Source of the DNA: Dysidea avara
Lineage: Eukaryota > Porifera > Demospongiae > Dictyoceratida > Dysideidae
DNA: 64,000 bases
Direction of reading: 5' to 3'
Assembly (NCBI RefSeq): GCF_963678975.1
Contig: NC_089274.1
Location: forward strand, 20,421,133 to 20,485,132
Shown: positions 1-64,000 of the stretch, piece by piece
Numbering within the stretch: position 1 is the stretch's first letter
Layout of the letters: every line of letters begins with the position of its first letter
The notes under the pieces: generated by a model
What the model was told of the DNA's origin: nothing
Seen by the model: only the letters and a program-made list of their open reading frames with translations
Database searches by the model: none
Position numbers and translations under genes: made by a program

Positions 1-50
1 AATTTTGGTGGTCAGGTGGATGAGAAACTAACAACTAACTTTATGTGGCC
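1..50. repeat. Right end of a Harbinger-like MITE (cut by window start)
   Basis: The first 50 bases contain GGATGAGAAACTAA and end in GGCC followed by TAA. This resembles the terminal repeat of the complete Harbinger-type MITE at 30697-31150, which has GGATGAGAAACTAA near a GGGGCC end followed by a TAA duplication. A weaker similar end (GATGAGAAAC...GGCC) lies at about 313-353. The left part is outside the window, so this assignment rests on short similarity. Confidence 0.4.
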
Positions 51-53
51 TAA

Positions 54-1303
54 TGAAGGGCATAATAAATCACAGCAAAATTATTAAAAGACAGCATTTA
101 GCAGTGGGCTGCAGGTCCTTGACTAGTGAGACTCAAATTTTAGCCACAGAATGTGCATAAACCCAGCCCAGTGAATAGAGATAACCGCAAAACTCAGATG
201 AAACAAAACGACGTCTATATTGTAGCAAACTTTTTCACATGCATGAAAATAGTACAGCCATGTGATCATTGAAGTTCAAATAGTCAAAATTTGGTATGGC
301 TACTTAAAAATTGATGCAGGTGGTGATGAGAAACAAGAAATTAAATAATGACGGCCTAGCTACACAGCAGAGGAGATACGACACTCATTAAGTGCCATCA
401 AAAAGAATGTGTTAATTGCATATTTTGAGTTTTAAAACTGATACTTAACCTGACTTTATCGGGTTATGGAGACCTCGAATACAATTTCCGGTGCTATGGT
501 ATTCCATTTTTGCCATTTACCCTCCGTTTTGTGTGGTAAGCTCTTCACCATGTGACAGTGCCTCTAATCATCTTGTATGTTGACATCAAACCACCAGGAT
601 TCACCGTATCATTCATTTACGCATAGGAAAAGATGTCGATTGGCACCGAGTTTTTATTGAAACCCTTTTAAAGTTCCTTTTTAATTACTCTGTATAAATC
701 CCATACGCTCACGTGTGTCGTACCCCCTCCTCTGGCTACACAGCTTAGGGTCTATGTAGCTGGTTTCTTTAAACCACCTTAAACAAAACGCAATACTGAT
801 GCATATCAAATACCTTCCCTGTAATGATTTAATAGATTTTATTTATTACTATCAATTTTACCAGTTAAGCACTGAAGGGCGAACAAAGAATTCATAACTG
901 CAGAGAGGATGGGGTTATGGGGTACTAGGTAAAGTGTATCCACAAGTATTTATCCCTTGCGTCACCTCCAGTGCCATGCATTACACATTAACCAAGTGTG
1001 TCTCCCAGGCTAATTCTACAAACAGTGAAATGGCACTCACATTTCTGCGTGAAACTGGATTCCTGAAAGCAGCAACAATCGAAACGATATTGATGGTGTG
1101 CATCAACTGAGTAGTCAACCCGGCAGCTGCAACCAACCCGCGACAGACTCGAGTTTGCATGGTATCAGTATACAGAGAAATCCCCGACTAATGCTTGCCC
1201 CCTAGTTCCCTGTATACTTCCCACCAGACACTTCGACCGTATAGTTCAAAATAAGCCACTTTTCACTATTGAACCATATGGTCAAAATAAGTACGAGAAT
1301 AGG
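54..1303. other. No gene seen
   Basis: I find no convincing coding region, RNA gene or complete repeat here. Short reading frames lack domains. The stretch has ordinary AT-rich intergenic composition. Confidence 0.5.
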
Positions 1304-1304
1304 T

Positions 1305-1495
1305 TGTGCGTGCGTGCGTGCGTGCGTGCCTGCGTGCGTGCCTGCGTGCGTGCGTGCCTGCGTGCGTGCGTGCCTGCGTGCCTGCGTGCCTGCGTGCCTG
1401 CGTGCCTGCGTGCGTGCGTGCCTGCGTGCGTGCGTGCCTGCGTGCGTGCGTGCCTGCGTGCCTGCCTGCGTGCGTGCCTGCATGCCTGCCTACCT
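1305..1495. repeat. GCGT/GCCT tetranucleotide microsatellite
   Basis: About 190 bp of alternating GCGT and GCCT tetramers. The array opens reading frames on both strands (poly Arg-Ala-Cys-Val on plus, Arg-His-Ala-Thr on minus). These are artefacts of the repeat, not genes. The pattern of GCGT and GCCT units is irregular. Confidence 0.9.
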
Positions 1496-1799
1496 GCTAC
1501 CACAGTCACAAGGCTGGAGGCCAAACGAAGCTGTATTGTATGTCAAACTCACCAGTGGGATGTGCCTTTTGGGGTTATGATGAGTGTGTGCCCTTGTCTT
1601 TCCATTTATCTTTGGTCTTCGTCCTTCTTCATCAATGGAGGTGTTAATTTCCCTATTAACACTTTCCTTGAGCAGCATATTGAGGTGCTGCAGACTACAC
1701 TCACACTCTCTGTAGATTCAATACCACACCTATTAACACGATCTTGGTTGATTAACTGCAATGATTGCGCACCAAGACCACATCTCTTACCAATCTATG

Positions 1800-2131
1800 C
1801 ATAGGCGGCGGATTGGGGGGGGGGAGGGGGGCTAGGGGGCTTAGCCCCCCCTCAGAATGATATCACACCGAAATTATCTTTCTTGGAGTGGGGCTGAAAA
1901 CCGTGATAAAGATCGAGACACTCTAATAGAGCAGTCACTCTAATAAAGTAGTCAGTGTGTAGCGAGCTATGTAGGGATTTTTCAGCTAAAAATGGTAGCT
2001 GATGAGGTGGAAAGCTCTTGTCAGTTGGTTGTGACTTTTTTTTTTTTTTTTTGGTCTCACCTTACCAAACTATAGAAATAAGTCTGGGTCAGCCCAGCCC
2101 CCCCTCATATCAACTACTTGCTCTGCCGCTG
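1800..2131 (+). mobile_element. hAT-type MITE, family A copy 1
   Basis: The element begins CATAGGCGGCGGA and ends GCCGCTG, giving short inverted ends that start with CA. It is flanked by a perfect 8-bp duplication AATCTATG (1792-1799 and 2132-2139). Inside are G/C-runs, CTCTAATAGAGCAGTCAC, and a T-run of about 17 followed by GGTCTCACC. There is no coding capacity. An 8-bp target duplication with CA-starting ends is the hAT signature. Three further copies lie at 5834, 28850 (inverted) and 53370. Confidence 0.88.
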
Positions 2132-2139
2132 AATCTATG

Positions 2140-3278
2140 TATTCAGTCATGATGACACACCTCGTTATTATTGGTCTGGCTGTATCTGTAATGCCAGCAC
2201 AATGAAAAGTGACATATCCTCTGCTGACTTGAGATATTCTAATACAGCAGTCACCTAATAGAACAGTCACATGTATGTAACTGTATGCTATAACAAAAAA
2301 AACAACAAAAAAACATTATTAGCAATTTAAAAATGGAGTATAGGGATCCAAGTGATAAAAAGTAGTGAAACAATAGATGAATGATGTTGGTATTACAGCA
2401 TAGCTCGGTGGGAAAATCCCTCCTTTGGACATGCCAAATAAGTTAGCTAATAATTTTTAATATACTAGTATTACATCATTTCTACACTATCCATTTTTAA
2501 TGCTGCACTCCTTTTTCTCAGCTTTAACAATTTTTGTATGCACAAGCCCCAATGCAACTAGCTTGAGGCTTACCTTTATGAGAAAATACTTTGAAAGCTT
2601 GTGTACCCTAGTGGTAACTGAGCTCAAATTTGGTGTAGATGATATCACACCTAAAGGGGAGTGCAAAATGTTTTGATTCTGGCAGGACACAAGTAAGATA
2701 TGGATGTGCATTGTTTTAGTTCTTATATATAATGCACATTTGTCTAATAAACATCTGCACCAGCTTGCCTTAGCCACACAACACCGAGGAATTGGCCGAC
2801 TGTTTATCTTGTTCCTGGGTAAAAGATGTATCCACGAAGATTGTACAGAAGGGGTTGCTGTAAACAAGGATGATAAGACTGTGTTATTGTTCGTAATGTG
2901 CTGATTTTTTACTGTACGCATTTAACACTAAACGATTCGCCGTTGTAACTCACAAGTGCATGCTTGTACTATATTTCAGTTACAATATCATGGTACTTCA
3001 GATAACACGTTGATATAATAATTAAGAGTGTGTAGGTTGCACTGAGGTCACCAGAGAAGAAAAGGTGCAAAACGTTCGATAATTGATTAACAGAAATTAA
3101 TGGACGTTCGATAATAGGTATCGGTGTTCGATAATTCATATTTTACGGAATGCAGAAATCCACTCATAACACGGACACTAATCGGATACTATTGCTCAAA
3201 CTTACGTGAGGTATTTTACGAGAAAGTCGATACCTCCTGGTGAACATTCAAGGTTGATACTACTTTCCTGGAGATAGC
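2140..3278. other. No gene; short motifs only
   Basis: No supported gene. At 2232-2268 there are degenerate copies of the CTAATAGARCAGTCAC motif that also occurs inside several MITEs. At 3077-3137 the 10-mer GTTCGATAAT occurs three times. Short reading frames at 2487-2921 and 2704-2904 show no recognisable domain. Confidence 0.45.
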
Positions 3279-3860
3279 TATTTATGAAGTAATTCAGCGA
3301 CAAGCAACTAAATTCATCCTTAAAGACTATGAATCTAGCTATCATACTCATCTCCTCAAACTAGATCTATTGCCTTTAATGTATACACTGGATTTCTATG
3401 ACATCATGTTTTTCATCAAAGCTCTAAAGCAGCCTTCCAACCATTTTAATATATATGATCATGTTTCTTTTAGCACTGCAAACACCAGATCATCCTCTAA
3501 TAATAAACTCAACCATGTCTACACTTCTAACAATTACACCAGGAACTTCTATTTCAACAGAATATCAAGACTGTGGAATAAATTACCATCCATCGATCTA
3601 AGCCAGCCACTATCAGTCATTAAAGTCAACATCTACAAGTATCTACATCAACACTTCACACTTCATTTTTCAGCTGACAATCCTTGTACGTATCATTTTT
3701 GTTGCAGATGTAGTAATTGTTTTAAAGTAGGTTTATCTAGCAATTTCTCGGTACTTTAGTTTTGTAATTAAGTAAATTAAGTTTTAACTTTTCGGGCTGC
3801 CAACACGGGTTGTTGGTTGACCCTCAATACGTTTACTGCATTGTAAAGTATTATTAATAA
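3279..3860 (+). pseudogene. 3' end of a CR1/Jockey-like LINE
   Basis: The translation carries the tail typical of a non-LTR retrotransposon reverse transcriptase. A frame starting IQRQATKFILKDYESSYH leads into LLPLMYTLDFYDIMFFIKALK, then the conserved NRISRLWNKLP block at about 3552-3590, stopping at 3757-3759. A non-coding 3' end follows, with a short ATTAATAATAAT tail. The catalytic RT core is absent, so this is a 5'-truncated copy. The family is recognised from the ...RLWNKLP tail, and the exact clade is inferred. Confidence 0.65.
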
Positions 3861-4150
3861 TAATGTATAAACCTTGTTTGATAATCGGTCACTTACGCTA
3901 TATCAGCGGTGTGGCATTGGCACAGTGATCACAGTCTATAATATTATGCATACAGCCATGCACAACATACAGGAGATAGTTACACATTGTTGTATATGCA
4001 CTGCATCGGCTTCTTGTTTAGCTATTACAGACTCACAGTAGACTAGTAGTTAAGCCGAGTGGAAAATAATTCCAGCCGCCAGCAAGCCAGATGAAGGTGG
4101 CGGTATAATGAAAATAATTCCAGCCGCTAGCAAGCCAGATGAAGGATGAA
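3861..4150. other. Intergenic; short tandem duplication
   Basis: No gene. A roughly 46-bp unit (AATAATTCCAGCCGCCAGCAA and its variant) is repeated at about 4065-4105 and 4112-4148. Confidence 0.5.
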
Positions 4151-4159
4151 GATGTAGAC

Positions 4160-5582
4160 CTATAATACAACTACCGGTACAAGCGACAAAGTGCCTTTCT
4201 TGACGTAAGGGTGTTTCACCCAAATGCACCAAGTTACCGTAACTCCAGCATACCATCTGTATATCGCCGTCATGAATTACAGAAGAAGCGAGAGTATGGC
4301 GAACGTGTCCGGGAGGTGGAACAGGCTTCCTTTACCCCTTTAGTTTTTTCCACAACCGGTGGAATGGGAGGAGAAGCACTAACATTCTATCGTCGTCTGG
4401 CCGACATGCTTTCTCGCCACAGCTCAACATCTTATAGTGGCGCTCTGGCGTGGATTCGCTGCACACTGTCTTTTTCATTGCTTCGTTCTGCTACAATGTG
4501 CATCCGGGGAACAAGATCCATCCTTCATCGTCACAGTTCCAACAATGCTTCCCCGGAAATGGGCCAAAATAGAGAAGACTATACTGCGTTACAGAGTGAC
4601 TTAGACTTACTTCAAAGATGGTCACAACAGTGGCTTTTGAATTTTAATATTTCCAAGTGCAAACACCTTCACTTCGGCCCAGCCCACCACTATGGTCCTT
4701 ACTGTCTCAACGGAATATTTATTGACATCAATGCAACGCACAGCGACCTCGGTATTGTTTTTGACGATCAGCTCAAATTCCATCATCACACCACTCAAGT
4801 TACTACCAAAGCTAACCGAGTACTTGGTTTGATTAAGAAATCATTTGAATACCTTGACTCTACCATGCTAACTTGTCTGTTCAATACATTAGTTCGACCT
4901 ATCTTGGAATACAATAATCCTATTTGGGGGCCTCATTATATTCTAGACAACAGAAAGGTAGAGAAGATACAACGAAGGGCTACTCGTCTCATCCCACAAC
5001 TTCAAGACAAATCTTACTCAGAGAGGTTGACACAACTAGATTTGCCATCTTTTCATTATAGACGTTTGAGAGGTGATCTAATATTTCTTTTCAAAATTCT
5101 TAACAATTATTTCACCACCGATTTTACTGATATATATACGTACTCAAGATCTATTACCAGGGGGGCATCAATTCAAATTGTTTAAGGAACGCTCAAGACT
5201 ATTATGTAGATCTAATTACTTTATCAATAGAATCACCAACAATTGGAATAGTTTGCCTAATTATGTTGTAAATATTTCTTCGATTAACACTTTTAAATCA
5301 TTATTAGATAGTCATTTAATTGATTCAAGATTTATTTTTGTATAAGTTATTTAATTGATTCAAGAGTTATTTTTGTATAATTACTGCATTGATCGGGTAT
5401 GCAGGCTGTGCCTTTACCCGTATTTAATCATAATCATAATCATAATCATAATCATATTGCTGGCCCTAGGGACTTTTAGTTGTCCCCCTTTCAGTTGTCC
5501 AGCACACTTGCTCCTTGGTGCTGGGGGTGGTAGCTAGGCAAGGGCAGTACATCCAGCCCGGGAGAAAAAAAACAAAAAAACT
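4160..5582 (+). mobile_element. Older LINE 3' end, split by a second LINE
   Basis: The outer element has two parts: 4160-4575 and 5457-5582. The first encodes the conserved segment [15 protein letters not shown] ... VSTTGGMG-type residues ... LAWIRCTLSFSLLRS that follows the RT in some invertebrate LINEs. The second is its 3' end (CCCTAGGGACTTTTAG ... CCAGCCCGGGAG) with a poly-A tail at 5566-5582. The minus-strand copy at 14370-14880 has both parts contiguous. That shows 4576-5456 is an insertion. The poly-A tail abuts the BEL 5' LTR remnant at 5583, so this LINE landed in that LTR. Confidence 0.7.
4576..5456 (+). pseudogene. 5'-truncated CR1-like LINE RT fragment
   Basis: The translation shows an RT thumb-side segment: LQRWSQQWLLNFNISKCK, then DLGIVFDDQLKFHHH, then LVRPILEYNNPIWGP, IQRRATRLIPQL and a NWNSLPN tail. 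The frame shifts at about 5163, where the coding continues as HQFKLFKERSRL to about 5345. The catalytic FADD core is missing. It ends in four AATCAT units at about 5428-5456, a tail type seen in CR1-like LINEs. The 324-residue open frame starting at 4211 is a chance fusion of the outer and inner LINE and not a real protein. Confidence 0.7.
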
Positions 5583-5652
5583 CAGTAATGATTAAACTGA
5601 GATGGCGTATAATACCGAACGCACGGCAAGGAAATAGACCCTATCTCTTACA
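5583..5652 (+). repeat. 3' end of BEL 5' LTR
   Basis: About 65 bp matches the end of the 3' LTR (13879-13944), ending TTACA here and CTACA there. The rest of the 5' LTR was displaced by the LINE whose poly-A tail ends at 5582. Similarity stops at the LTR boundary, as expected. Confidence 0.7.
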
Positions 5653-5667
5653 TGGTCCTTCGAGCCG
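5653..5667 (+). promoter_or_regulatory. BEL primer-binding site
   Basis: TGGTCCTTCGAGCCG begins directly after the LTR end. TGG pairs with the CCA end of a tRNA, and the remainder is complementary to a TTCGAAGGACC-like tRNA 3' half. The position is exactly where first-strand DNA synthesis would start. The primer tRNA species was not determined. Confidence 0.6.
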
Positions 5668-5833
5668 ACGACCTACGGATCGATTTCATTTAAGATTAAC
5701 TGTCAGGATCTCGTCAACCCGGACATACTACTCGTATCTCACCATTATTATTAACCCACCACAAGAAATCCTTGGTACCGGGCATGGTACCCTGGAAGGC
5801 GAGTAATTGATTGTGTCATAGAACTCCTTGTTG

Positions 5834-6084
5834 CATAGGCGGCGGAAAGGGGGGGCTAGGGGCTAAAGCCCCCCCTCGATCTGCTGAGGCAGAATGATAT
5901 CACACCGAAATTATCTTTCTTGGAGTGGGGCTGAAAACCGTGATAAAGATCGAGATACTCTAATAGAGCAGTCACTCTAATAAAGTAGTCAGTGTGTAGC
6001 GAGCTATGTAAGGATTTTTATGTAGTTTATCAGCAGCTAGAAATGGTAGCTGGTGAGGTGGAAAGCTCTTGTCAGTTGGTTGTG

Positions 6085-6122
<38 letters not shown>

Positions 6123-6200
6123 GTCTCACCAAACTATAGAAATAAGTCTGGGTCAGCTCAGCGGAGCCCCCCCTCATATCAACTACTTCCTCCGCCGCTG
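5834..6200 (+). mobile_element. hAT-type MITE, family A copy 2
   Basis: Begins CATAGGCGGCGGA, ends TCCGCCGCTG, with a perfect 8-bp duplication CCTTGTTG at 5826-5833 and 6201-6208. It contains the family motif CTCTAATAGAGCAGTCAC and a T-run of about 33. It is inserted in the untranslated leader of the BEL element and is therefore younger than it. Confidence 0.9.
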
Positions 6201-6490
6201 CCTTGTTGTGTGTTGCGGTGTGTTGTTACCCGTGTAGGAAGTCTGCTCAGTTTGGTGTACGTTAATTGGATTGGACGAAGCGGAAGTCCTGGCAGTTACC
6301 CACGGACACGCCGAAACCTCATTGAACGCGACAATAAGTGAGTTAAGTAATTAAGGCACGGTATGTCTGAAGGATTGAGTAGAAGGAGAAAGATTCGGGT
6401 TTTACTCTTTTCACCACCTTTCATAACCCTTGCGTAATATTAAGCTCAAAAGCATCCAGACTTCCTACTGTAGTTGTTGCTCTCTCTCTT

Positions 6491-6645
6491 CGACTTTAGG
6501 GCACGTATCTAGTAGTTGCCGCGAGTAGTCGACTTTAGGGGATGCGTCCAGTAGTTTCCGCGAGTAGTCGACTTTAGGGGAAGTGTCCAGTAGTTGCCAC
6601 GCCGGAGTAGTAGACTTTAGGGGAAGCGTCTAGTAGTGTTAGCGT
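6491..6645 (+). repeat. 39-43 bp tandem repeat, about four units
   Basis: Units beginning CGACTTTAGGG start at 6491, 6530, 6569 and about 6612 (the last as AGACTTTAGGG) and continue (G)CGTCYAGTAGTTGCCGCGAGTA. The array sits in the BEL leader between the MITE and gag. Confidence 0.8.
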
Positions 6646-6700
6646 TAGGGTTAGGGTTCAGCTTTGGTTTCTTCTTCACCTTTAGGGTTAGGTTCTTCTT
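6640..6700 (+). repeat. TTAGGG-rich dispersed repeat
   Basis: GTTAGCGTTAGGGTTAGGG followed by TTCAGCTTTGGTTTCTTC. The same 40-bp block occurs inverted at about 15671-15712. The TTAGGG content is telomere-like but is part of the dispersed unit, so it is not evidence of a telomere. Confidence 0.6.
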
Positions 6701-6764
6701 ACTATATACAGCTTATTTCGTTAGTCACATTTATAAGATACAAAAGAAGGGAATCAAGGGAGCT

Positions 6765-6890
6765 AGCAGCGGTAGCATAATCGGTAGCACACTGGACCAT
6801 CACACTGGGATCCTGGGTTCGATCCCTCTTCAATACTGCACTTTTTTTCTTCGCCTTTTTGGTTCGCCGTTATTTTTCTAAGTTCTGTAG
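6765..6890 (+). repeat. tRNA-derived SINE (family 1)
   Basis: An A-box-like TAGCATAATCGGTAGC (about 6774-6789) and a B-box GGTTCGATCC (about 6814-6823) are spaced as in an internal pol III promoter, with a T-run at 6842. The T-stem does not pair properly, so it is not a functional tRNA. A minus-strand relative at 14165-14312 shares AGCAGCGGT at the start and CTTCG ... TTTTCTAAGTT after the tRNA-like part. Confidence 0.55.
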
Positions 6891-6997
6891 GGTTATGAAA
6901 TAGGGTGAAAAGAGTGATACCCAGAAAGATTCGTGGCGGACATAGGGGTCTGCTACACGTATGGTTCATGAGATATATGAAGCCATAGAATCCACAG

Positions 6998-7326
6998 ATG
7001 AGAGATTCCATTGTAACTAAGCTAGAACAATGTAAGATATCACCTGAAGAGAAACTGGAGATTATCAGACAGCAGGATGATGAAATACTGGAGTTGGTAG
7101 GAGATGAAGAAGTGGAACATGAGATCGATGAAGCTGATACCCTTAGTGGAAGGGTGTGTAGAGCCATAATTGATGCCACTCGTGCAATCGAAGTAAAATT
7201 GGTCCCAACCTCATCGCAAGTAACTGTAAGCAATCCCACTACAACTGCTGAGACGAGTGCCCCCTCCACCGAAGCCTCCACAGTAGCTGCTGCTACGACC
7301 AGTGCAGCAACTGAAACCCCCACAGG

Positions 7327-7399
<73 letters not shown>

Positions 7400-8677
7400 A
7401 CAACCAGTGCGACAGTTCCTGAAGTTTCTGAGACTACACCAGTATCAGTATTGACAGATACTACTACACCAGGTACAGTTTCCACATCCAGTACTGCTCC
7501 TCCAGCACCAGTACTCACAATGCCAACGTCATCTTCGACAACCGGATTGCCGGTCATCCCTCCACCAATCTTCAGTACGCCTGTACTTCACTCAGGGACA
7601 AGAGCGACGTTGGCTTCAGTGGTGTCATCTGATGTTTCAAGCCCGCTTCACTCCACTGCTTTAAGTGTTGGTCCTTTGCCCATGGTGAAACTACCCAAAC
7701 TAACTTTAAAGAAGTTTAATGGTGACCTCACGAAGTGGACACCTTTCTGGGACTCCTATGAATCCTCCATACATAGCAACCCCAGTTTGTCCAACATTGA
7801 TAAATTTGTCTGCCTTAATTCACTGTTGGAAGGCCCAGCATCAGAATCGGTGGCGGGATTAAGGATCACGGCGGCCAATTACAACGAAGCAGTATCTATT
7901 CTCCAGGGTAGATTCGGTGACATAGATCAAATCGTGGGTAAACACATGGAGGCACTACTTTCCCTGGAAGTAGTTACTTCACAGTACAACTTGAAGGCAT
8001 TACGTCGCTTGCACGATCAAGTAGAGTCACAGGTGAGGGATCTCAGAGCCCTTGGCATTGCAGCCAACTCCTATGGTAGTTTGTTGTCACCCGTAATTTT
8101 GAAGAAGCTTCCCCAAGAACTACGCCTAATTGTGAGTCGAGAAGTAAGAGAAGGAAGATGGAATTTAGATGAACTGATGAGACTGATTGATGTGGAAATT
8201 AAGGCCAGGGAATGTGCTTCTAACATGTCCAATGCAAGCACTGACGGTAACCGTCTACCCAAGGCTCAAGGCAAGAGCCTGCCTACTAACACTGCGCTGT
8301 ATTCAAGTGAATCCCCTGTTCCTAAGTGCTCTTACTGTAGACAACAACACTCCTCCATTTCATGTAGAACGGTAACCGATCCAAATGAGCGTAAGCAAAT
8401 TTTGAGGAAGGCGGGAAGGTGTTTTGTGTGTCTCAGAAGACACCACACAAGCCGTGATTGTCGCTCTACTTTAAGATGCACGGGCTGTGGAGGGAGGCAT
8501 CATACTAGTATTTGTAATGGACGAATGATGCAGGATGGAGCTAGATCCCAGACCATTAGGCAGAATCAAGGTACTGGTGGTATTCCAACTACTATTCAAC
8601 CTCAGATGCTGCAAACCCAGGACGCACCCAACACTGGTGGAATGGTTCCCAGCAGACATGGGGCCAAGTACATTTGA
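6998..8677 (+). pseudogene. BEL gag, interrupted
   Basis: The 559-codon frame starts with a charged segment and then a Thr/Ala/Ser-rich linker whose poly-alanine run (about residues 109-133) comes from a GCT microsatellite. From residue 229, MVKLPKLTLKKFNGDLTKW begins the DUF1759-type gag domain of Pao elements. Cys/His zinc knuckles (CSYC ... CFVC ... CTGC) lie at residues 444-505. The last residues before the stop are encoded by the inserted MITE: true gag sequence stops at 8652, and the same frame resumes at 9247. Translation in the present state ends early. Confidence 0.85.
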
Positions 8678-9238
8678 AAGTACTTAAGTAAAGTACAAGT
8701 ACTTTTGAATTTTCCAAGTATAAGTACAAGTACTCTGGCAACAATCAAGAGAGTATTTAAGTAAAGTACAAGTACATGCTGGAAGTACTCAAGTAAAGTA
8801 CAAGATACACTTATTCAGTGTATTGTAGTATGTAAGTGTACCTAGTGGGGTTGGTACTTTCAGGTTTTTGTCAACTATTTACTCTCTTAAACACTTAAAA
8901 TGCACTAACTTTAGCAGCAGCATTGTTTTTATTTGCCAGAATTCTATGACATCATTAATCGTGGCTACATGATACATAGTAAGGTTAGGGAAGGCACTAG
9001 AAGAATTGTACAATGCACCTTCATGCAATTTTGTAATGTACCCACTGTGTACAAACTACGTACAATGTTTGCAGTACTTAAGTACTCAAGTACATACAAG
9101 TATTTAGCAAAGTACTTGAGTATAAGTACAAGTACACTGGGGAAATTAAGGAAGTATTTAAGTAAAGTACAAGTACTTTCAAATCTGTACTTCAAGTGTA
9201 CTTAAGTATAAGTACTCATGTACTTGGCCCCATGTCTG
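8653..9238. mobile_element. hAT-type MITE inserted in gag
   Basis: The terminal inverted repeats begin CAGACATGGGGCCAAGTA (about 21 bp) and are flanked by a perfect 8-bp duplication GTTCCCAG (8645-8652 and 9239-9246). The interior is packed with AAGTACTTAAGTA and AAGTACAAGTACTT motifs on both strands. There is no coding capacity. The gag frame phase is the same on both sides of the element, so the insertion hit an open frame. Confidence 0.9.
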
Positions 9239-9246
9239 GTTCCCAG

Positions 9247-10801
9247 TATGCCAACTACCACTGCTGCATTTCAGAGTAGTACTACTAAGGTGCCAGTGTT
9301 GTTGCAGACAGCACAAGTGTCTGTCTTCAAGCCCTGTGAGCCAACTATATCAATGAACATACGGGCAATATTTGATAGCGGAAGCCAACGATCTTATATA
9401 AGTGAGAGGGTGAAACATTCCCTCTCATTAAACACGCTATATTCAGAAACCATGTTAATCAAGACCTTTGGGTCTGAGAGGGGCAATAGACAATTGTGTG
9501 ATGCTGTGTCAGTGGGGATCAACCTGCGAGCTGGGGGGAGTATGAACTTATTGTTTTTAGCTATACCGTTTATTTGTGAACCGTTGTGTGGCCAAACAAT
9601 ATCATGTGTAACAGAGCGATATGAGTATCTTGCTAACCTAGATTATGCAGACTACTCATGTGATGGTGATCAATTAGAAGTAGACATGTTGATTGGTGCT
9701 GACAATTATTGGAAATTGGTCACTGGCAAGCTGATTAATAGAGGTGATGGTCCTACTGCAGTTCATACAAGACTTGGATGGGTATTGTCTGGACCAGTTG
9801 AAGGCTTGCTATCTCAGAATACATCATGTAACCTTGTGTCGACTCATACTTTGAAGGTGGATGGCTATGTGCCACAGGAGTCTGAGCGTAGTTTGGACAG
9901 AACTCTCAAGTCCTTTTGGGACTTGGAGTCACTTGGCATAAGGGAAGGTGAGGTGGATGTGTACGAACAGTTCCAGAAGGAGATATGTTTTAAGAATGGG
10001 AGATATGAAGTTAACCTGCCGTGGAAGGAGGCAACTCCCACCTTACCATCCCACTATGAATTATCCCTGAAGAGACTTACCGGATTGCTTAGACGCTTGA
10101 GACAGTCTCCAGACATACTCCGACGTTATGATGATGTGATCAAGGAACAGCTTGCTGCTGGAATTGTGGAAGTTGTGAAGGATGAAGGGTCTCAGAGTAA
10201 GTTGACCCATTACTTACCGCATCACCCAGTAATCAGAGAGGATAAGTTGACAATGAAGGTCCGGGTGGTTTATGATGCCTCGGCCAAAACCCAAGGTCCA
10301 TCTCTTAATGATTGCTTGTATGCGGGGCCCAAGTTTGACCAATGTATTTTGGACATACTACTTAGACTCAGGTCACACAAAGTAGCACTGGTGGCCGACA
10401 TAGAAAAGGCCTTTCTAGAAATCTCAGTTGCGCCATGTGATAGAGATGTACTATGGTTTCTCTGGATTGATGACGTACACAAGAAGGTATCAGAAGTCTT
10501 GACACTAAGGTTTGCCCGAGTTGTCTTTGGAGTGTCGTCAAGCCCATTCCTTTTGAATGCCACTATCAGACATCATGTAGAGAAATACAAGGATATCGAA
10601 CCATCATTTGTTGAAACCTTTAGTCGTTCTATTTATGTAGATGATGTCAGCTTCGGAGCAGCAGATGATGATAGTGCCTTTGACCTCTATGCCAAGGCTA
10701 AGAAGATACTACTTGATGGAGGTTTCAATTTGTGTAAGTTCGTGAGCAATTCTGAGGGACTACAGCAACGCATAGAGTCAATCGAGGGTGGGCAAACTGC
10801 C
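9247..10801 (+). pseudogene. BEL pol: aspartic protease and reverse transcriptase
   Basis: The open frame runs from 9218 (the first codons are MITE sequence) to a TGA at 10802-10804. An aspartic-protease active site, FDSGSQRSYI, is at about residue 53 (DUF1758 type). The BEL-specific linker with LPWKEATPTLP follows, and then the RT with VRVVYDASAK, ADIEKAFLEI and the catalytic YVDD at about residue 473. The domains needed for cDNA synthesis are recognisable, but the reading frame is closed at 10802. Confidence 0.88.
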
Positions 10802-10804
10802 TGA

Positions 10805-11809
10805 GAATGTAAAGGAGAATGTGAATCCGTAGTTAATGAAGACAAGACCTACACCAAGGAGGTCTTGGGTGGAAAGCAAGGGAACGATGTAGAGCAGAGA
10901 ACACTGGGTGTAAAGTGGAATTTTGTACAAGATCACTTAGTATTTGGTCTTAGTGAGCTGGCAATTCTTGTAAGAAGCGTCGAAGCTACTAAGCGACAGA
11001 TAGTCAGTGTGGCTAGCAAGTTTTATGACCCTTTAGGATTTGTATCACCCATCACCATACAGTTCAAAATGTTGTTCAGAGACTTGTGTGTGGGTAGGTT
11101 TGGATGGGATGAGCCATTGGCGGGAGAGCTTCTCAACAAGTGGAAGGCTATAACTTCACGTTTTGACAGTGTCACATTGTCCATACCCCGATGTTATTGT
11201 TGGAGTTCTAGGCAAGCTTCTCAACAGTACAGTCTCATTGGATTCTGCGATGCATCATCACGAGCGTACGCTGCAGTAGTGTACACAAGGGTTGAAACTG
11301 GAGTGGGAAATTCAGTTGAATTTGTGACCGCTAAGACAAGAGTCTCCCCAGTTAAGGCACAAACAATCCCTAGACTGGAGTTGCTGTCAGCACTTCTCCT
11401 TGCTAAGTTGATAAGTAGTGTGTCCTCTGCACTTGAACAAGAGATGGAATTTAACACTCTGTTTTGTTTTACAGACTCGAAGGTGGCGTTGTGCTGGATC
11501 AGAGGACTCGAGAAGGACTGGAAACCATTCGTCCAAAACCAGGTCAACGAGATACGGAAGCTAGTACCAATTGAATGTTGGCATCATTGCCCTGGTAAAG
11601 AGAATCCTGCAGACATACCATCGAGAAGGACAACGCCTTCGGAGTTGAACAGGAACGTGTTGTGGAGGCACGGCCCAAGTTGGCTGGTTAACTTGACCGA
11701 TGTACCAGAGGAAGAGACAGTCATGTCCGATACATGTTTGGAGGAGCTCAAGGCTAACCAATCCAGTGCTTCACACTCCTTGCTGAGTACAAGTGAGTTA
11801 GTTAGTTAA
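10805..11809 (+). pseudogene. BEL pol: connection and RNase H
   Basis: This is in the same frame as the RT, separated only by the TGA at 10802. GFVSPITIQFKMLFRDLC is the Pao peptidase-A17-like connection segment. LIGFCDASSRAYAAVVYTR and FTDSKVALCWIRG give the RNase H core. It stops at 11807-11809 in a TTAGTTAGTTAA stretch, where the frame is lost. An alternative reading of the 10802 break is a small indel, because a neighbouring frame gives KLPENVKENVNP. Confidence 0.8.
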
Positions 11810-11810
11810 T

Positions 11811-13094
11811 TTGAAGCAAGTTGTGGATTGTGAGAAGTTTAGTAGACTAAGGAGATTGTTGCGTGTCACTGCTTATGTGTTGAGATTTGTGGGGATATTG
11901 AAGAGTAAGATAGGCAGACGCCAGATGGTAGAATGTTCGGAGTTGAGCTCAGCGGAGATAGCTGAAGCAGAATCCAGGTGGCTTTTGACAGCACAGCATG
12001 AACTAATTACGGATAAGGCATTTCCCATGTGGAAAAGGCAGTTTGGTCTTTACTTGGACGATAAGCAGTTGTGGAGATGTGGAGGTAGATTAGAGAATGC
12101 GGACCTCCCAATGACTACAAGACATCCTGTGTTATTACCGAAGCATCACCCCTTGACAGTTTTGGTGATAAAGGAAGCGCATGAACGAATCATGTATAAT
12201 GGAGTCAAGGAAACTCTTGCTGAGGTTAGGTCAAGGTATTGGATCGTTCAAGGGAGGCAGGTTGTGCGTCAGTTGTTATCCAGGTGTGTGATTTTCCGGC
12301 GATACGAGGGTCTGCCTCAGCGTGCTCCACAGCCTCCGCCGTTACCGCAATTCAGAATGAAGGATGATCCAACATTTACATATGTTGGTATAGATTTTGC
12401 AGGGCCACTATATGTGAAAACCCAAGGACTAGTTGTGGAGAGGAAGGTATGGATATGTTTATATACATGCTGTGTGGTGCGAGCAGTGCATCTAGACATA
12501 GTACCGGATTTATCAGCCAATGCCTTTCTTCGATGTTTTAGACAGTTTACCTCAAGGAGGGGATTCCCTCGTAAGGTTGTATCAGACAATGGGAAAACGT
12601 TCAAGTCGTCAGCCAAGGCTATTCAAGCAGTGCTAACACACCCAGATGTGAAGCAGTACAGCAGCCTGGTCGGGTTGCAGTGGCAGTTTAATCTGGAGAA
12701 GGCTCCCTGGTGGGGTGGAATGTTCGAGCGAATGGTGAAATCTACTAAGAGGTGCCTCAGAAAGGCAATTGGAAGAGCCAAATTGACTTACGATGAGCTC
12801 TTGACCATCCTCACTGAAGTGGAGATGATATTGAATTCCCAACCTCTGTCGTACATGACCAGTGATGACGTTGAAGAACCTCTTACCCCTTCACATTTGA
12901 TCCTGGGGCGAAGAGTGATCAATCTGCCAACACATTATGAACATAATGATGAAGACTTCACCGTTTCCCAAGATGTGTTGAGCAGGAGAATGCAACATTT
13001 CCATAAGATTTTGGATCCGGCACTTCTGGAAGAGGTGGCAAAGAGAATACCTCTTGTCATTAAGAGACTGTCACCGCTACGGCAAGGGAGGTGA
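11811..13094 (+). pseudogene. BEL integrase
   Basis: A zinc-binding region (HPLTVLVIKEAHERIMYNGVK ... SRCVIF) precedes the DDE core: GIDFAGPLYV (first D), VVSDNGKTF (second D), and the WWGGMFERMVK segment (E). ILNSQPLSY and LTPSHLILGR follow. The second zinc pair is altered: the usual CxxC reads CVIF. The frame differs from the upstream segment and shifts again near 13075. Confidence 0.85.
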
Positions 13095-13476
13095 TGTTAA
13101 GGAAGAACTTTGTCCTGGGGATGTAGTAGTACTGTATGATGATAGCAGTCGAAGAGGATTTTGGAAGCTAGATAAAGTGGAAACGTTGATAAAGGGCGTT
13201 GATGGACAAGTGAGAGGGGCTGTAGTGCGTATCCCATCTAGAGAAGGAAAGACTACCACCCTCAGACATCCTGTGAACCAACTCTATCCATTAGAGATTA
13301 GTTGTACTGAAAATCTAGACGGTAGAAATGAAGCTCCTAAAGTTGTTAGCTCAATTGAACCACCAGCAATGCCAGTTGATACAGTATCCACTGAACCTAC
13401 GATTTGTCGACCCAGAAGAGCAGCCGCTCAACTAGCAAGAGATTGGATGCAGGCTATGCTCCATGATGAACAGTAA
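13075..13476 (+). pseudogene. BEL integrase C-terminal tail
   Basis: RYGKGGDVKEELCPGDVVVLYDD and GFWKLDKVETL ... VRGAVVRIPSREGK ... HPVNQLYPLE match the DUF5641 domain that ends BEL/Pao integrases. It is displaced by one frame from the integrase body. The coding region stops at 13474-13476. Confidence 0.8.
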
Positions 13477-13550
13477 GCTGAGTCTTATTATTTTGTTGTA
13501 TGATTTATTTCTTTTTGTACCTTGTTGACCTTGTCTTTCACATGGTCAAC

Positions 13551-13560
13551 AGGGGGAGCA
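13551..13560 (+). promoter_or_regulatory. BEL polypurine tract
   Basis: AGGGGGAGCA lies immediately before the 3' LTR start (TGATGTAATA at 13561). This is the expected second-strand primer position. Confidence 0.6.
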
Positions 13561-13944
13561 TGATGTAATACAGAAGTTTTCAAGTCGCTTGCGAAAACGT
13601 AGAACAGAAACGTGATCGTACACGTGACCCGTGATTCAAATATCTCGAACTAGCAAGGATTCTAGTTCAGTTCCCCAGCAAAATTTTATGTGTACTGTAT
13701 GATAATCTTTGAATGATAGGCGAAATACACAAACGTTCATCAAAAATCATTTTAAGTCCTCACGTGAAATACACACGTGATCACGTTTGTGTTTACCTTT
13801 TCGCAAGTAACTTGAAAACTTCTGTATGTGTATCACGTGTGTGTGTGTGTGTGTGTCATGTGATCTACCACGTTTTGTCAGTAATGATTAAAGATGGCAT
13901 ATAATACTGAACGCACGGCAAGGAAATAGACCCTATCTCCTACA
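13561..13944 (+). repeat. BEL 3' LTR with mariner MITE inside
   Basis: Starts TGATGTAATA after the polypurine tract and ends CCTACA. Without the 254-bp MITE the LTR would be about 130 bp. It includes a GTGTGTGT microsatellite at 13837-13856. Confidence 0.65.
13571..13824. mobile_element. Tc1/mariner-type MITE in the 3' LTR
   Basis: The terminal inverted repeats begin CAGAAGTTTTCAAGT, with about 28-30 bp of matching ends and subterminal ACGTGAT(C) palindromic motifs. It is flanked by TA (13569-13570 and 13825-13826). The TA duplication is typical of Tc1/mariner. There is no coding capacity. Confidence 0.75.
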
Positions 13945-14164
13945 CTAATCTTCTCGTTCAAGCAATCTGTAATTAAACAAAGGCGTGGTGCCGGGCGTTA
14001 TATAGAATTACACGTACGGTAAAGTCATCAGCACAAACAGGCGTACTTATTATACGGTTGTGCCTTCATTCACAGGCGGATCTATCCCCGCTTAGTTCAT
14101 GTCTCTAGGCCTCGTAGTTTTCTCAAACATTATTATTTAGGCTGTTGATATTTAGCCGGTCACT

Positions 14165-14312
14165 GCAATTTTAAAAAAAAAACTTAGAAAAAATCGTGAT
14201 ACAAAAAGGTTTAAGAAACGAAGAAAAAAGTGTGACATGACCTAGACTCAAACCCACACATCCAGGTTTAGAGTACCAACGTTCCACCGCTGCTTTCTGG
14301 CTAAGCCTCTTG
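14165..14312 (-). repeat. tRNA-derived SINE (family 1), minus strand
   Basis: On the minus strand, AGCAGCGGTGGAACGTTGGT precedes a B-box-like GGGTTTGAGTC and a T-run. The order and the flanking CTTCG ... TTTTTTCTAAGTT block match the plus-strand copy at 6765-6890. Confidence 0.5.
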
Positions 14313-14369
14313 TTTTTGTACTATTTAAACATAGATATACTAACCCCAGGTAAATGTTACACATATAAA

Positions 14370-14880
14370 AAAATTTTTTTTCCCGGGCTGGATATAATGC
14401 CCTTTCCTACCACCCCCAGCACAAGAGGCAAACGTGTTGGACAAGAACTGAAAAGCGGGACATCTAAAAGTCCCTAGGGTCCTTTGTTAGGCCCATTTCC
14501 AGGGAAGCATCTGATGATCTAAACGAGAGGGAGCGGCTTCCATGGATGCACATCGTCGCTAACCTCAACAGGGAGAAAGACAGGGTACAGCGAATCCACG
14601 CCAAAGTACTACTGTACGATAAAGCACCACGTTTGGAAAGGAGCTCAGCAAGCCGGTGATAAAATGTGATGGCTTCCCTCCCCAGTTGTGACAAACACCA
14701 ATGGAGTAAAGGATGCAAACTCCACCTCACGGACACGGTCACCATACTCCCTCTTCATGATGCCTATACACAGATGGTATCGAAACATTGCGGTAGCTTT
14801 GTGCGTTTGGGTGAAAAACCCTTACATCGAAAAAGGCACTTTGCCGCCGCCCCCAAAATCCGCGTGCATGAATGTCAGCC
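14370..14880 (-). pseudogene. LINE 3' end, minus strand
   Basis: The minus-strand translation reads [22 protein letters not shown], then [14 protein letters not shown], then REAITFYHRLAELLS ... TLAWIRCTLSFSLLRLA. It ends in the same 3' non-coding block and A/T tail (about 14368-14383) as the outer LINE at 4160-5582. The part between about 14740 and 14860 is frame-shifted relative to the rest. Its 5' side is cut by the element at 14881. Confidence 0.7.
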
Positions 14881-15567
14881 CATAGATACTAAATACATAA
14901 TGGATTGGAAACGCAATACATTTTACGGTTACGGGCTCGATACGGTCACGTGATGACATTTACGGGGCACAGCAGCATTTTCAATAGGCACAATACATTT
15001 TGTCGAATTCGCCCAGAGTTTTCTCGAAAACAGGTGTCTTTTTTAATTCGTTCATCCTTTTTTTAGCACTCTCGAAGGTATGAACTTTTCTTTAGTATAG
15101 CATGTATCGCTAGACTTGTTTTCACAAAGCCAGGAAAACCCCCACAGCCACTACCGTCATGTAGCCATTCTTTCGCTTCGCTTACGGAAAGTAACTGCTG
15201 TACAGTGCTAAAAATAATTATTTTGTATTCATTACGATGTGGCGAAACTGTTCAGCACTTCTAAAACTTCGTACGTAATACGCCCTATGCACTAAAACCC
15301 CCACAGTAGTTTTTGAACACAAATTTCGCGTTCCTTCCTTCACACCTTCGGTTGTACGAAACGACTAACCTTCAGTCACAAACCAATAAATAGCTGAATC
15401 ATTTAGCAATGATTTAACGCTTTATAAAACCTGTAATAGTAGTCTCAGTGTTAAGAACAACTGCAGTTTGTACACTTGGTAACGTTGCCATAAATCACGT
15501 GACCGTATCGAGCCCGTAACCGTAAAATGTATTGCGTTTCCAATCCATTATGTATTTAGTATCTATG
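14881..15567. mobile_element. Non-autonomous DNA transposon with about 66-75 bp TIRs
   Basis: The ends are near-perfect inverted repeats starting CATAGATACTAAATAC and running through GGTTACGGGCTCGATACGGT to CACGTGAT (14881-14954 and 15494-15567). GTCAGCC(C) is duplicated at 14874-14881 and 15568-15575, 7-8 bp. The ends and duplication size fit hAT. It has no coding capacity and interrupts the minus-strand LINE. Confidence 0.8.
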
Positions 15568-15579
15568 GTCAGCCCTACA

Positions 15580-15630
15580 CTAGTCTCGCGGCGCCCGACC
15601 CTAAAAAAAGGTCGGGCGCCGCGAGACTAG
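15580..15630. mobile_element. 51-bp perfect foldback insertion
   Basis: Two 21-nt arms (CTAGTCTCGCGGCGCCCGAC and one further C, 15580-15600, and its exact complement, 15610-15630) flank a 9-nt loop CTAAAAAAA. CCCTACA is present on both sides (15573-15579 and 15631-15637), as expected of a target duplication. It is unusually GC-rich and unusually small for a transposon. Confidence 0.7.
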
Positions 15631-15670
15631 CCCTACACATAAAATACTATATAGTCTAACCATACCAGTG

Positions 15671-15712
15671 AAGAAGAAACCAAAGCTGAACCCGACCCTA
15701 ACGCTAACCTGA
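15671..15712 (-). repeat. Inverted copy of the 6640 dispersed repeat
   Basis: GAAACCAAAGCTGAACCC and CCCTAACGCTAAC are the reverse complement of 6640-6690 with two or three differences. Confidence 0.6.
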
Positions 15713-15750
15713 CGTTTGCCTGTTAAACGTAATGATGACTTTCACTGCCT

Positions 15751-15867
15751 GTATGAAGGTAAGTTTTTGGGTGGGTTCGAGGCGAGCTATAGGGTTGGCC
15801 GGGACGCTCGTTTCGCTCGCTCCAACCCTAGCTCGCCTCGAACTCACCCAAAAACTTACCTTCATAC
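15751..15867. repeat. Long hairpin, about 46-48 bp arms
   Basis: GTATGAAGGTAAGTTTTTGG...GGGTTGG (15751-15798) pairs with CCAACCC...CCTTCATAC (15822-15867) with few mismatches, around a GC-rich loop of about 23 nt. It is probably a foldback MITE. I see no clear target duplication. Confidence 0.65.
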
Positions 15868-16131
15868 AACTAGTGTGTTTGATACTAGAGTTATAGGTGA
15901 CACTTCCCAACAAACCACCGGCTAAATAAATATTTGCACGGTGACCGGCTAAATATCCACTTCGTATTATTTACTAGACAGATGCTATAGCATCGAGGGG
16001 CGAGCCTGATCAATGTTAAGTAGTGATGCTCATGCATTATAATGGATTGAGATGATATTGCCACAAAAAATGAATAATTGCAAAGTACATAAAGCAATAA
16101 TTGTACAAGTGTCATTTAATAAGCAGTACAT

Positions 16132-16739
16132 TCATGACGCAACTTGTGATACGGAAGTAACTGTGTCCTTTGAATTAATGGTACACACCAGTACAAGTGC
16201 TGACAGCAACTGGTCTTCAAGGTTGATGCTGCTTGTGTGAGGCACTGCATACGCCAAGATCTGATTTAGAATATCATTGAAAATGGTGACTTTATATTCT
16301 TTGTTTTTGCCATCTTTGAGGATAACCCGTGCGACAGTTTTCTTCGGACATTTAGCCATCTTCATTTTAACGCTACACTTGCCACAGATTACAAGAATCC
16401 AGTCACCTTAGCATTGCAGTTTCTGCAGCTTGCATATGAGTCGTTGCTGATGATGGTTACCAGGTCTGCTGTAATAATTTTCAGACTTCCGGAGCCCATA
16501 AATATGCTTTCATCCGCAGTATCACCAATGTTATCTATGTGCTGAATTTCACTGTGCTCTCCAAGTGATATATATTTAGCACCATTAAAAGACCCGACTG
16601 TGACATTTAGAAGCTGGTGTGAATACTGTTCTTCTAAAACACCGACCTGTTGTTGCCACAAGACACCACGACATATATTTGTAGCATCAGCAAGTATGAA
16701 ATCTTGCTTTTGCAGTGGCGTAAAATCAGGTGCTTGCAA
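16132..16739 (-). pseudogene. OB-fold/RPA-like protein fragment
   Basis: The minus-strand reading begins in MQAPDFTPLQKQDFILADAT (16739) and includes KYISLGEHSEIQHIDNIGD. It then gives a CxxC pair (SCRNC), a one-base frameshift at about 16389, a second pair (ICGKC) and KMAKCPKKTVARVILKDG, stopping at 16132. A beta-rich segment with two CxxC pairs followed by ARVIL resembles the replication-protein-A C-terminal OB fold. Such domains also occur in Helitron-type elements. Without a search I cannot tell a host gene fragment from a transposon protein. The frameshift makes it a pseudogene, unless it is a sequencing error. Confidence 0.45.
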
Positions 16740-16842
16740 ATTGCTCTTCTCTTTGCTCGGGGGTTTCCCTATTCCGCCTGGCTCTGTACTGTTCCCTCCT
16801 TGTCCTCAATCTTTCTTCTCTTTCCATCTGCAATCTAATCCT

Positions 16843-17110
16843 GGCATGGTTCACCTTACGACTGAGCGATATTTAGAAATGGCATGATATTTCCGTGCAC
16901 ACACACCGTGGCATGGTTGACCTTATGAGCCATATTTAGAAATGGCGTGATATTTCCGTGCACATACTCCGTGGCATGGTTGACCGTACGAACCATATTT
17001 AGAAGTGGCATGATATTTTCGTGCGCGTACTCCGTGGCATGGTTCACCGTACGAGCGATATTTAGAATTTTCGTAGTTTTCCGTTTTAGATCGCGAATGG
17101 TTCACCGTAC
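16843..17110 (+). repeat. 62-68 bp tandem repeat, about four units
   Basis: Units starting GCATGGTTSACC lie at 16843, 16911, 16973 and 17036, with a partial unit at about 17094. Each contains CATATTTAGAAATGGC and CGTGATATTTCCGTGC or close variants. Reading frames across it are repeat artefacts. Confidence 0.85.
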
Positions 17111-17224
17111 GAAATCTCTCGCTAGTGTGGGGCTCGCTCAGGCTCGCCCCAATTATTCATTCATTATCAATGACATAATTTTAACCGCATTTCGTATTAT
17201 TCTTGTATAATTAGATTTTACAGC

Positions 17225-18375
17225 ATATACAAGGGCAAAGTGACACAACGAAGGAGATACAAAAAGAAAAGGGTGTATAGTGATGGTCTGGTAGCAACCT
17301 GTGCTACCAGCCATAAGATTAATAACAATTAATTACTTACAAAACAGAAAACAAAAGCTTTACTTACAGAAAAAAAGGAAAAAGAAGCTAGCTACTTAAA
17401 TTACTTATGTAAAATTACAGGAGCTATATAAGCACATTTATTAGAAGGACACAAATAAGAAAAAGTACAGGGATTATCAGGGTTGAAATGATGAATAAAA
17501 TTGTTTCATTGGTGTTTGTAAATTATTTACCTGTTTGTTGAAACGAAAGGGTGCAATCAATTGGGGGTAGGGAGTTCCAGAGCCGAGTTAGTCTGTAAAA
17601 GTATGAATGGCGGGTAACATTGTTTAAGGCAAGTTTGTGTTCTAACTTGTTGAATGTTGATGACCAAGTAGGACCTGTAACAAATGTGATATAGTCGTGA
17701 ATAATAAATTGTGTAGATGGTTACTTCAAAGATTTCAAGCAAAATACAATATCTAAAAGCTCTAAGATGTACATCAGTGGCAGTCTTTGGAGTTTAACTA
17801 GGCGATCAAAAGAAGAAGAGTGATAATCATTTAATATAAATTTTATAGATCTTCTTTGAATAATAAAAGTATGTCTTTTGATAGGTGAGGCCTCCAAACT
17901 GGTGAATAATAAGATACCTGTACTGTGACCTGACCAAGGTTAAATAGAGCTTTTTCATAGCCATAGGGTTGTGCGAACTACCAAAGGTCCATCGAAGTAA
18001 ACCCAAAATTTTGTATGCTTTAGCAGTTATGTAAGAAATGTGAGAGGTCCATGTCAGGTCTGAAGATATAAGGACTCCTAGGTCCTTTTGTAATTGCTTT
18101 ATAGGAATATCAGAACCATCTATATATAGGTGATACTGCATGAGCATGAAACTTACATTTAAAACTCAAGTAGTTCCTTTTATGGTGTTAAAGATTAAAT
18201 CTGTATCATGACTCCACAGTGAAAGAAAGTCAAGATCTAACTGTAAGTGAATAGTATCTTCCTGCTGATTAATTCTCTTGAAAACTTTGGTGTTGTCAAC
18301 AAATAAGAAACATTTAGAACTTTGAAGATAGAGAGGAAGGTCATTAATGTAAATTAAGAATGACAGGGGGTCATT
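17225..18375 (-). pseudogene. LINE reverse transcriptase fragment, minus strand
   Basis: From 18375 downward the translation reads PLSFLIYINDLPLYL and FLFVDNTKVFKRI, which is the catalytic FADD region with the second D changed to N. It continues KQLQKDLGVLISSDLTWTSHI, LYLTLVRSQYRYLI, then LQRLPLMYILELLDIVFCLKSLK. Several stops and shifts interrupt it. The 3' end (to about 17225) has no long poly-A. It is a CR1/Jockey-like LINE fragment, catalytically dead. Confidence 0.7.
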
Positions 18376-18379
18376 TTAT

Positions 18380-19185
18380 ATGCATACATGCAGTTTATAT
18401 AATGTACATTAAATTTGAAAATTTACAAGGTTTACCAAATTACAGTATATTGCATTTTGTTAAGCATGTGTGACAACATTTGGTGTGTTATTGGCTAACA
18501 TATACGTATCATAGTTATAGCCTAAATTTCTGGAGGACAACTTTCACAGTATACATTTTTACATAGCAAAGAACTACATATAGGACTGTCCATACAAAAA
18601 TTTGTCATAGGTACTGATAATACCTTCCTCTGGCTGCTCAAAAGGTTTAGTAAGTGGGTACATCTATACTCTAAGTAGTAATTTAGCTATGTTAGAAGTA
18701 GCTACTAATGCGGTACTGCAATATGTTTCCTGGACAATCAATTGACTGTGGGTGTTCTGTGTGACAAGTTGAAGTCGAAATCTCATGTAAAGAATTTTGT
18801 CAAGTTTTGGGTGTCAAAGTCTCACAACCATCAGTTGATGCAGTGTCCAAGATGTGAATAAAACTAAAAACTCAAACTTTCTGAGAAATTGAATCAAAGA
18901 AAAGGTCAGCCATGATTAAAAGGGACTCCCACCTTCGATGAACATGAACTTGCAAACTGACAATCATACATACGCAAGAAGAAATGCATGGTTTAAATTT
19001 AATCATCATTAATCAGAGACTATTATGATTACATTTTCCAAATGTTGGAGGCTTACAAGATGTAAGAAAACAAAACACTCTATGTCTTGAAAAAGAAACC
19101 TGCGAGTTTGTTCAGATTTCAAATGATAACTTAACCTAGTCAACAATAAGGTGAAACAGAAAAGGGCCAAAGAAAGGAAAAAAAA
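18380..19185. other. No gene seen
   Basis: AT-rich sequence without a supported reading frame, RNA gene or complete repeat. Confidence 0.5.
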
Positions 19186-19189
19186 TCTC

Positions 19190-19262
19190 TCCTACCCCAG
19201 GATTAGAACTGCAGGCCATCCAAGTCTAGTCAAGTGCCACACTCAGTCTCCTCCAGGAGGAA
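19190..19262 (-). repeat. Possible tRNA-like SINE head
   Basis: The minus strand reads GGAGACTGAGTGTGGCACTTG with a B-box-like GCAGTTCTAATCCTGG about 35 bases later. The A-box is poor. This is a weak call. Confidence 0.3.
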
Positions 19263-19726
19263 TGAATTTTCTTCCTTTAAACCTAAGTATTTATTGTCAT
19301 TAACACTTTACAGTGACATTTACATATGTCACACCACTCCATTCAATTGGTGTTCGGTTCCCTAGTGCAACTTAACAAGATAGTTCATGTGACTGTGGAT
19401 TGTTTTCATTGGCATATGCCTGCAATGGAGTATAGCTTGAACCAGAAGCTTCATAAAAATCTAAAGTCTTGGGAGCCATGATTTGTCTAGACCTTTGGCC
19501 TCACCTTTGAGAGAAAATTACCAAATTTATTGTGTTTGCCGACTGCCAGACTGTGGAGACAGATGGTGCAGTGTTGAAGTTGTCATAAATGGCATCACTA
19601 TATTATATACTTGTGCTGGCATATACCTAGTGACAATAAAGTGAAGGGCATGTGATTTTGTAGAAACTGTGACCAACACTAAACCAGTATGGGTATAGTT
19701 GTGTATGCTTTTTGTTGTTTTAGCAG

Positions 19727-19945
19727 CAGCAGCAGCAGCAGTAGCCCAGGTGGTAGGGCATCGACCTGGTGAAAAAGAGGTCCCAGGTTCGATGCTTGAG
19801 TAGGGTGTTGCTACTGCTGTTACCTTCAGCCAAAAGCTTTACCCCTATTGCTCCAGCAACCCAGCTGTAAACCAGGAACATATTGTGCAATTCAGGGCAC
19901 AGCTGAAGAACAGCCTTGTCATCCCTGTAAATATAAATTTTTTAA
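19727..19945 (+). repeat. tRNA-derived SINE (family 2)
   Basis: TAGCCCAGGTGGTAGGGC (A-box) and AGGTTCGATGC (B-box) form a tRNA-like head. An unrelated body follows, ending in an A/T-rich tail near 19925-19945. The second half does not fold as a tRNA, so it is a SINE rather than a tRNA gene. A GCA-repeat precedes it. Confidence 0.55.
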
Positions 19946-19949
19946 AAAG

Positions 19950-21080
19950 CAGTTTGTTTCATTCATTATTAGCAGTGATTTTGTACTGAAACTAGACCAG
20001 TGATTCACTGGTTTGTACTGTTTTAGCAACAGCTTGTCAATCATTATTTGACCGAGTGGTTAATTAAGTAAAGTTAGTTGTGATCAACAAATAAATTACA
20101 TTGCTAGTTAATACACGCTGCGCTTACATTAAAATCTGTATTAAATAAATGCCACGCTAGGTCTGGGTGTAAGACTATAATACCCTAGTAATAGCCTTGC
20201 ACACATATACTGGTAGTTATACTATACCTTATGTGCATGGGGTGTTACCTCCTGGCGCCTAAAATTCTGGGTTCCAAAGTGTCTGTCATAGAGAAAAAGT
20301 TACAAGTGCCACAAGAAAATAGGTGAATGAAGCAGTTACTATAATTAATGGTTAAAATTGAAATAATTACTTAGCAAATATCTTTTGTATTAAGGCCGTG
20401 CAAAGTTACTTATATGTTTCTGGTCCTACCAATTCCCCAAAATTCACCAGGTGACCAGGCATGTTTTTTTCTTTTTTTGGTAACTTTTGATGTGGTATAC
20501 ACTACATCTGAGATAGCAGTACATGGAATTATAGGGAAAGATAAGCTAATGTATAATAAAAAAGTGTATACAAGACATGAAAATTTTTCAACAGATAAAA
20601 ATTATTGTATGGTGATTGCACAATTTATTCAGTAAAAAATGACCAGGAAGGGAACCAGAAACATATAATTAACTTTTCATGGCATATACCTTACACTCGA
20701 ACTGTTGGCCATGCCACCCACATGGATTTTCTCATGCATTGCAACCCAAAGTTGAATTCCAGGAGATGATATTATAAACAAAATTCATTTGACAGAGAGC
20801 AACTAGACAAAAGAGGGAAGTTGATTAGCAAAGGATGGAGATATAGTGACAAGTAACAAACAGATCAAATGATATAATAAATGATCTATAAAAGGGACAC
20901 AAACATCTAATCCTGCATGCATTAGAGTAGTGATTATAATAGTGATTCAATTTTTGCATAACATAAAGCAGTAAAATGGCTATATATCTATTAATTTATT
21001 GCCTACAAAGCAGCTGTTTGAATTATCAGTTTACAAGTAAACAACTAAAACTAAATCAAAATTAATGCTGTAAAAGTTGC
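19950..21080. other. No gene seen
   Basis: The short reading frame at 20414-20635 has no recognisable domain. Nothing else is supported in this AT-rich stretch, which lies just beyond the 3' end of the minus-strand kinase-helicase-transposase frame. Confidence 0.45.
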
Positions 21081-21084
21081 AGTG

Positions 21085-21348
21085 TCACAGTAGCTTTATT
21101 TCGCCCTTATCCACACCCTGTTTTAAAGAGCGAATTGTTTCATTTTCATCTGGCCCACAACCATCGAAGGTGATTACATATCCTCTAGATGAATAAGAAA
21201 TGACTGTTCCCTTGTACCATCTCGTTGTTTGTTGATCATCTGAGTTATAGTACTCTACAGCTACTTGGAGACCAACAGCTTTCTTACCTGAAGGAACTCC
21301 CAATGCAGTTCTGCTTTCTGGGGCTTTGTGAGGTCGACGATTTCTCTT
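21085..21348 (-). pseudogene. Tudor/agenet-like C-terminal tail
   Basis: In the same frame as the transposase after TAA 21349, a basic stretch (KRNRRPHKAPESRT) leads into VGLQVAVEYYNSDDQQTTRW, WYKGTVISYSSRGYVITFDG and a stop at 21085. The pattern VxVEYYN ... WYKGTVISY ... YVITFDG is that of a small Tudor- or SH3-like barrel. The domain name is inferred. Confidence 0.45.
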
Positions 21349-21786
21349 TTACTTTTTGGTTTTATATGAAATAGTAATTCCAACCTCTGAAGCAATTTGC
21401 AATACTGCCTGACGACGATCTTCTAGGTAGAAGTGTTCAACTAACGGTTTAAGTGAAACTGAGTCTGGTGTACTTTGCCTGTTAATTGACTCAACAGGAT
21501 TGTTAGTGCCAGGTAGGTCATCCCATTCATCATCGTTTATAGAACTGAAGGCTTTGCTCAATTTCTGCAAAACTGCAGGACGTGTCCACCAGTCAGTCCA
21601 TGTCTGTACCCTACTCCATCTTACTGTGTCTACTTCTCCTGAAGAAACATTACATAAGGGTGGTGGTAAACTTTCTGACAATTTTGTGAACAGTTCAGAT
21701 CCTGATAGAACATTGAAGGCTAATTGTACTTTATCCTTTGATGGATTATCAGGTATTCGTTTTGCAACTGACATGAAAATTTGATA
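21349..21786 (-). pseudogene. DDE transposase, C-terminal part
   Basis: Reads YQIFMSVAKRIPDNPSKDKV ... WTDWWTRPAVLQKL ... LPGTNNPVESINRQ, ending YKTKK at TAA 21349-21351. TNNPVESIN matches the conserved C-terminal TNN-x-x-E motif of MULE transposases, with E as the likely third catalytic residue. Confidence 0.6.
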
Positions 21787-21793
21787 CCCCAAT

Positions 21794-22298
21794 CAGTGAT
21801 GGGAGTAACGCGTTACGTAATATTATTACTTTTGTGGTAACTAAGTAATATAACGAAATATGCTATAAAAACGGGTAATATAACTCAAGTTACTTTACTT
21901 ACAAATGTAACGCGTTACCTAAGTAATATAGTTACTGAAACGAGTCTAATATTACATAATATTATTACTACAAGTAACGAAGTTACTAATCTCGTTAGTT
22001 ATCCTCTGAGTAACGCCTAGCCACAACGAAGTAACGAAGCCTACTAAATGAAGCTTATTCACCAGCTTCTTACTTGTAACCAAGATTTGCACATTGTCCA
22101 ACACCGCAATCATGTCACATGATAAAGTGGTAGTTTCACACGTGACAGCTTAAGGCTGTGGACACAAAGTAATATAATATGTAATATTATTAGTTACTTT
22201 ATTTTATGAGTAATATGTAACTGTAACTAAATAGTTCAGTTGCAAGTAATATGTAATATGTAACTAGTTACTTTTACAAAGTAACTTGCCCAACACTG
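21794..22298. mobile_element. hAT-type MITE inside the transposase
   Basis: The ends CAGTGATGGGAGTAAC and CAGTGTTGGGCAAGTTAC are inverted relatives. CCCCAAT is duplicated at 21787-21793 and 22299-22305 (7 bp visible). The interior is dense in GTAATATTATTAC and GTAACGCGTTAC motifs. It lies between HSLG and YQIF of the transposase, with the phase conserved. Confidence 0.8.
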
Positions 22299-22299
22299 C

Positions 22300-23368
22300 C
22301 CCAATGAATGTGTAGAAGGGTTGACAATTTTTGCTATTCTCATAGCAGATCTTATGAAGTGTACTGAACAACCACGCAGTATATTGTTGATTTCCATACC
22401 AAAGGAGTCTCGAAAGGCATTAGCCTCTCCCTCTGCAAAATCTAAAAGGATTTCCTTATGAGCATTGTCATTTCATACCTTGGAAAAGCTTGCTTAATAA
22501 GCAGACAAAGCTTTTCCTATAGACTCGCCATCTTGGTGATTCATCAGCACCCTGCCACATAACACTTCGTATTGTTGTTAAAACATACAACATTAAAAAG
22601 GTAAGGGAAATGATGATTCCCAGTATAATCAACATCAACGAACAAGGCATCTGCCTTGTACCAATGATACAATTGAAAGGGTGACTGAAAGAAAGCGTAT
22701 CTCCTGTCTCTTGTAAATTGATATGCATTGTCTCCATCAAGTTGGTATGCTCCAATCAGTTTATCAATTTCTTTGCTTCTGCTTTCCAAGACTGTGCACT
22801 GTTTATCTATTCTTGCTTTTATGGCAGGGAATGATGCAATAATCTTAAATGGGTTGACTTTATCATTATCTATTTTCTCTACTTCCTTCCTTACTTTTTT
22901 CACAGTTGCTCTCATTCTATCTAAATTTATTGCAGGCAAAGATGCTTCCATTGGACGATATGGCATTCCAACCCCTTTTTGTAATTCTTTGGGTGTGACT
23001 GACAGATTGTGAGAAACGGCATTAGAAATATCTGTTAATACTCTAGGGGAAATTTTCCATTCTGAAGGTGCAGCGTGGTTATGCATGGTGTTGCCAGTTC
23101 CTGTATTCATAGCAACAAACCATCGTCTACCATCTCCATCCAGTTCTTTTGGGTAAATGTATACAATGTGGCAGCAACATGGACCACTTGGTTGGAGAGC
23201 CATGGTAGGATGCTCCTCACAACGGTTTATCTTTTGCTTGGTTGAAACAATATAATTGCATCCTTCTCCTGCACATATTTTGACTCCAGAACAATAGGAT
23301 CTGTTCATCAAAAGAGTTTTCCTTATTCCATCCAGCTTTACTTCTAATTCCTTAACTGTTGCCTGGCT
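22300..23368 (-). pseudogene. MULE-like DDE transposase, N-terminal and catalytic part
   Basis: A Cys/His-rich region (CSGVKICAGEGCNYIV ... CEEHP ... DGRRWFVAMNTG ... HNHA) resembles the WRKY/FLYWCH-type zinc fingers of Mutator-like transposases. A helical spacer follows. ALFVDVDYTGNHHFPYLF gives the first catalytic Asp. After shifts near 22545, LLDFAEGEANAFRDSFG ... RGCSVHFIRSAMR gives the second Asp and the C/H motif typical of MULEs. The insertion at 22298 interrupts it. Confidence 0.65.
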
Positions 23369-23371
23369 TCA

Positions 23372-23940
23372 AGATAGCTGAAGGCAATGAAGCAGATAGT
23401 GAGGATCAGAGGTGGCATGTGGGGAATTCTGCACTTCAGGGAAGTACAAACAAATCTCACTCTCTGTTGATGCTGTACCAAACCCAAGGAATTTTAACTG
23501 GTCTGCGTCACCTGGTTGCCACATCTGCTTTTCAAAAATGTTCATCAACCTAGGCTTCACCTGCATTCCTCTTGCTTGCGAGCTCTTTGTTGGACTAATT
23601 GTGATATCCTGTGAACTGGCCAGTATCTTTTCAATCACAGTACAAGATGGATTCAATGACATCACTTGTGTAGGCCTTTCTAAATACTCTTCTCCTTTAG
23701 GGGAAACCATGTATCGACGATGTACTTCATAATGGTTTTCAAAAGGTCGAAATGTGAAAGAAAGATCTAGTAGGCAGAGATGAACAGCAACGTATAATAC
23801 TTTGCACCATGAAAAGCTTGACATTGGAGTATCTGTTATCACCATACCACAACCCCAAGGTACGAGTTCATTATCTATAGACTCCAGGCACTTACATATA
23901 TATGGACTTGTTGATTCATCAAAACACCTACTAACAAAGT
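23372..23940 (-). pseudogene. Segment following the helicase
   Basis: The frame changes by one at about 23940, and the coding continues FVSRCFDESTSPYICKCL, WGCGMVITDTPMSSFSWCKV ... EDYLERP-like residues, to a TGA at 23369-23371. The translation continues in the same frame beyond the TGA (SQATVKELEVKLDGIRKTLL) into the transposase part. No known domain was recognised. It may be a linker between the helicase and the transposase. Confidence 0.5.
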
Positions 23941-25682
23941 TTAGTTACAGTGCTCAACCCTGCATTGTGAAGCTGTTGCACAGCAGACAGTAGTGTGCAC
24001 AGATAGTCCTTAATATCACAGCACTCTTCACAAAGCATATCTGATGTCTTACATATCATGCATAGAGGACTATTCGATACAAAGCAGGTGGGAGGTTCTG
24101 TATCACCTGCACCTCCATAAAAAAATGAGAGAGCCCAAGACAAACATTTACCGTGATAAACACTGTAAATAAATCGCCAAGCTTTAACATAATTATGAAT
24201 CATCTCACACTTCTTATCTTCATGTGCCTCCTTATCATCCCCATCTATTGCGCAGTCAAGTGCTTCCTTGACCCACAAACCTAAACGTTTGTCATCAACA
24301 CATTCATTGAAGTAAAGAAAAGCATTTGCTACCATGCCATCTTTTCTGCCTGCACGGCCAAACTCCTGTAAAAGAACACCGAGATTCCTTGGACAACCAA
24401 TTCTGATAACTTGAGTAATTCTAGGATTATCAACGCCCAATTCGTAAGACTCAGTTGCCACCAGCACAGAAGCGTCCCCTTTTAAGAATCTTTTCTCTAC
24501 TGAAACTCTTTCTTCAAATCGCACATTACCTGTGTACTTCAATGCAGTAGTCTTATTCTTTTTCAGCAATTCAGTCATCTGCTCAACATCACTTACAAAA
24601 TCTAGGTACACTACAGTAACATTCGAATCTAGAACTTCTATGATGTCTTGTGCAGTTCTTGACCAAGATGATGACTCAATTGATAGTGAATCACTATTAT
24701 CCCTTTCAGCATCATCTACTGAATCTATCTCGGCATTGTCATCTAATGCAAGAGGCTTTTGTCTTTTGTATCGTCTTAAATGCAACATGAGGTTTTTCCA
24801 ATGCACACCTTCAGTTAGTACAACACAGTTATCACTGTGTAAAAAATCTGCTCGAAGAATTTGTATTTGATCTTCTGTCAGAGTAGCAGACATTGCAAGG
24901 AGCTTACACTCCAATTGTCTCAACCTTTTAATGCCATCAAATGCTGGTCGATATGATGGCAATGTATCTAAAATCTTGTGGGCTTCGTCCAAAACTATGA
25001 GATGCAAATCATCTACTTTGTCTTTTAATGCACTAAACTGACCGATGGTTGCCTGGTAGCGTCCATTTGCTGGTGTCCCAAATAAATATTCAGGGGTGCA
25101 AAATGCAATGAGAGGCCTCTCACTATCACATGGGCTCCTTAACACTTTGCGAAAATTCATTTGGCTGTTTTTTCCTGCAGCACCGCCAAGTGCAAATGTA
25201 TCTATCACCTTTAATTTCAAATTTTGAATTTGGTTTGTAATAACTGCTATCATTGGCTCTAATGTTATTTTACCAGGGTTCATAAGGGCTGATGCAACGT
25301 AACAGAGAGATTTACCAGAACCTGTCGGCTGCACAACAATGACATCTTTTCCACCCTGCAATGCTTCAATAGCAGCTACTTGAAAATTTTTGTATTGTGC
25401 CACCTTCAGTTTAGATTTTAGTGATTCTAATTCTGTTATAATGCAAGGAGCCAATGATGGTTGTGAGCTGTGAGGAGAGATAGAATTGCTTGGTGCTTCA
25501 TGTGACTGTTGAGACTGATAAGTACTACCACCAAAATCAGTAATATCTACATCTGGCTCATCTATGTAGTTATCACTATCAGGGCAATCATGCGCACTAT
25601 TCTCTTGCCTCGCATCAAATAAGTCTTCTAAAACTTTCAATACTGCTAGTGCATTAGGCCTTGAGTCTGGATCCTGCAACAA
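23931..25682 (-). pseudogene. RecQ-type DNA helicase domain of the fusion
   Basis: The frame opens with the kinase end (QDPDSRPNALAVLKVLEDLF), then an acidic/Ser-rich linker to about residue 90. The helicase follows: VQPTGSGKSLCY (Walker A, residues 117-128), LDEAHKIL (231-238), AMSATLTEDQ (264-272), VATESYELGVDNPRI (408-422) and LLQEFGRAGRKDG (438-449). A Cys-rich segment (CMICKTSDMLCEECCD) lies where RecQ proteins bind zinc. No RQC or HRDC domain is seen. All core SF2 motifs are kept. The DEAH and QEFGRAGR motifs and the linker to the Cys-rich part point to RecQ. Confidence 0.85.
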
Positions 25683-26198
25683 CGTTGAAACCGGGTCACT
25701 ACTGCTGACCTGGATGACCCACTGACCCGGATTTGACCCGGATGTGACCCGGATTAATTAAAGCCGAGACGTGTTTCGGCTAGTCTCGAGCAAGCGAACG
25801 AGTCTACATTTTGAGCGTTCGATTTGTGTTGAGTAAATATTGCAACTTCAGCCTAGCTGTAGGTTGAAGACCAACAAAAAAAAAAAAAAAAAAAAAAAGT
25901 CTTCACCTACTGACAATACCCTCAATTTCGTGCTACATACTACACTTACTAACAAATGAGCGTGGCTGAGCGTATGTTGGTATTGCGATAAGTGGGCGTG
26001 GCTCACGAAAGAGCTACGCGATAGCGTTTATAAGTTTCCACGTCGTCAAACGAACAATTTTGTTTCTCACGTGATCCAATCCGGGTCAGACCCGGATAAA
26101 TTGTAAACCGGGTCAGACCCGGATGACCAGGAGAAAATGTGACCTAGATGACTGGGAGAAAATGTGACCCGGATGACCCAACCCGGTTTCAACGCTGT
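25680..26198. mobile_element. hAT-type MITE inside the kinase-helicase frame
   Basis: The ends CARCGTTGAAACCGGGT are inverted and flanked by a perfect 8-bp duplication TCCTGCAA (25672-25679 and 26199-26206). Multiple CCGGGTCA-type motifs lie at both ends, with an A-run at 25877. It splits the kinase motif ECWLQDPDSRP, and the phase is the same on both sides. Confidence 0.9.
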
Positions 26199-26206
26199 CC
26201 TGCAAC

Positions 26207-27046
26207 CAACACTCTTTGATTAAGCCAGAAAGTGTTGTGTCTACATTTGTGGGAAACACAGGCCGTAACCCATGCCGAACATTGTCAATTAATGCCATAG
26301 AAACATTGCACCATTCAGGCTTGCAGCATACTAGCTCATAGGCAAGTATGGAAAACGCATGTATGTCAGAAGCCTTGTTAGGTCTCAGTGGAAACGCACC
26401 ATTTGAAAGCAATACTGGTGACATGTAACCAAGTGTCATTAATTGTTTCATAGTAGTAGAATGAGAAGAACGTTGTGGGGCTGTTGGAACATTAGCATAG
26501 TCAGTAAGCTTAAAAACAAACTCATCATGATGCAACCCATTTACCCAAACATTTGATGGCTTAATATCTCCATGTATTATGCCATTACGGTGGAGAAAGC
26601 CAACGCCCTCAATGATGTCAGTCAGCACAATAATTGATAAATCAAGAGGCATCTCATTTCCATAAATAACCATTAAGTCTTCAAGTGAATGCACAACCTC
26701 ATCTCCTAGTTTCTTTTCACAAAGCTCCATAATTACATAGCCAGACTGGGGGCAGAGACCCTACTTTAGGATGATCATGCATGTGCAAATATTGCTCGTA
26801 TGACTTTACAAGTGAACTAGCTTGGCTATAAGAATAACCCTTCAACTTCTTAACAGCAAATTCTCTACAATTCATTGTACCTACGTACACTCTACTGCTT
26901 GTACCATCTCCTATCTCATTCGTTAGTGATACAGTTATCTTTCCCTCCATATTATATGGGCTTTCCCACACAAATGACTTGTGTGATGGCAGAGTCACAT
27001 TGATCCTTCTGGGTCGCTTCTTTGGTGGCTCCATTGCTAAGGGGAG
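26207..27046 (-). pseudogene. Protein kinase domain of the fusion
   Basis: Starts MEPPKKRPRRINV after a possible splice acceptor (TTTTCTCCCCTTAG) at 27049. Visible kinase features are the glycine-loop region NEIGDGTSSRVY, the ATP lysine in EFAVKKLK, and the catalytic loop IIHGDIKPSN (HRD changed to HGD). DFG is replaced by DYA (KLTDYANV), but D is kept. The APE region is YMSPVLL. A later segment reads NKASDIHAFSILAYEL, followed by the ECWLQDPDSRP block, which crosses the MITE at 26198. An extra base in a C-run at about 26746 shifts the frame. Whether it was catalytically active cannot be decided from the sequence. Confidence 0.75.
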
Positions 27047-27989
27047 AAAAGTGATCATCACTAGTGGTGCTCCACAGCAATACTACCCAATCTCTGTAAG
27101 CATACTGTACCTCGAATTGCAGCGTTTATGCCGGTGTCACAGTGATATATGTTTCCCCGGGTAACGTGTTTCCCGCACATATATCCCTAGGGATCCGTGT
27201 TTCCCCGCACACATATCACTAGGGATCCGTGTTTCCCACCAAAAGCTGTCAGTGATATGCGTTTCCCGTAACTATTTTTTTAATATTTCACCGCACACAC
27301 ATATCCCTAGGGATTCGTGTTTCCCCGCACATATATCACCAGAGATCCGTGTTTCCCACTAAGATATTAGCCATCGTGCAGTAACTCCAAGGTCCTATGG
27401 CTAGTTGCAAACAGTACGCGATCCAACCATTCAGTAGATATATAGCTATCTAGTCCATGCATATTACATGTATATAGCTATAGTTAGCTAACTAGCTATA
27501 TAGCTACTATATAAGCTAATACAATAATTATACTAGCTAGCTATATTGTGGCAGTCAATTTAGAAGAGACACTGTGTACTGCATGTATGAGCCAGTGGAG
27601 AATAATAAAATAACTAAAGGTTTATAGCTAAATTAAGTTTGTGCATGCATGCCTGACTGATGCGCATTCATGTGAGAGATGTTAGGCTCTGAAGTGTCAA
27701 ACATACATGCGTGCATGTGCTGAGAGATTTCTATGTGGCATAATTATTTAATTAGCTATAGATTTGCTGAAAGAAAAGTGTTGTGAGAGATTTTAGAAGT
27801 GTCAAGCATGTGTATCTATAGCTATAAATAGGCTGATAAGTTTTCTGCTGAGAGAAAACTGTTAGCCAGCTGAGAAGTGTTGCTGAGAGAAAACTGTTAG
27901 CTACAGTATGTGATATATTGAGAGATCTTCAAGTGAGACTGAGAATTTTGTGTGAGACCCTTGAAGCACCTAGCTGCTGTCACTGGGGA

Positions 27990-29700
27990 ATGGAGGATGA
28001 ACAGTATGCTGCCATCATAGGCTATTTGGATAATCAAAGTTATCCAGCTGGTTATACAAAGTCACAGAAATTTGTTTTACAAAGAAGCTGTAAAACCTAC
28101 AAAATGCAACAGGAAAAACTCTATTATGTGGATACTGCTAAAGATGGAACAACATTTGACAGGATAGTATTACAAAAGAATGAAATAGATAGAGTTTTTC
28201 TTGAGTGTCATTTAACTGCTGGTGGACATAAAGGTAGAGACGCTACCATAGCAAAAATCAAGGAGCGGTGCTATTGGCCCAACTACTATAAGGAGATTGA
28301 AGAGAGGGTAATTAGCAATATAGCTACATAATGTTGATATTGTGTTGCATGTTGTCACTGTTGTGCTAAACTGTTATGCAGTTTCGCATGTATGCACCAA
28401 TACACTGTCTATAACTACTGTAACACATATGTATGCATACATGCGAAACTGAAGCTATATATAGTATATACTGTGTAATATGATGTGTCAGTAGCTAGTA
28501 TAATTTTAAAATGCACAGATCAAATTGTGTGACCGTTACCAGCGAAATGCTCCGTAGTTGAAGAAAGCTGCAATAGAATTACAGCCTATTGCTGTTGCAC
28601 CCAAAGTCTGGTATTTAGTTGGAATGGATTTGATTGGCCCATTCAAGCCAACTCCTCAAGGGCACTAATATGTTTTAACCATGACAGATTATTTCAGTAA
28701 ATTTGTTGAAAAAGTTCCCATAGAAGACAATTAAGTCAGCAATTTCAGTTGCCAGAGGAATATACAAGGTATACTGCCACCAGGGAGCTCCAGTGCACAT
28801 TATTACTGACCAAGGAAAAGAGTTTGCATGTTAATTAGGTATGCATAATCAGCGGCGGAGGAAGTAGTTGATATGAGGGGGGGCTGGGCTGACCCAGACT
28901 TACTTCTATAGTTTGGTAAGGTGAGACCAAAAAAAAAAAAAAAAAAAAGGTCACAACCAACTGACAAGAGCTTTTCACCTCACTAGCTACCATTTCTAGC
29001 TGATAAACTACATAAAAATCCTTTCATAGCTCGCTACACACTGACTACTTTATTAGAGTGACTGCTCTATTAGAGTATCTCGATCTTTATCACGGTTTTC
29101 AGCCCCACTCCAAGAAAGATAATTTCGGTGTGATATCATTCTGAGGGGGGGCTTTAGCCCCCTAGCCCCCCCCTTTCCGCCGCCTATGTGCATAATTGTG
29201 GTAGCTGCAACTGTAGCTATTCATGCACTAGCTAAATGTAATTGTCATTGTTTTGTTTCAGACTAATGAAGCTTTACAAAAAGCTTTTGATGTCAAGATG
29301 TGAATAACAACTGCATATCATCCCCAATCGAATGGTCTTGATGAAAGAACAAACCAGACATTAAAAAGGTATATATATTATGCATGTGACAAAATTTATT
29401 TCTAAGTTCTGTTCCTACAACTATATTATGTATACTAATCAACCAGCATATTATTGTTGTTGTTTTTTTATGTGCATATGTTCAGATCTATGTCAAAGCT
29501 CATGGAAGACTGTTCAGATAACTGGGGAAAATACTTCGATTCTGCCATTTTTGCGACTAATACCAGTGTGACCAAAATGTGACCAATGCCAATGTTGGAC
29601 ACATGCGCATTGTGCAAACACCACCATTGCTGAAGTAAAGAAGAGCACATTTCTCTGTGTAGAATGCTACCAGACTAAGCATAATATTGAGCAATTTGTA
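27990..29700 (+). pseudogene. Ginger integrase (four deduced exons)
   Basis: Exon 1 (27990-28307) encodes YPAGYTKSQKFVLQRSCKTY and the zinc-binding segment ECHLTAGGHKGRDATIAKIK. Exon 2 (28519-28838) has CDRYQRNAP, GMDLIGPFKPTPQGH (first D) and HIITDQGKEF (second D). Exon 3 (29262-29368) has TAYHPQSNGLDERTNQTLK (E). Exon 4 starts at 29486 (SMSKLMEDCSDNWGKYFDSA). Donors GTAATT, GTATGC and GTATAT and acceptors ending CAG fit. Stops occur at about 28551, 28668, 28732 and 29300. It is related to the vertebrate domesticated gene GIN1 by family. The exon limits are deduced from sequence only. Confidence 0.7.
28850..29188 (-). mobile_element. hAT-type MITE, family A copy 3, in Ginger intron 2
   Basis: The reverse orientation of family A: begins CAGCGGCGGAGG, ends CCGCCTATG, with a perfect 8-bp duplication TGCATAAT (28842-28849 and 29189-29196). 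It lies between the deduced donor at 28839 and acceptor at 29261, so it would have been spliced out. Confidence 0.9.
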
Positions 29701-30149
29701 CATTGATTAGTTATCATACATAGCTGCAATCACATGATTTACTGTATATAGCTAGAGATAGTATTTTTATTGTATACATGTACTTGTAGCTACTGTTTTA
29801 TTAAACTGATGTTATAGCTACATAGCCAAATCACAGCACAGTTCTAGTTGAATGCCAGTGAATGGCTTGATTTCCTCCATCAGCATGTGTAATTATAGTA
29901 TTAGTATAGTATAGGTAAGTGCAATGGCTAGCTATGATTATTAAAAGTGCATGCGCGCCTTTATGCTAACACTACGTACGTTGCTCATGACTTTAAAGGG
30001 GAAACATATTACCCGGGGAAACACATATCACTGTGACTTGTAGGTCGCTAGCGAGTAAGTGATATGCGTGCGGGGAAACACGGATCCCTAGGGATATGTG
30101 TGCGGGAAACACGTTACCCGGGGAAACATATATCACTGTGACACCGGCC

Positions 30150-30477
30150 GTCAGAACAAGCGTAAGAATTCTCTATAAATCAGATGTTGAAGTAGATACC
30201 CACAATGAAATCTATAATGTTGGCGGGTATTATCACAGTACAGTAACAAAGTTTCACATTTCAAATTTCACACTTACCAGTTTGGTGGCATGGTCCAAAG
30301 GAATGCGCGCGAAAACAGCACGTGCGAAAGAATAAAACTCGAGGTAAAACCCCCAATGCTAATTACGTTTTGAACGAAATCACTGAGTTGCAGCTAATTT
30401 ACTGACTGCATTAACATGGTTCCGTACAGAAACATATTAACTTCGTTGGATATACCGCAATCTAAGGTACGCCAATG
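30150..30477. other. No clear gene
   Basis: On the minus strand there is an ATG (ATGCCACCAAACTG) followed by a good splice donor GTAAGTG at about 30275. It could be an untranslated or first exon of the kinase-helicase frame with the Ginger element sitting in its intron. Support is weak, because the phases do not join as coding. Confidence 0.25.
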
Positions 30478-31340
30478 TGTTAAAGGTTTTAAGGGAGCAA
30501 CATTTCCCCCTTCTTTTTCGACGTGTGATATCAATGGTTTTTATCATTCGTAGGCATTCTTGCTGCCATTTTGATGTTTGATACTAAAGGTTTTAAGCAA
30601 TGGTGTCTGATAAATTCACTACCTGTCCCTACGTTTTATGTAAAAGGTCTTACCAGTTGCTGGCATTACTGCTACCACTTATACGTTTTATACTAAGGCC
30701 CCTATTTGCTGATTATTAGTTTCTCATCCACCGCCCGCATCCCTCTTAAGCTACCGCATGGTAAGCCATTATTTACTCTGCGCATGCTCAGAAGAACACG
30801 TGATATCAAACTGTTATAATTTTTGTTGATGAACGCTACAATGCGCTATATATCACCAGGAGAGCTGTTGTTTTCCTTAGCAAATTGCTGCAGTGCCAGT
30901 TGCAATCGTGCTCTATCAACTTCATCAAAGCAGGCTTTCAGTTGACTGTCGAAAAACAGTTGGCGATCACGAAAATTAGAATCAGCTGGTGAAGGAAGTG
31001 TTTGTAGTAAGAAAGAAAGACAATTTGGACAAGGTCTGTACATCAGTGTGTTAATATTATAAAATAATGGCATAATGGTAATACCCTCCCGCCCGCATCA
31101 TAATAATTAGAAAGGCTGGATGAGAAACTAATAATCACCGAACAGGGGCCTAAAGGATTTGCCTGTCGCTGTTAGACCTGCTTCTTTTACGTTTACTATC
31201 AAAGGTTTTACCTGTCGCGGATATACCACCTGGTATGTATGTTCTGTATTTAAAGGATTTAGCCGTCGCTGTTATCCCAACCATATGGTGTTTCCTTTAG
31301 TTGTAAAGGATTGGACGCTTCGCTGATTTCCCACCTTCGT
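30478..31340 (+). repeat. Degenerate tandem repeat, about 50-70 bp units
   Basis: Variants of (AC)TAAAGGTTTTACCTGTCGCTG followed by about 30 variable bases recur at roughly 30480, 30530, 30585, 30640, 31152, 31195, 31248 and 31300. The Harbinger MITE at 30697-31150 splits the array. Confidence 0.55.
30697..31150. mobile_element. PIF/Harbinger-type MITE
   Basis: Inverted ends of about 35 bp (GGCCCCTRTTYGGTGATTAT, then TAGTTTCTCATCCA), flanked by TAA (30694-30696 and 31151-31153). The 3-bp TWA duplication and GG-starting ends identify Harbinger. It contains a 75-codon minus-strand frame (30846-31073) with PSPADSNFRDRQLFFDSQLK, possibly a captured or residual coding piece. Confidence 0.85.
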
Positions 31341-31349
31341 TTCATTCCT

Positions 31350-32370
31350 TTATATTAATAACAACCTACATCAATATTATATATATAATACCTATACCCC
31401 ATTTGTCCGTAATCTGGTAAATTTGTTGTATACTCTTTCGAGCTGATTCAATTCCCACAGTGCAAAGGCCACAGTGTAAGTCGTTTTGGTGTGTCCATGG
31501 ATTACTGGTGAGTGTTTTATTCAAATTCCTACCTCACCCCAAACATGACGGCTTACCAGACCGCTAGTGAATCGTTCGGCTCGGCTTGAACCCATACCGA
31601 AACCATAATACAGTAGCCTAAGGCATAGAATGTACTACAACTCAAGCTACAACTTCGTAGCACCCAAGAATTTCCAAGACAGAAATTCGGAAATTTGGTA
31701 GAAATTTGGAAATTTGGTAGAAATTATCCAGAAATTAGAAATTTGGGTTGGCACATTTCAAAATTTCGTTGATAGATTTTGTATGTGAAGGACCCCCCGC
31801 ATTGATAGGTGCATTATAACTCCAAGGTTTTGAGTCTGATTTTTCTACACCATTGAAGAGCCTTTCTAAGATGATTACTCCATCTGTACAGCGATTTTCA
31901 AAGCATTACCCCAAGCGGTTTTCTATAGTAGGCGTGACAAGTAGTTGTTTTATTAGCTAATTTCGATTGCATAATTGTTACACTGTTGGTTTTTCCGTTA
32001 TATCTTCCTGGTTTTTAGCTCGATTTCTTTCAAACCACAAAAGGTTTGAGGTTCAATAGTTAACCTATTCACCCACCGATTTTCAGCTTCTTCCCGTAAG
32101 CGGTTTACTATGTGGCGTGACACATATTGGTGTTATTTTTCGTGAATAATCGATATAACTCTTTGCCTGTTTATCATATTCCAACCAAAGTTGGTACCGA
32201 GATGCTCCTTTATATCCCTCTTCTGTGTGCCAAACTTGGATATAGCGTTCGCATTTTATAGCAGTTTTTGTAAGTGAGCGAGTGTGCGAAAAGAGGAAGA
32301 AAATAAGAAAAAAAAAAAACTTAGGTAATTGTGTGTACTTACAACATCACATGCAATTACAAAAATTATT
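31350..32370. other. No gene; faint duplicated block
   Basis: A roughly 130-bp block (CGATTTTC...AGC...CCCGTAAGCGGTTTACTA ... GGCGTGACA) occurs in two diverged copies at about 31885-31965 and 32080-32155. No coding region. It lies just downstream of the NACHT-LRR stop codon. Confidence 0.4.
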
Positions 32371-32372
32371 AG

Positions 32373-35300
32373 TTATAATTTCAATTGTACAGTATAACTA
32401 AAAAAACTTGCAATTTCATCTGCTGCTTCATCACTAATATTGTTGTTATTCATATCAAATATTGTCAGAGTTGTAGTAGTTTGTAAAGCTCTTGCAATCT
32501 CAATGGCACCTGCTGTTTGTAAATTGTTTCCACCTAGATATAGCTTTTGTAGTTTAGTGTTATTAGATAGAACTACTGCAATATCATCTGCTGCTTCATC
32601 ACTAATTTTGTTGTTGTCTATACCAAACAATGTCAGAGCCGTGGTACTTTGTAAAGCTTTTGCAATTTTAATGGCACCTGCTGTTTGTAAATTATTTCCA
32701 CCTAGATATAGCTGTTGTAGTTTAGTATTATTAGATAGAACTACTGCAATATCATCTGCTGCTTCATCACTAATGTTGTTGTTCCCCATACCAAATATTG
32801 TCAGAGTTGTGGTACTTTGTAAAGCTTTTGCAATTTTAATGGCACCTGCTGTTTGTAAATTATTTCCACCTAGACGTAGGTCTTGTAGTTTAGTATTATT
32901 AGATAGAACTACTGCAATATCATCTGTTGCTTCATCGCTAATATTGTTTTTCTCCATACCAAATATTGTCAGAGTTGTGGTACTTTGTAAAGCCTTTGCA
33001 ATTTTAATGGTACCTGCTGTTTGTAAATTATTTCCACCTAGATATAGCTGTTGTAGTTTAGTATTATTAGATAGAGCTATTGCAATATCATCTGCTGCTT
33101 CATCACTAATATTGTTTTTCCCCATACCAAATATTGTCAGAGTTGTGGTACTTTGTAAAGCTTTTGCAATTTTAATAGCACCTGCTGTTTGTAAATTATT
33201 TCTATCTAGATCTAGCCCTTGCAGTTTAGTATTATTAGATAGAACTACTGCAATATCATCTGCTGCTTCATCACTAATATTGTTTTTCCCCATACCAAAT
33301 ATTGTCAGAGTTGTGGTACTTTGTAAAGCTTTTGCAATTTTAATGGCACCTGCTGTTTGTAAATTATTTCCACCTAGACGTAGGTCTTGTAGTTTAGTAT
33401 TATTAGATAGAACTACTGCAATATCGTCTGCTGCTTCATCACTAATATTGTTTTTCTTCATACCAAATATTGTCAGAGTTGTGATACTTTGTAAAGCTTT
33501 TGCAATTTTAATGGCACCTGCTGTTTGTAAATTATTTCCACCTAGATATAGCTGTTGTAGTTTAGTATTATTAGATAGAACTACTGCAATATCATCTGCT
33601 GCTTCATCACTAATATTGTTGTTGTTGATATCAAATATTTTCAGAGTTGTGGTATTTTGTAAAGCTTTTGCAATCTTAATGGCACCTGCTGTTTGTAAAT
33701 TATTTCCACCTAGACGTAGGACTTGTAGTTTAGTATTATTAGATAGAACTACTGCAATATCATTTGCTGCTTCATCACTAATATTGTTGTTCCCCATACC
33801 AAATATTGTCAATGTTGTGGTACTTTGTAAAGCTTTTGCAATCTTAATGGCACCTGCTGTTTGTAAATTATTTCCACCTAGATATAGCTGTTGTAGTTTA
33901 GTGTTATTAGATAGAACTACTGCAATATCATCTGCTGCTTCATCACTAATATTGTTGTTCCCCATACCAAATATTGTCAGAGTTGTGGTACTTTGTAAAG
34001 CTCTGGCAATCTTAATGGCACCTGCTGTTTGTAAATTATTTCCACCTAGATATAGCTGTTGTAGTTTAGTATTATGAGATAAAATAACTGCAATATCATC
34101 TGCTGCTTCATAGCCAATCTCACTGCTTAAAATTACAAATGTTTTCAAAGTAGTAAAATTCTGTAACTGATTTCTAGTTGCAACACAAAGAGCTGATGGC
34201 AGTGTGTTTAGATATGATGCACATGATTGACCACTATGGTACACAACAGCTGCTAAATAATCAACTACTGTGTTCCGTGGATTAATTTGGTATATTACTG
34301 AAGCAATATTCATTGAGTAAGCACCTTTTGAATGTAAGTTAGACCCACAAATAGTGACATGAATATTGGCAGGTAACATGTATACAGACTCTTTACTGAT
34401 ATAAACACTGACATCAATATTAGCTATTCTTGATATATTTATTTGCTTTGTAAAATTCTTTAATATCCCAATCATGTCATCATTCAAACTGCAATTGTTA
34501 AACTGAGCACAATTAATATAACCATCATTTTCACACACAACAATCATTTTGTTTTGTTTAGGTATGTAGTTCACTAACATTCTGTTGTTAAACCGGTTTC
34601 TGCCAATCGCACTTCGTAATTTATTGGAAAAATTATTTATCATTTTAGTGTTTGTGCAATTATACAGACTATCAATTGAAATGATTACTTCTTTAGTGTT
34701 CCAGAATCTCAAGATGTCAGAAAATTTGCTAAGAGATTCCCAATGTATATCATTGTTAGAAATGTCAACAGTTTTGACTGTTACACTTTGAGAATGAAAC
34801 ATTTCACACAAGACATTACAGCACTTCTCATCAATGTTACAGTTTGATAAGTTAATCATTTCCCACTGCTTATTGGGTGATCTTAATAGTAGAACTGCAA
34901 GTGTGTGTACATCATTAGGTGACAAGGATTGGTGACTGAGGTCAATTACTCCTCCCTGGAATATATTCTCAACAGATGGTAACATTTCATGATCAGCTTC
35001 TGCTAAACAGTGTAACAGGTGAAGACATTTGATCTTGTCTTTTAATATTTTATTTGATAAAGCTGAATTCTTTATAAGATGGCTGGACATTTTGAACCAA
35101 TTTCCAGAAAGGAAGTGTTTAAATACAAATCTGTTACCGCCAGTTATGCCAACATACATTATCCAAGTGTTGCAATACTGAACATTCCAAAATGTGTCAT
35201 TGAGTATTTTTAGCTGCATCTTGTTTGGTAGTGAGGCAATGTGATGGGCTGCCATGTATTCTTGAATAGAAAAATGAAGGAAATGAAATGATTCATGATC

Positions 35301-36626
35301 AGAGCCATCTTGTGGCTTAAAATATCCAACAGGTTTTAACAAGCCAAGTCCATACCAGTTAGCAGGAGTGAGGTTAGGATATGCTGCTTTAACCTCAACC
35401 AGTGTGAACACTAGCTGATCTTTTTGTAAAGCAAGAAAAGCAAATTGCGACAACTCCTTAACCACTTGATAATATGGATGGGGTAGGTCACTGAAATTGG
35501 TTATAGTACCAGTAGTTATCTTTTTGTCTTTTTTAAGAAAATGAACAATTGTCATAGTTACAAACTTCTCATACAATTTAGTTTGAGTTTTTGGTAATGT
35601 ATCAATACCATCTTCGGTAAGGCAAAGTAGAATGCTCATGTTTAGTGGGATATAACATAATGTGTTGAGGAATGGATTAGACTGTAGAAAGCTTTTAAGG
35701 TCTTTGATTAAGCCATTTTGATTACTCAGTGCGTTTTGGATGAAATCCTGCCGATCCTCCTCAGTAAACCCCAACACTTCTGCCCTACAATCCACAATAC
35801 TGTGGAGATTTGATGAAGCAGTTGGACGAGATGTAATTACCAGACCACACTTTGTTAACTTTTTACGATTAATAATATCATTTATAAAAAAGTTGCAACC
35901 TTCAGATACTTCATCATATCCATCAAGCACAATGGTAAGATATTCACCATCGGTTTTAACAAGCCAATCAGTTATCTTACTAACTAGTGCATTTCCCTCA
36001 TAGAAATAGTTAACAAGTGATGAAATATTTGTAATATTTTTAACCCGAGGGTCTCTCAGAAATAATAAAAATAGAAACTTGATGTTGTGTAACATATTGT
36101 GGTCAGCCCATTGTAAAGCAATTTCTTTGCTCAAAATAGTTTTCCCTATTCCAGGTGCTCCTTCAACAAGAATTGTGTAAGGCGCAATGTTGTTTTCTTC
36201 GAATGGGAACAAAAGATCACTAACACTTTTAGTCGTTCTGCCTACACTATCCCCCCTAACCATTTCTTGTGCTACAATGATGACTTCAGTTTCAGTACGT
36301 CTTCCCTCATGATGGATGATAGTTAATGGGGTGTAGTGTTTAGGGTGGTAGGGTGGCCAGTCATCTTGTGGAGGAATGTATCTGTTTTGTATGTAACGTT
36401 GACACAATAGACCATTGGCTAGCTGAATGTCTTCATTACCTACATGGGGAGGTAACAAACATCTAATACGCATTACTAAGTTTAACAGAGGTTCTGTGTA
36501 ATGCAAGATCAAATACAAAAACAACCCAGTTGAAAAGAACATGCAGTTTTTAAACCAGGCATGTGCCCACAGCCAGGTCAGCTGAAAACAACACCTGGTT
36601 TCCTGATTTTGTTTTTGTAAAAACAT
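32373..36626 (-). CDS. NACHT-LRR (NLR) receptor
   Basis: A 1417-codon uninterrupted frame, large for this decayed neighbourhood. The NACHT NTPase has Walker A GAPGIGKT (residues 156-163) and Walker B LTIVLDGYDEV (230-240), followed by ITSRPTAS (sensor) and helical domains. From about residue 850 to 1410 there are ten 56-residue double leucine-rich repeats of the ribonuclease-inhibitor type. NLRs act in the cytoplasm as pattern receptors in innate immunity. The first about 61 residues may not be coding: a splice acceptor (TTACCTCCCCATGTAG) precedes VGNEDIQLANG at about 36443. Sponge NLRs usually carry a Death or CARD domain on an upstream exon, and I found none just upstream. The protein probably starts in an exon I could not place. 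Confidence 0.88.
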   Translation of the reverse strand: MFLQKQNQETRCCFQLTWLWAHAWFKNCMFFSTGLFLYLILHYTEPLLNLVMRIRCLLPPHVGNEDIQLANGLLCQRYIQNRYIPPQDDWPPYHPKHYTPLTIIHHEGRRTETEVIIVAQEMVRGDSVGRTTKSVSDLLFPFEENNIAPYTILVEGAPGIGKTILSKEIALQWADHNMLHNIKFLFLLFLRDPRVKNITNISSLVNYFYEGNALVSKITDWLVKTDGEYLTIVLDGYDEVSEGCNFFINDIINRKKLTKCGLVITSRPTASSNLHSIVDCRAEVLGFTEEDRQDFIQNALSNQNGLIKDLKSFLQSNPFLNTLCYIPLNMSILLCLTEDGIDTLPKTQTKLYEKFVTMTIVHFLKKDKKITTGTITNFSDLPHPYYQVVKELSQFAFLALQKDQLVFTLVEVKAAYPNLTPANWYGLGLLKPVGYFKPQDGSDHESFHFLHFSIQEYMAAHHIASLPNKMQLKILNDTFWNVQYCNTWIMYVGITGGNRFVFKHFLSGNWFKMSSHLIKNSALSNKILKDKIKCLHLLHCLAEADHEMLPSVENIFQGGVIDLSHQSLSPNDVHTLAVLLLRSPNKQWEMINLSNCNIDEKCCNVLCEMFHSQSVTVKTVDISNNDIHWESLSKFSDILRFWNTKEVIISIDSLYNCTNTKMINNFSNKLRSAIGRNRFNNRMLVNYIPKQNKMIVVCENDGYINCAQFNNCSLNDDMIGILKNFTKQINISRIANIDVSVYISKESVYMLPANIHVTICGSNLHSKGAYSMNIASVIYQINPRNTVVDYLAAVVYHSGQSCASYLNTLPSALCVATRNQLQNFTTLKTFVILSSEIGYEAADDIAVILSHNTKLQQLYLGGNNLQTAGAIKIARALQSTTTLTIFGMGNNNISDEAADDIAVVLSNNTKLQQLYLGGNNLQTAGAIKIAKALQSTTTLTIFGMGNNNISDEAANDIAVVLSNNTKLQVLRLGGNNLQTAGAIKIAKALQNTTTLKIFDINNNNISDEAADDIAVVLSNNTKLQQLYLGGNNLQTAGAIKIAKALQSITTLTIFGMKKNNISDEAADDIAVVLSNNTKLQDLRLGGNNLQTAGAIKIAKALQSTTTLTIFGMGKNNISDEAADDIAVVLSNNTKLQGLDLDRNNLQTAGAIKIAKALQSTTTLTIFGMGKNNISDEAADDIAIALSNNTKLQQLYLGGNNLQTAGTIKIAKALQSTTTLTIFGMEKNNISDEATDDIAVVLSNNTKLQDLRLGGNNLQTAGAIKIAKALQSTTTLTIFGMGNNNISDEAADDIAVVLSNNTKLQQLYLGGNNLQTAGAIKIAKALQSTTALTLFGIDNNKISDEAADDIAVVLSNNTKLQKLYLGGNNLQTAGAIEIARALQTTTTLTIFDMNNNNISDEAADEIASFFSYTVQLKL
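32388..34075 (-). repeat. Ten tandem 168-bp LRR units in the NLR
   Basis: Each 168-bp unit encodes NTKLQxLxLGGNNLQTAGAI, then KIAKALQSTTTLTIFGMxxNNISDEAADDIAVVLSN or a close variant. Units differ mostly at the beta-strand positions: QQLYLGG, VLRLGG, DLRLGG, GLDLDR and KLYLGG after NTKL. DNA identity between units is very high, so the plus strand is also open for 545 codons. This points to recent expansion or gene conversion. Confidence 0.95.
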
Positions 36627-36629
36627 TCA

Positions 36630-38860
36630 TATGCCTGTTTACCTATGTTTCTCTGTACATACACATGTAAGCAAAACCATGCATGCATTAAAAGAAGCCA
36701 GCATTTAAGTTACATATTTAAACTTCTGCACATGCAGGTAAGCTTTGCTCTGAGGTGATTTCTTTTTGGGCAGTCTGAAATACGGGTGTAGCAACTTTCT
36801 GCACACTTCGTAAACAACTTTTTCTTGGGCCTTACAGGTGTGTATCATACAACTGTTAGAAAATGGTATGCATTAAATCCTGGAAAATTATGAGGTCTTT
36901 AAAATCGCTAAAAGACTTCTAGAAAGATTAAGAGCAGTCTTGAGGCTTTGCCTGAAGAATCTGTGTAAGAAAACATGATAGAGGCTATAAAACAGTTGAT
37001 AAGACACTTCTATGTGGAAGGGAAAGGAAGTAAAAGCCGTCAATATTGAGGGGATTAACGTGCGTAATTCTTTGAAACATTGACGCCTATATACTCAGCA
37101 TATACTTTAGTGCACAGAATTGAAAAAAAAAATTAATGGATTTGCCACATTATACCCAGCAAGATGGTGGCTAGTTTTTAAAAAATTAATAACCCCATCT
37201 GCTGCAAAGTTATGGACACTTTCTACAACTGTGAAAATTATCATGATGGAAAGTTTCAATGCTGCTGGCAGTGCTTGAGTCTCTGGACGAGGGTGATAGT
37301 CTTTGAAGAGGTTTGCCAATGAATGGGGGTCGATTCTATCTAAGAAACTCACAACAAAGGTGAGCGATTCAGGCCATACAGGGATAAAATTAGCATTATA
37401 GCAAATCAGAAGTGCTTTTTTAAGGATTTTTCCAGGGGCCAGTGGGATTATTAAATGTCTACTAGTATATCTGCTGGTGTAGGTGACCTCTATTGTTTCC
37501 TTACTATTTCCTTACTGTTTCCTTACTGCTTTTCTATGATCCCTCATTAAACTTAAAATTCTTATTATACTAACAAACTAGTTGTGCCCATGCACAAAAA
37601 TGCACCTTTTTTAAAATCAATATATGTACTATTTTAGTATGTTAACATCTATAATGTCACTGGTTATTGAAAATGCCACATACACACAGATGCATCATAT
37701 ATATCACCTTACTGATGGTACTTGGGCGACAAAAATTGACATGGTATTAGTAAAATGTGTGGCATTAACATTGAATTTGCTGCTATGCCTGAACCTTTAT
37801 GCAGTATAAGCCTCAGTATAAGTGGAAATCCTTCACAATTGTACAATAACACAGCACCACCATGTCTCAGTAGGAGGAAACAGACTCTTCAGATGGAGTC
37901 AATGGATATTGTACAATAATCATCAAGCAACATCAATATTCCAATCAGCACAGTCATGTTGAATGCATTCTATTTTATTCGGATGGTGTTATATAAACTG
38001 TATCTGAGTGTGAGATGTAACATTTCATTTGCAGGTCATAAATCTTGGCAGGTGTATACTACGGTCACAGCATTTTTTTGCAGTTCAAATAGATTTTGTT
38101 GTTGGTCTGTAATTTCTGTTTCTTCTTAATGGAAATACATGGTTTTGTTGTGTTGTTTTACTTATTGCATAACATAGTGTGTATAATTATTTCATGTGAT
38201 GATTTATTCTTACAGTATGTCAGATTAGTGGAAGTATACATCCCTTCAATTAAAAGTGGTATTCAATTAGAGTATTTTGTTGCTAGTGTGCATTCTATTA
38301 GAGTAGACGTGTGTTCTATTGGAGTAATCATGGAGTTCCATTTCTCAGTGGCAGATCCAGGATGGGGCATTTGGGCAAATCCTCCCACCCCTCCTCTGCT
38401 CTTTCCTTTTAGGAAGAATAGCTAACTATAGATATCACTTTGACAAGAAATGAATACCTTTTAGCTTAAAAAAGGCAAACATGAAAATGCTATTATTTGG
38501 CCTATGCTTTGCCACAAGTCTACGAAACTAGTTTCATTAATGCAGTTATGGTGTAGGGATAACTGACAAGGTCAATCATAGCCTTGCTCATTACTTGTAT
38601 GGGTGCACTCAGTGGTAATGATTTGTAGCGTGGTAATAAACACTCCTTTATCACCCTGTTAAAGTGTTGTGAGGCATTGCAAATGCTGTTTTACATTAGT
38701 AAGGGAAATCATTAAACACATGTTAGCAGCGTAGCCACAATGTTTGCTGCATTGTGATCATTTTGATATGAAAACTAGTCATTGAGTACCTGTAGTTCAT
38801 CTTACACTATGACTTTTGACAAAATTCAACCTTTATTACTACTGACATTCACATTAGCAT
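36630..38860. other. No convincing gene
   Basis: Short frames (37107-37352 minus, 37624-37809 plus, 38096-38425 plus) have no recognised domain. TTTCCTTACT is repeated three times at 37497-37530. The block 37440-37560 resembles 52290-52400. Minus-strand CTCTAATAGAA-type motifs lie at 38266-38330, and a possible hAT end (CAGTGGCAGATCCAGG) begins at about 38350. Confidence 0.4.
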
Positions 38861-39248
38861 TGCCATAGCTACAGGATAGCAATATCAATTGAGGCATCGC
38901 ATTGTATTGTGACTTCTGCTTTCACATTATAAAATTTTAGGATTGGAGCTTTGGTGATCATAGTCTTCAAGGACTGGAATGCTTCCTCTTGTTGGGTTTG
39001 CCATGTGAACATGGCCGACTGCTCTGTTAGCAGCCTCAGTGGAGCTGCTACTTCTGCTAGTTGTGGCAGGAAACGTGATAAATACTGTAAGCAACCGCCT
39101 TCTTGCTGTCCGGACGTGGCATATCACTGATCACTTTAACCTTAGCAGGATCTGAGCTGAGACCATCTTTAGTTAAGTGGTGTCCCATGTATGAGACTTC
39201 TGGAAGGCACAGTTTAAGCTTTTTCTTGTTGAGCTTCAGGTTCTGATC

Positions 39249-40301
39249 TCATGCTCGCTGGAGAAGAAGCTGTAAGTTGGCATCGTGATCCCGCTGGCAC
39301 TCTTCTTCAGTGTCACCACAGCCAAAGACCAATATGTCATATGCAATAACTTCCACTCCATGAAGGCCTTGCAGCACTGCATGCATTCTTCTTTGGAACC
39401 CTTCAGGAGCTGACGAAATACCAAATGGCATGCGCAAATAGCGATAATTACCAAATGGAGTCCAAAACGTTGTCAAGTATGAGCTGGCATCATCCAGCTT
39501 CACCTGATGAAAGCCATCTTTAGCATCCAGTACTGTGAATACCCTTACTTTTGACAATGTTGGCAGAAGCTCCTCTAATGTGGGAATCTGATACTTTGGC
39601 CGTCTTATTGCCTTGTTTAGGTCTCTGGGATCTATACATAGCCTAAGTTTACCAGGCTTCCTGATTGCCACCATGTTACTAATCCAAGGTGTAGGCTCCT
39701 CAACCTTCTTAATAATACCTTGCTTAGTGAGCTCTGCTAACTTTCGCTTTAAAGGCTCTTTCATTGCCACAGGTACCCTTCTAGGAAGATGCTGTACCGG
39801 TGGTATTGACTTATCTACCTCAATATGATACTCATCTCCCAAGCACCCTAAGCCCCTAAAAACATCATCATATTGTTCAATGAGTTTAGTACTTGTAACA
39901 TTACACACTGCATGTACTGTTATAAGACCTAATTCTGTACACGTGATACCTGAAAGTAACGGCTTCTGGTCTCCATCGATGACCTTAAAGCTGAGCTGGT
40001 AGGTCTTGTTGAAGTAGTTACATTCCAGTGTGCACTTGCCTAAAGTGTTGATGATTGAATTATCATAACATTTCAACTGTGAAGCTTCTGGTTGCAGGGA
40101 TGGGCTTTGAGTATGCAGGATAGCACACACATCTCTTAGACTTATCACAATGCATGTGGCACCAGTATCTAGCTGACAGTCAATAGTAGTGCTTCCATAC
40201 TTGTGGTTGAAACTCAAAGGGACAAAGAATTGTCCTTTGCAGTTGTGTTTGACTGTTCCCACCTGCTCAACAGCAAAAATTTCCTCCTCACTCTCTGACA
40301 C
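39249..40301 (-). pseudogene. Gypsy protease and reverse transcriptase
   Basis: CQLDTGATCIVI is the aspartic-protease site. The RT has KPGKLRLCIDPRDLNKAI, FTVLDAKDGFHQVKLD and RMPFGISSAPEGFQ. The catalytic YxDD region reads VIAYDILVFG, so one aspartate is lost and the enzyme would be inactive. The frame closes at 39249; the following segment (to about 38875) continues as LNKKKLKLCLPEVSYMGHHL and decayed RNase H. Confidence 0.85.
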
Positions 40302-40308
40302 TTCTGAC

Positions 40309-41384
40309 TCAGATTCCTGTACAACAGATATCTGTTTGGTGCCTGCTTTGCCTTGTAGACAAACTGATTAGCTTTCCCACATTTACGACAGGTCTTCCTG
40401 CTGGACATTTTGTTCTTGCTGGTTCGTGCTTTCCACCACAATACTTACAAACTGGGATCTGGTTCCTGGGTTGTATGGCTTTCTTGGTACTTCTCTTGTG
40501 GTGAACAGCACTTACAGGAATGGGGTTGTTGTCGCCTCCCATGTCTTTCAGCTATTCGTGTGTTGCTTCGCTAATTTGCAGAGCTTCTAGTGCCTTCTTG
40601 AGTGAGCATTCTTTCTCCCGGAATAGACAAGGTCTTGCTCCCTTGTTGCGGCAGCCCAATACGAGGCGATCTCATAACATTTTGTCATGTAATGTTCCAA
40701 ACTTACAGTTCTCAGCTAGGTGTCACAGGCGGATAATGTACTGATCAATCGTTTCGTTCTGTTGTTGTTGGGTGGAGTGAAAGAGATTTCTTTCGTAAAG
40801 GATGTTCTGTGTGGGTGCGAAGTACTCCTCTACAAGGGGGTGTCACTCCAATAAGCACTGTACTACGATCAGTGACCACGGTCAAAGCCGGTCAAGATTG
40901 ATTTTCGATTTTGACCGTTGACTTTCATCAAATTTTTGTCTTGACCATGGACCTGGTTCCGTTTATTTTCGCTATATTTTCATGCACTACTTACTCGCGA
41001 AGCTTAGACCGTGCTGGGAAAACAGTTTGACCATTGTTCTTTGTGAAAAATCGGCCTTGTTCATTGACCTTTAGCTTTGACTGCGGTCGCAGATCGTAGT
41101 GCAGTGTATATTGGAGTGACACCCCCTTGCTCTAGCTTCTCCAGAATCTTGTCCGGCTTCTTCTTGTCCGTATCGCTGATGTTTAGGCGTGACAAAATTT
41201 GCCGGCACTCTTTACCCATCACTGTCTTCAATGTCGCTGCTTGTATTGATTCGTCCTTGCCAGTCAGTTTAGTAGCCGTGGCGAAGTCATTATAAGCCTC
41301 TTTAAATACTCTCCAATTTGCCGCTGTATTTCCCGTGCAGACCATCGCGTCTTGGGGAGGGAGTTGACAGTTCGCCATCTTCAC
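40309..41384 (-). pseudogene. Gypsy gag with zinc knuckle
   Basis: The N-terminal part (41384-41130) reads NWRVFKEAYNDFATATKL and GKECRQILSRLN. After the insertion the gag continues EEYFAPTQNILYERNLF, NETIDQYIIRL and LFREKECSLKKALEALQISE with several stops. The zinc knuckle CKYCGGKHEPARTKC lies at about 40440. This gag type is common in invertebrate Ty3/gypsy elements. Confidence 0.7.
40834..41128. mobile_element. TIR element inserted in gypsy gag
   Basis: Inverted ends of about 50 bp starting AGGGGGTGTCACTCCAATA and including GATCRGTGACCRCGGTCAAA. Flanks TCCTCTAC and TGCTCTAG agree at six of eight positions, a diverged 8-bp duplication. The interior is rich in TTGACC/GGTCAA motifs. A related right end occurs at about 59213-59284. 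Confidence 0.65.
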
Positions 41385-41407
41385 TCAATCGTAGTACTAG
41401 TACTTTA

Positions 41408-41419
41408 CTTCTGACACCA
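41408..41419 (-). promoter_or_regulatory. Gypsy primer-binding site
   Basis: TGGTGTCAGAAG follows the LTR end directly. TGG is complementary to the tRNA CCA end. Confidence 0.65.
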
Positions 41420-41523
41420 TGTAACGGGTACACATGTTCATTGATTTCTAATAAATGTCACACAATGGATACGCATGTGCATATAATTGTTACATCATAC
41501 TATATATATATATCTCCCTAACA
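41420..41523 (-). repeat. Gypsy 5' LTR
   Basis: Runs TGTTAGGGAG ... CCCGTTACA on the minus strand (TG...CA), about 104 bp, with a TATATATATA box-like stretch. The downstream boundary is fixed by the primer-binding site. The upstream boundary is an inference, because no second LTR is available for comparison. Confidence 0.5.
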
Positions 41524-41530
41524 ACTGTCA

Positions 41531-41765
41531 TTAAGGATTGATTATGGCTTGTAGGACTAGATACTGATACATCAGGATCTTTTCAGCAAAGTGTTTCTGT
41601 GACTAACAGGCTTATTCTTCACCACAACCTGTACTACATTCTTGAAGCCATATCTTCACCGATGAACATGCTATTTTCACTCTGTTTGTGCCAATTGGTA
41701 GTTCTATAGATGGTAAACCCTGTGTCCAAGTTTCATTTCAATACAAGGAACTGTAAGCCTGTGAG
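41531..41765 (+). repeat. Dispersed repeat, inverted copy at 58775-59010
   Basis: Starts TTAAGGATTGATTATGGC and continues through CACTCTGTTTGTGCCAATTG to about 41765. The reverse complement at 58775-59010 is over 90% identical by eye. No coding capacity. Confidence 0.75.
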
Positions 41766-41849
41766 ACACTTTGAAAAACATACAAATTTGTATGGGAACC
41801 AATGTGTAGTTTAGAAAGTATGTACTCCAGACATTGCCAATTCTTAATT

Positions 41850-42373
41850 AAATTCCTCATGCCTTTAAATAAAGTGGTCTATTCAACATGCAGTGGAACA
41901 CTGCTGAGAGATGATTAATTGCTGCTATGTGTATATCAACTACTACTAGTTGACATACACAGAGCAGTCTACAACAGATTGCAGCTAGTAGTTGATTCCC
42001 CTTTTTAATGGTATGAATCTGAACTTGTTAGTGCCCCTCCCCTTAACAGCTCCTGGATCCGCCTGTTTCTTCCTGGTGCTGTTGGCTGTATTTATGCACA
42101 ACAAAGTGTGTATAATTACATCAAAGATTATTTGTATTTTGTATTTACCTCTCAGTGTTTTGGTCTGTCCTCTCATCATGCATTCTATTAGACATGTTAG
42201 ACTAAGCAGACCAACTGAATCTGAATATTTATATGCTGTAGAACTTCGTTCACTTGTGTATCAAGGATAAAACTACTAGTTGAAGAACACCGACAAGTCA
42301 TCACCTTCTAGTTGATACTATTTGACTGTTTAACATTTTGGGACGATACATTGAGGAAATGTATTTTATGTCA
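41850..42373. other. No gene; possible hAT end
   Basis: GCTCCTGGATCCGCCTG at about 42048-42063 looks like one hAT terminus, but I see no partner or duplication. CATTCTATTAGACATG at 42180 resembles the dispersed CTAATAGA motif. No gene is supported. Confidence 0.35.
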
Positions 42374-42400
42374 TTTGAACTTGTGAATTAGACAGAAAAT
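42374..42400 (+). repeat. 27-bp direct repeat, left flank of DIRS element
   Basis: Identical to 48881-48907. It may be a long target duplication or part of a split direct repeat used by the tyrosine recombinase. Confidence 0.8.
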
Positions 42401-42632
42401 AATCTCCCACCATAGTACATTGCATGTGTTGTGGTGGGTCATGTGAGTGTGTATATATATAAGGCCTAAAGTGTGAATACATATCATTCTTGGCTGCTAC
42501 GTACAACAGTGTGAAGGCTACTACAACTTCTTTGCTTAGTTCTTAGTTATAACTAGTATACTATTCTACTATCTCGTTGCTGTAGCATGCTGTTAATCTA
42601 CTGATCTCCCTATAAGGTTTACCACGTCAATA

Positions 42633-44490
42633 ATGGATGAGATGAAACAGTAAATGGAGTCAAACCTGGACACACTCAAGAGCACCCACGATCAGAGCTC
42701 GCAAGATGTCCACAAAGCTAGACCGCCTGGAGAGAGACGTCGCAGTGGGACAGAAGGAGATGGCACAACTCGTAGTAAAATGGATAAAAGGGAACCAGCA
42801 CAGCTGCAGTTTAGGTGAAAAGGGAATGAAAGGCAGTTCACCTTAAATGCCCAGCTAAACGACTCTGTCCAAACAGCAGTTGGGCTCCTGGACAAGCTGA
42901 AGCCCAAACAGCCACAAACCGCGGCCATCCTGAAGACAGCTAAAGAACAGTTGGAAGAAGGTATGAAGGCTATAATGGAAAGACAGAAAGGGGAGGGTAG
43001 AGGAGTACCTACAGGGGGATATAACAAAAGATGAAAAGGAAGTCAAGAAATGGGCTGATGCAGAAAAGTCAATGGAGGTTAAAATGTGTTGAAAAAGGAC
43101 CCTGGATGATAGAGACTATGATATGACAAAGACTCCCAATACACACGGCCAATGCCACCACCCACGCCACCAGTGTTTGTCCCTCCCACCGCCTTCCCAG
43201 CTGTTAATGCCTGCCAAAGCATTTGGGCCGAGAGGAACCCCACCCCAAATGTCAGGTCCTTGTTTTAATAGTTTGCAGATGGGACACCTCAGAGCACAGT
43301 GTCCAATGGGGACAACCAGACTGTATCCTTTGAATGATGTGTTACTTACTAGTGTTGACAGTAGTATGGGCAATAAGCATGATGAAATCACAAGGCTGTT
43401 GATTATAGCTTAGCTGATACAACCCATAGTAGTGCCTGTAATACTCTTTTGAATAAGATGCCACCTAATAGTGTTGATAGTAGTATGGGAATTAAGCAGG
43501 ATGGGGTCAGTGTACAAAGGGTTGTTGACTTTGGCTCTGCTGATCAGGGCCGCCCACAGGGGGGGGGGGGGGGGCAACTGGGGCATTTTGCCCCGGGCCC
43601 CAGCCTGAAAGGGGCCCCAGGAGGCCCCATGAAGGGCCCCCTGAATACCTGTTTAAAAGATCGATATACTCTAATAGAGCAGTCAGATCTAAATACTCTA
43701 ATAGAGCAGTCACAGTATTCTTCAGAGGAGCAGTGTAGCAAGCTTATAGATAAGGAGATATGGTTGGTAATGGGTAGTTATTGTCATTGCCAGCAGGTTG
43801 TGACCTTTTTTTTTTTTTTTTTTTTTTGGTCTTCACCTTACAACTTGGGTCAAAGGCCCCACTTTAACTCTTTGCCCTGGGCCCCTTAATTTCTCTGGGC
43901 GGCCCTGCTGCTGATACAGCAAATAGTAGCATCCTTAATACCCTTTCAATGATGTGTTACTTACCAGTGTTGATAGTAGTATGGGCAATAAGTATGTTGG
44001 GGTCATTGTTCCATTCAAGATTGTTGATTGTAGCTCAGCTGATACAGCACATGATAGTGCCCACAATACTTTTTTGAATAATGTGTCTCTTACTAGTGTT
44101 GACAGTAGTATAATAAGGATAATGGGGCTATTGCACCTGATCGTGTAGCTAGTAGTGTTGATTGTAGGTTAGCTGACACTACTACCAATAGTAGTGCCCA
44201 CAGTAGTCATAGCCTGCTTATGGCTTCATATAATGTTATATCATACAAGGGTGTCTGTATTGTTGATCATACTAGTATGTCTGATACAGCTGATAGTTGT
44301 AGATTGCTGTCAGTTTCATGTAAAACTGCCAATACAGCAGATCATACTTGGGACACAATGACCTGTAATAATAAATATACTACTTTCCTAGGTAGTGGTC
44401 CCCAGGTAACCACCGATAGCTCTAGTAACTGTGCCATAGTAGGTGAAGGTGACCTCAAACCCCTCATGGGAAGCTTAGACTTAGAATCAT
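42633..44490 (+). pseudogene. DIRS gag-like region
   Basis: The ATG at 42633 is closed after six codons. Later frames give NAQLNDSVQTAVGLLDKLKP, AAILKTAKEQLEEGMKAIME (helical, Lys/Glu-rich), then a degenerate zinc knuckle CFNSLQMGHLRAQC, in which the second Cys is Ser. A Ser-rich region follows, built of repeated units of about 120-129 bp (LTSVDSSMGNK...) at about 43352, 43471, 43967 and 44096. The hAT MITE 43545-43907 splits the second and third units. Confidence 0.6.
43545..43907 (+). mobile_element. hAT-type MITE (family B) in DIRS gag
   Basis: Ends CAGGGCCGCCCACAGG and CTGGGCGGCCCTG, with a perfect 8-bp duplication CTGCTGAT (43537-43544 and 43908-43915). Inside are two CTCTAATAGAGCAGTCA motifs and GTTGTGACC followed by a T-run and GGTCTTCACCTTAC, as in family A. 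The termini differ from family A. Confidence 0.9.
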
Positions 44491-44569
44491 AACTGTATGG
44501 TACAGAAAACGACACCAGTCATTCAAACAATTTTGGGATATAGAGCAGAGTATAGACCACCAGATTGTT

Positions 44570-46260
44570 GATGTCCAGGGTAGGCTTAAGAAAAAAATGT
44601 CATTTTTTGGAAAGACACTTTGAAGGCCCCAATGCCTATACTCGATTGCCTCAGTGAAGGATACAAACTTCCCTTACTCTTGCCCCCCCCCACCATTCAC
44701 TGCTAAGAATCTGCCCTAGAAAATGCTGAGTTTGTTTCATCAGCAATAAATGACTTGCTGCAAAATCGATGTGTACAGAAAGTCGCATGTAAGCCACACA
44801 TTTGGTGTCAAACAGTGTGAGAAAATTAAAACTAGTTATAAACCTGCGTTACCTTCTGCTGAAAGATAAGGGTAGCCATGTCAATCATGCAGTGGCTAAA
44901 AAAACTATTTTTTACAACTAGCCCAAACCTGAGACCGGAGGGAGTAGTACATATAAAAATAAATTGAATTACATCTTTTGTATTTTGTGTTCTATATTGT
45001 CACGATGGTTGTATAGCAAAATGTCAGTGAAGGGAATGATTGAAGGGATTTCAGGGAAGTGTGCACAGGAGCACATTTAGCTAGTCGAAACATAATTGTG
45101 GCAAGATTGGATCTGGAAGCAATTTGAGATAAGTGACTGCAATAGCAAACAAACTTACAGTGATGCACAAGCCAATTCTTAATTTAGATCAAACTACTGT
45201 TTTATAAGAAGGCTATTATTTTATATATATATATATATATATATTAATAGTGGACTAGCTGGGATAATGACCATAGCTTTAAGTTGCAATTTTAGTGGAC
45301 TACAACTGGAACATTTTTGAAAATGGCAATCTCAAGACTGGATCTTGAGGTACTTTTAGTCAAATCCCTGCATGTAAACATGCAAAGCACATGTTATTTT
45401 GACTTTATTCTTTTCTGTGGTGCAGCTTGCCATTTAGTCTGACTTTTACAACTAGCCAAATGTCATTTACAACTAGCTTTTTGGCCACAACTAGCCCCCT
45501 TTTTTAGCCCCCGTGCAATGTTCCAAGGGTGACTACATGTTCACATTTGACTTAAAGTCAGGATACCATCATGTAGATGTGCATCAGAAACACTGGGATG
45601 AAGGTCACTCAAAACAATTTTATGTGTTCTGTGTACTCCCTTTTGGCCAGGCTATAGCTGTTATCTGTTCACCAAACTTTTGCGACCCCTAGTAAGGTAC
45701 TGCCAAAATCAAGGCCTAAGAGTAGTAGTGTATTTGGACAATGGCATCACAGCAGGCACAGATGCTGGACATGTACAAAAGGCCAGCAAGCAAATCCAGG
45801 AGGACCTCTGTAGTGTAGACGTCACTACTAACAGACTTCATTACTAACATCAAAAAATCAAAGTGGACCCCATCAAAGCAATGTGCTTGGCTTGGCTTCG
45901 AAATCGACATAGCAGCAGGGAAAGTTTCAGTCCCACAACAGAAAATTGATGCCCTCTGGTCACAGCTATGTCAGATAGCAAGCAACATTGCTGTCCCTGC
46001 TAGGACACTGGCCTCCCTTACAGGAAAAATCATCTCCATGTCAGTGGCAATAGGACCAGTAGCTAGGTTAGTGACTAAGGGATTGTATGCTTTGCTCAAT
46101 ACCAGAGTCAGTTGGTTTCAGGCACTGCCATTATCAGAAGAACCTAGAGCAGAATTGCTATTTTGGAACACCGAGATACAGAGGTTTAATGGCCAAAATA
46201 CTTCTGCCTTAAGAGTGGTGATATACACGGATGCCAGTGACAATGGTTAAGCTGGCTACA
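44570..46260 (+). pseudogene. DIRS reverse transcriptase and RNase H start
   Basis: GRLKK..MSFFGKTL-like residues and PILDCLSEGYKLPL begin the RT at about 44575. FTFDLKSGYHHVDVHQKHWD follows at 45540, after the 44890-45515 insertion. VYLDNGITAGTD stands for the catalytic YLDD region with D to N. KCAWLGFEIDIAAGKVSVP and RTLASLTGKIISMSVAIGPV lead to the RNase H motif VVIYTDASDNG at about 46218. Multiple stops and the D-to-N change show inactivity. Confidence 0.75.
44890..45515. mobile_element. Probable hAT-like insertion in DIRS RT
   Basis: The ends CAGTGGCTAAAAAAA and CACGGGGGCTAAAAAAG are inverted relatives. TTTACAACTAGCC motifs recur at both ends, and there is a TATATA microsatellite at 45222-45244. 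The RT coding sequence is interrupted exactly here. Flanking 8-mers (CAATCATG and CAATGTTC) agree only partly, so the duplication is eroded. Confidence 0.5.
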
Positions 46261-46506
46261 CAGTGGAAAAATCATCTCCATGTCAGTGGCAATAGGACCA
46301 GTAGCTAGGTTAGTGACTAAGGGATTGTATGCTTTGTTCAATACCAGAGTCAGTTGGTTTCAGGCACTGCCTTTATCAGAAGAACCTAGAGCAGAATTGC
46401 TATTTTGGAACACCGAGATACAGAGGTTTAATGGCCAAAATACTTCTGCCTTAAGAGTGGTGATATACACGGATGCCAGTGACAATGGTTAAGCTGGCTA
46501 CACAGT
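46023..46506 (+). repeat. 242-bp tandem duplication in DIRS RNase H region
   Basis: 46023-46264 and 46265-46506 are almost identical (two differences seen by eye), each encoding MSVAIGPVARLVTKGLYAL ... VVIYTDASDNG. The duplication is recent. Confidence 0.9.
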
Positions 46507-47290
46507 GCATCATGGATGCCCAGGGCCCCTGGTCACATGAGGAGTCCACTAAGAGCTCCACATGGCGTGAGCTTAGAGCTGTCAGACTGGTACTTGAGGC
46601 ACTGGAATTTCAACTATCCAATGAGAGAGTACGCTGGTTTACTAACAATCAAAATGTTGTGTGTATATTATCAGTAGGGAGCCGGAAGCCTGATTTACAG
46701 GAAGAGGCTCTAGCCATTTTTTTCAATTTGCCTGGAATGACACATACACATAGAGCCAGAGTGGATCCCTAGAAGAAAAAATGAAACAGCTGACTACCTT
46801 AGCCATTTAGCCGACTATGATGACTGGAGCCTTGCTGGTGATACATTTAGGTGACTAGATAGTCTGTGGGGGCCCCACACAATTGATCGTTTTGCAAGCT
46901 ACTAGAAAACACAACTTCCATGCTATAATTCTAGATTCTGGAACCCAGGCTTGGAGGAGGTTGATACCTTTACCACCGACTGGAGAGGAGAAAATGACTG
47001 AGTTTGCCCACCAGTTTATTTAATTCCTCACATCATTCAACACGCACAAAGGTGTAAAGCCAATGGGACTCTAATAATGCCAGAGTGGCCATCAGCCCCA
47101 TTTTGGCCTGTCATATTTCCTCGGGGAGGCAAGCCCGCCCAATTTGTTACAGCCATACAAGTTTTATCCCCCACAGAATTCTCAATACAGGAAAAATAGG
47201 GTCCTCTTTATTTAAGAGTATGCCAAACACCAATATGATGGCAGTCCACTTCAGTTTTCTTGAACCATGTCATTACTGTTAGTATGCTGT
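46500..47290 (+). pseudogene. DIRS RNase H and downstream segment
   Basis: STWRELRAVRLVLEALEFQL, RVRWFTNNQNV, RKPDLQEEALAIF, then SLWGPHTIDRFAS, SRFWNPGLEEVDTF and NARVAISPILACHI match the region between RNase H and recombinase in DIRS1-like elements. Frames change at least twice. Confidence 0.65.
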
Positions 47291-47335
47291 AAGTATAACT
47301 TATTAATAGAAGTACCAGTGTTCCTCAGTGTTGCT

Positions 47336-47605
47336 CAGATGGGAGTACTAGTGCCTCCAGCAGATGGGCCAGGTAGTATTAGGTGAGTCAGCTTATAATG
47401 CTGTAGTAGTGTAATTTTTCACTCAGATGGGAGTACTAGTGTCCCCAGTAGATGGGCTGGTTAGTATTAGGGTGATTGTATCTTACGGCTTATAATACTG
47501 TAGTAGTGTAATTTTGCCCAGATGGGAGCACCAATGTCCCCAACAGATGGGCTGGGTAGTATTAGGTGATGGTGTTATTACTGCTGATAGTATGTTATAA
47601 TTATG
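47336..47605 (+). repeat. 88-95 bp tandem repeat, three units
   Basis: Units beginning CAGATGGGAGTACTAGTG start at 47336, 47424 and 47519 and contain CAGATGGGCTGGGTAGTATTAGGTGA or variants. Non-coding spacer within the DIRS element. Confidence 0.8.
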
Positions 47606-47688
47606 GTGCAGGAGTCCAAGTATCCCCATTGTTAATAAAGCATGTGTAATGTTGTTATTGTTACTGTGTAAGAATATGTGTAGCATGT

Positions 47689-48689
47689 GTGTGCCTACAG
47701 ATTTCCAGTCTGATGGAGTTTGGCCATTCACAAATGATAATGGACAACCCAGAATTAATTGAACTTGCCAGCCAACTTCCAGCTATCACACTACAAAGCA
47801 GAGCCGACTCTTCAACAAAGAAATACCTAGGGGCTTACCGGCGCTGGAGGAACTGGGCTACCTCACACAAGCTGCCAGTATTCCCAGCCAGTGCATGCCA
47901 TATTGCACTTTACCTGCAGAGCATCAGCAATCGGCTCCAATCAAAGTCAACAGTAGAAGAGCTGTACATGCACTAGCTTGTTGCAGGACTGGAATCTCCA
48001 ACTACTAACCCACTTGTGCAGACAATTCTTCAAGGCCTGAAACAATTGCATGCTAAGCCAGTGCAGAAGAAGAAGCCGATGACTGTACCAATCCTAGCTG
48101 ATATGGTTGAAGATGCTAATTCCTCCCCAACCTTTGCAAACTTGAGAATAACCACTATTAGCCTACAGGCATTTTCTGGATTCCTGAGATGTGATGAAGC
48201 CATGCATATTAGAGCATGTGATGTGGAGATAATACAGAAGAAGGCTAGATTATCACTGCCATGCAGTAAAACAGACTCATTCAGACAAGGAAGTGAAGTG
48301 CTAGTTGCCAGAACAGGCACCTCACCTGCCCAGTAGCTATGCTTGAACACTACTTGACTGCGGCAGATATCCGATTGAACAGTGATGCATTTCTTTCTAG
48401 AGGCATTATAAAAACCAAGAATGGAGAAGGTCTGAGAGATTCTGGTCCCCTGAGCTACACCACGGTGAGGGAGCAATTCAGGAGCAAGCTCATAGACCTG
48501 GGATATGCAACAGAGGGGTTTGGTGTGCATAGCCTTCGTTCCAGAGGGGTGTCAGCAGCAGCAAAAACCGGTGTCCCAAATCGCTTGTTACAGCAACACG
48601 GAAGGTGGAAATCTGAACTGGCCAAGGATAGCTATGTAGAAGACTCCAAAGAAAATCATTTGTCTGTGTCAAGAAAGATTGGGATTTAA
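47689..48689 (+). pseudogene. DIRS tyrosine recombinase
   Basis: LQSRADSSTKKYLGAYRRWR begins the N-terminal core-binding domain, and FSGFLRCDEAMHIRACDV carries the first Arg. GVHSLRSRGVSAAAKTG gives H-x-x-R, LLQQHGRW the third motif, and KDSYVED the nucleophile Tyr. All catalytic residues of the family are present. Lesions: one in-frame TAG at 47974 and a one-base shift at about 48327 (the other frame reads CPVAMLEHY). It integrates the element through a circular intermediate in the family. The end is at 48687-48689. Confidence 0.82.
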
Positions 48690-48880
48690 AGTGTATCTTT
48701 ATCTTATAGGTTATGTGTCATGTACCTTGGGTCACCACTTAGGTGGTCGCACTGGCTCTTCTTTGTTACTCTAGAGTGTGAATTTAATTAATAAGTTAGT
48801 AGCCACACTTGCAGCTACACACCAAGGTGGTAGTACATGTTAAGTTAGTGTAGTGTGGGTGAATTCGGGTACAAGGAGGG

Positions 48881-48907
48881 TTTGAACTTGTGAATTAGAC
48901 AGAAAAT
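48881..48907 (+). repeat. 27-bp direct repeat, right flank of DIRS element
   Basis: Identical to 42374-42400. Confidence 0.8.
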
Positions 48908-48909
48908 GT

Positions 48910-49545
48910 GACTGTCTCTGGGAAAACCATTCTTATCACCCATTTAAAAGTATCAAGAAACGTCGGTTTTAAATATTCAGAGTGTTGTAGCTGACCAGTG
49001 GTGGTAGCTACGCATACCAAACTTTCACACGTTTTACAGCAATTTCTTACCTTCCAGATCATCCACTGAAAAAGTAGCCAACAGCTAAGTTTCCTGCCAT
49101 TTTAGATAGTTTTTTAAACCGAAGTTGTCTGTATCAAGCAAGCTCCAGAAGGGTGGGAGGCGGGGGGCCCTGGAAGGCGGGCAAGATGGTGTTCAAAAAT
49201 TGAAAGGAACGTGTTGGGATGAATTAGGCCAAGTTACGCACCATTCAGGGCTCAGTACTGGCTAAAATGAAAGGAAATTTACAGCACAGGTCATTGTCCA
49301 ATACCACAGAGCTGTACAGCCACACACAGCCATCTTCTGGTTGGCCAGGGCACCATCAAGACTCCAGACCACTTGTACGGCTCGCCACTGTGCTTTTAAA
49401 AAGCAGTCAGCAAAAGCAGACCACTTTACTCTGGTCGACTGTGACAGTGAAATTTGATAGTGCATTCATTAAGCTTTGTGTTTGTGTGAAAAAAACAAAC
49501 TTCCTGTCTTGGGCGATAAGAACAGTTCTCGCAGATCCAGTCACA
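48910..49545. other. No clear gene
   Basis: Overlapping short frames on both strands at 49262-49563 lack a recognised domain. GC-rich GGGAGGCGGGGGGCCC at about 49157. Nothing else is supported. Confidence 0.4.
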
Positions 49546-49548
49546 AAT

Positions 49549-50124
49549 AATCTCCCATCGTAGTACATTGCATATGTGTTGTGGTGGGTCACATGAGTGT
49601 GTGTATATATATATATAAGGTCTAAGGTGTGAATACATATCATTCTAGGCTGCTAGGTGCAACTGTGAAGGCTACTCCCACCCACCCAGCTGGAATCCTT
49701 AACAAGATTACAGATGATTTTGGTGTACTTCTGAATGACTATCTAACAATTTTGTTTTACATACAGCATGCAATAGGTGGCAGAGTGGTAAGCACTTGGT
49801 TTTTTCCAGGCAGTACAAAAAAAAACAAAAAAAAAAACAATCTTGTTCGGTTTTTTCCCTTTAGTTCACTTGGACACGGTGAACTATAAATTAATTGCAC
49901 TGTGCAGGCCCCCACTCTGCCAAGGCACATACTTACCTAGTTGTACTACCCATTGTTTTTTTGTGTTTTTTTTTGCACATGCTATATATGGTATTTTGTT
50001 TTGTAGTAGTTCTTTGTGTGTGTGAGTTTAATTAATAAGTTAGTAGCTGCACCTGCAGCTATACAACAAGGTGATAGTACATTTTAAGCTAGTGTAGTAT
50101 GGGTGGCTTCAGGTACGAGGAGGG
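49549..50124 (+). mobile_element. Deletion derivative of the DIRS element
   Basis: 49549-49680 repeats the DIRS left end (AATCTCCCAYCRTAGTACAT ... GGCTGCTA) and 50025-50124 repeats its right end (TTTAATTAATAAGTTAGTAG ... GGTACRAGGAGGG). Only about 345 bp of unrelated interior lies between. I see no target duplication. Confidence 0.75.
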
Positions 50125-50549
50125 AGTATCTATGGCCAGTTGGTGCACTACCTGCTGGAAAATTCCTCACATGAAGCTAAACCCCTGGTCAGATTGAACA
50201 TATCTAAGTAAACCAACGAAGGTAGTAGCCAAGCTATTGCCCAAGAGTAAAGCTACAACTTCCACTGCAAAGTCTGCGATAAGATGCCAAGTCTAACTTC
50301 AGGAAAACAGTATGGAAAGGCAAACTACAATGTAAGTTCCACATCTAGTCACATACCATAAGTTTTAAAGGGTTGGTTCGCACTCCTTTAACACTTCAAG
50401 TGATAATAATTGTCTTAGCTTGTCAAAACTATTCCTGGGAAGCATGCCATTTATTCAACAGGGTTTCTTTTTCATGTGCAAACTCCATTATAGATTCAAC
50501 TCTCTTGGCATCTCCAAACCTTGACAATAAATAGACTTTGGGTACTAAT

Positions 50550-50976
50550 TAGGCGTGCGCCAATTATGCCAGCATAATTTGGGGCATAATAGGTAACCAA
50601 AAGCATCAGCATAATAGGCAAAATTTTTGTGCATTGGTTATCAGAGAAGCTGAAACTTTGCCTATTTTGCATGATGCAGAATGGGATAGTGTGCAAACAT
50701 GGTAAAAATCAGATTTACAGCTACGTTGTGAATAAAAGATTAGTTAAAAGATCGATATACTCTAATAGAACAGTCTCCGCATAATGAAATATTTTAATAG
50801 AACATTCACAGATGCATTTGGTACTCTAATAGAGCAGTCAAGACACAATTTTATATGAGCATATTTGGAGCATAATGGAACACAACTGGGCATAATTGGA
50901 GCATAATAGGGGAAATTCTGGAGCAATGCTCAAAAGCATAATAGGCAATTTCAAAAGCATAATAGGCTCAGGCCTA
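50550..50976. mobile_element. hAT-type MITE (family C)
   Basis: Ends TAGGCGTGCGCC and TAGGCCTGAGCC (inverted, 10 of 12), with a perfect 8-bp duplication GTACTAAT (50542-50549 and 50977-50984). The interior repeats GCATAATAGG and GGAGCATAAT many times, and it has two CTCTAATAGARCAGTC motifs at about 50758 and 50820. Confidence 0.85.
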
Positions 50977-51506
50977 GTACTAATTCATAGACTCGTTCTT
51001 AACTCAATACTGCTCCACAGACATGGCAAAATGTACCAAGGGCCTTCCTGATTCCTTCCTGATTTTGGCATTTAGCAACATGGTTTACACCTCTGATGGC
51101 TGATGAAAGCTAGTAGTAAAAATTAATCTATGTGACAGATTAACTGATTCTAGGTGCAATTTTGATAATTGCTGTATAATTATAATTACTGTTGTAATTA
51201 TGATTTATTTATTACACATAATTGTGACCCGTAAAATATATTACTAGAGTTGTGTGAAATCATTAGAGTTTATGTTGAGCACACACACGTGTTGTTAATG
51301 TTACATTGGTAGCAGAGGATGGTTGTCCAGCCATGTTGATCTCAAAGCACGTAGGCTTGCTGAAGGAGAAGCTATAGCAGTGTGGTTTGGTCTGATGACA
51401 GAGGAGCAGGGAACATATGGTACAACAAAAACAAAGAAAATAGAACAAGTGGCACCTGCTCATTTTGTAATTTTGGCAGACTTCCACAAAAGGTCATTGT
51501 AACCTG

Positions 51507-51691
51507 CACTGTAAAAATTTAGTAGTGAATTGCTCTGCCACAATACTCACTACTTGGTGGTCAATGTAGTGACGTTCACTACAAAATTAGTAGTGAACGT
51601 CACTCCACAAAAATAGTGAGTATTGTGGCAGACATTAGTAGTGACGTTCACTACATTTAGTAGTGATGTTCACTAGTTTGTTTTTACTGTG
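51507..51691. mobile_element. Palindromic MITE with CACTGTAAAAA ends
   Basis: Inverted ends CACTGTAAAAA and CACAGTAAAAA. A central stem with 18-bp arms CTGCCACAATACTCACTA (51535-51552 and 51614-51631) and inner GTAGTGACGTTCACTA motifs form a long hairpin. No clear target duplication was found. Confidence 0.65.
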
Positions 51692-52018
51692 TGGTGAATC
51701 CTCATTGGTGCTTGCCAATGAATTAAAGCAATTATTGGAACAGGCATTGCCGGACCACCAGTAAGCAGCAGCTTCCTTACCAGTTTATTACTATTAATTG
51801 AAATGTACAGTAAGTACAGGGAAAATAAATTACAGCCACTAAAAACAAATGGTTATGGTTACTACAGTATGAATGCAATACCACTACAAAGTAGAGACTT
51901 GAACTACCATACTTGAACAGGTGAATCCATTACTGGGTAGTTATGCTTCAATCTCAGAAATGACAAACAAAATGCTTGTATATTAATTAATTATGCTACG
52001 ATTTACAAATATCATATA

Positions 52019-52209
52019 GAGGGAAACTTTGGCAGGGGAAAACTTTGGCAAATTTAGAGATTCGCTACAAATTCACCAAAGTTTAAGCTGCCAATAAGTC
52101 ATAGTGCCTGAGATTATCTATAGATTGAACTTGAATTTACCAAAGTTTATTTTGCAAAATGCAATTTAGCTTGCTATTCACCAAAGTTTACCCCAGCAAA
52201 GTTTCCCTC
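52019..52209. mobile_element. Tc1/mariner-type MITE
   Basis: Inverted ends GAGGGAAACTTTG with a second matching block (TAAACTTTGG), about 32 bp in all, flanked by TA (52017-52018 and 52210-52211). No coding capacity. Confidence 0.75.
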
Positions 52210-52211
52210 TA

Positions 52212-53369
52212 TGCGGTAGAAGGAAAAATTAGGATAATTGACAAAAAGGGAGACACCTGCAGATAGTTAATCCCTATTTCGGCCACCAAATTATAGGGAT
52301 TAAATGTCTACTAGTAACTTTTTATGTCTATGATCCCTAATCATACTTAAAACCTGATTTTTCTTCCTATTTGCTTGTTTACTTCTTTTTGTAACATAAT
52401 TATACGTGACTGTCACAGCAAAAACTCAACTTGTTTACATATGCAAGCAAGCGTTGTGAAAAAATCAAAATGTAAAGAAAAAAATTGTGTAAAATTATGT
52501 GTGATATAAAGAAAAAATATGCAAGTTTTTATCAAGCCATTACTCAAAAAAGGAAGATTCAATCGATCAAAACTATACACCATCTTATTTGCCTTCTCAT
52601 GGAGAGTTCGAAAATCTTACTGTAGCCCCAACAGTATGTATGCCACGTGCGTTTGTCTACAATGTAGTAAACGTAAACAAAATTGTCATCATTTCTACAA
52701 CTAAACCACCTTCATACCCTTATATGTTAATTGACTATGGGGCTAAAACTATACCTTGATTGATCTGCTAATACATGCTGAACATTTTAAGCCAAATTCC
52801 AACATTGTAGACTAACGCAATCGAAAGTTATGACTGCAAATGTAAGTTCCTATAGTTTATTTTCAGCTGTAAAAATTAATTCCTTGCACTTCTTACTGTG
52901 TGGTGCGCTATAATTCCAAAGCTACTCATCACAATAGGCTGAAACTTTGGTGATCCATTCCTTAGACACTGTCAATATTGCTGAGAAAAAATTGAAAGTT
53001 GTGCAAAAAAGCAGTCTTTTGCTGAGATGGTTACATATATGACTGGTAAACCAGCACATAAAACATCAAAACAAAGAATGGTGACACACTGTTTTTAGCT
53101 ATGTCATTACACATCATTACAAACATGAAGAAGTGCTTCTACAATCAATCCAGTCACTACAAAAAATACGGTCTATTTCCATTACAAATGTAGGGAAACC
53201 ATCACACACTACACTGCAAATCAACACCTTGCACCGTCATCAAGTACAACAAAGGAGGACAGATAAGTCCATTATGTGTACATTGTACGTACTGCATATA
53301 CCAAAAGGCACCTGTTGGGCTGAAGCAACGTCTAACAGTGAAAATGTAGACTTAGCCATTATTGTGATA
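52212..53369. other. No gene seen
   Basis: Short frames at 52519-52704 and 53133-53396 have no domain, and the latter runs into the MITE. 52290-52400 resembles 37440-37560 (TTAAATGTCTACTAGTA shared). Confidence 0.45.
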
Positions 53370-53638
53370 CATAGGCGGCGGAAAGGGGGGGGCTAGGGGG
53401 CTAAAGCCCCCCCTCGGTCCGCTGAGGGGGGGCTTAGCCCCCCCTCAGAATGATATCACACCGAAATTATCTTTCTTGGAGTGGGGCTGAAAACCGTGAT
53501 AAAGATCGAGATACTCTAATAGAGCAGTCACTCTAATAAAGTAGTCAGTGTGTAGCGAGCTATGAAAGGATTTTTATGTAGTTTATCAGCTAGAAATGGT
53601 AGCTAGTGAGGTGAAAAGCTCTTGTCAGTTGGTTGCGA

Positions 53639-53679
<41 letters not shown>

Positions 53680-53757
53680 GTCTCACCTTACCAAACTATA
53701 GAAGTAAGTCTGGGTCAGCCCAGCCCCCCCTCATATCAACTACTTCCTCCGCCGCTG
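53370..53757 (+). mobile_element. hAT-type MITE, family A copy 4
   Basis: Begins CATAGGCGGCGGA, ends TCCGCCGCTG, with a perfect 8-bp duplication TTGTGATA (53362-53369 and 53758-53765). A T-run of about 37 and a duplicated left subterminal block (GCCCCCCCTCGGTCCGCTGA) make it the longest of the four copies. Confidence 0.92.
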
Positions 53758-53992
53758 TTGTGATATACTTATCTTAAAGGCATCAGACAGGTAGATAGTC
53801 GGTCCGTAGAAAATAATTTCTTTTAAAAATTCCATAGCAACCTATCAGAAGCATTTTTGAAGACACTTTTGGGCTTGATACTACTTAACCAATACTGCCA
53901 GGGTGCCATGAAAGTATTGTGAGGCTGGTTTCCGGTGGTCAATATTCTTTTGTAGAAACTCCTAATATACAGTACAGTTACATACCATATGA

Positions 53993-54225
53993 TGACAAGC
54001 TATTCACTGCAGTAGTCAGATCTTCCCAAGAAGCAGTGGGAGTATTGTCTAGCCACTCCATCAACATTTTACTACAACAAGTCTCACAATCATTGGGATG
54101 ATCATGTTCTATGATCCTCATCAAGTGATCATCAACTTTAAGTTGCTCCCCCAACTGCTTCCATTGTGGTGCCCACCGTGGTACCACTCGATTGTTGATG
54201 TCTTCTAGTTTTGGTCGTTGAGTTC
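53993..54225 (-). CDS. Death-domain exon
   Basis: Minus-strand reading from the acceptor at about 54226 (TTTGGCATAG) gives PKLEDINNRVVPRWAPQWKQ, LGEQLKVDDHLMRIIEHDHP, CCSKMLMEWLDNTPTASWED and LTTAVNSL, then a donor GTATGT at about 53992. The pattern of six helices with WKQLGEQL and SWEDL is a Death domain like those at the N-terminus of sponge NLRs and adaptors. These bind other Death domains in immune or apoptotic complexes. No NACHT domain follows on the same strand within the window, so the rest of the gene is either disrupted, encoded in unrecognised exons, or this is an orphan exon. Confidence 0.7.
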
Positions 54226-54259
54226 CTATGCCAAACATGTTACATATCATGCACATACA

Positions 54260-55600
54260 TACCTGGGAGTAAACAGGCTCTTACTTCTTAATATTACAAA
54301 CTCCTACCATTATATATGATAAAAATGTTATAAGATTTCAAGGCATTGACATGTACAGTGGAGAATCAATTATCTGAACTAATATGGGAGAAACAGTGTT
54401 CTTTTGAAAAGTATGCATTTAAGAACAAGCACTGCTTCTACACAAGCCATTTTCAATCAAAATGATGTCCAGGAAAGCATATAGTATATATAGACCTACT
54501 ATGATGATAATATAGTAGGGATCCCTTCCAAAAACGATGCCCCCTTAAAATGTTGGCATTAAAAATCATCACAGAAATATTTTGTGTACCAAAACAAGCT
54601 TCATGGAAGAATCTTACTACGTATCTAAGGTTAAATCTAGCTTTAAAAGTTATAAACCCTTACTAAAGTACCAATGTACCATTTTTTTAAACGGTAAACC
54701 AGATTTTGGTCTACCTGCCACTGTGAAAAAAGAGGAATATAAGATGGTATATCTAATGGCTTAAGCTATACAAATAATCTCAGTATAGTCTTGCATTATA
54801 CTAACTATCTTATACTTTAGTATAAATCCCATCTTATATTATGGGAAACAGATTATACTTCAGTTTAATACACATTCTTTGTATGGTTTGGTTTACTTAA
54901 CTAAATGTGATAACTTTTTAGCTTCACCATCTCATTATTCATGGATTTTTGTTTATACAGAGAGCACTTGACTTGAGATTTTTTTTACTGTATCTACAAT
55001 AAGTGCACTTCTGTTAATCACTATATAGCTAGCTAGCTTTGTTGTGATAATTTCATATGCACACATTTTCATATGGCAAAGCATATAATACCAGAAAAAT
55101 TAATTATTCTTTCTAAGAGTCATACAAATCCAGATTTTCCTGCACAGTTAGCACACCTGCAAAAGTTCGTAGTAATGCTTGTTTAAAATTGAAGGGGTCA
55201 GTTGTGTGCGCATGCGTATCAGATGCAATTAAGTCACCATCTTTGTCGCTATTGTTGTATCAGAGGTTGTAGATGTGGAGATAATGACGGTGTATCTCGT
55301 GGAGAGAGTGTGCACGATCGGCACCATCGTCCAATGAGCCAGCATGCTCCTCACAGTGATAGTTATGGACCACAACTGTACACCCCTGCTGGCTGTAGTG
55401 GTGAAGTGGCGTGGTGGACAACCTACGATGACAGTGATCAAAAACATCTCTAGATGAGTAAGTATTAGACTAAAATGATAGCCTGTACGATAGGTTTAGC
55501 CATATTAAATTGTTTATTGTGTATTGTATGACAATCGCCTAGCTGCAAATGATCCAACTTTGGTATTGCTGTGCATGTATTACATGTTTTATAACATGTT
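54260..55600. other. No convincing gene
   Basis: The 83-codon frame at 55202-55453 (HHLCRYCCIRGCRCGDNDG...) overlaps an antisense frame and has no known domain. It may be an exon, because AGTAAGTATT follows it. Evidence is weak. Confidence 0.3.
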
Positions 55601-55639
55601 ATCTCAGCTTATGCTGGATGACGAGTGGACACAGTTCAT

Positions 55640-57120
55640 CAGCCATCAACAGTAAGAGTATGCATGGTCTGCTGTTACGATTTTGTATATTATCTCTTCA
55701 GACGTACAGTTTCTTTTCGGACCTCTTAGTTCTCCAGGTTGTCAGTGTACTGCATCTGCAGTGTTAATTTCCTTCAATGGCAGCTGCTTCCTTTAAAGAA
55801 TCTGGTAGCGACCATATGTGGACAGTTTTGTTCTTTTTTCACGGAGTTGTTCAACCTCATCTTCTAATTACTTACAGCTGTAAGTGCATTAAGCCTGATT
55901 GTGTTTTTATTCATTTTCTTTTCAAAAGGAATTACAGACTTAGTCTCAGCTCTAGGAGATTCTTCTTATTGCTATCATCTGTAAGTAAGTACACTGAGAG
56001 CGTCCAGTATACAATACTTTATATTTACCTTCGTTTAGGTTTGTGGAAACTGGTCTCATTTCTTCTGGGAACTGGTCTTATTTCTTCTGGGAGCCGGTTT
56101 TACTTCTTCATGTTTTCTATTACTTTTTATCAACAGCTGACGGTTGCTACCTCATGTACGTCTGGCACTGTAAATGAGTTGAGTGCTTTCAAGAACCTGT
56201 TCCATCTTGTTTTTCCTTATTTCACTGACCATGCTCATATTGCTAACAAAGGTAAGTTCACTGATAGTATGCAAATTATAGTTTATTTAGATTAATTGTA
56301 CTTAGTAATTACAAGATTCTTGGACTTGGTTATCAGTGTATCAGATGCTTCTCGTGAGCTTACATAACAGACATAAAAATGGCCACGTGGTAGGAGTATT
56401 TTTGTGAGTTTTGGGTATGGGCGAATGTCAGACGAAGATTTTTGAATGGTTATATCTCAGCCAAGAGTGAACATATCAAACTCTAACTAGTAGGTATGCT
56501 TATACATTAGCCAAAGAATAGGGATTTAACATAAATCAATGCTTGAATGTACTTATTTTAATACTTGATAACCATACCTGCTAGTTACAGCTTGATATCA
56601 TTGTTCTTGGCTGAGATATGACCATTCAAAAATCTTTGTCTGATATTAGCCCAACAAAGTCACATACTAAGTGGCCATTTTATGTCTGGTTAGACTCACT
56701 GATAACAACTGTAAGTACACCAAGTAATCCAGAATATGAATTATGATTGCCTTCATTTAGGGTTGTGAGACCTGGTCTTATCAGACTTGTCTTCATTTTA
56801 CATGGATTGTCAGTCTCACACTCAGTCTCAGTTTTAAAAGATTGTTACAAACTGTAAGTACAATGACTGTTCAGTATACGCATTATATTTACCATTTTTA
56901 ATAGAGTTGTGGGACCTAGCCGCCGCTCTACATGGTAATACTAGGTTTCCAGACAAGGTCTCGGTTTTATGAGATTCTTATTGTTACTAACTGTAAGTCC
57001 AACAATTGTCCAGAATACATATTACATTTACCATCTTTGTATTAAAGCTATGGGACTGTTCTACCAGACGACTAACAGATTGTCACAGAGTTCTACATGG
57101 TAATGATAATACAGGTAATT
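55640..57120 (+). repeat. Exon-like tandem array with repeated splice-donor motif
   Basis: CTGTAAGT recurs at 55878, about 55977, 56708, 56852 and about 56990. In the last three units (period about 138-144 bp) it is followed by a short AT-rich stretch ending TTTAG or AATAG, and then RTTGTGRGACCTGGTC-like sequence. This looks like a duplicated short exon plus intron. The 172-codon frame at 55777-56295 overlaps the first part but reads through donors and is hydrophobic. No domain was recognised. Confidence 0.4.
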
Positions 57121-57124
57121 TGTA

Positions 57125-57910
57125 ATGGAACTTGTGAATTATATTTACTGTCTTACCTGCTGCAGTTGGATAAAGACTGATAAATGACGAAATTGATTTG
57201 ATACTGTCATGGCTGGCCAAGGAGGCATCGATTTACTAGCTGTACCTATTGTGGTTTTAACATATTTACATAATTAAATTCATTACAAATGTAATTATAG
57301 AAACTATTCAATTAAGGTAGTCACATATTATAGGAAAGTAAAAAAGTACAGTAGTATAGTAGCCAATATATGGTTGAAATAGGCTTAGTATTGTCTGATA
57401 ATACACTGCACTATACTAGTGATTTGATCTCTAATATATGCTGTCTTAAATGTGTTCAATAAGCTTGTTATAGTAAAGTCCTAATCTAATAATACATGCT
57501 GTACTATTTCATTCCAATACTAACATAATAAAGACTGTTATAGACCTTATTATTCTGAGCTTTTTTCACAGTGTGCAGCTGCCTGCCAGCTTACTTCCTG
57601 ACCAGTCATAAGGTTCTACAGCCACCATGTTATGCCAAAACTCACAATGGCATGCGTCTTTCAAATATCTGTTCCTAGCTTTCATCTTTAAGTCTTCTTC
57701 AGTAGGGGATATAGGGGGTTTCAGGTTTATACAATGAGGGTTAGACGAAGTTTAACCCAGGTTAACTGATCAATCGTAGTCTGCAGAATTCAGGAAGAGG
57801 CGCTCAATGAGAATGAATTACATGTGGTACAAAATAGTTAGAAGCACGCATGAGCAAAGAGTGAACATACACAAGGCAGCAGTGTGATCTTTTCTGTTTT
57901 TGAGATGAGA
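57125..57910. other. No gene seen
   Basis: AT-rich sequence without a supported reading frame or repeat. Confidence 0.4.
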
Positions 57911-57914
57911 CTTA

Positions 57915-58214
57915 ATGGCATCACCAGAACTCCCAGACAAGGGGACTAGGACAGACCCAATGATCAACAAAGGAGCTGGTATCAAACCACCACCCAAGAT
58001 GGTGCAGGTTGATGAACTGGAGGCATCCATCAAGAAGATATTGGAGAGAACTCTAAGGAAGGCTACACTAGGGTTCAATCCAGCGACAAAGAAGGTGAAA
58101 TCCAGAGGTAAGAAGAAGCCTCTACCTGAGAAAAGGGTTCTCCCGGTAGCCCCTTGGGGCTCAGGAATGACGAACACAGTTTTGTTCTCGATCAAATACA
58201 TAAAGGTTAGGTGA
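57915..58214 (+). CDS. Unrecognised 99-codon frame
   Basis: A hydrophilic, Lys-rich frame (MASPELPDKGTRTDPMINKG ... VDELEASIKKILERTLRKAT). A 144-codon antisense frame overlaps it. The plus frame looks more protein-like (amphipathic helix, basic tail) and could be an exon or a transposon remnant. I do not recognise it. Confidence 0.2.
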   Translation: MASPELPDKGTRTDPMINKGAGIKPPPKMVQVDELEASIKKILERTLRKATLGFNPATKKVKSRGKKKPLPEKRVLPVAPWGSGMTNTVLFSIKYIKVR

Positions 58215-58652
58215 GTGGCTAAGAAGGGTATCGAACAAACGTCCCAGGTCAAGCAAATAGTCAGGGAGCTCCAAGTATCCTTTTGTGAATGGTGCTACCA
58301 GGGCATGCCTAGGCCTTTTTTTTTGTGTTTTGTTTTGGGAACAAGTGTAATAAGACACAAGAGAAGGCGATGGTCGACTTGCAAGACTGGCCCTGTAGGG
58401 AAATTTAAAAAACACATGCATTAACCATTTTCCCATTCTTTGTTCTTATTAGGTCCACTGGGAGTATGCCCCATGGCGAGTGATCTGCAGGGTATTCCAC
58501 GACTGATTCGGGAGCACCACCAAACGTCACCCCTAAATATGCACTGTATGTCAATCTCTGTCACTGATGAGGCAGCTGACCATCTTCAACGAATACCTTT
58601 TTGGCAATTTGTAGTTACACCCTAGTTACATGACCGTACAAATAGCAGGTAA

Positions 58653-58717
58653 GCTATTCGTACGTACTATCATATGAATAACTTTTTGCTATTCATACGA
58701 ACTGCCGTATGAATAGC
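58653..58717. repeat. Twin 30-bp palindromes
   Basis: Two near-identical palindromes lie side by side: 58653-58682 (GCTATTCGTACG ... CATATGAATAAC) and 58688-58717 (GCTATTCATACG ... CGTATGAATAGC), separated by five T. Each can form a hairpin with about 12-bp arms. Confidence 0.7.
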
Positions 58718-58774
58718 ACAAGGTGATTTCATAGCTACAGAGGCTTGCAGAATGTTTGCAATAAAACCGTAAAG

Positions 58775-59010
58775 CACCAACCGAAAAATGTGATCCATCA
58801 ACTTGACTGAAACTTGGGACACAGGGTTTACCATCCATAGAACTACCAATTGGCACAAACAGAGTGAAAATAGCATGCTCATAGGTGAAGATATGGCTTC
58901 AAGAATGTAGTACATGTTGTGGTGAAGAATAAGCCTGTTAGTCACAGAAACACTTGCTGAAAAGATCCTAATGTATCAGTATCCAGTCCTACAAGCCATA
59001 ATCAATCCTT
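58775..59010 (-). repeat. Dispersed repeat, inverted partner of 41531-41765
   Basis: The reverse complement matches 41531-41765 over about 235 bp with few differences. Short frames here are repeat artefacts. Confidence 0.75.
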
Positions 59011-59212
59011 AATAGCAGTGCAGTAGTGGTCAAATAATGCTATGTTCCCATTCTGTTACTAGATGCTTTGTCCTGTTGCTAGATACTTTGCTAAGACAGC
59101 ATTTTTCAAGAAGACAATCCATCCGCCATAGTACTCCAGTGATTACGCAATAGCTAATTTATTAGCCAATTAATATTCCACGACTTCTGGTAAAGTGGTC
59201 TATTTGGTGGCT

Positions 59213-59284
59213 TCGACCTTTGACTTAGACTTTGACCGCGGTCGCAGATCTACTTACAGTGAGTGCCTATGTGTCACCCCCTTG
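59213..59284. repeat. Right end related to the 40834-41128 element
   Basis: TTTGACCGCGGTCGCAGATC ... TGTGTCACCCCCTTG resembles the right terminus of the element in gypsy gag. I found no left end. Confidence 0.5.
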
Positions 59285-59745
59285 TTGTGGTATTAAACCC
59301 CGGTTACTATACGAGTCTCTGTCGAGCCCCGTGTTCATAGCTTCTGGAATTCGGTACTTTACTGATAGAGAGAGATAACCATCATTAACAATTGTGATGA
59401 AAAGATGTACAACAAAACAAATAGGCATGTGAAACTGTCTTGTTGAGTATCGCTGGGACTAGTAGGTTCGAAAAATAGTACACAGTGGAGAACCGTAGCA
59501 CAAAGTACCACCACATTTACCACTAACTTGCTGATTTATTTCTGAGAGATCCAAAGTCTGCTGGCCACGCGTTGTCCTCAACTGGGGGAAACAAAGACAT
59601 CTTGCCGGCTTTGTATGTCATAAGTATGAAAAAGCCATAGATATTATCTATGTTCAAACTGAGCATGCGTACTAATGCCACACCCCCGCACTTATGGTAC
59701 CACAAGTGATCATTAACAAGCAAAAAAATATTGATCAAAACTCAA

Positions 59746-62700
59746 CTATGGTACATTATGATCATGTACTGTAGGTTCTGATTGTTGAGAGGAGCCTTGA
59801 TCATGTTGACTGGCATTGTGATCCTGTTGATCATGAGACTTTGTGGTATCCTGATTAGGTTTATCAGTCAGGTTGTTTTTACTGGTATCTTGATCAGGCA
59901 CATTGCTTGCTTGATCACTTCCTGATAGTTTAGGTATACTTTGATCTTGTGGCATGTCTGGTTGACTATTAATAGGCAAAACCTGGTCATCTTGATCATT
60001 AGTTTGATCATCAACCTTCTTATCATCTTCTGGTCTGCTGTCATCTTGTTCTGGTTTGCTGTCATCTTCAGGTCTGCTGTCATCTTCAGGTCTGCTGTCA
60101 TCTTCAGGTCTGCTGTTATCTTCAGGTCTGCTGTAATGTGAAGAGGAAGTGTCTAATAGCTCAGGTGAAGTTTGATGGTCATCCTTGGATTGTTTGGATG
60201 AAGCTTCATTATTATTTTGACTGTTTGTCACTTCAGGAGTACTTTGGTGACCAGTTTGACTGCTCACTTGATTGTCACTGCTTGATACACTAGTTCTGCT
60301 ACCATCACTATGATCATCAGATGATTTTGGTGTGCTCCCATCATCATCATTGCTAGCCATTGACACTTTAGATGAGTGTTGATCCAACTTAGACTCCACA
60401 ATATCTTGATCCTGTTTTGGCTCTTGATCCTGCTTTGGCTCTATATTTTCTTGATCATGTTTACTTTCTTTGTCATTAATTGATGTTACAATATCATCCT
60501 TTGGTGCTGCAGTTGCTTTTGATTCAGTCTGATTATCGTCATTACGGTAGTCAGTAATCAAGCCGGACTCTAGCTGAGATACCCGACTCTCCAACTTGTC
60601 TACTTCAGATGAACTACTACTACTGCTCAATACATCAATGTCACTCTTGTCACTCTCTGATGTGAGAACTGAAGAAAACGAGTAACCAGAAGTTGATTTC
60701 TTTAGCATTTCTTTTGCATCTTTGATGGTCTGTGAAGTAGTGATGGACCTGTTCTTTGAATCATCACTGTCCAAGTCCTTAGTGTCTGGACTGAACACAA
60801 CTGAACGACGTTTTGAAGGTTGGTCAACCTCTTGACTGGAAGGTACATCTTGACTATGGCTCGGTGACACTGTTTTGATGTTGCTTGTAGTGTTAGACTC
60901 TTGTTGATCCTCAAAATCCTTCAGAGGTGAACTGGCTACTTCATTCTTAGCCGCTACTTCTGATCCACTAGAGTTATGGAGAGAAGTTGTAGAAGACTTG
61001 TCAGATGTGTCCTGATCACTACAAGTAACAAATGATACATGCTGATTACAAACTAAAGGAGCAGTCTACCTGTTGGCTTGATCCTTTGACTTGTACTTCT
61101 CAACAATATCATCAACATTGATCTCTGTATCAGACTCCTAGAATAAGCAGCTAGACAACAATATTGTCTAATGCTGACCTAACCTTGTTATCTTTAACAT
61201 GTATAGGTGTCCTCCTTACTTCACTTGTCTTCTTCTTGCTCATTGAAGTTGGACTCACCAGGTCAGCAGCACCTTGACATCTACAACACATACTAAACTA
61301 GCTGCTATACACTAAATAACTACACTGACTTGTAGCATGCTGTGCCTCCCTCAACTTTCACTAGTCCAAAATGTGATGTCTTACTACCCAAGATCTTCCC
61401 TGGCTGGTGCTTGTATTCACAACAGGTACTCAGTCGACAGTCAAACATACTGTCCAGGTAAATACTGATGCCAAATGGACAGTCTTTGTGTCGACGTGAT
61501 GTGAATGTGAACCAGCTTTTTGGTCTCACTTTACCATTGAACACACACACAGTATTCCCCCCACAATGTTGCTGCAGTATCATGACATCAACTGTGTTAT
61601 GCTCAATACTCCCCTCCAGGTGAACACTTTGTCCCACATAACACAGGGTGACACGCACCTGAGACCTCATCGGATAACGCTGACTATTGTTCACTCCTTC
61701 AACAGGTGATGTCTGTAACATAAGCCTCTAATATATTGATGGTTGTGAGTGGTCAATAGTGCAGTGAAAACAACATAATAGGGCCACCCAAGGGATAATT
61801 TCATGCCACCTGACACTAAAAATGCATCAGAAACTTTGTATTAAAAATTTGACACTGCCAAAATGTTTGGTGATGCAATAATTAGACCACACATACAAGC
61901 CTGTCATTTCTAAGTGTTAACTTGTAGTGTTGCACAAAAAGTCACACTATCTAATGTCACAAAATTGGCGTAGCTCTTGTGCAACTCTCAAATGCAATCA
62001 GCATCCTACCATAACAAGATGGTGTTATTAAAGACGCGTTTCACTGCACACAAATAGAGGCTCACATTGTTACTAGTAATAAGGAGGTAGGGTAGTGTAT
62101 GTGTTATCATGTGATAATAAAGAGAACATTGGGGAGTCTTCATAAGGAGTTATCAATGATAGTGTTATATGAAGGTGTGAACATAAGGTGTGAAGTACCT
62201 TTGGTCTCCTACGAGAAGGTTTTGATGCTGGAGGTTTAGGCTTTGCTGGTGGGTGTGGCTGTTGTAGTACAACTGGCATACTAAACGACTTGCTGATGTA
62301 AGGACTGGGTGGGGCTCTCAGTGATATGATCTTCCTCAACTGATTAGTCATGTGTAAGTGACTGGACAATAAACTCTAATAAACAATACAACACAATGCA
62401 AATACATTCTAATACAACAGTCACACTAGTCTCCCCCAGTTACTGTAAAGGTCTGGTGCCACACAATACAAAAAGTGCAGTGTAATCTGTTGTAAGGCTT
62501 CACACAACAGCTAAGTGTTTCTGTTGCATGGCACCAGACCCATGGTGAGATTAATAACACACATACTGACACATCATTACAAGGGTGTAATGTTGTCACA
62601 ACATATTAAAATTTTCTGGTTAATGTAGCATAACCATGTCTCTCCACCTAATATAAACTTATTATAAGAAAAATACAACCCTAGACATGATGTGGACAAA

Positions 62701-63548
62701 GCAAAGCAAAAGCCTTCAGCGCCTACCCAGTGAACCAACACTGGGACAACTCAGGTGCTAAGAGTCAGTGCAGGCAAAACCTCCTGGGGCAGGACTAGTA
62801 ACCCGCAGGAAGCTGCTTCATGTCTGGTTCCAGCACCCAAAGTCCCACCTGGACCTTCGCCCGCTGTGTGAAATATGGACAGTTGACACAATGCGGACAC
62901 ACACACACACTCACCTCATCAATACCTAATTTTAACGCACGATGGGTGACTACAGTCTGAGAAGTAGTATGTGTGGTGGGAGAGTCATGATAAGGGTATG
63001 GGTTAAACCCTTCATCAACACCAACTGGATGTCGACCGTGTCTCTGTGTAACACATTAACATGACTTCATCCTCTACCACAAACAATTACCTTCACTTTT
63101 TCAGCCATTTCGTACTTTGCTAGTAATTCTAATTTACGTTTCATCTCAATTCTGGCTTGTCGCTACACAAAGTACAAAGGATCACAACACAAGTAACACA
63201 TACTACCATAGTACCTCAGCCTCTACGGCTTTATTGAGTATCGAGTTAGCCAGAGCATCTTTAGTAGATCTCTTCTGTTGTTTCAAGGCATTGTTCAATC
63301 GTAATGTGGCCTCATCTACAATGTCCCCATCTTTGGTGATCTGTTGTGCGCCACATATACCAATAACACTAGCCCCTATCATGTTCTTACCAGGCCCATC
63401 CTGCGCAGGTGTCTCAGTCTACGCGGGTGAGAGTAGAACTCCGCCAAGTGCTCATCTTGCAAGCTATTGTAACTGGCCAGCGGGCTGTAGAAATACTATC
63501 AATAACTTATAAACTGCATAACACCTACCCAGCATAAGGCGAGTGCAT
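59746..63548 (-). CDS. ERICH3-like: ERICH3-like protein (DUF4590)
   Basis: Ten exons deduced from splice sites, all joining in frame (814 codons): 63548-63529, 63484-63391, 63340-63215, 63162-63091, 63043-62915, 62375-62199, 61712-61324, 61280-61184, 61137-61070, 61018-59746. The N-terminus (PLASYNSLQDEHLAEFY ... RHLRRMGL, then RQARIEMKRKLELL) resembles the start of vertebrate glutamate-rich protein 3. Exon 7 holds the DUF4590 domain: VTLCYVGQSVHL, ILQQHCGGNTVCVFNGKV, FTFTSRRHKDCPFGISIYLD and STCCEYKHQPGKILG. The last exon encodes a disordered Ser/Asp/Gln tail with SRPEDD repeats. ERICH3 is little characterised; vertebrate work links it to cilia and vesicles. The gene symbol is by similarity recalled, not searched. 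It is divergent from the TM9SF gene. Confidence 0.78.
60023..60133 (-). repeat. 18-bp coding repeat (SRPEDD)
   Basis: About six 18-bp units (variants of GACAGCAGACCTGAAGAT on the minus strand) encode SRPEDD, SRPEDN and SKPEQDD in the disordered tail of the ERICH3-like protein. Confidence 0.85.
62376..62914. other. ERICH3-like intron 5 with an inverted repeat
   Basis: The longest intron of the gene. GGTCTGGTGCCA at 62449 and TGGCACCAGACC at about 62530 are inverted copies about 70 bp apart, a possible small foldback element. CATTCTAATACAACAGTCAC at 62406 is another copy of the dispersed motif. Confidence 0.5.
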
Positions 63549-63634
63549 TTTCTACTGTATGTATCTACTCCCTAATACTGTTTCTATGGAAATGAAATTG
63601 ATTCTATCGAATAATTAGAGATGCGGTGTTCGTA
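63549..63634. promoter_or_regulatory. 86-bp bidirectional promoter
   Basis: This is the whole space between the ERICH3-like ATG (63548, minus) and the TM9SF ATG (63635, plus). The two 5' untranslated regions and core promoters must overlap here or extend into the genes. An upstream ATG (63621) opens a four-codon frame ahead of the TM9SF start. Confidence 0.6.
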
Positions 63635-64000
63635 ATGCGGAGCGCGCATTCAACAGCAATTTTATTTCTTTCATTATTTGTGCTAACTACGTTGGCCACT
63701 CAATATAAAGACAATGAAGAGGTTTGGATTGCTTTCTGCGTTGTGTTGCGTGCAGCACTGTTTGTTAAAAATGTTAAATGCGATTTCAAATAATGCGCAC
63801 TGTTTCAGATAACCCTATTCGTCAACAAAGTAGGACCATATTTCAACCCTCAGGAGACCTACCATTACTACCAGCTGCCGGTATGCCGGCCAGATAAGGT
63901 AAGATCCGTGTACATACACGTAGTCACTAGCTGGAATGGTTTGGTATGGGAATCACTACATACCACTAGTACACAACTACACTGTGATATTGATACTGAT
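63635..64000 (+). CDS. TM9SF-like: TM9SF/nonaspanin family protein, 5' end
   Basis: Exon 1 (63635-63721) encodes a signal peptide ([20 protein letters not shown]) and QYKDNEE. The intron starts GTTTGG and ends TTTCAG at 63808. Exon 2 (63809-63898) encodes [20 protein letters not shown] and [10 protein letters not shown], followed by donor GTAAGA. VNKVGPYxNPQETYxYYxLPxC is the conserved luminal start of TM9 superfamily proteins, which span the membrane nine times in Golgi and endosomes. This start was chosen because the upstream ATG at 63621 meets TAA after four codons. The rest of the gene lies beyond the window. Confidence 0.85.

Follow-up and report, generated by a model that had tools for sequence, protein, structure and literature searches.

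A 64,000-nt stretch of the Dysidea avara genome (hereafter the window) raises the question of whether a protein kinase, a RecQ helicase, a MULE-like transposase and a Tudor-like tail can be parts of one gene, and whether that gene is mobile. The window contains a decayed copy of a mobile element, very probably a Mutator/MULE-type cut-and-paste DNA transposon whose single gene specifies a protein of ∼1630–1815 aa with kinase, RecQ plus RQC-type module, Cys/His region, DDE transposase and Agenet/Tudor-like tail. The original prediction had placed the four domains, in this order, in one frame of the minus strand, crossed by a single in-frame TGA at the transposase join. Set, strand and order stood (Table 1): kinase and helicase were recognized by Pfam and the transposase by 55 database homologues and its predicted fold, with the tail remaining sub-threshold. 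The single frame did not stand, as the minus strand of the window is divided here into six stop-to-stop frames of at least 100 aa (27082-26717, 26760-26113, 25757-23931, 23944-23369, 23368-22544 and 21792-21349), with frame changes and two insertions.

Near 26.75 kb the kinase shifts frame, and an insertion of 517 bp splits it a second time; beyond the insertion, its C-lobe picks up again (residues QDPDSRPN...). Between helicase and linker, the frame changes at ∼23.93-23.94 kb. An in-frame TGA (23371-23369) separates linker and transposase, as had been predicted. The transposase itself shifts frame once more near 22.54 kb and contains an insertion of 505 bp. All domain joins broken in the window copy are continuous in intact relatives. 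Both insertions are MITEs; that in the kinase is missing from all four relatives spanning the site (L021-L024), and that in the transposase, which we take to be hAT-like, from L022, L024 and L025. The nested 3-kb TIR element is missing from L021 and L022; its 91-nt arms (27130/30148) were considered as TIRs of the host element and rejected, as they belong to the nested one. The window copy hosts several further nested elements. Rfam yielded no match to the window at gathering scores.

Table 1. Features of the element copy in the window.
Feature	Position	Strand	Remarks
Whole element copy	17196..31399	-	Traceable extent; homology with L022/L024 to ~17196
5′ terminus of the window copy	31399		GGGTATAGG, common to other copies
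Damaged four-domain coding region	21085..27034	-	ATG 27034-27032, TGA 21087-21085; sequence and tblastn with P0056
RIPK/TKL-like protein kinase	25637..26950	-	Split by insert 25681-26197; Pfam, tblastn, solved relatives of P0058, motifs in relatives
RecQ-family SF2 helicase core	24144..25418	-	Pfam, tblastn; RecQ assignment via relatives P0058, P0056
Putative RecQ-zinc-like (Cys-rich) module and winged helix of RQC type	23635..24087	-	
Cys/His-rich zinc-ribbon-like region	23068..23368	-	Alignment A1
Predicted MULE/IS256-type DDE transposase core	21384..22843	-	D 22630-22628, D 22442-22440, E 21492-21490; frame changes and insert 21794-22298
Agenet/Tudor-like tail	21085..21261	-	Sub-threshold Pfam, tblastn, Foldseek
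MITE within kinase	25681..26197 (517 bp)	.	9-bp target duplication GTTGCAGGA
MITE within transposase	21794..22298 (505 bp)	.	Ends CAGTG...CACTG; 7-bp overlap in comparison
3-kb TIR element nested in 5′ non-coding part	27135..30143	.	91-nt arms, 98%

Other copies with intact frames, which had been proposed as a check, were found: six proteins (P0056, P0058, P0064, P0067, P0068 and P0069; 1630–1745 aa) run from kinase to tail in a single frame, as do L037 and L039 in the same genome as the window. Because undamaged copies exist elsewhere in the same genome, the kinase-helicase-transposase-tail fusion is real. There are 26 near-full copies, with DNA identity inside groups mostly between 93 and 100% and sharp 5′ ends in groups A, B and D. 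When L037 was compared with L026, L028 and L031, dN/dS was ∼0.12-0.15 for the kinase, 0.13-0.16 for RecQ and 0.05-0.06 for the transposase, values that are rough because synonymous changes between subfamilies approach saturation (pS mostly 0.6-0.8). The kinase diverges faster than the transposase (pN 0.36 vs 0.13), and within group B one RecQ comparison gave a dN/dS >1, resting on very few changes. Kinase-less loci are represented by ten near-full rows at 27–30% identity, of which one, L048, was read; a single frame of this locus, which lies in the same genome, encodes RecQ, transposase and tail (1256 aa). Some relatives bear a B-box in place of the kinase, P0083 with ubiquitin-like domains as well. 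P0076, P0077, P0078 and P0080, all short, could stem from elements that have only a transposase or be fragments of broken copies. The viral contigs, genome contigs and phage records searched contained no relatives.

The kinase in the window was recognized as PF00069 (E 1.5e-16), and the nearest solved structure to that of P0058 was RIPK1 (E 3.8e-18), an immune and cell-death kinase. The catalytic lysine motif (V/L)A(V/I)K, HGD(I/L)KPxN, (T/A)DY and APE are present in all seven kinase-bearing proteins, and the glycine loop, by a strict pattern, in six of them; HGD replaces HRD, and DY(A/S/C/V) replaces DFG. The element kinase, TKL/RIPK-like by its solved relatives, keeps the residues expected of an active kinase (catalytic Lys, HxD Asp/Asn and DFG-like Asp). 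In the tree, the kinase-bearing proteins fall on one side of a branch with support of 100/100.

The helicase matched Pfam DEAD (E 6.3e-19) and Helicase_C (E 1.4e-15) in the window, and that of P0058 matched solved RecQ (E 6.7e-29), with RecQ, RECQ1 and BLM at the top; QPTGSGKS, DEAHK, SATLT and GRAGR occur in 7/7 kinase-bearing proteins. These similarities place the putative helicase in the SF2 RecQ core. The TIGR00614 cut-off (219.8 bits) was passed by the kinase-less P0072 (311 bits) and P0081, vs 160–167 bits in the kinase branch (P0056, 160); by such profile scores, the RecQ of the kinase-less L048 is nearer to canonical than that of the kinase branch. Downstream, residues 39-171 of the structure model suggest an RQC-type fold, in which the winged helix also fits generic winged helices. 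Pfam found no RQC or zinc domain in the kinase branch; P0074, from the kinase-less branch, exceeded the RQC cut-off (24.9 vs 23 bits).

The Cys/His region is presumably WRKY/GCM1-like. For the transposase, Pfam by itself failed to provide a name in the window or the relatives, in which MULE (PF10551) reached 15.0, 14.2 and 13.5 bits vs 27.6 for gathering (E 0.035-0.1), and a PDB sequence-profile search with alignment A2 gave no match. The fold search alone succeeded: when this part was folded, as had been suggested, residues 430-759 of the predicted model corresponded in Foldseek to ISCth4 (IS256), with TM-scores of 0.36-0.37 and a model pTM of 0.42. Together with the DDE residues kept in relatives (alignment A1, motif reading), this model points to an RNase H-like DDE fold of IS256/Mutator type. 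The tail of relative P0063 stayed below the Agenet/Tudor-like threshold (21.3 vs 27 bits, E 3.8e-4), and Foldseek proposed Spindlin and FMRP with probabilities of 0.91-0.99 but E of 0.2-0.3.

Mutator/MULE target-site duplications measure 8-11 bp, typically 9, and MULEs have long terminal inverted repeats, which are absent from some. Exact duplications of 9-10 bp, varied in sequence, flank L034, L035, L037, L038 and L039, that is, five of the seven A/B copies; the duplications of A/B copies thus lie within the Mutator/MULE range. In L036, both termini are present and the flanking 9-mers are unmatched, and in L040 the 5′ motif is absent from the stretch covered. An exact 3′ duplication was seen in none of the five D-group copies, the window's included, and the C-group stretches stop short of the element ends. 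Neither the 3′ terminus nor the target duplication of the window copy was found in the stretch searched, where GGACAAATG, preceding 31399, has no exact partner; a partner with one mismatch at 11534 follows no recognizable element end and was judged to be chance. L022 has one and L024 two such one-mismatch matches, none at a recognizable end. Of the terminal features proposed as a check, the duplications were found in A/B copies and long inverted repeats were not, the search for the latter returning only ∼5 bp at the tips. In L034, L039 and L038, the 5′ ends matched the reverse-complemented 3′ ends better than did 20 shuffles per copy, and the subterminal repeats are inverted and degenerate. 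Because long TIRs are missing, yet not required of all MULEs, assignment is to the Mutator/MULE superfamily and not to TIR-MULEs. Established by the sequences are the single-ORF fusion, undamaged copies of it, catalytic residues that have been retained, a recent expansion and target duplications of 9-10 bp; the suggested mobility is supported.

As to mechanism, the most confident step is that the DDE core would cut the ends and insert them with a 9-10 bp stagger. With decreasing confidence, the Cys/His region and winged helix would bind the subterminal repeats, RecQ may open or remodel the ends or the leftover gap, favoring repair that restores the donor copy, and the tail might direct insertion via chromatin. 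The kinase, being similar to RIPK-type kinases, would be activated upon the meeting of two molecules; in our proposal, two kinases meet when two transposon ends pair, and they would then report the pairing by trans-phosphorylating the complex or repair proteins nearby. This kinase step is put forward tentatively and would sooner fail than hold. Similarly speculative, and on balance doubtful, is the broader idea of a RecQ-MULE-Tudor chassis acquiring N-terminal host signaling modules, namely a RIPK-like kinase in one lineage and B-box and ubiquitin-like domains in another. In the kinase lineage, the kinase would be activated by end pairing and serve as a phosphorylation checkpoint through which excision is coupled to immune signaling or to DNA repair by the host. 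Kinase, DDE transposase and RecQ in one polypeptide would link DNA cutting, repair and phosphorylation signaling; undamaged natural copies make kinase-dead, helicase-dead and transposase-dead versions directly comparable, and the kinase-less and B-box/ubiquitin-like relatives form a natural series on the uptake of host regulatory parts by transposons.

Were a host kinase-helicase gene merely followed by a separately inserted MULE copy, the domains would be chance neighbors, which fits the different frames of the window parts and the weak Pfam scores of the transposase-like region. This explanation retains next to no probability, being already refuted by the intact frames that run from kinase to tail in six proteins and two loci of the same genome; moreover, P0036 reads without a break from the helicase tail through the linker into the transposase, and the kinase-less L048 is collinear with a kinase-bearing protein across RecQ and transposase. 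Segmental duplication of a host gene family, without transposition, would agree with several copies having intact or near-intact frames and with D-group copies and L036 lacking target duplications, but is highly unlikely: flanks are unrelated outside the shared termini, five of the six A/B copies with both termini carry exact duplications, 19/21 copies are interrupted or incomplete, and the DDE residues are kept.

Given a transposon, the kinase has a little under an even chance of being a passenger or regulator with no role at the DNA level, one that might, for instance, help the element persist by phosphorylating host proteins of immunity or the DNA-damage response. Its resemblance to RIPK1, its faster evolution and the relatives that lack it or carry other domains instead favor such a role, whereas its retention as one clade, with catalytic residues, across deep subfamilies and its fusion, rather than a separate gene, disfavor it. 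If the L048 family is mobile, the kinase is dispensable for transposition as such. Academ transposases belong to a different superfamily. Membership in Academ or KolobokH is very unlikely, despite the RecQ helicases reported in the consulted parts of both descriptions (PMC3627910, PMC9587614): the duplications are 9-10 bp and varied, vs TTAA in Kolobok, and the predicted transposase fold fits IS256/ISCth4.

The preferred reading, a Mutator/MULE-type element, finds its counterpart in MULE/MuDR and IS256, with which it shares the D...D...C-x-x-H...E order, the ISCth4-like predicted fold and the 9-bp class of target duplication; unlike them, its protein adds RecQ, kinase and a Tudor-like tail, and its TIR spans only ∼5 bp. 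Fungal subtelomeric RecQ repeats (PMC4522978) and the RNase H superfamily (PMC3985635) provided no closer match in the portions consulted. KolobokH also is a DDE transposon with a RecQ helicase alongside the transposase; however, as far as the consulted text goes, its helicase follows the transposase, its duplications are TTAA, it is reported only from fungi, and the term "kinase" occurs 0 times in the main text (PMC9587614). In the present element, RecQ lies upstream of the transposase and duplications are not TTAA, which places it outside Kolobok (KolobokH). Academ likewise is a DNA transposon carrying a RecQ helicase, in a passage that mentions no kinase (PMC3627910). IS3EU with TET/JBP and alpha-kinase genes is a kinase-carrying DNA transposon, yet in the section concerned the alpha-kinase has a gene of its own, oppositely oriented, the hosts are fungi and the transposase is another one (PMC12730594). 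The kinase-less L048, finally, shares RecQ, transposase and tail, collinear in one frame, and differs in lacking the kinase and in its more canonical RecQ (homologue P0072, as scored above).

The fusion of the domains is real rather than an artefact produced by the window copy, because intact kinase-to-tail frames were found in database proteins and at two loci of the same genome. Searching proteins with the transposase piece yielded 55 homologues, one of which (P0036) already links helicase tail, linker, and transposase within a single frame. A search limited to long proteins gave 16, six of which (P0056, P0058, P0064, P0067, P0068, and P0069; 1,630–1,745 aa, the first residues possibly being absent in P0056 and P0069) extend from kinase to tail; P0059 (1,644 aa) lacks the tail only, and the remaining ones are partial. 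Identity to P0056 was 49–74% for the seven other members of the alignment. In the D. avara genome (550.8-Mb assembly, 108 contigs), ATG-to-stop frames of 1,681 aa (locus L037) and 1,815 aa (locus L039) span the full set of six sub-domains, uninterrupted by stops. Thus, kinase, helicase, transposase, and tail are indeed joined in one frame, as had been proposed, and copies with intact frames, which were to be looked for, exist.

The window copy itself is worn. The original prediction had placed all domains in one minus-strand frame; their order on that strand was borne out, but two small insertions, together with frame changes and stops (among them the in-frame TGA already noted), break the coding region into six or more frames. 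Comparison of copies revealed at least four inserts in the window copy, each absent from two or more relatives (see table). The MITE in the kinase region is possibly itself a MULE derivative; a piece 76% identical to it is present in L023 (577–940). The 3-kb element contains what we take to be a gypsy-like integrase scrap (27852–28331). Further along the window (32409–34111), a tandem repeat comprises ∼10 copies of a 168-bp unit (92% matches), with stops in both of two frames read (of six).

Coding region and inserts of the copy in the window (G000:C3:20421133-20485132)
Feature	Window position	Strand	Remarks
Kinase, helicase, linker, Cys/His-rich region, transposase-like region, Tudor-like tail, in this order	27034 to 21085	minus	
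Insert	30697-31149		453 bp
TIR element, nested in 5′ part of copy	27135-30143		3 kb; arms 91 nt, 98%: 27130-27220 / 30058-30148
Kinase MITE	25681-26197		9-bp duplication GTTGCAGGA
Transposase MITE	21794-22298		

Genome-wide, the search returned 114 rows, 26 of them (counting the window) near full length at ≥55% identity; 20 of the other 25 were taken as 10-kb loci. By DNA similarity, these fell into groups A (L034, L036, L039, and L040), B (L035, L037, and L038), C (L026, L027, L028, L031, and L033), and D (L021–L025 and the window), with L029, L030, and L032 left ungrouped. Identity within groups was mostly 93–100%, falling to 85% in some short pieces of flank, and reached past the ORF; homology had a sharp 5′ end in groups A, B, and D. 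All six sub-domains were covered to at least 90%, frame changes allowed, in 14 of 21 copies, counting the window with the 20 loci. Every copy except L037 and L039 is interrupted or incomplete. The 3′ end is missing from the aligned stretch of L021, L023, and L029, half of RecQ from L026, part of the kinase from L040, and most of the region before the Cys/His region from L030. The fetched stretch of L025 begins behind the kinase, its 5′ terminus lying 2 kb upstream. L037 also carries a nested 554-aa frame (7972–9636, minus strand), presumably LINE reverse transcriptase-like.

Target duplications were sought in groups A, B, and D. In five of seven A/B copies, the 9–10 bp preceding the 5′ terminus recur exactly after the 3′ end (9 bp in L034 and L039; 10 bp in L035, L037, and L038). 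Both termini are present in L036 too, but the 9-mers that flank them are unrelated; in L040, the 5′ motif was absent from the stretch examined. The five duplication-bearing copies measure 7.9–10.0 kb, the longer ones containing extra insertions. Their tips read GGGAAT or GGGTAT (5′) and GAATCCC, GAATCCG, or GAATTCCG (3′); therefore, the inverted repeat at the tips is just ∼5 bp. Degenerate repeats are present internal to the two tips. Copies L034 and L039 have TCATGGCGA in forward orientation at two sites close to the 5′ end and in reverse at six sites close to the 3′ end, with none between; it was not found in the two group B copies counted, where GGCGA alone shows bias. All CAGCGA strings of group A are forward and lie at the 3′ end, which is at odds with a simple inversion. 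The 5′ end resembled the reversed 3′ end more than did each of 20 simple shuffles (L034, L039, and L038). Eight places carry the D-type 5′ terminus, and one more match, a partial one, is in head-to-head orientation; at G000:C13:5002016-5002424, a pair of these termini stands head-to-head, ∼260 bp apart. None of five D copies tested had an exact 3′ duplication. Followed to its limit, the shared homology in L022, L024, and the window stops at or just past a TAATAA-type tail (∼11884, ∼11948, and 17196, respectively), which resembles a retroelement tail and not a recognisable transposon end.

Ten near-full rows of the genome search showed 27–30% identity. The one read, L048, has a 1,256-aa frame (2690–6460) comprising RecQ, transposase, and tail, without a kinase match within the 6.7 kb examined. 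Searching with this frame yielded 15 proteins. P0081 and P0083 combine a B-box, at sub-threshold level (E 8e-4 and 3e-4), with RecQ and a MULE-like transposase in a single protein; in P0083, residues 1–140 match ubiquitin, with a summed E of 2.6e-7 across polyubiquitin and 2e-4 to 1e-3 for individual matches. In the tree built from 24 transposase rows and in that from 15 RecQ rows alike, a branch with 100/100 support sets the kinase-bearing proteins on one side. A single gain of the kinase is likely, its direction not being proven by these trees because the root was placed by midpoint; the pairing of RecQ and transposase is probably older, since it is common to all three branches.

When L037 was compared with three of the five group C copies (L026, L028, and L031), dN/dS was ∼0.12–0.15 for the kinase, 0.13–0.16 for RecQ, 0.06–0.07 for the linker, 0.05–0.06 for the transposase, and 0.08–0.09 for the tail, of which only the purifying direction and the rank order appear fairly safe because synonymous sites are near saturation. 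The kinase value was not computable against L034 and L039. Kinase and spacer change fastest. Within group B, values of 0.54 (kinase) and 2.0 (one for RecQ) stem from too few differences to interpret.

Judging from fold, residues, and duplications, the DDE core would perform the transposition step with a 9–10 bp stagger; RecQ would probably act on the opened ends or the excision gap, and the tail probably reads chromatin. RIPK-type kinases are activated by close contact, which is why activation of the kinase by pairing of the two transposon ends is favoured here, whereas signalling directed at the host is at least as likely a role.

Among the papers listed by searches of the open PMC literature, none was recognised as describing a kinase-RecQ-MULE protein, which may already be catalogued in Repbase. 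Among known transposons, fungal KolobokH is reported to carry RecQ downstream of the transposase (PMC9587614), RecQ is mentioned for Academ and 9-bp duplications for MuDR-type elements (PMC3627910), and IS3EU is reported to carry alpha-kinase genes, as separate genes, and MuDR to carry SET genes (PMC12730594).
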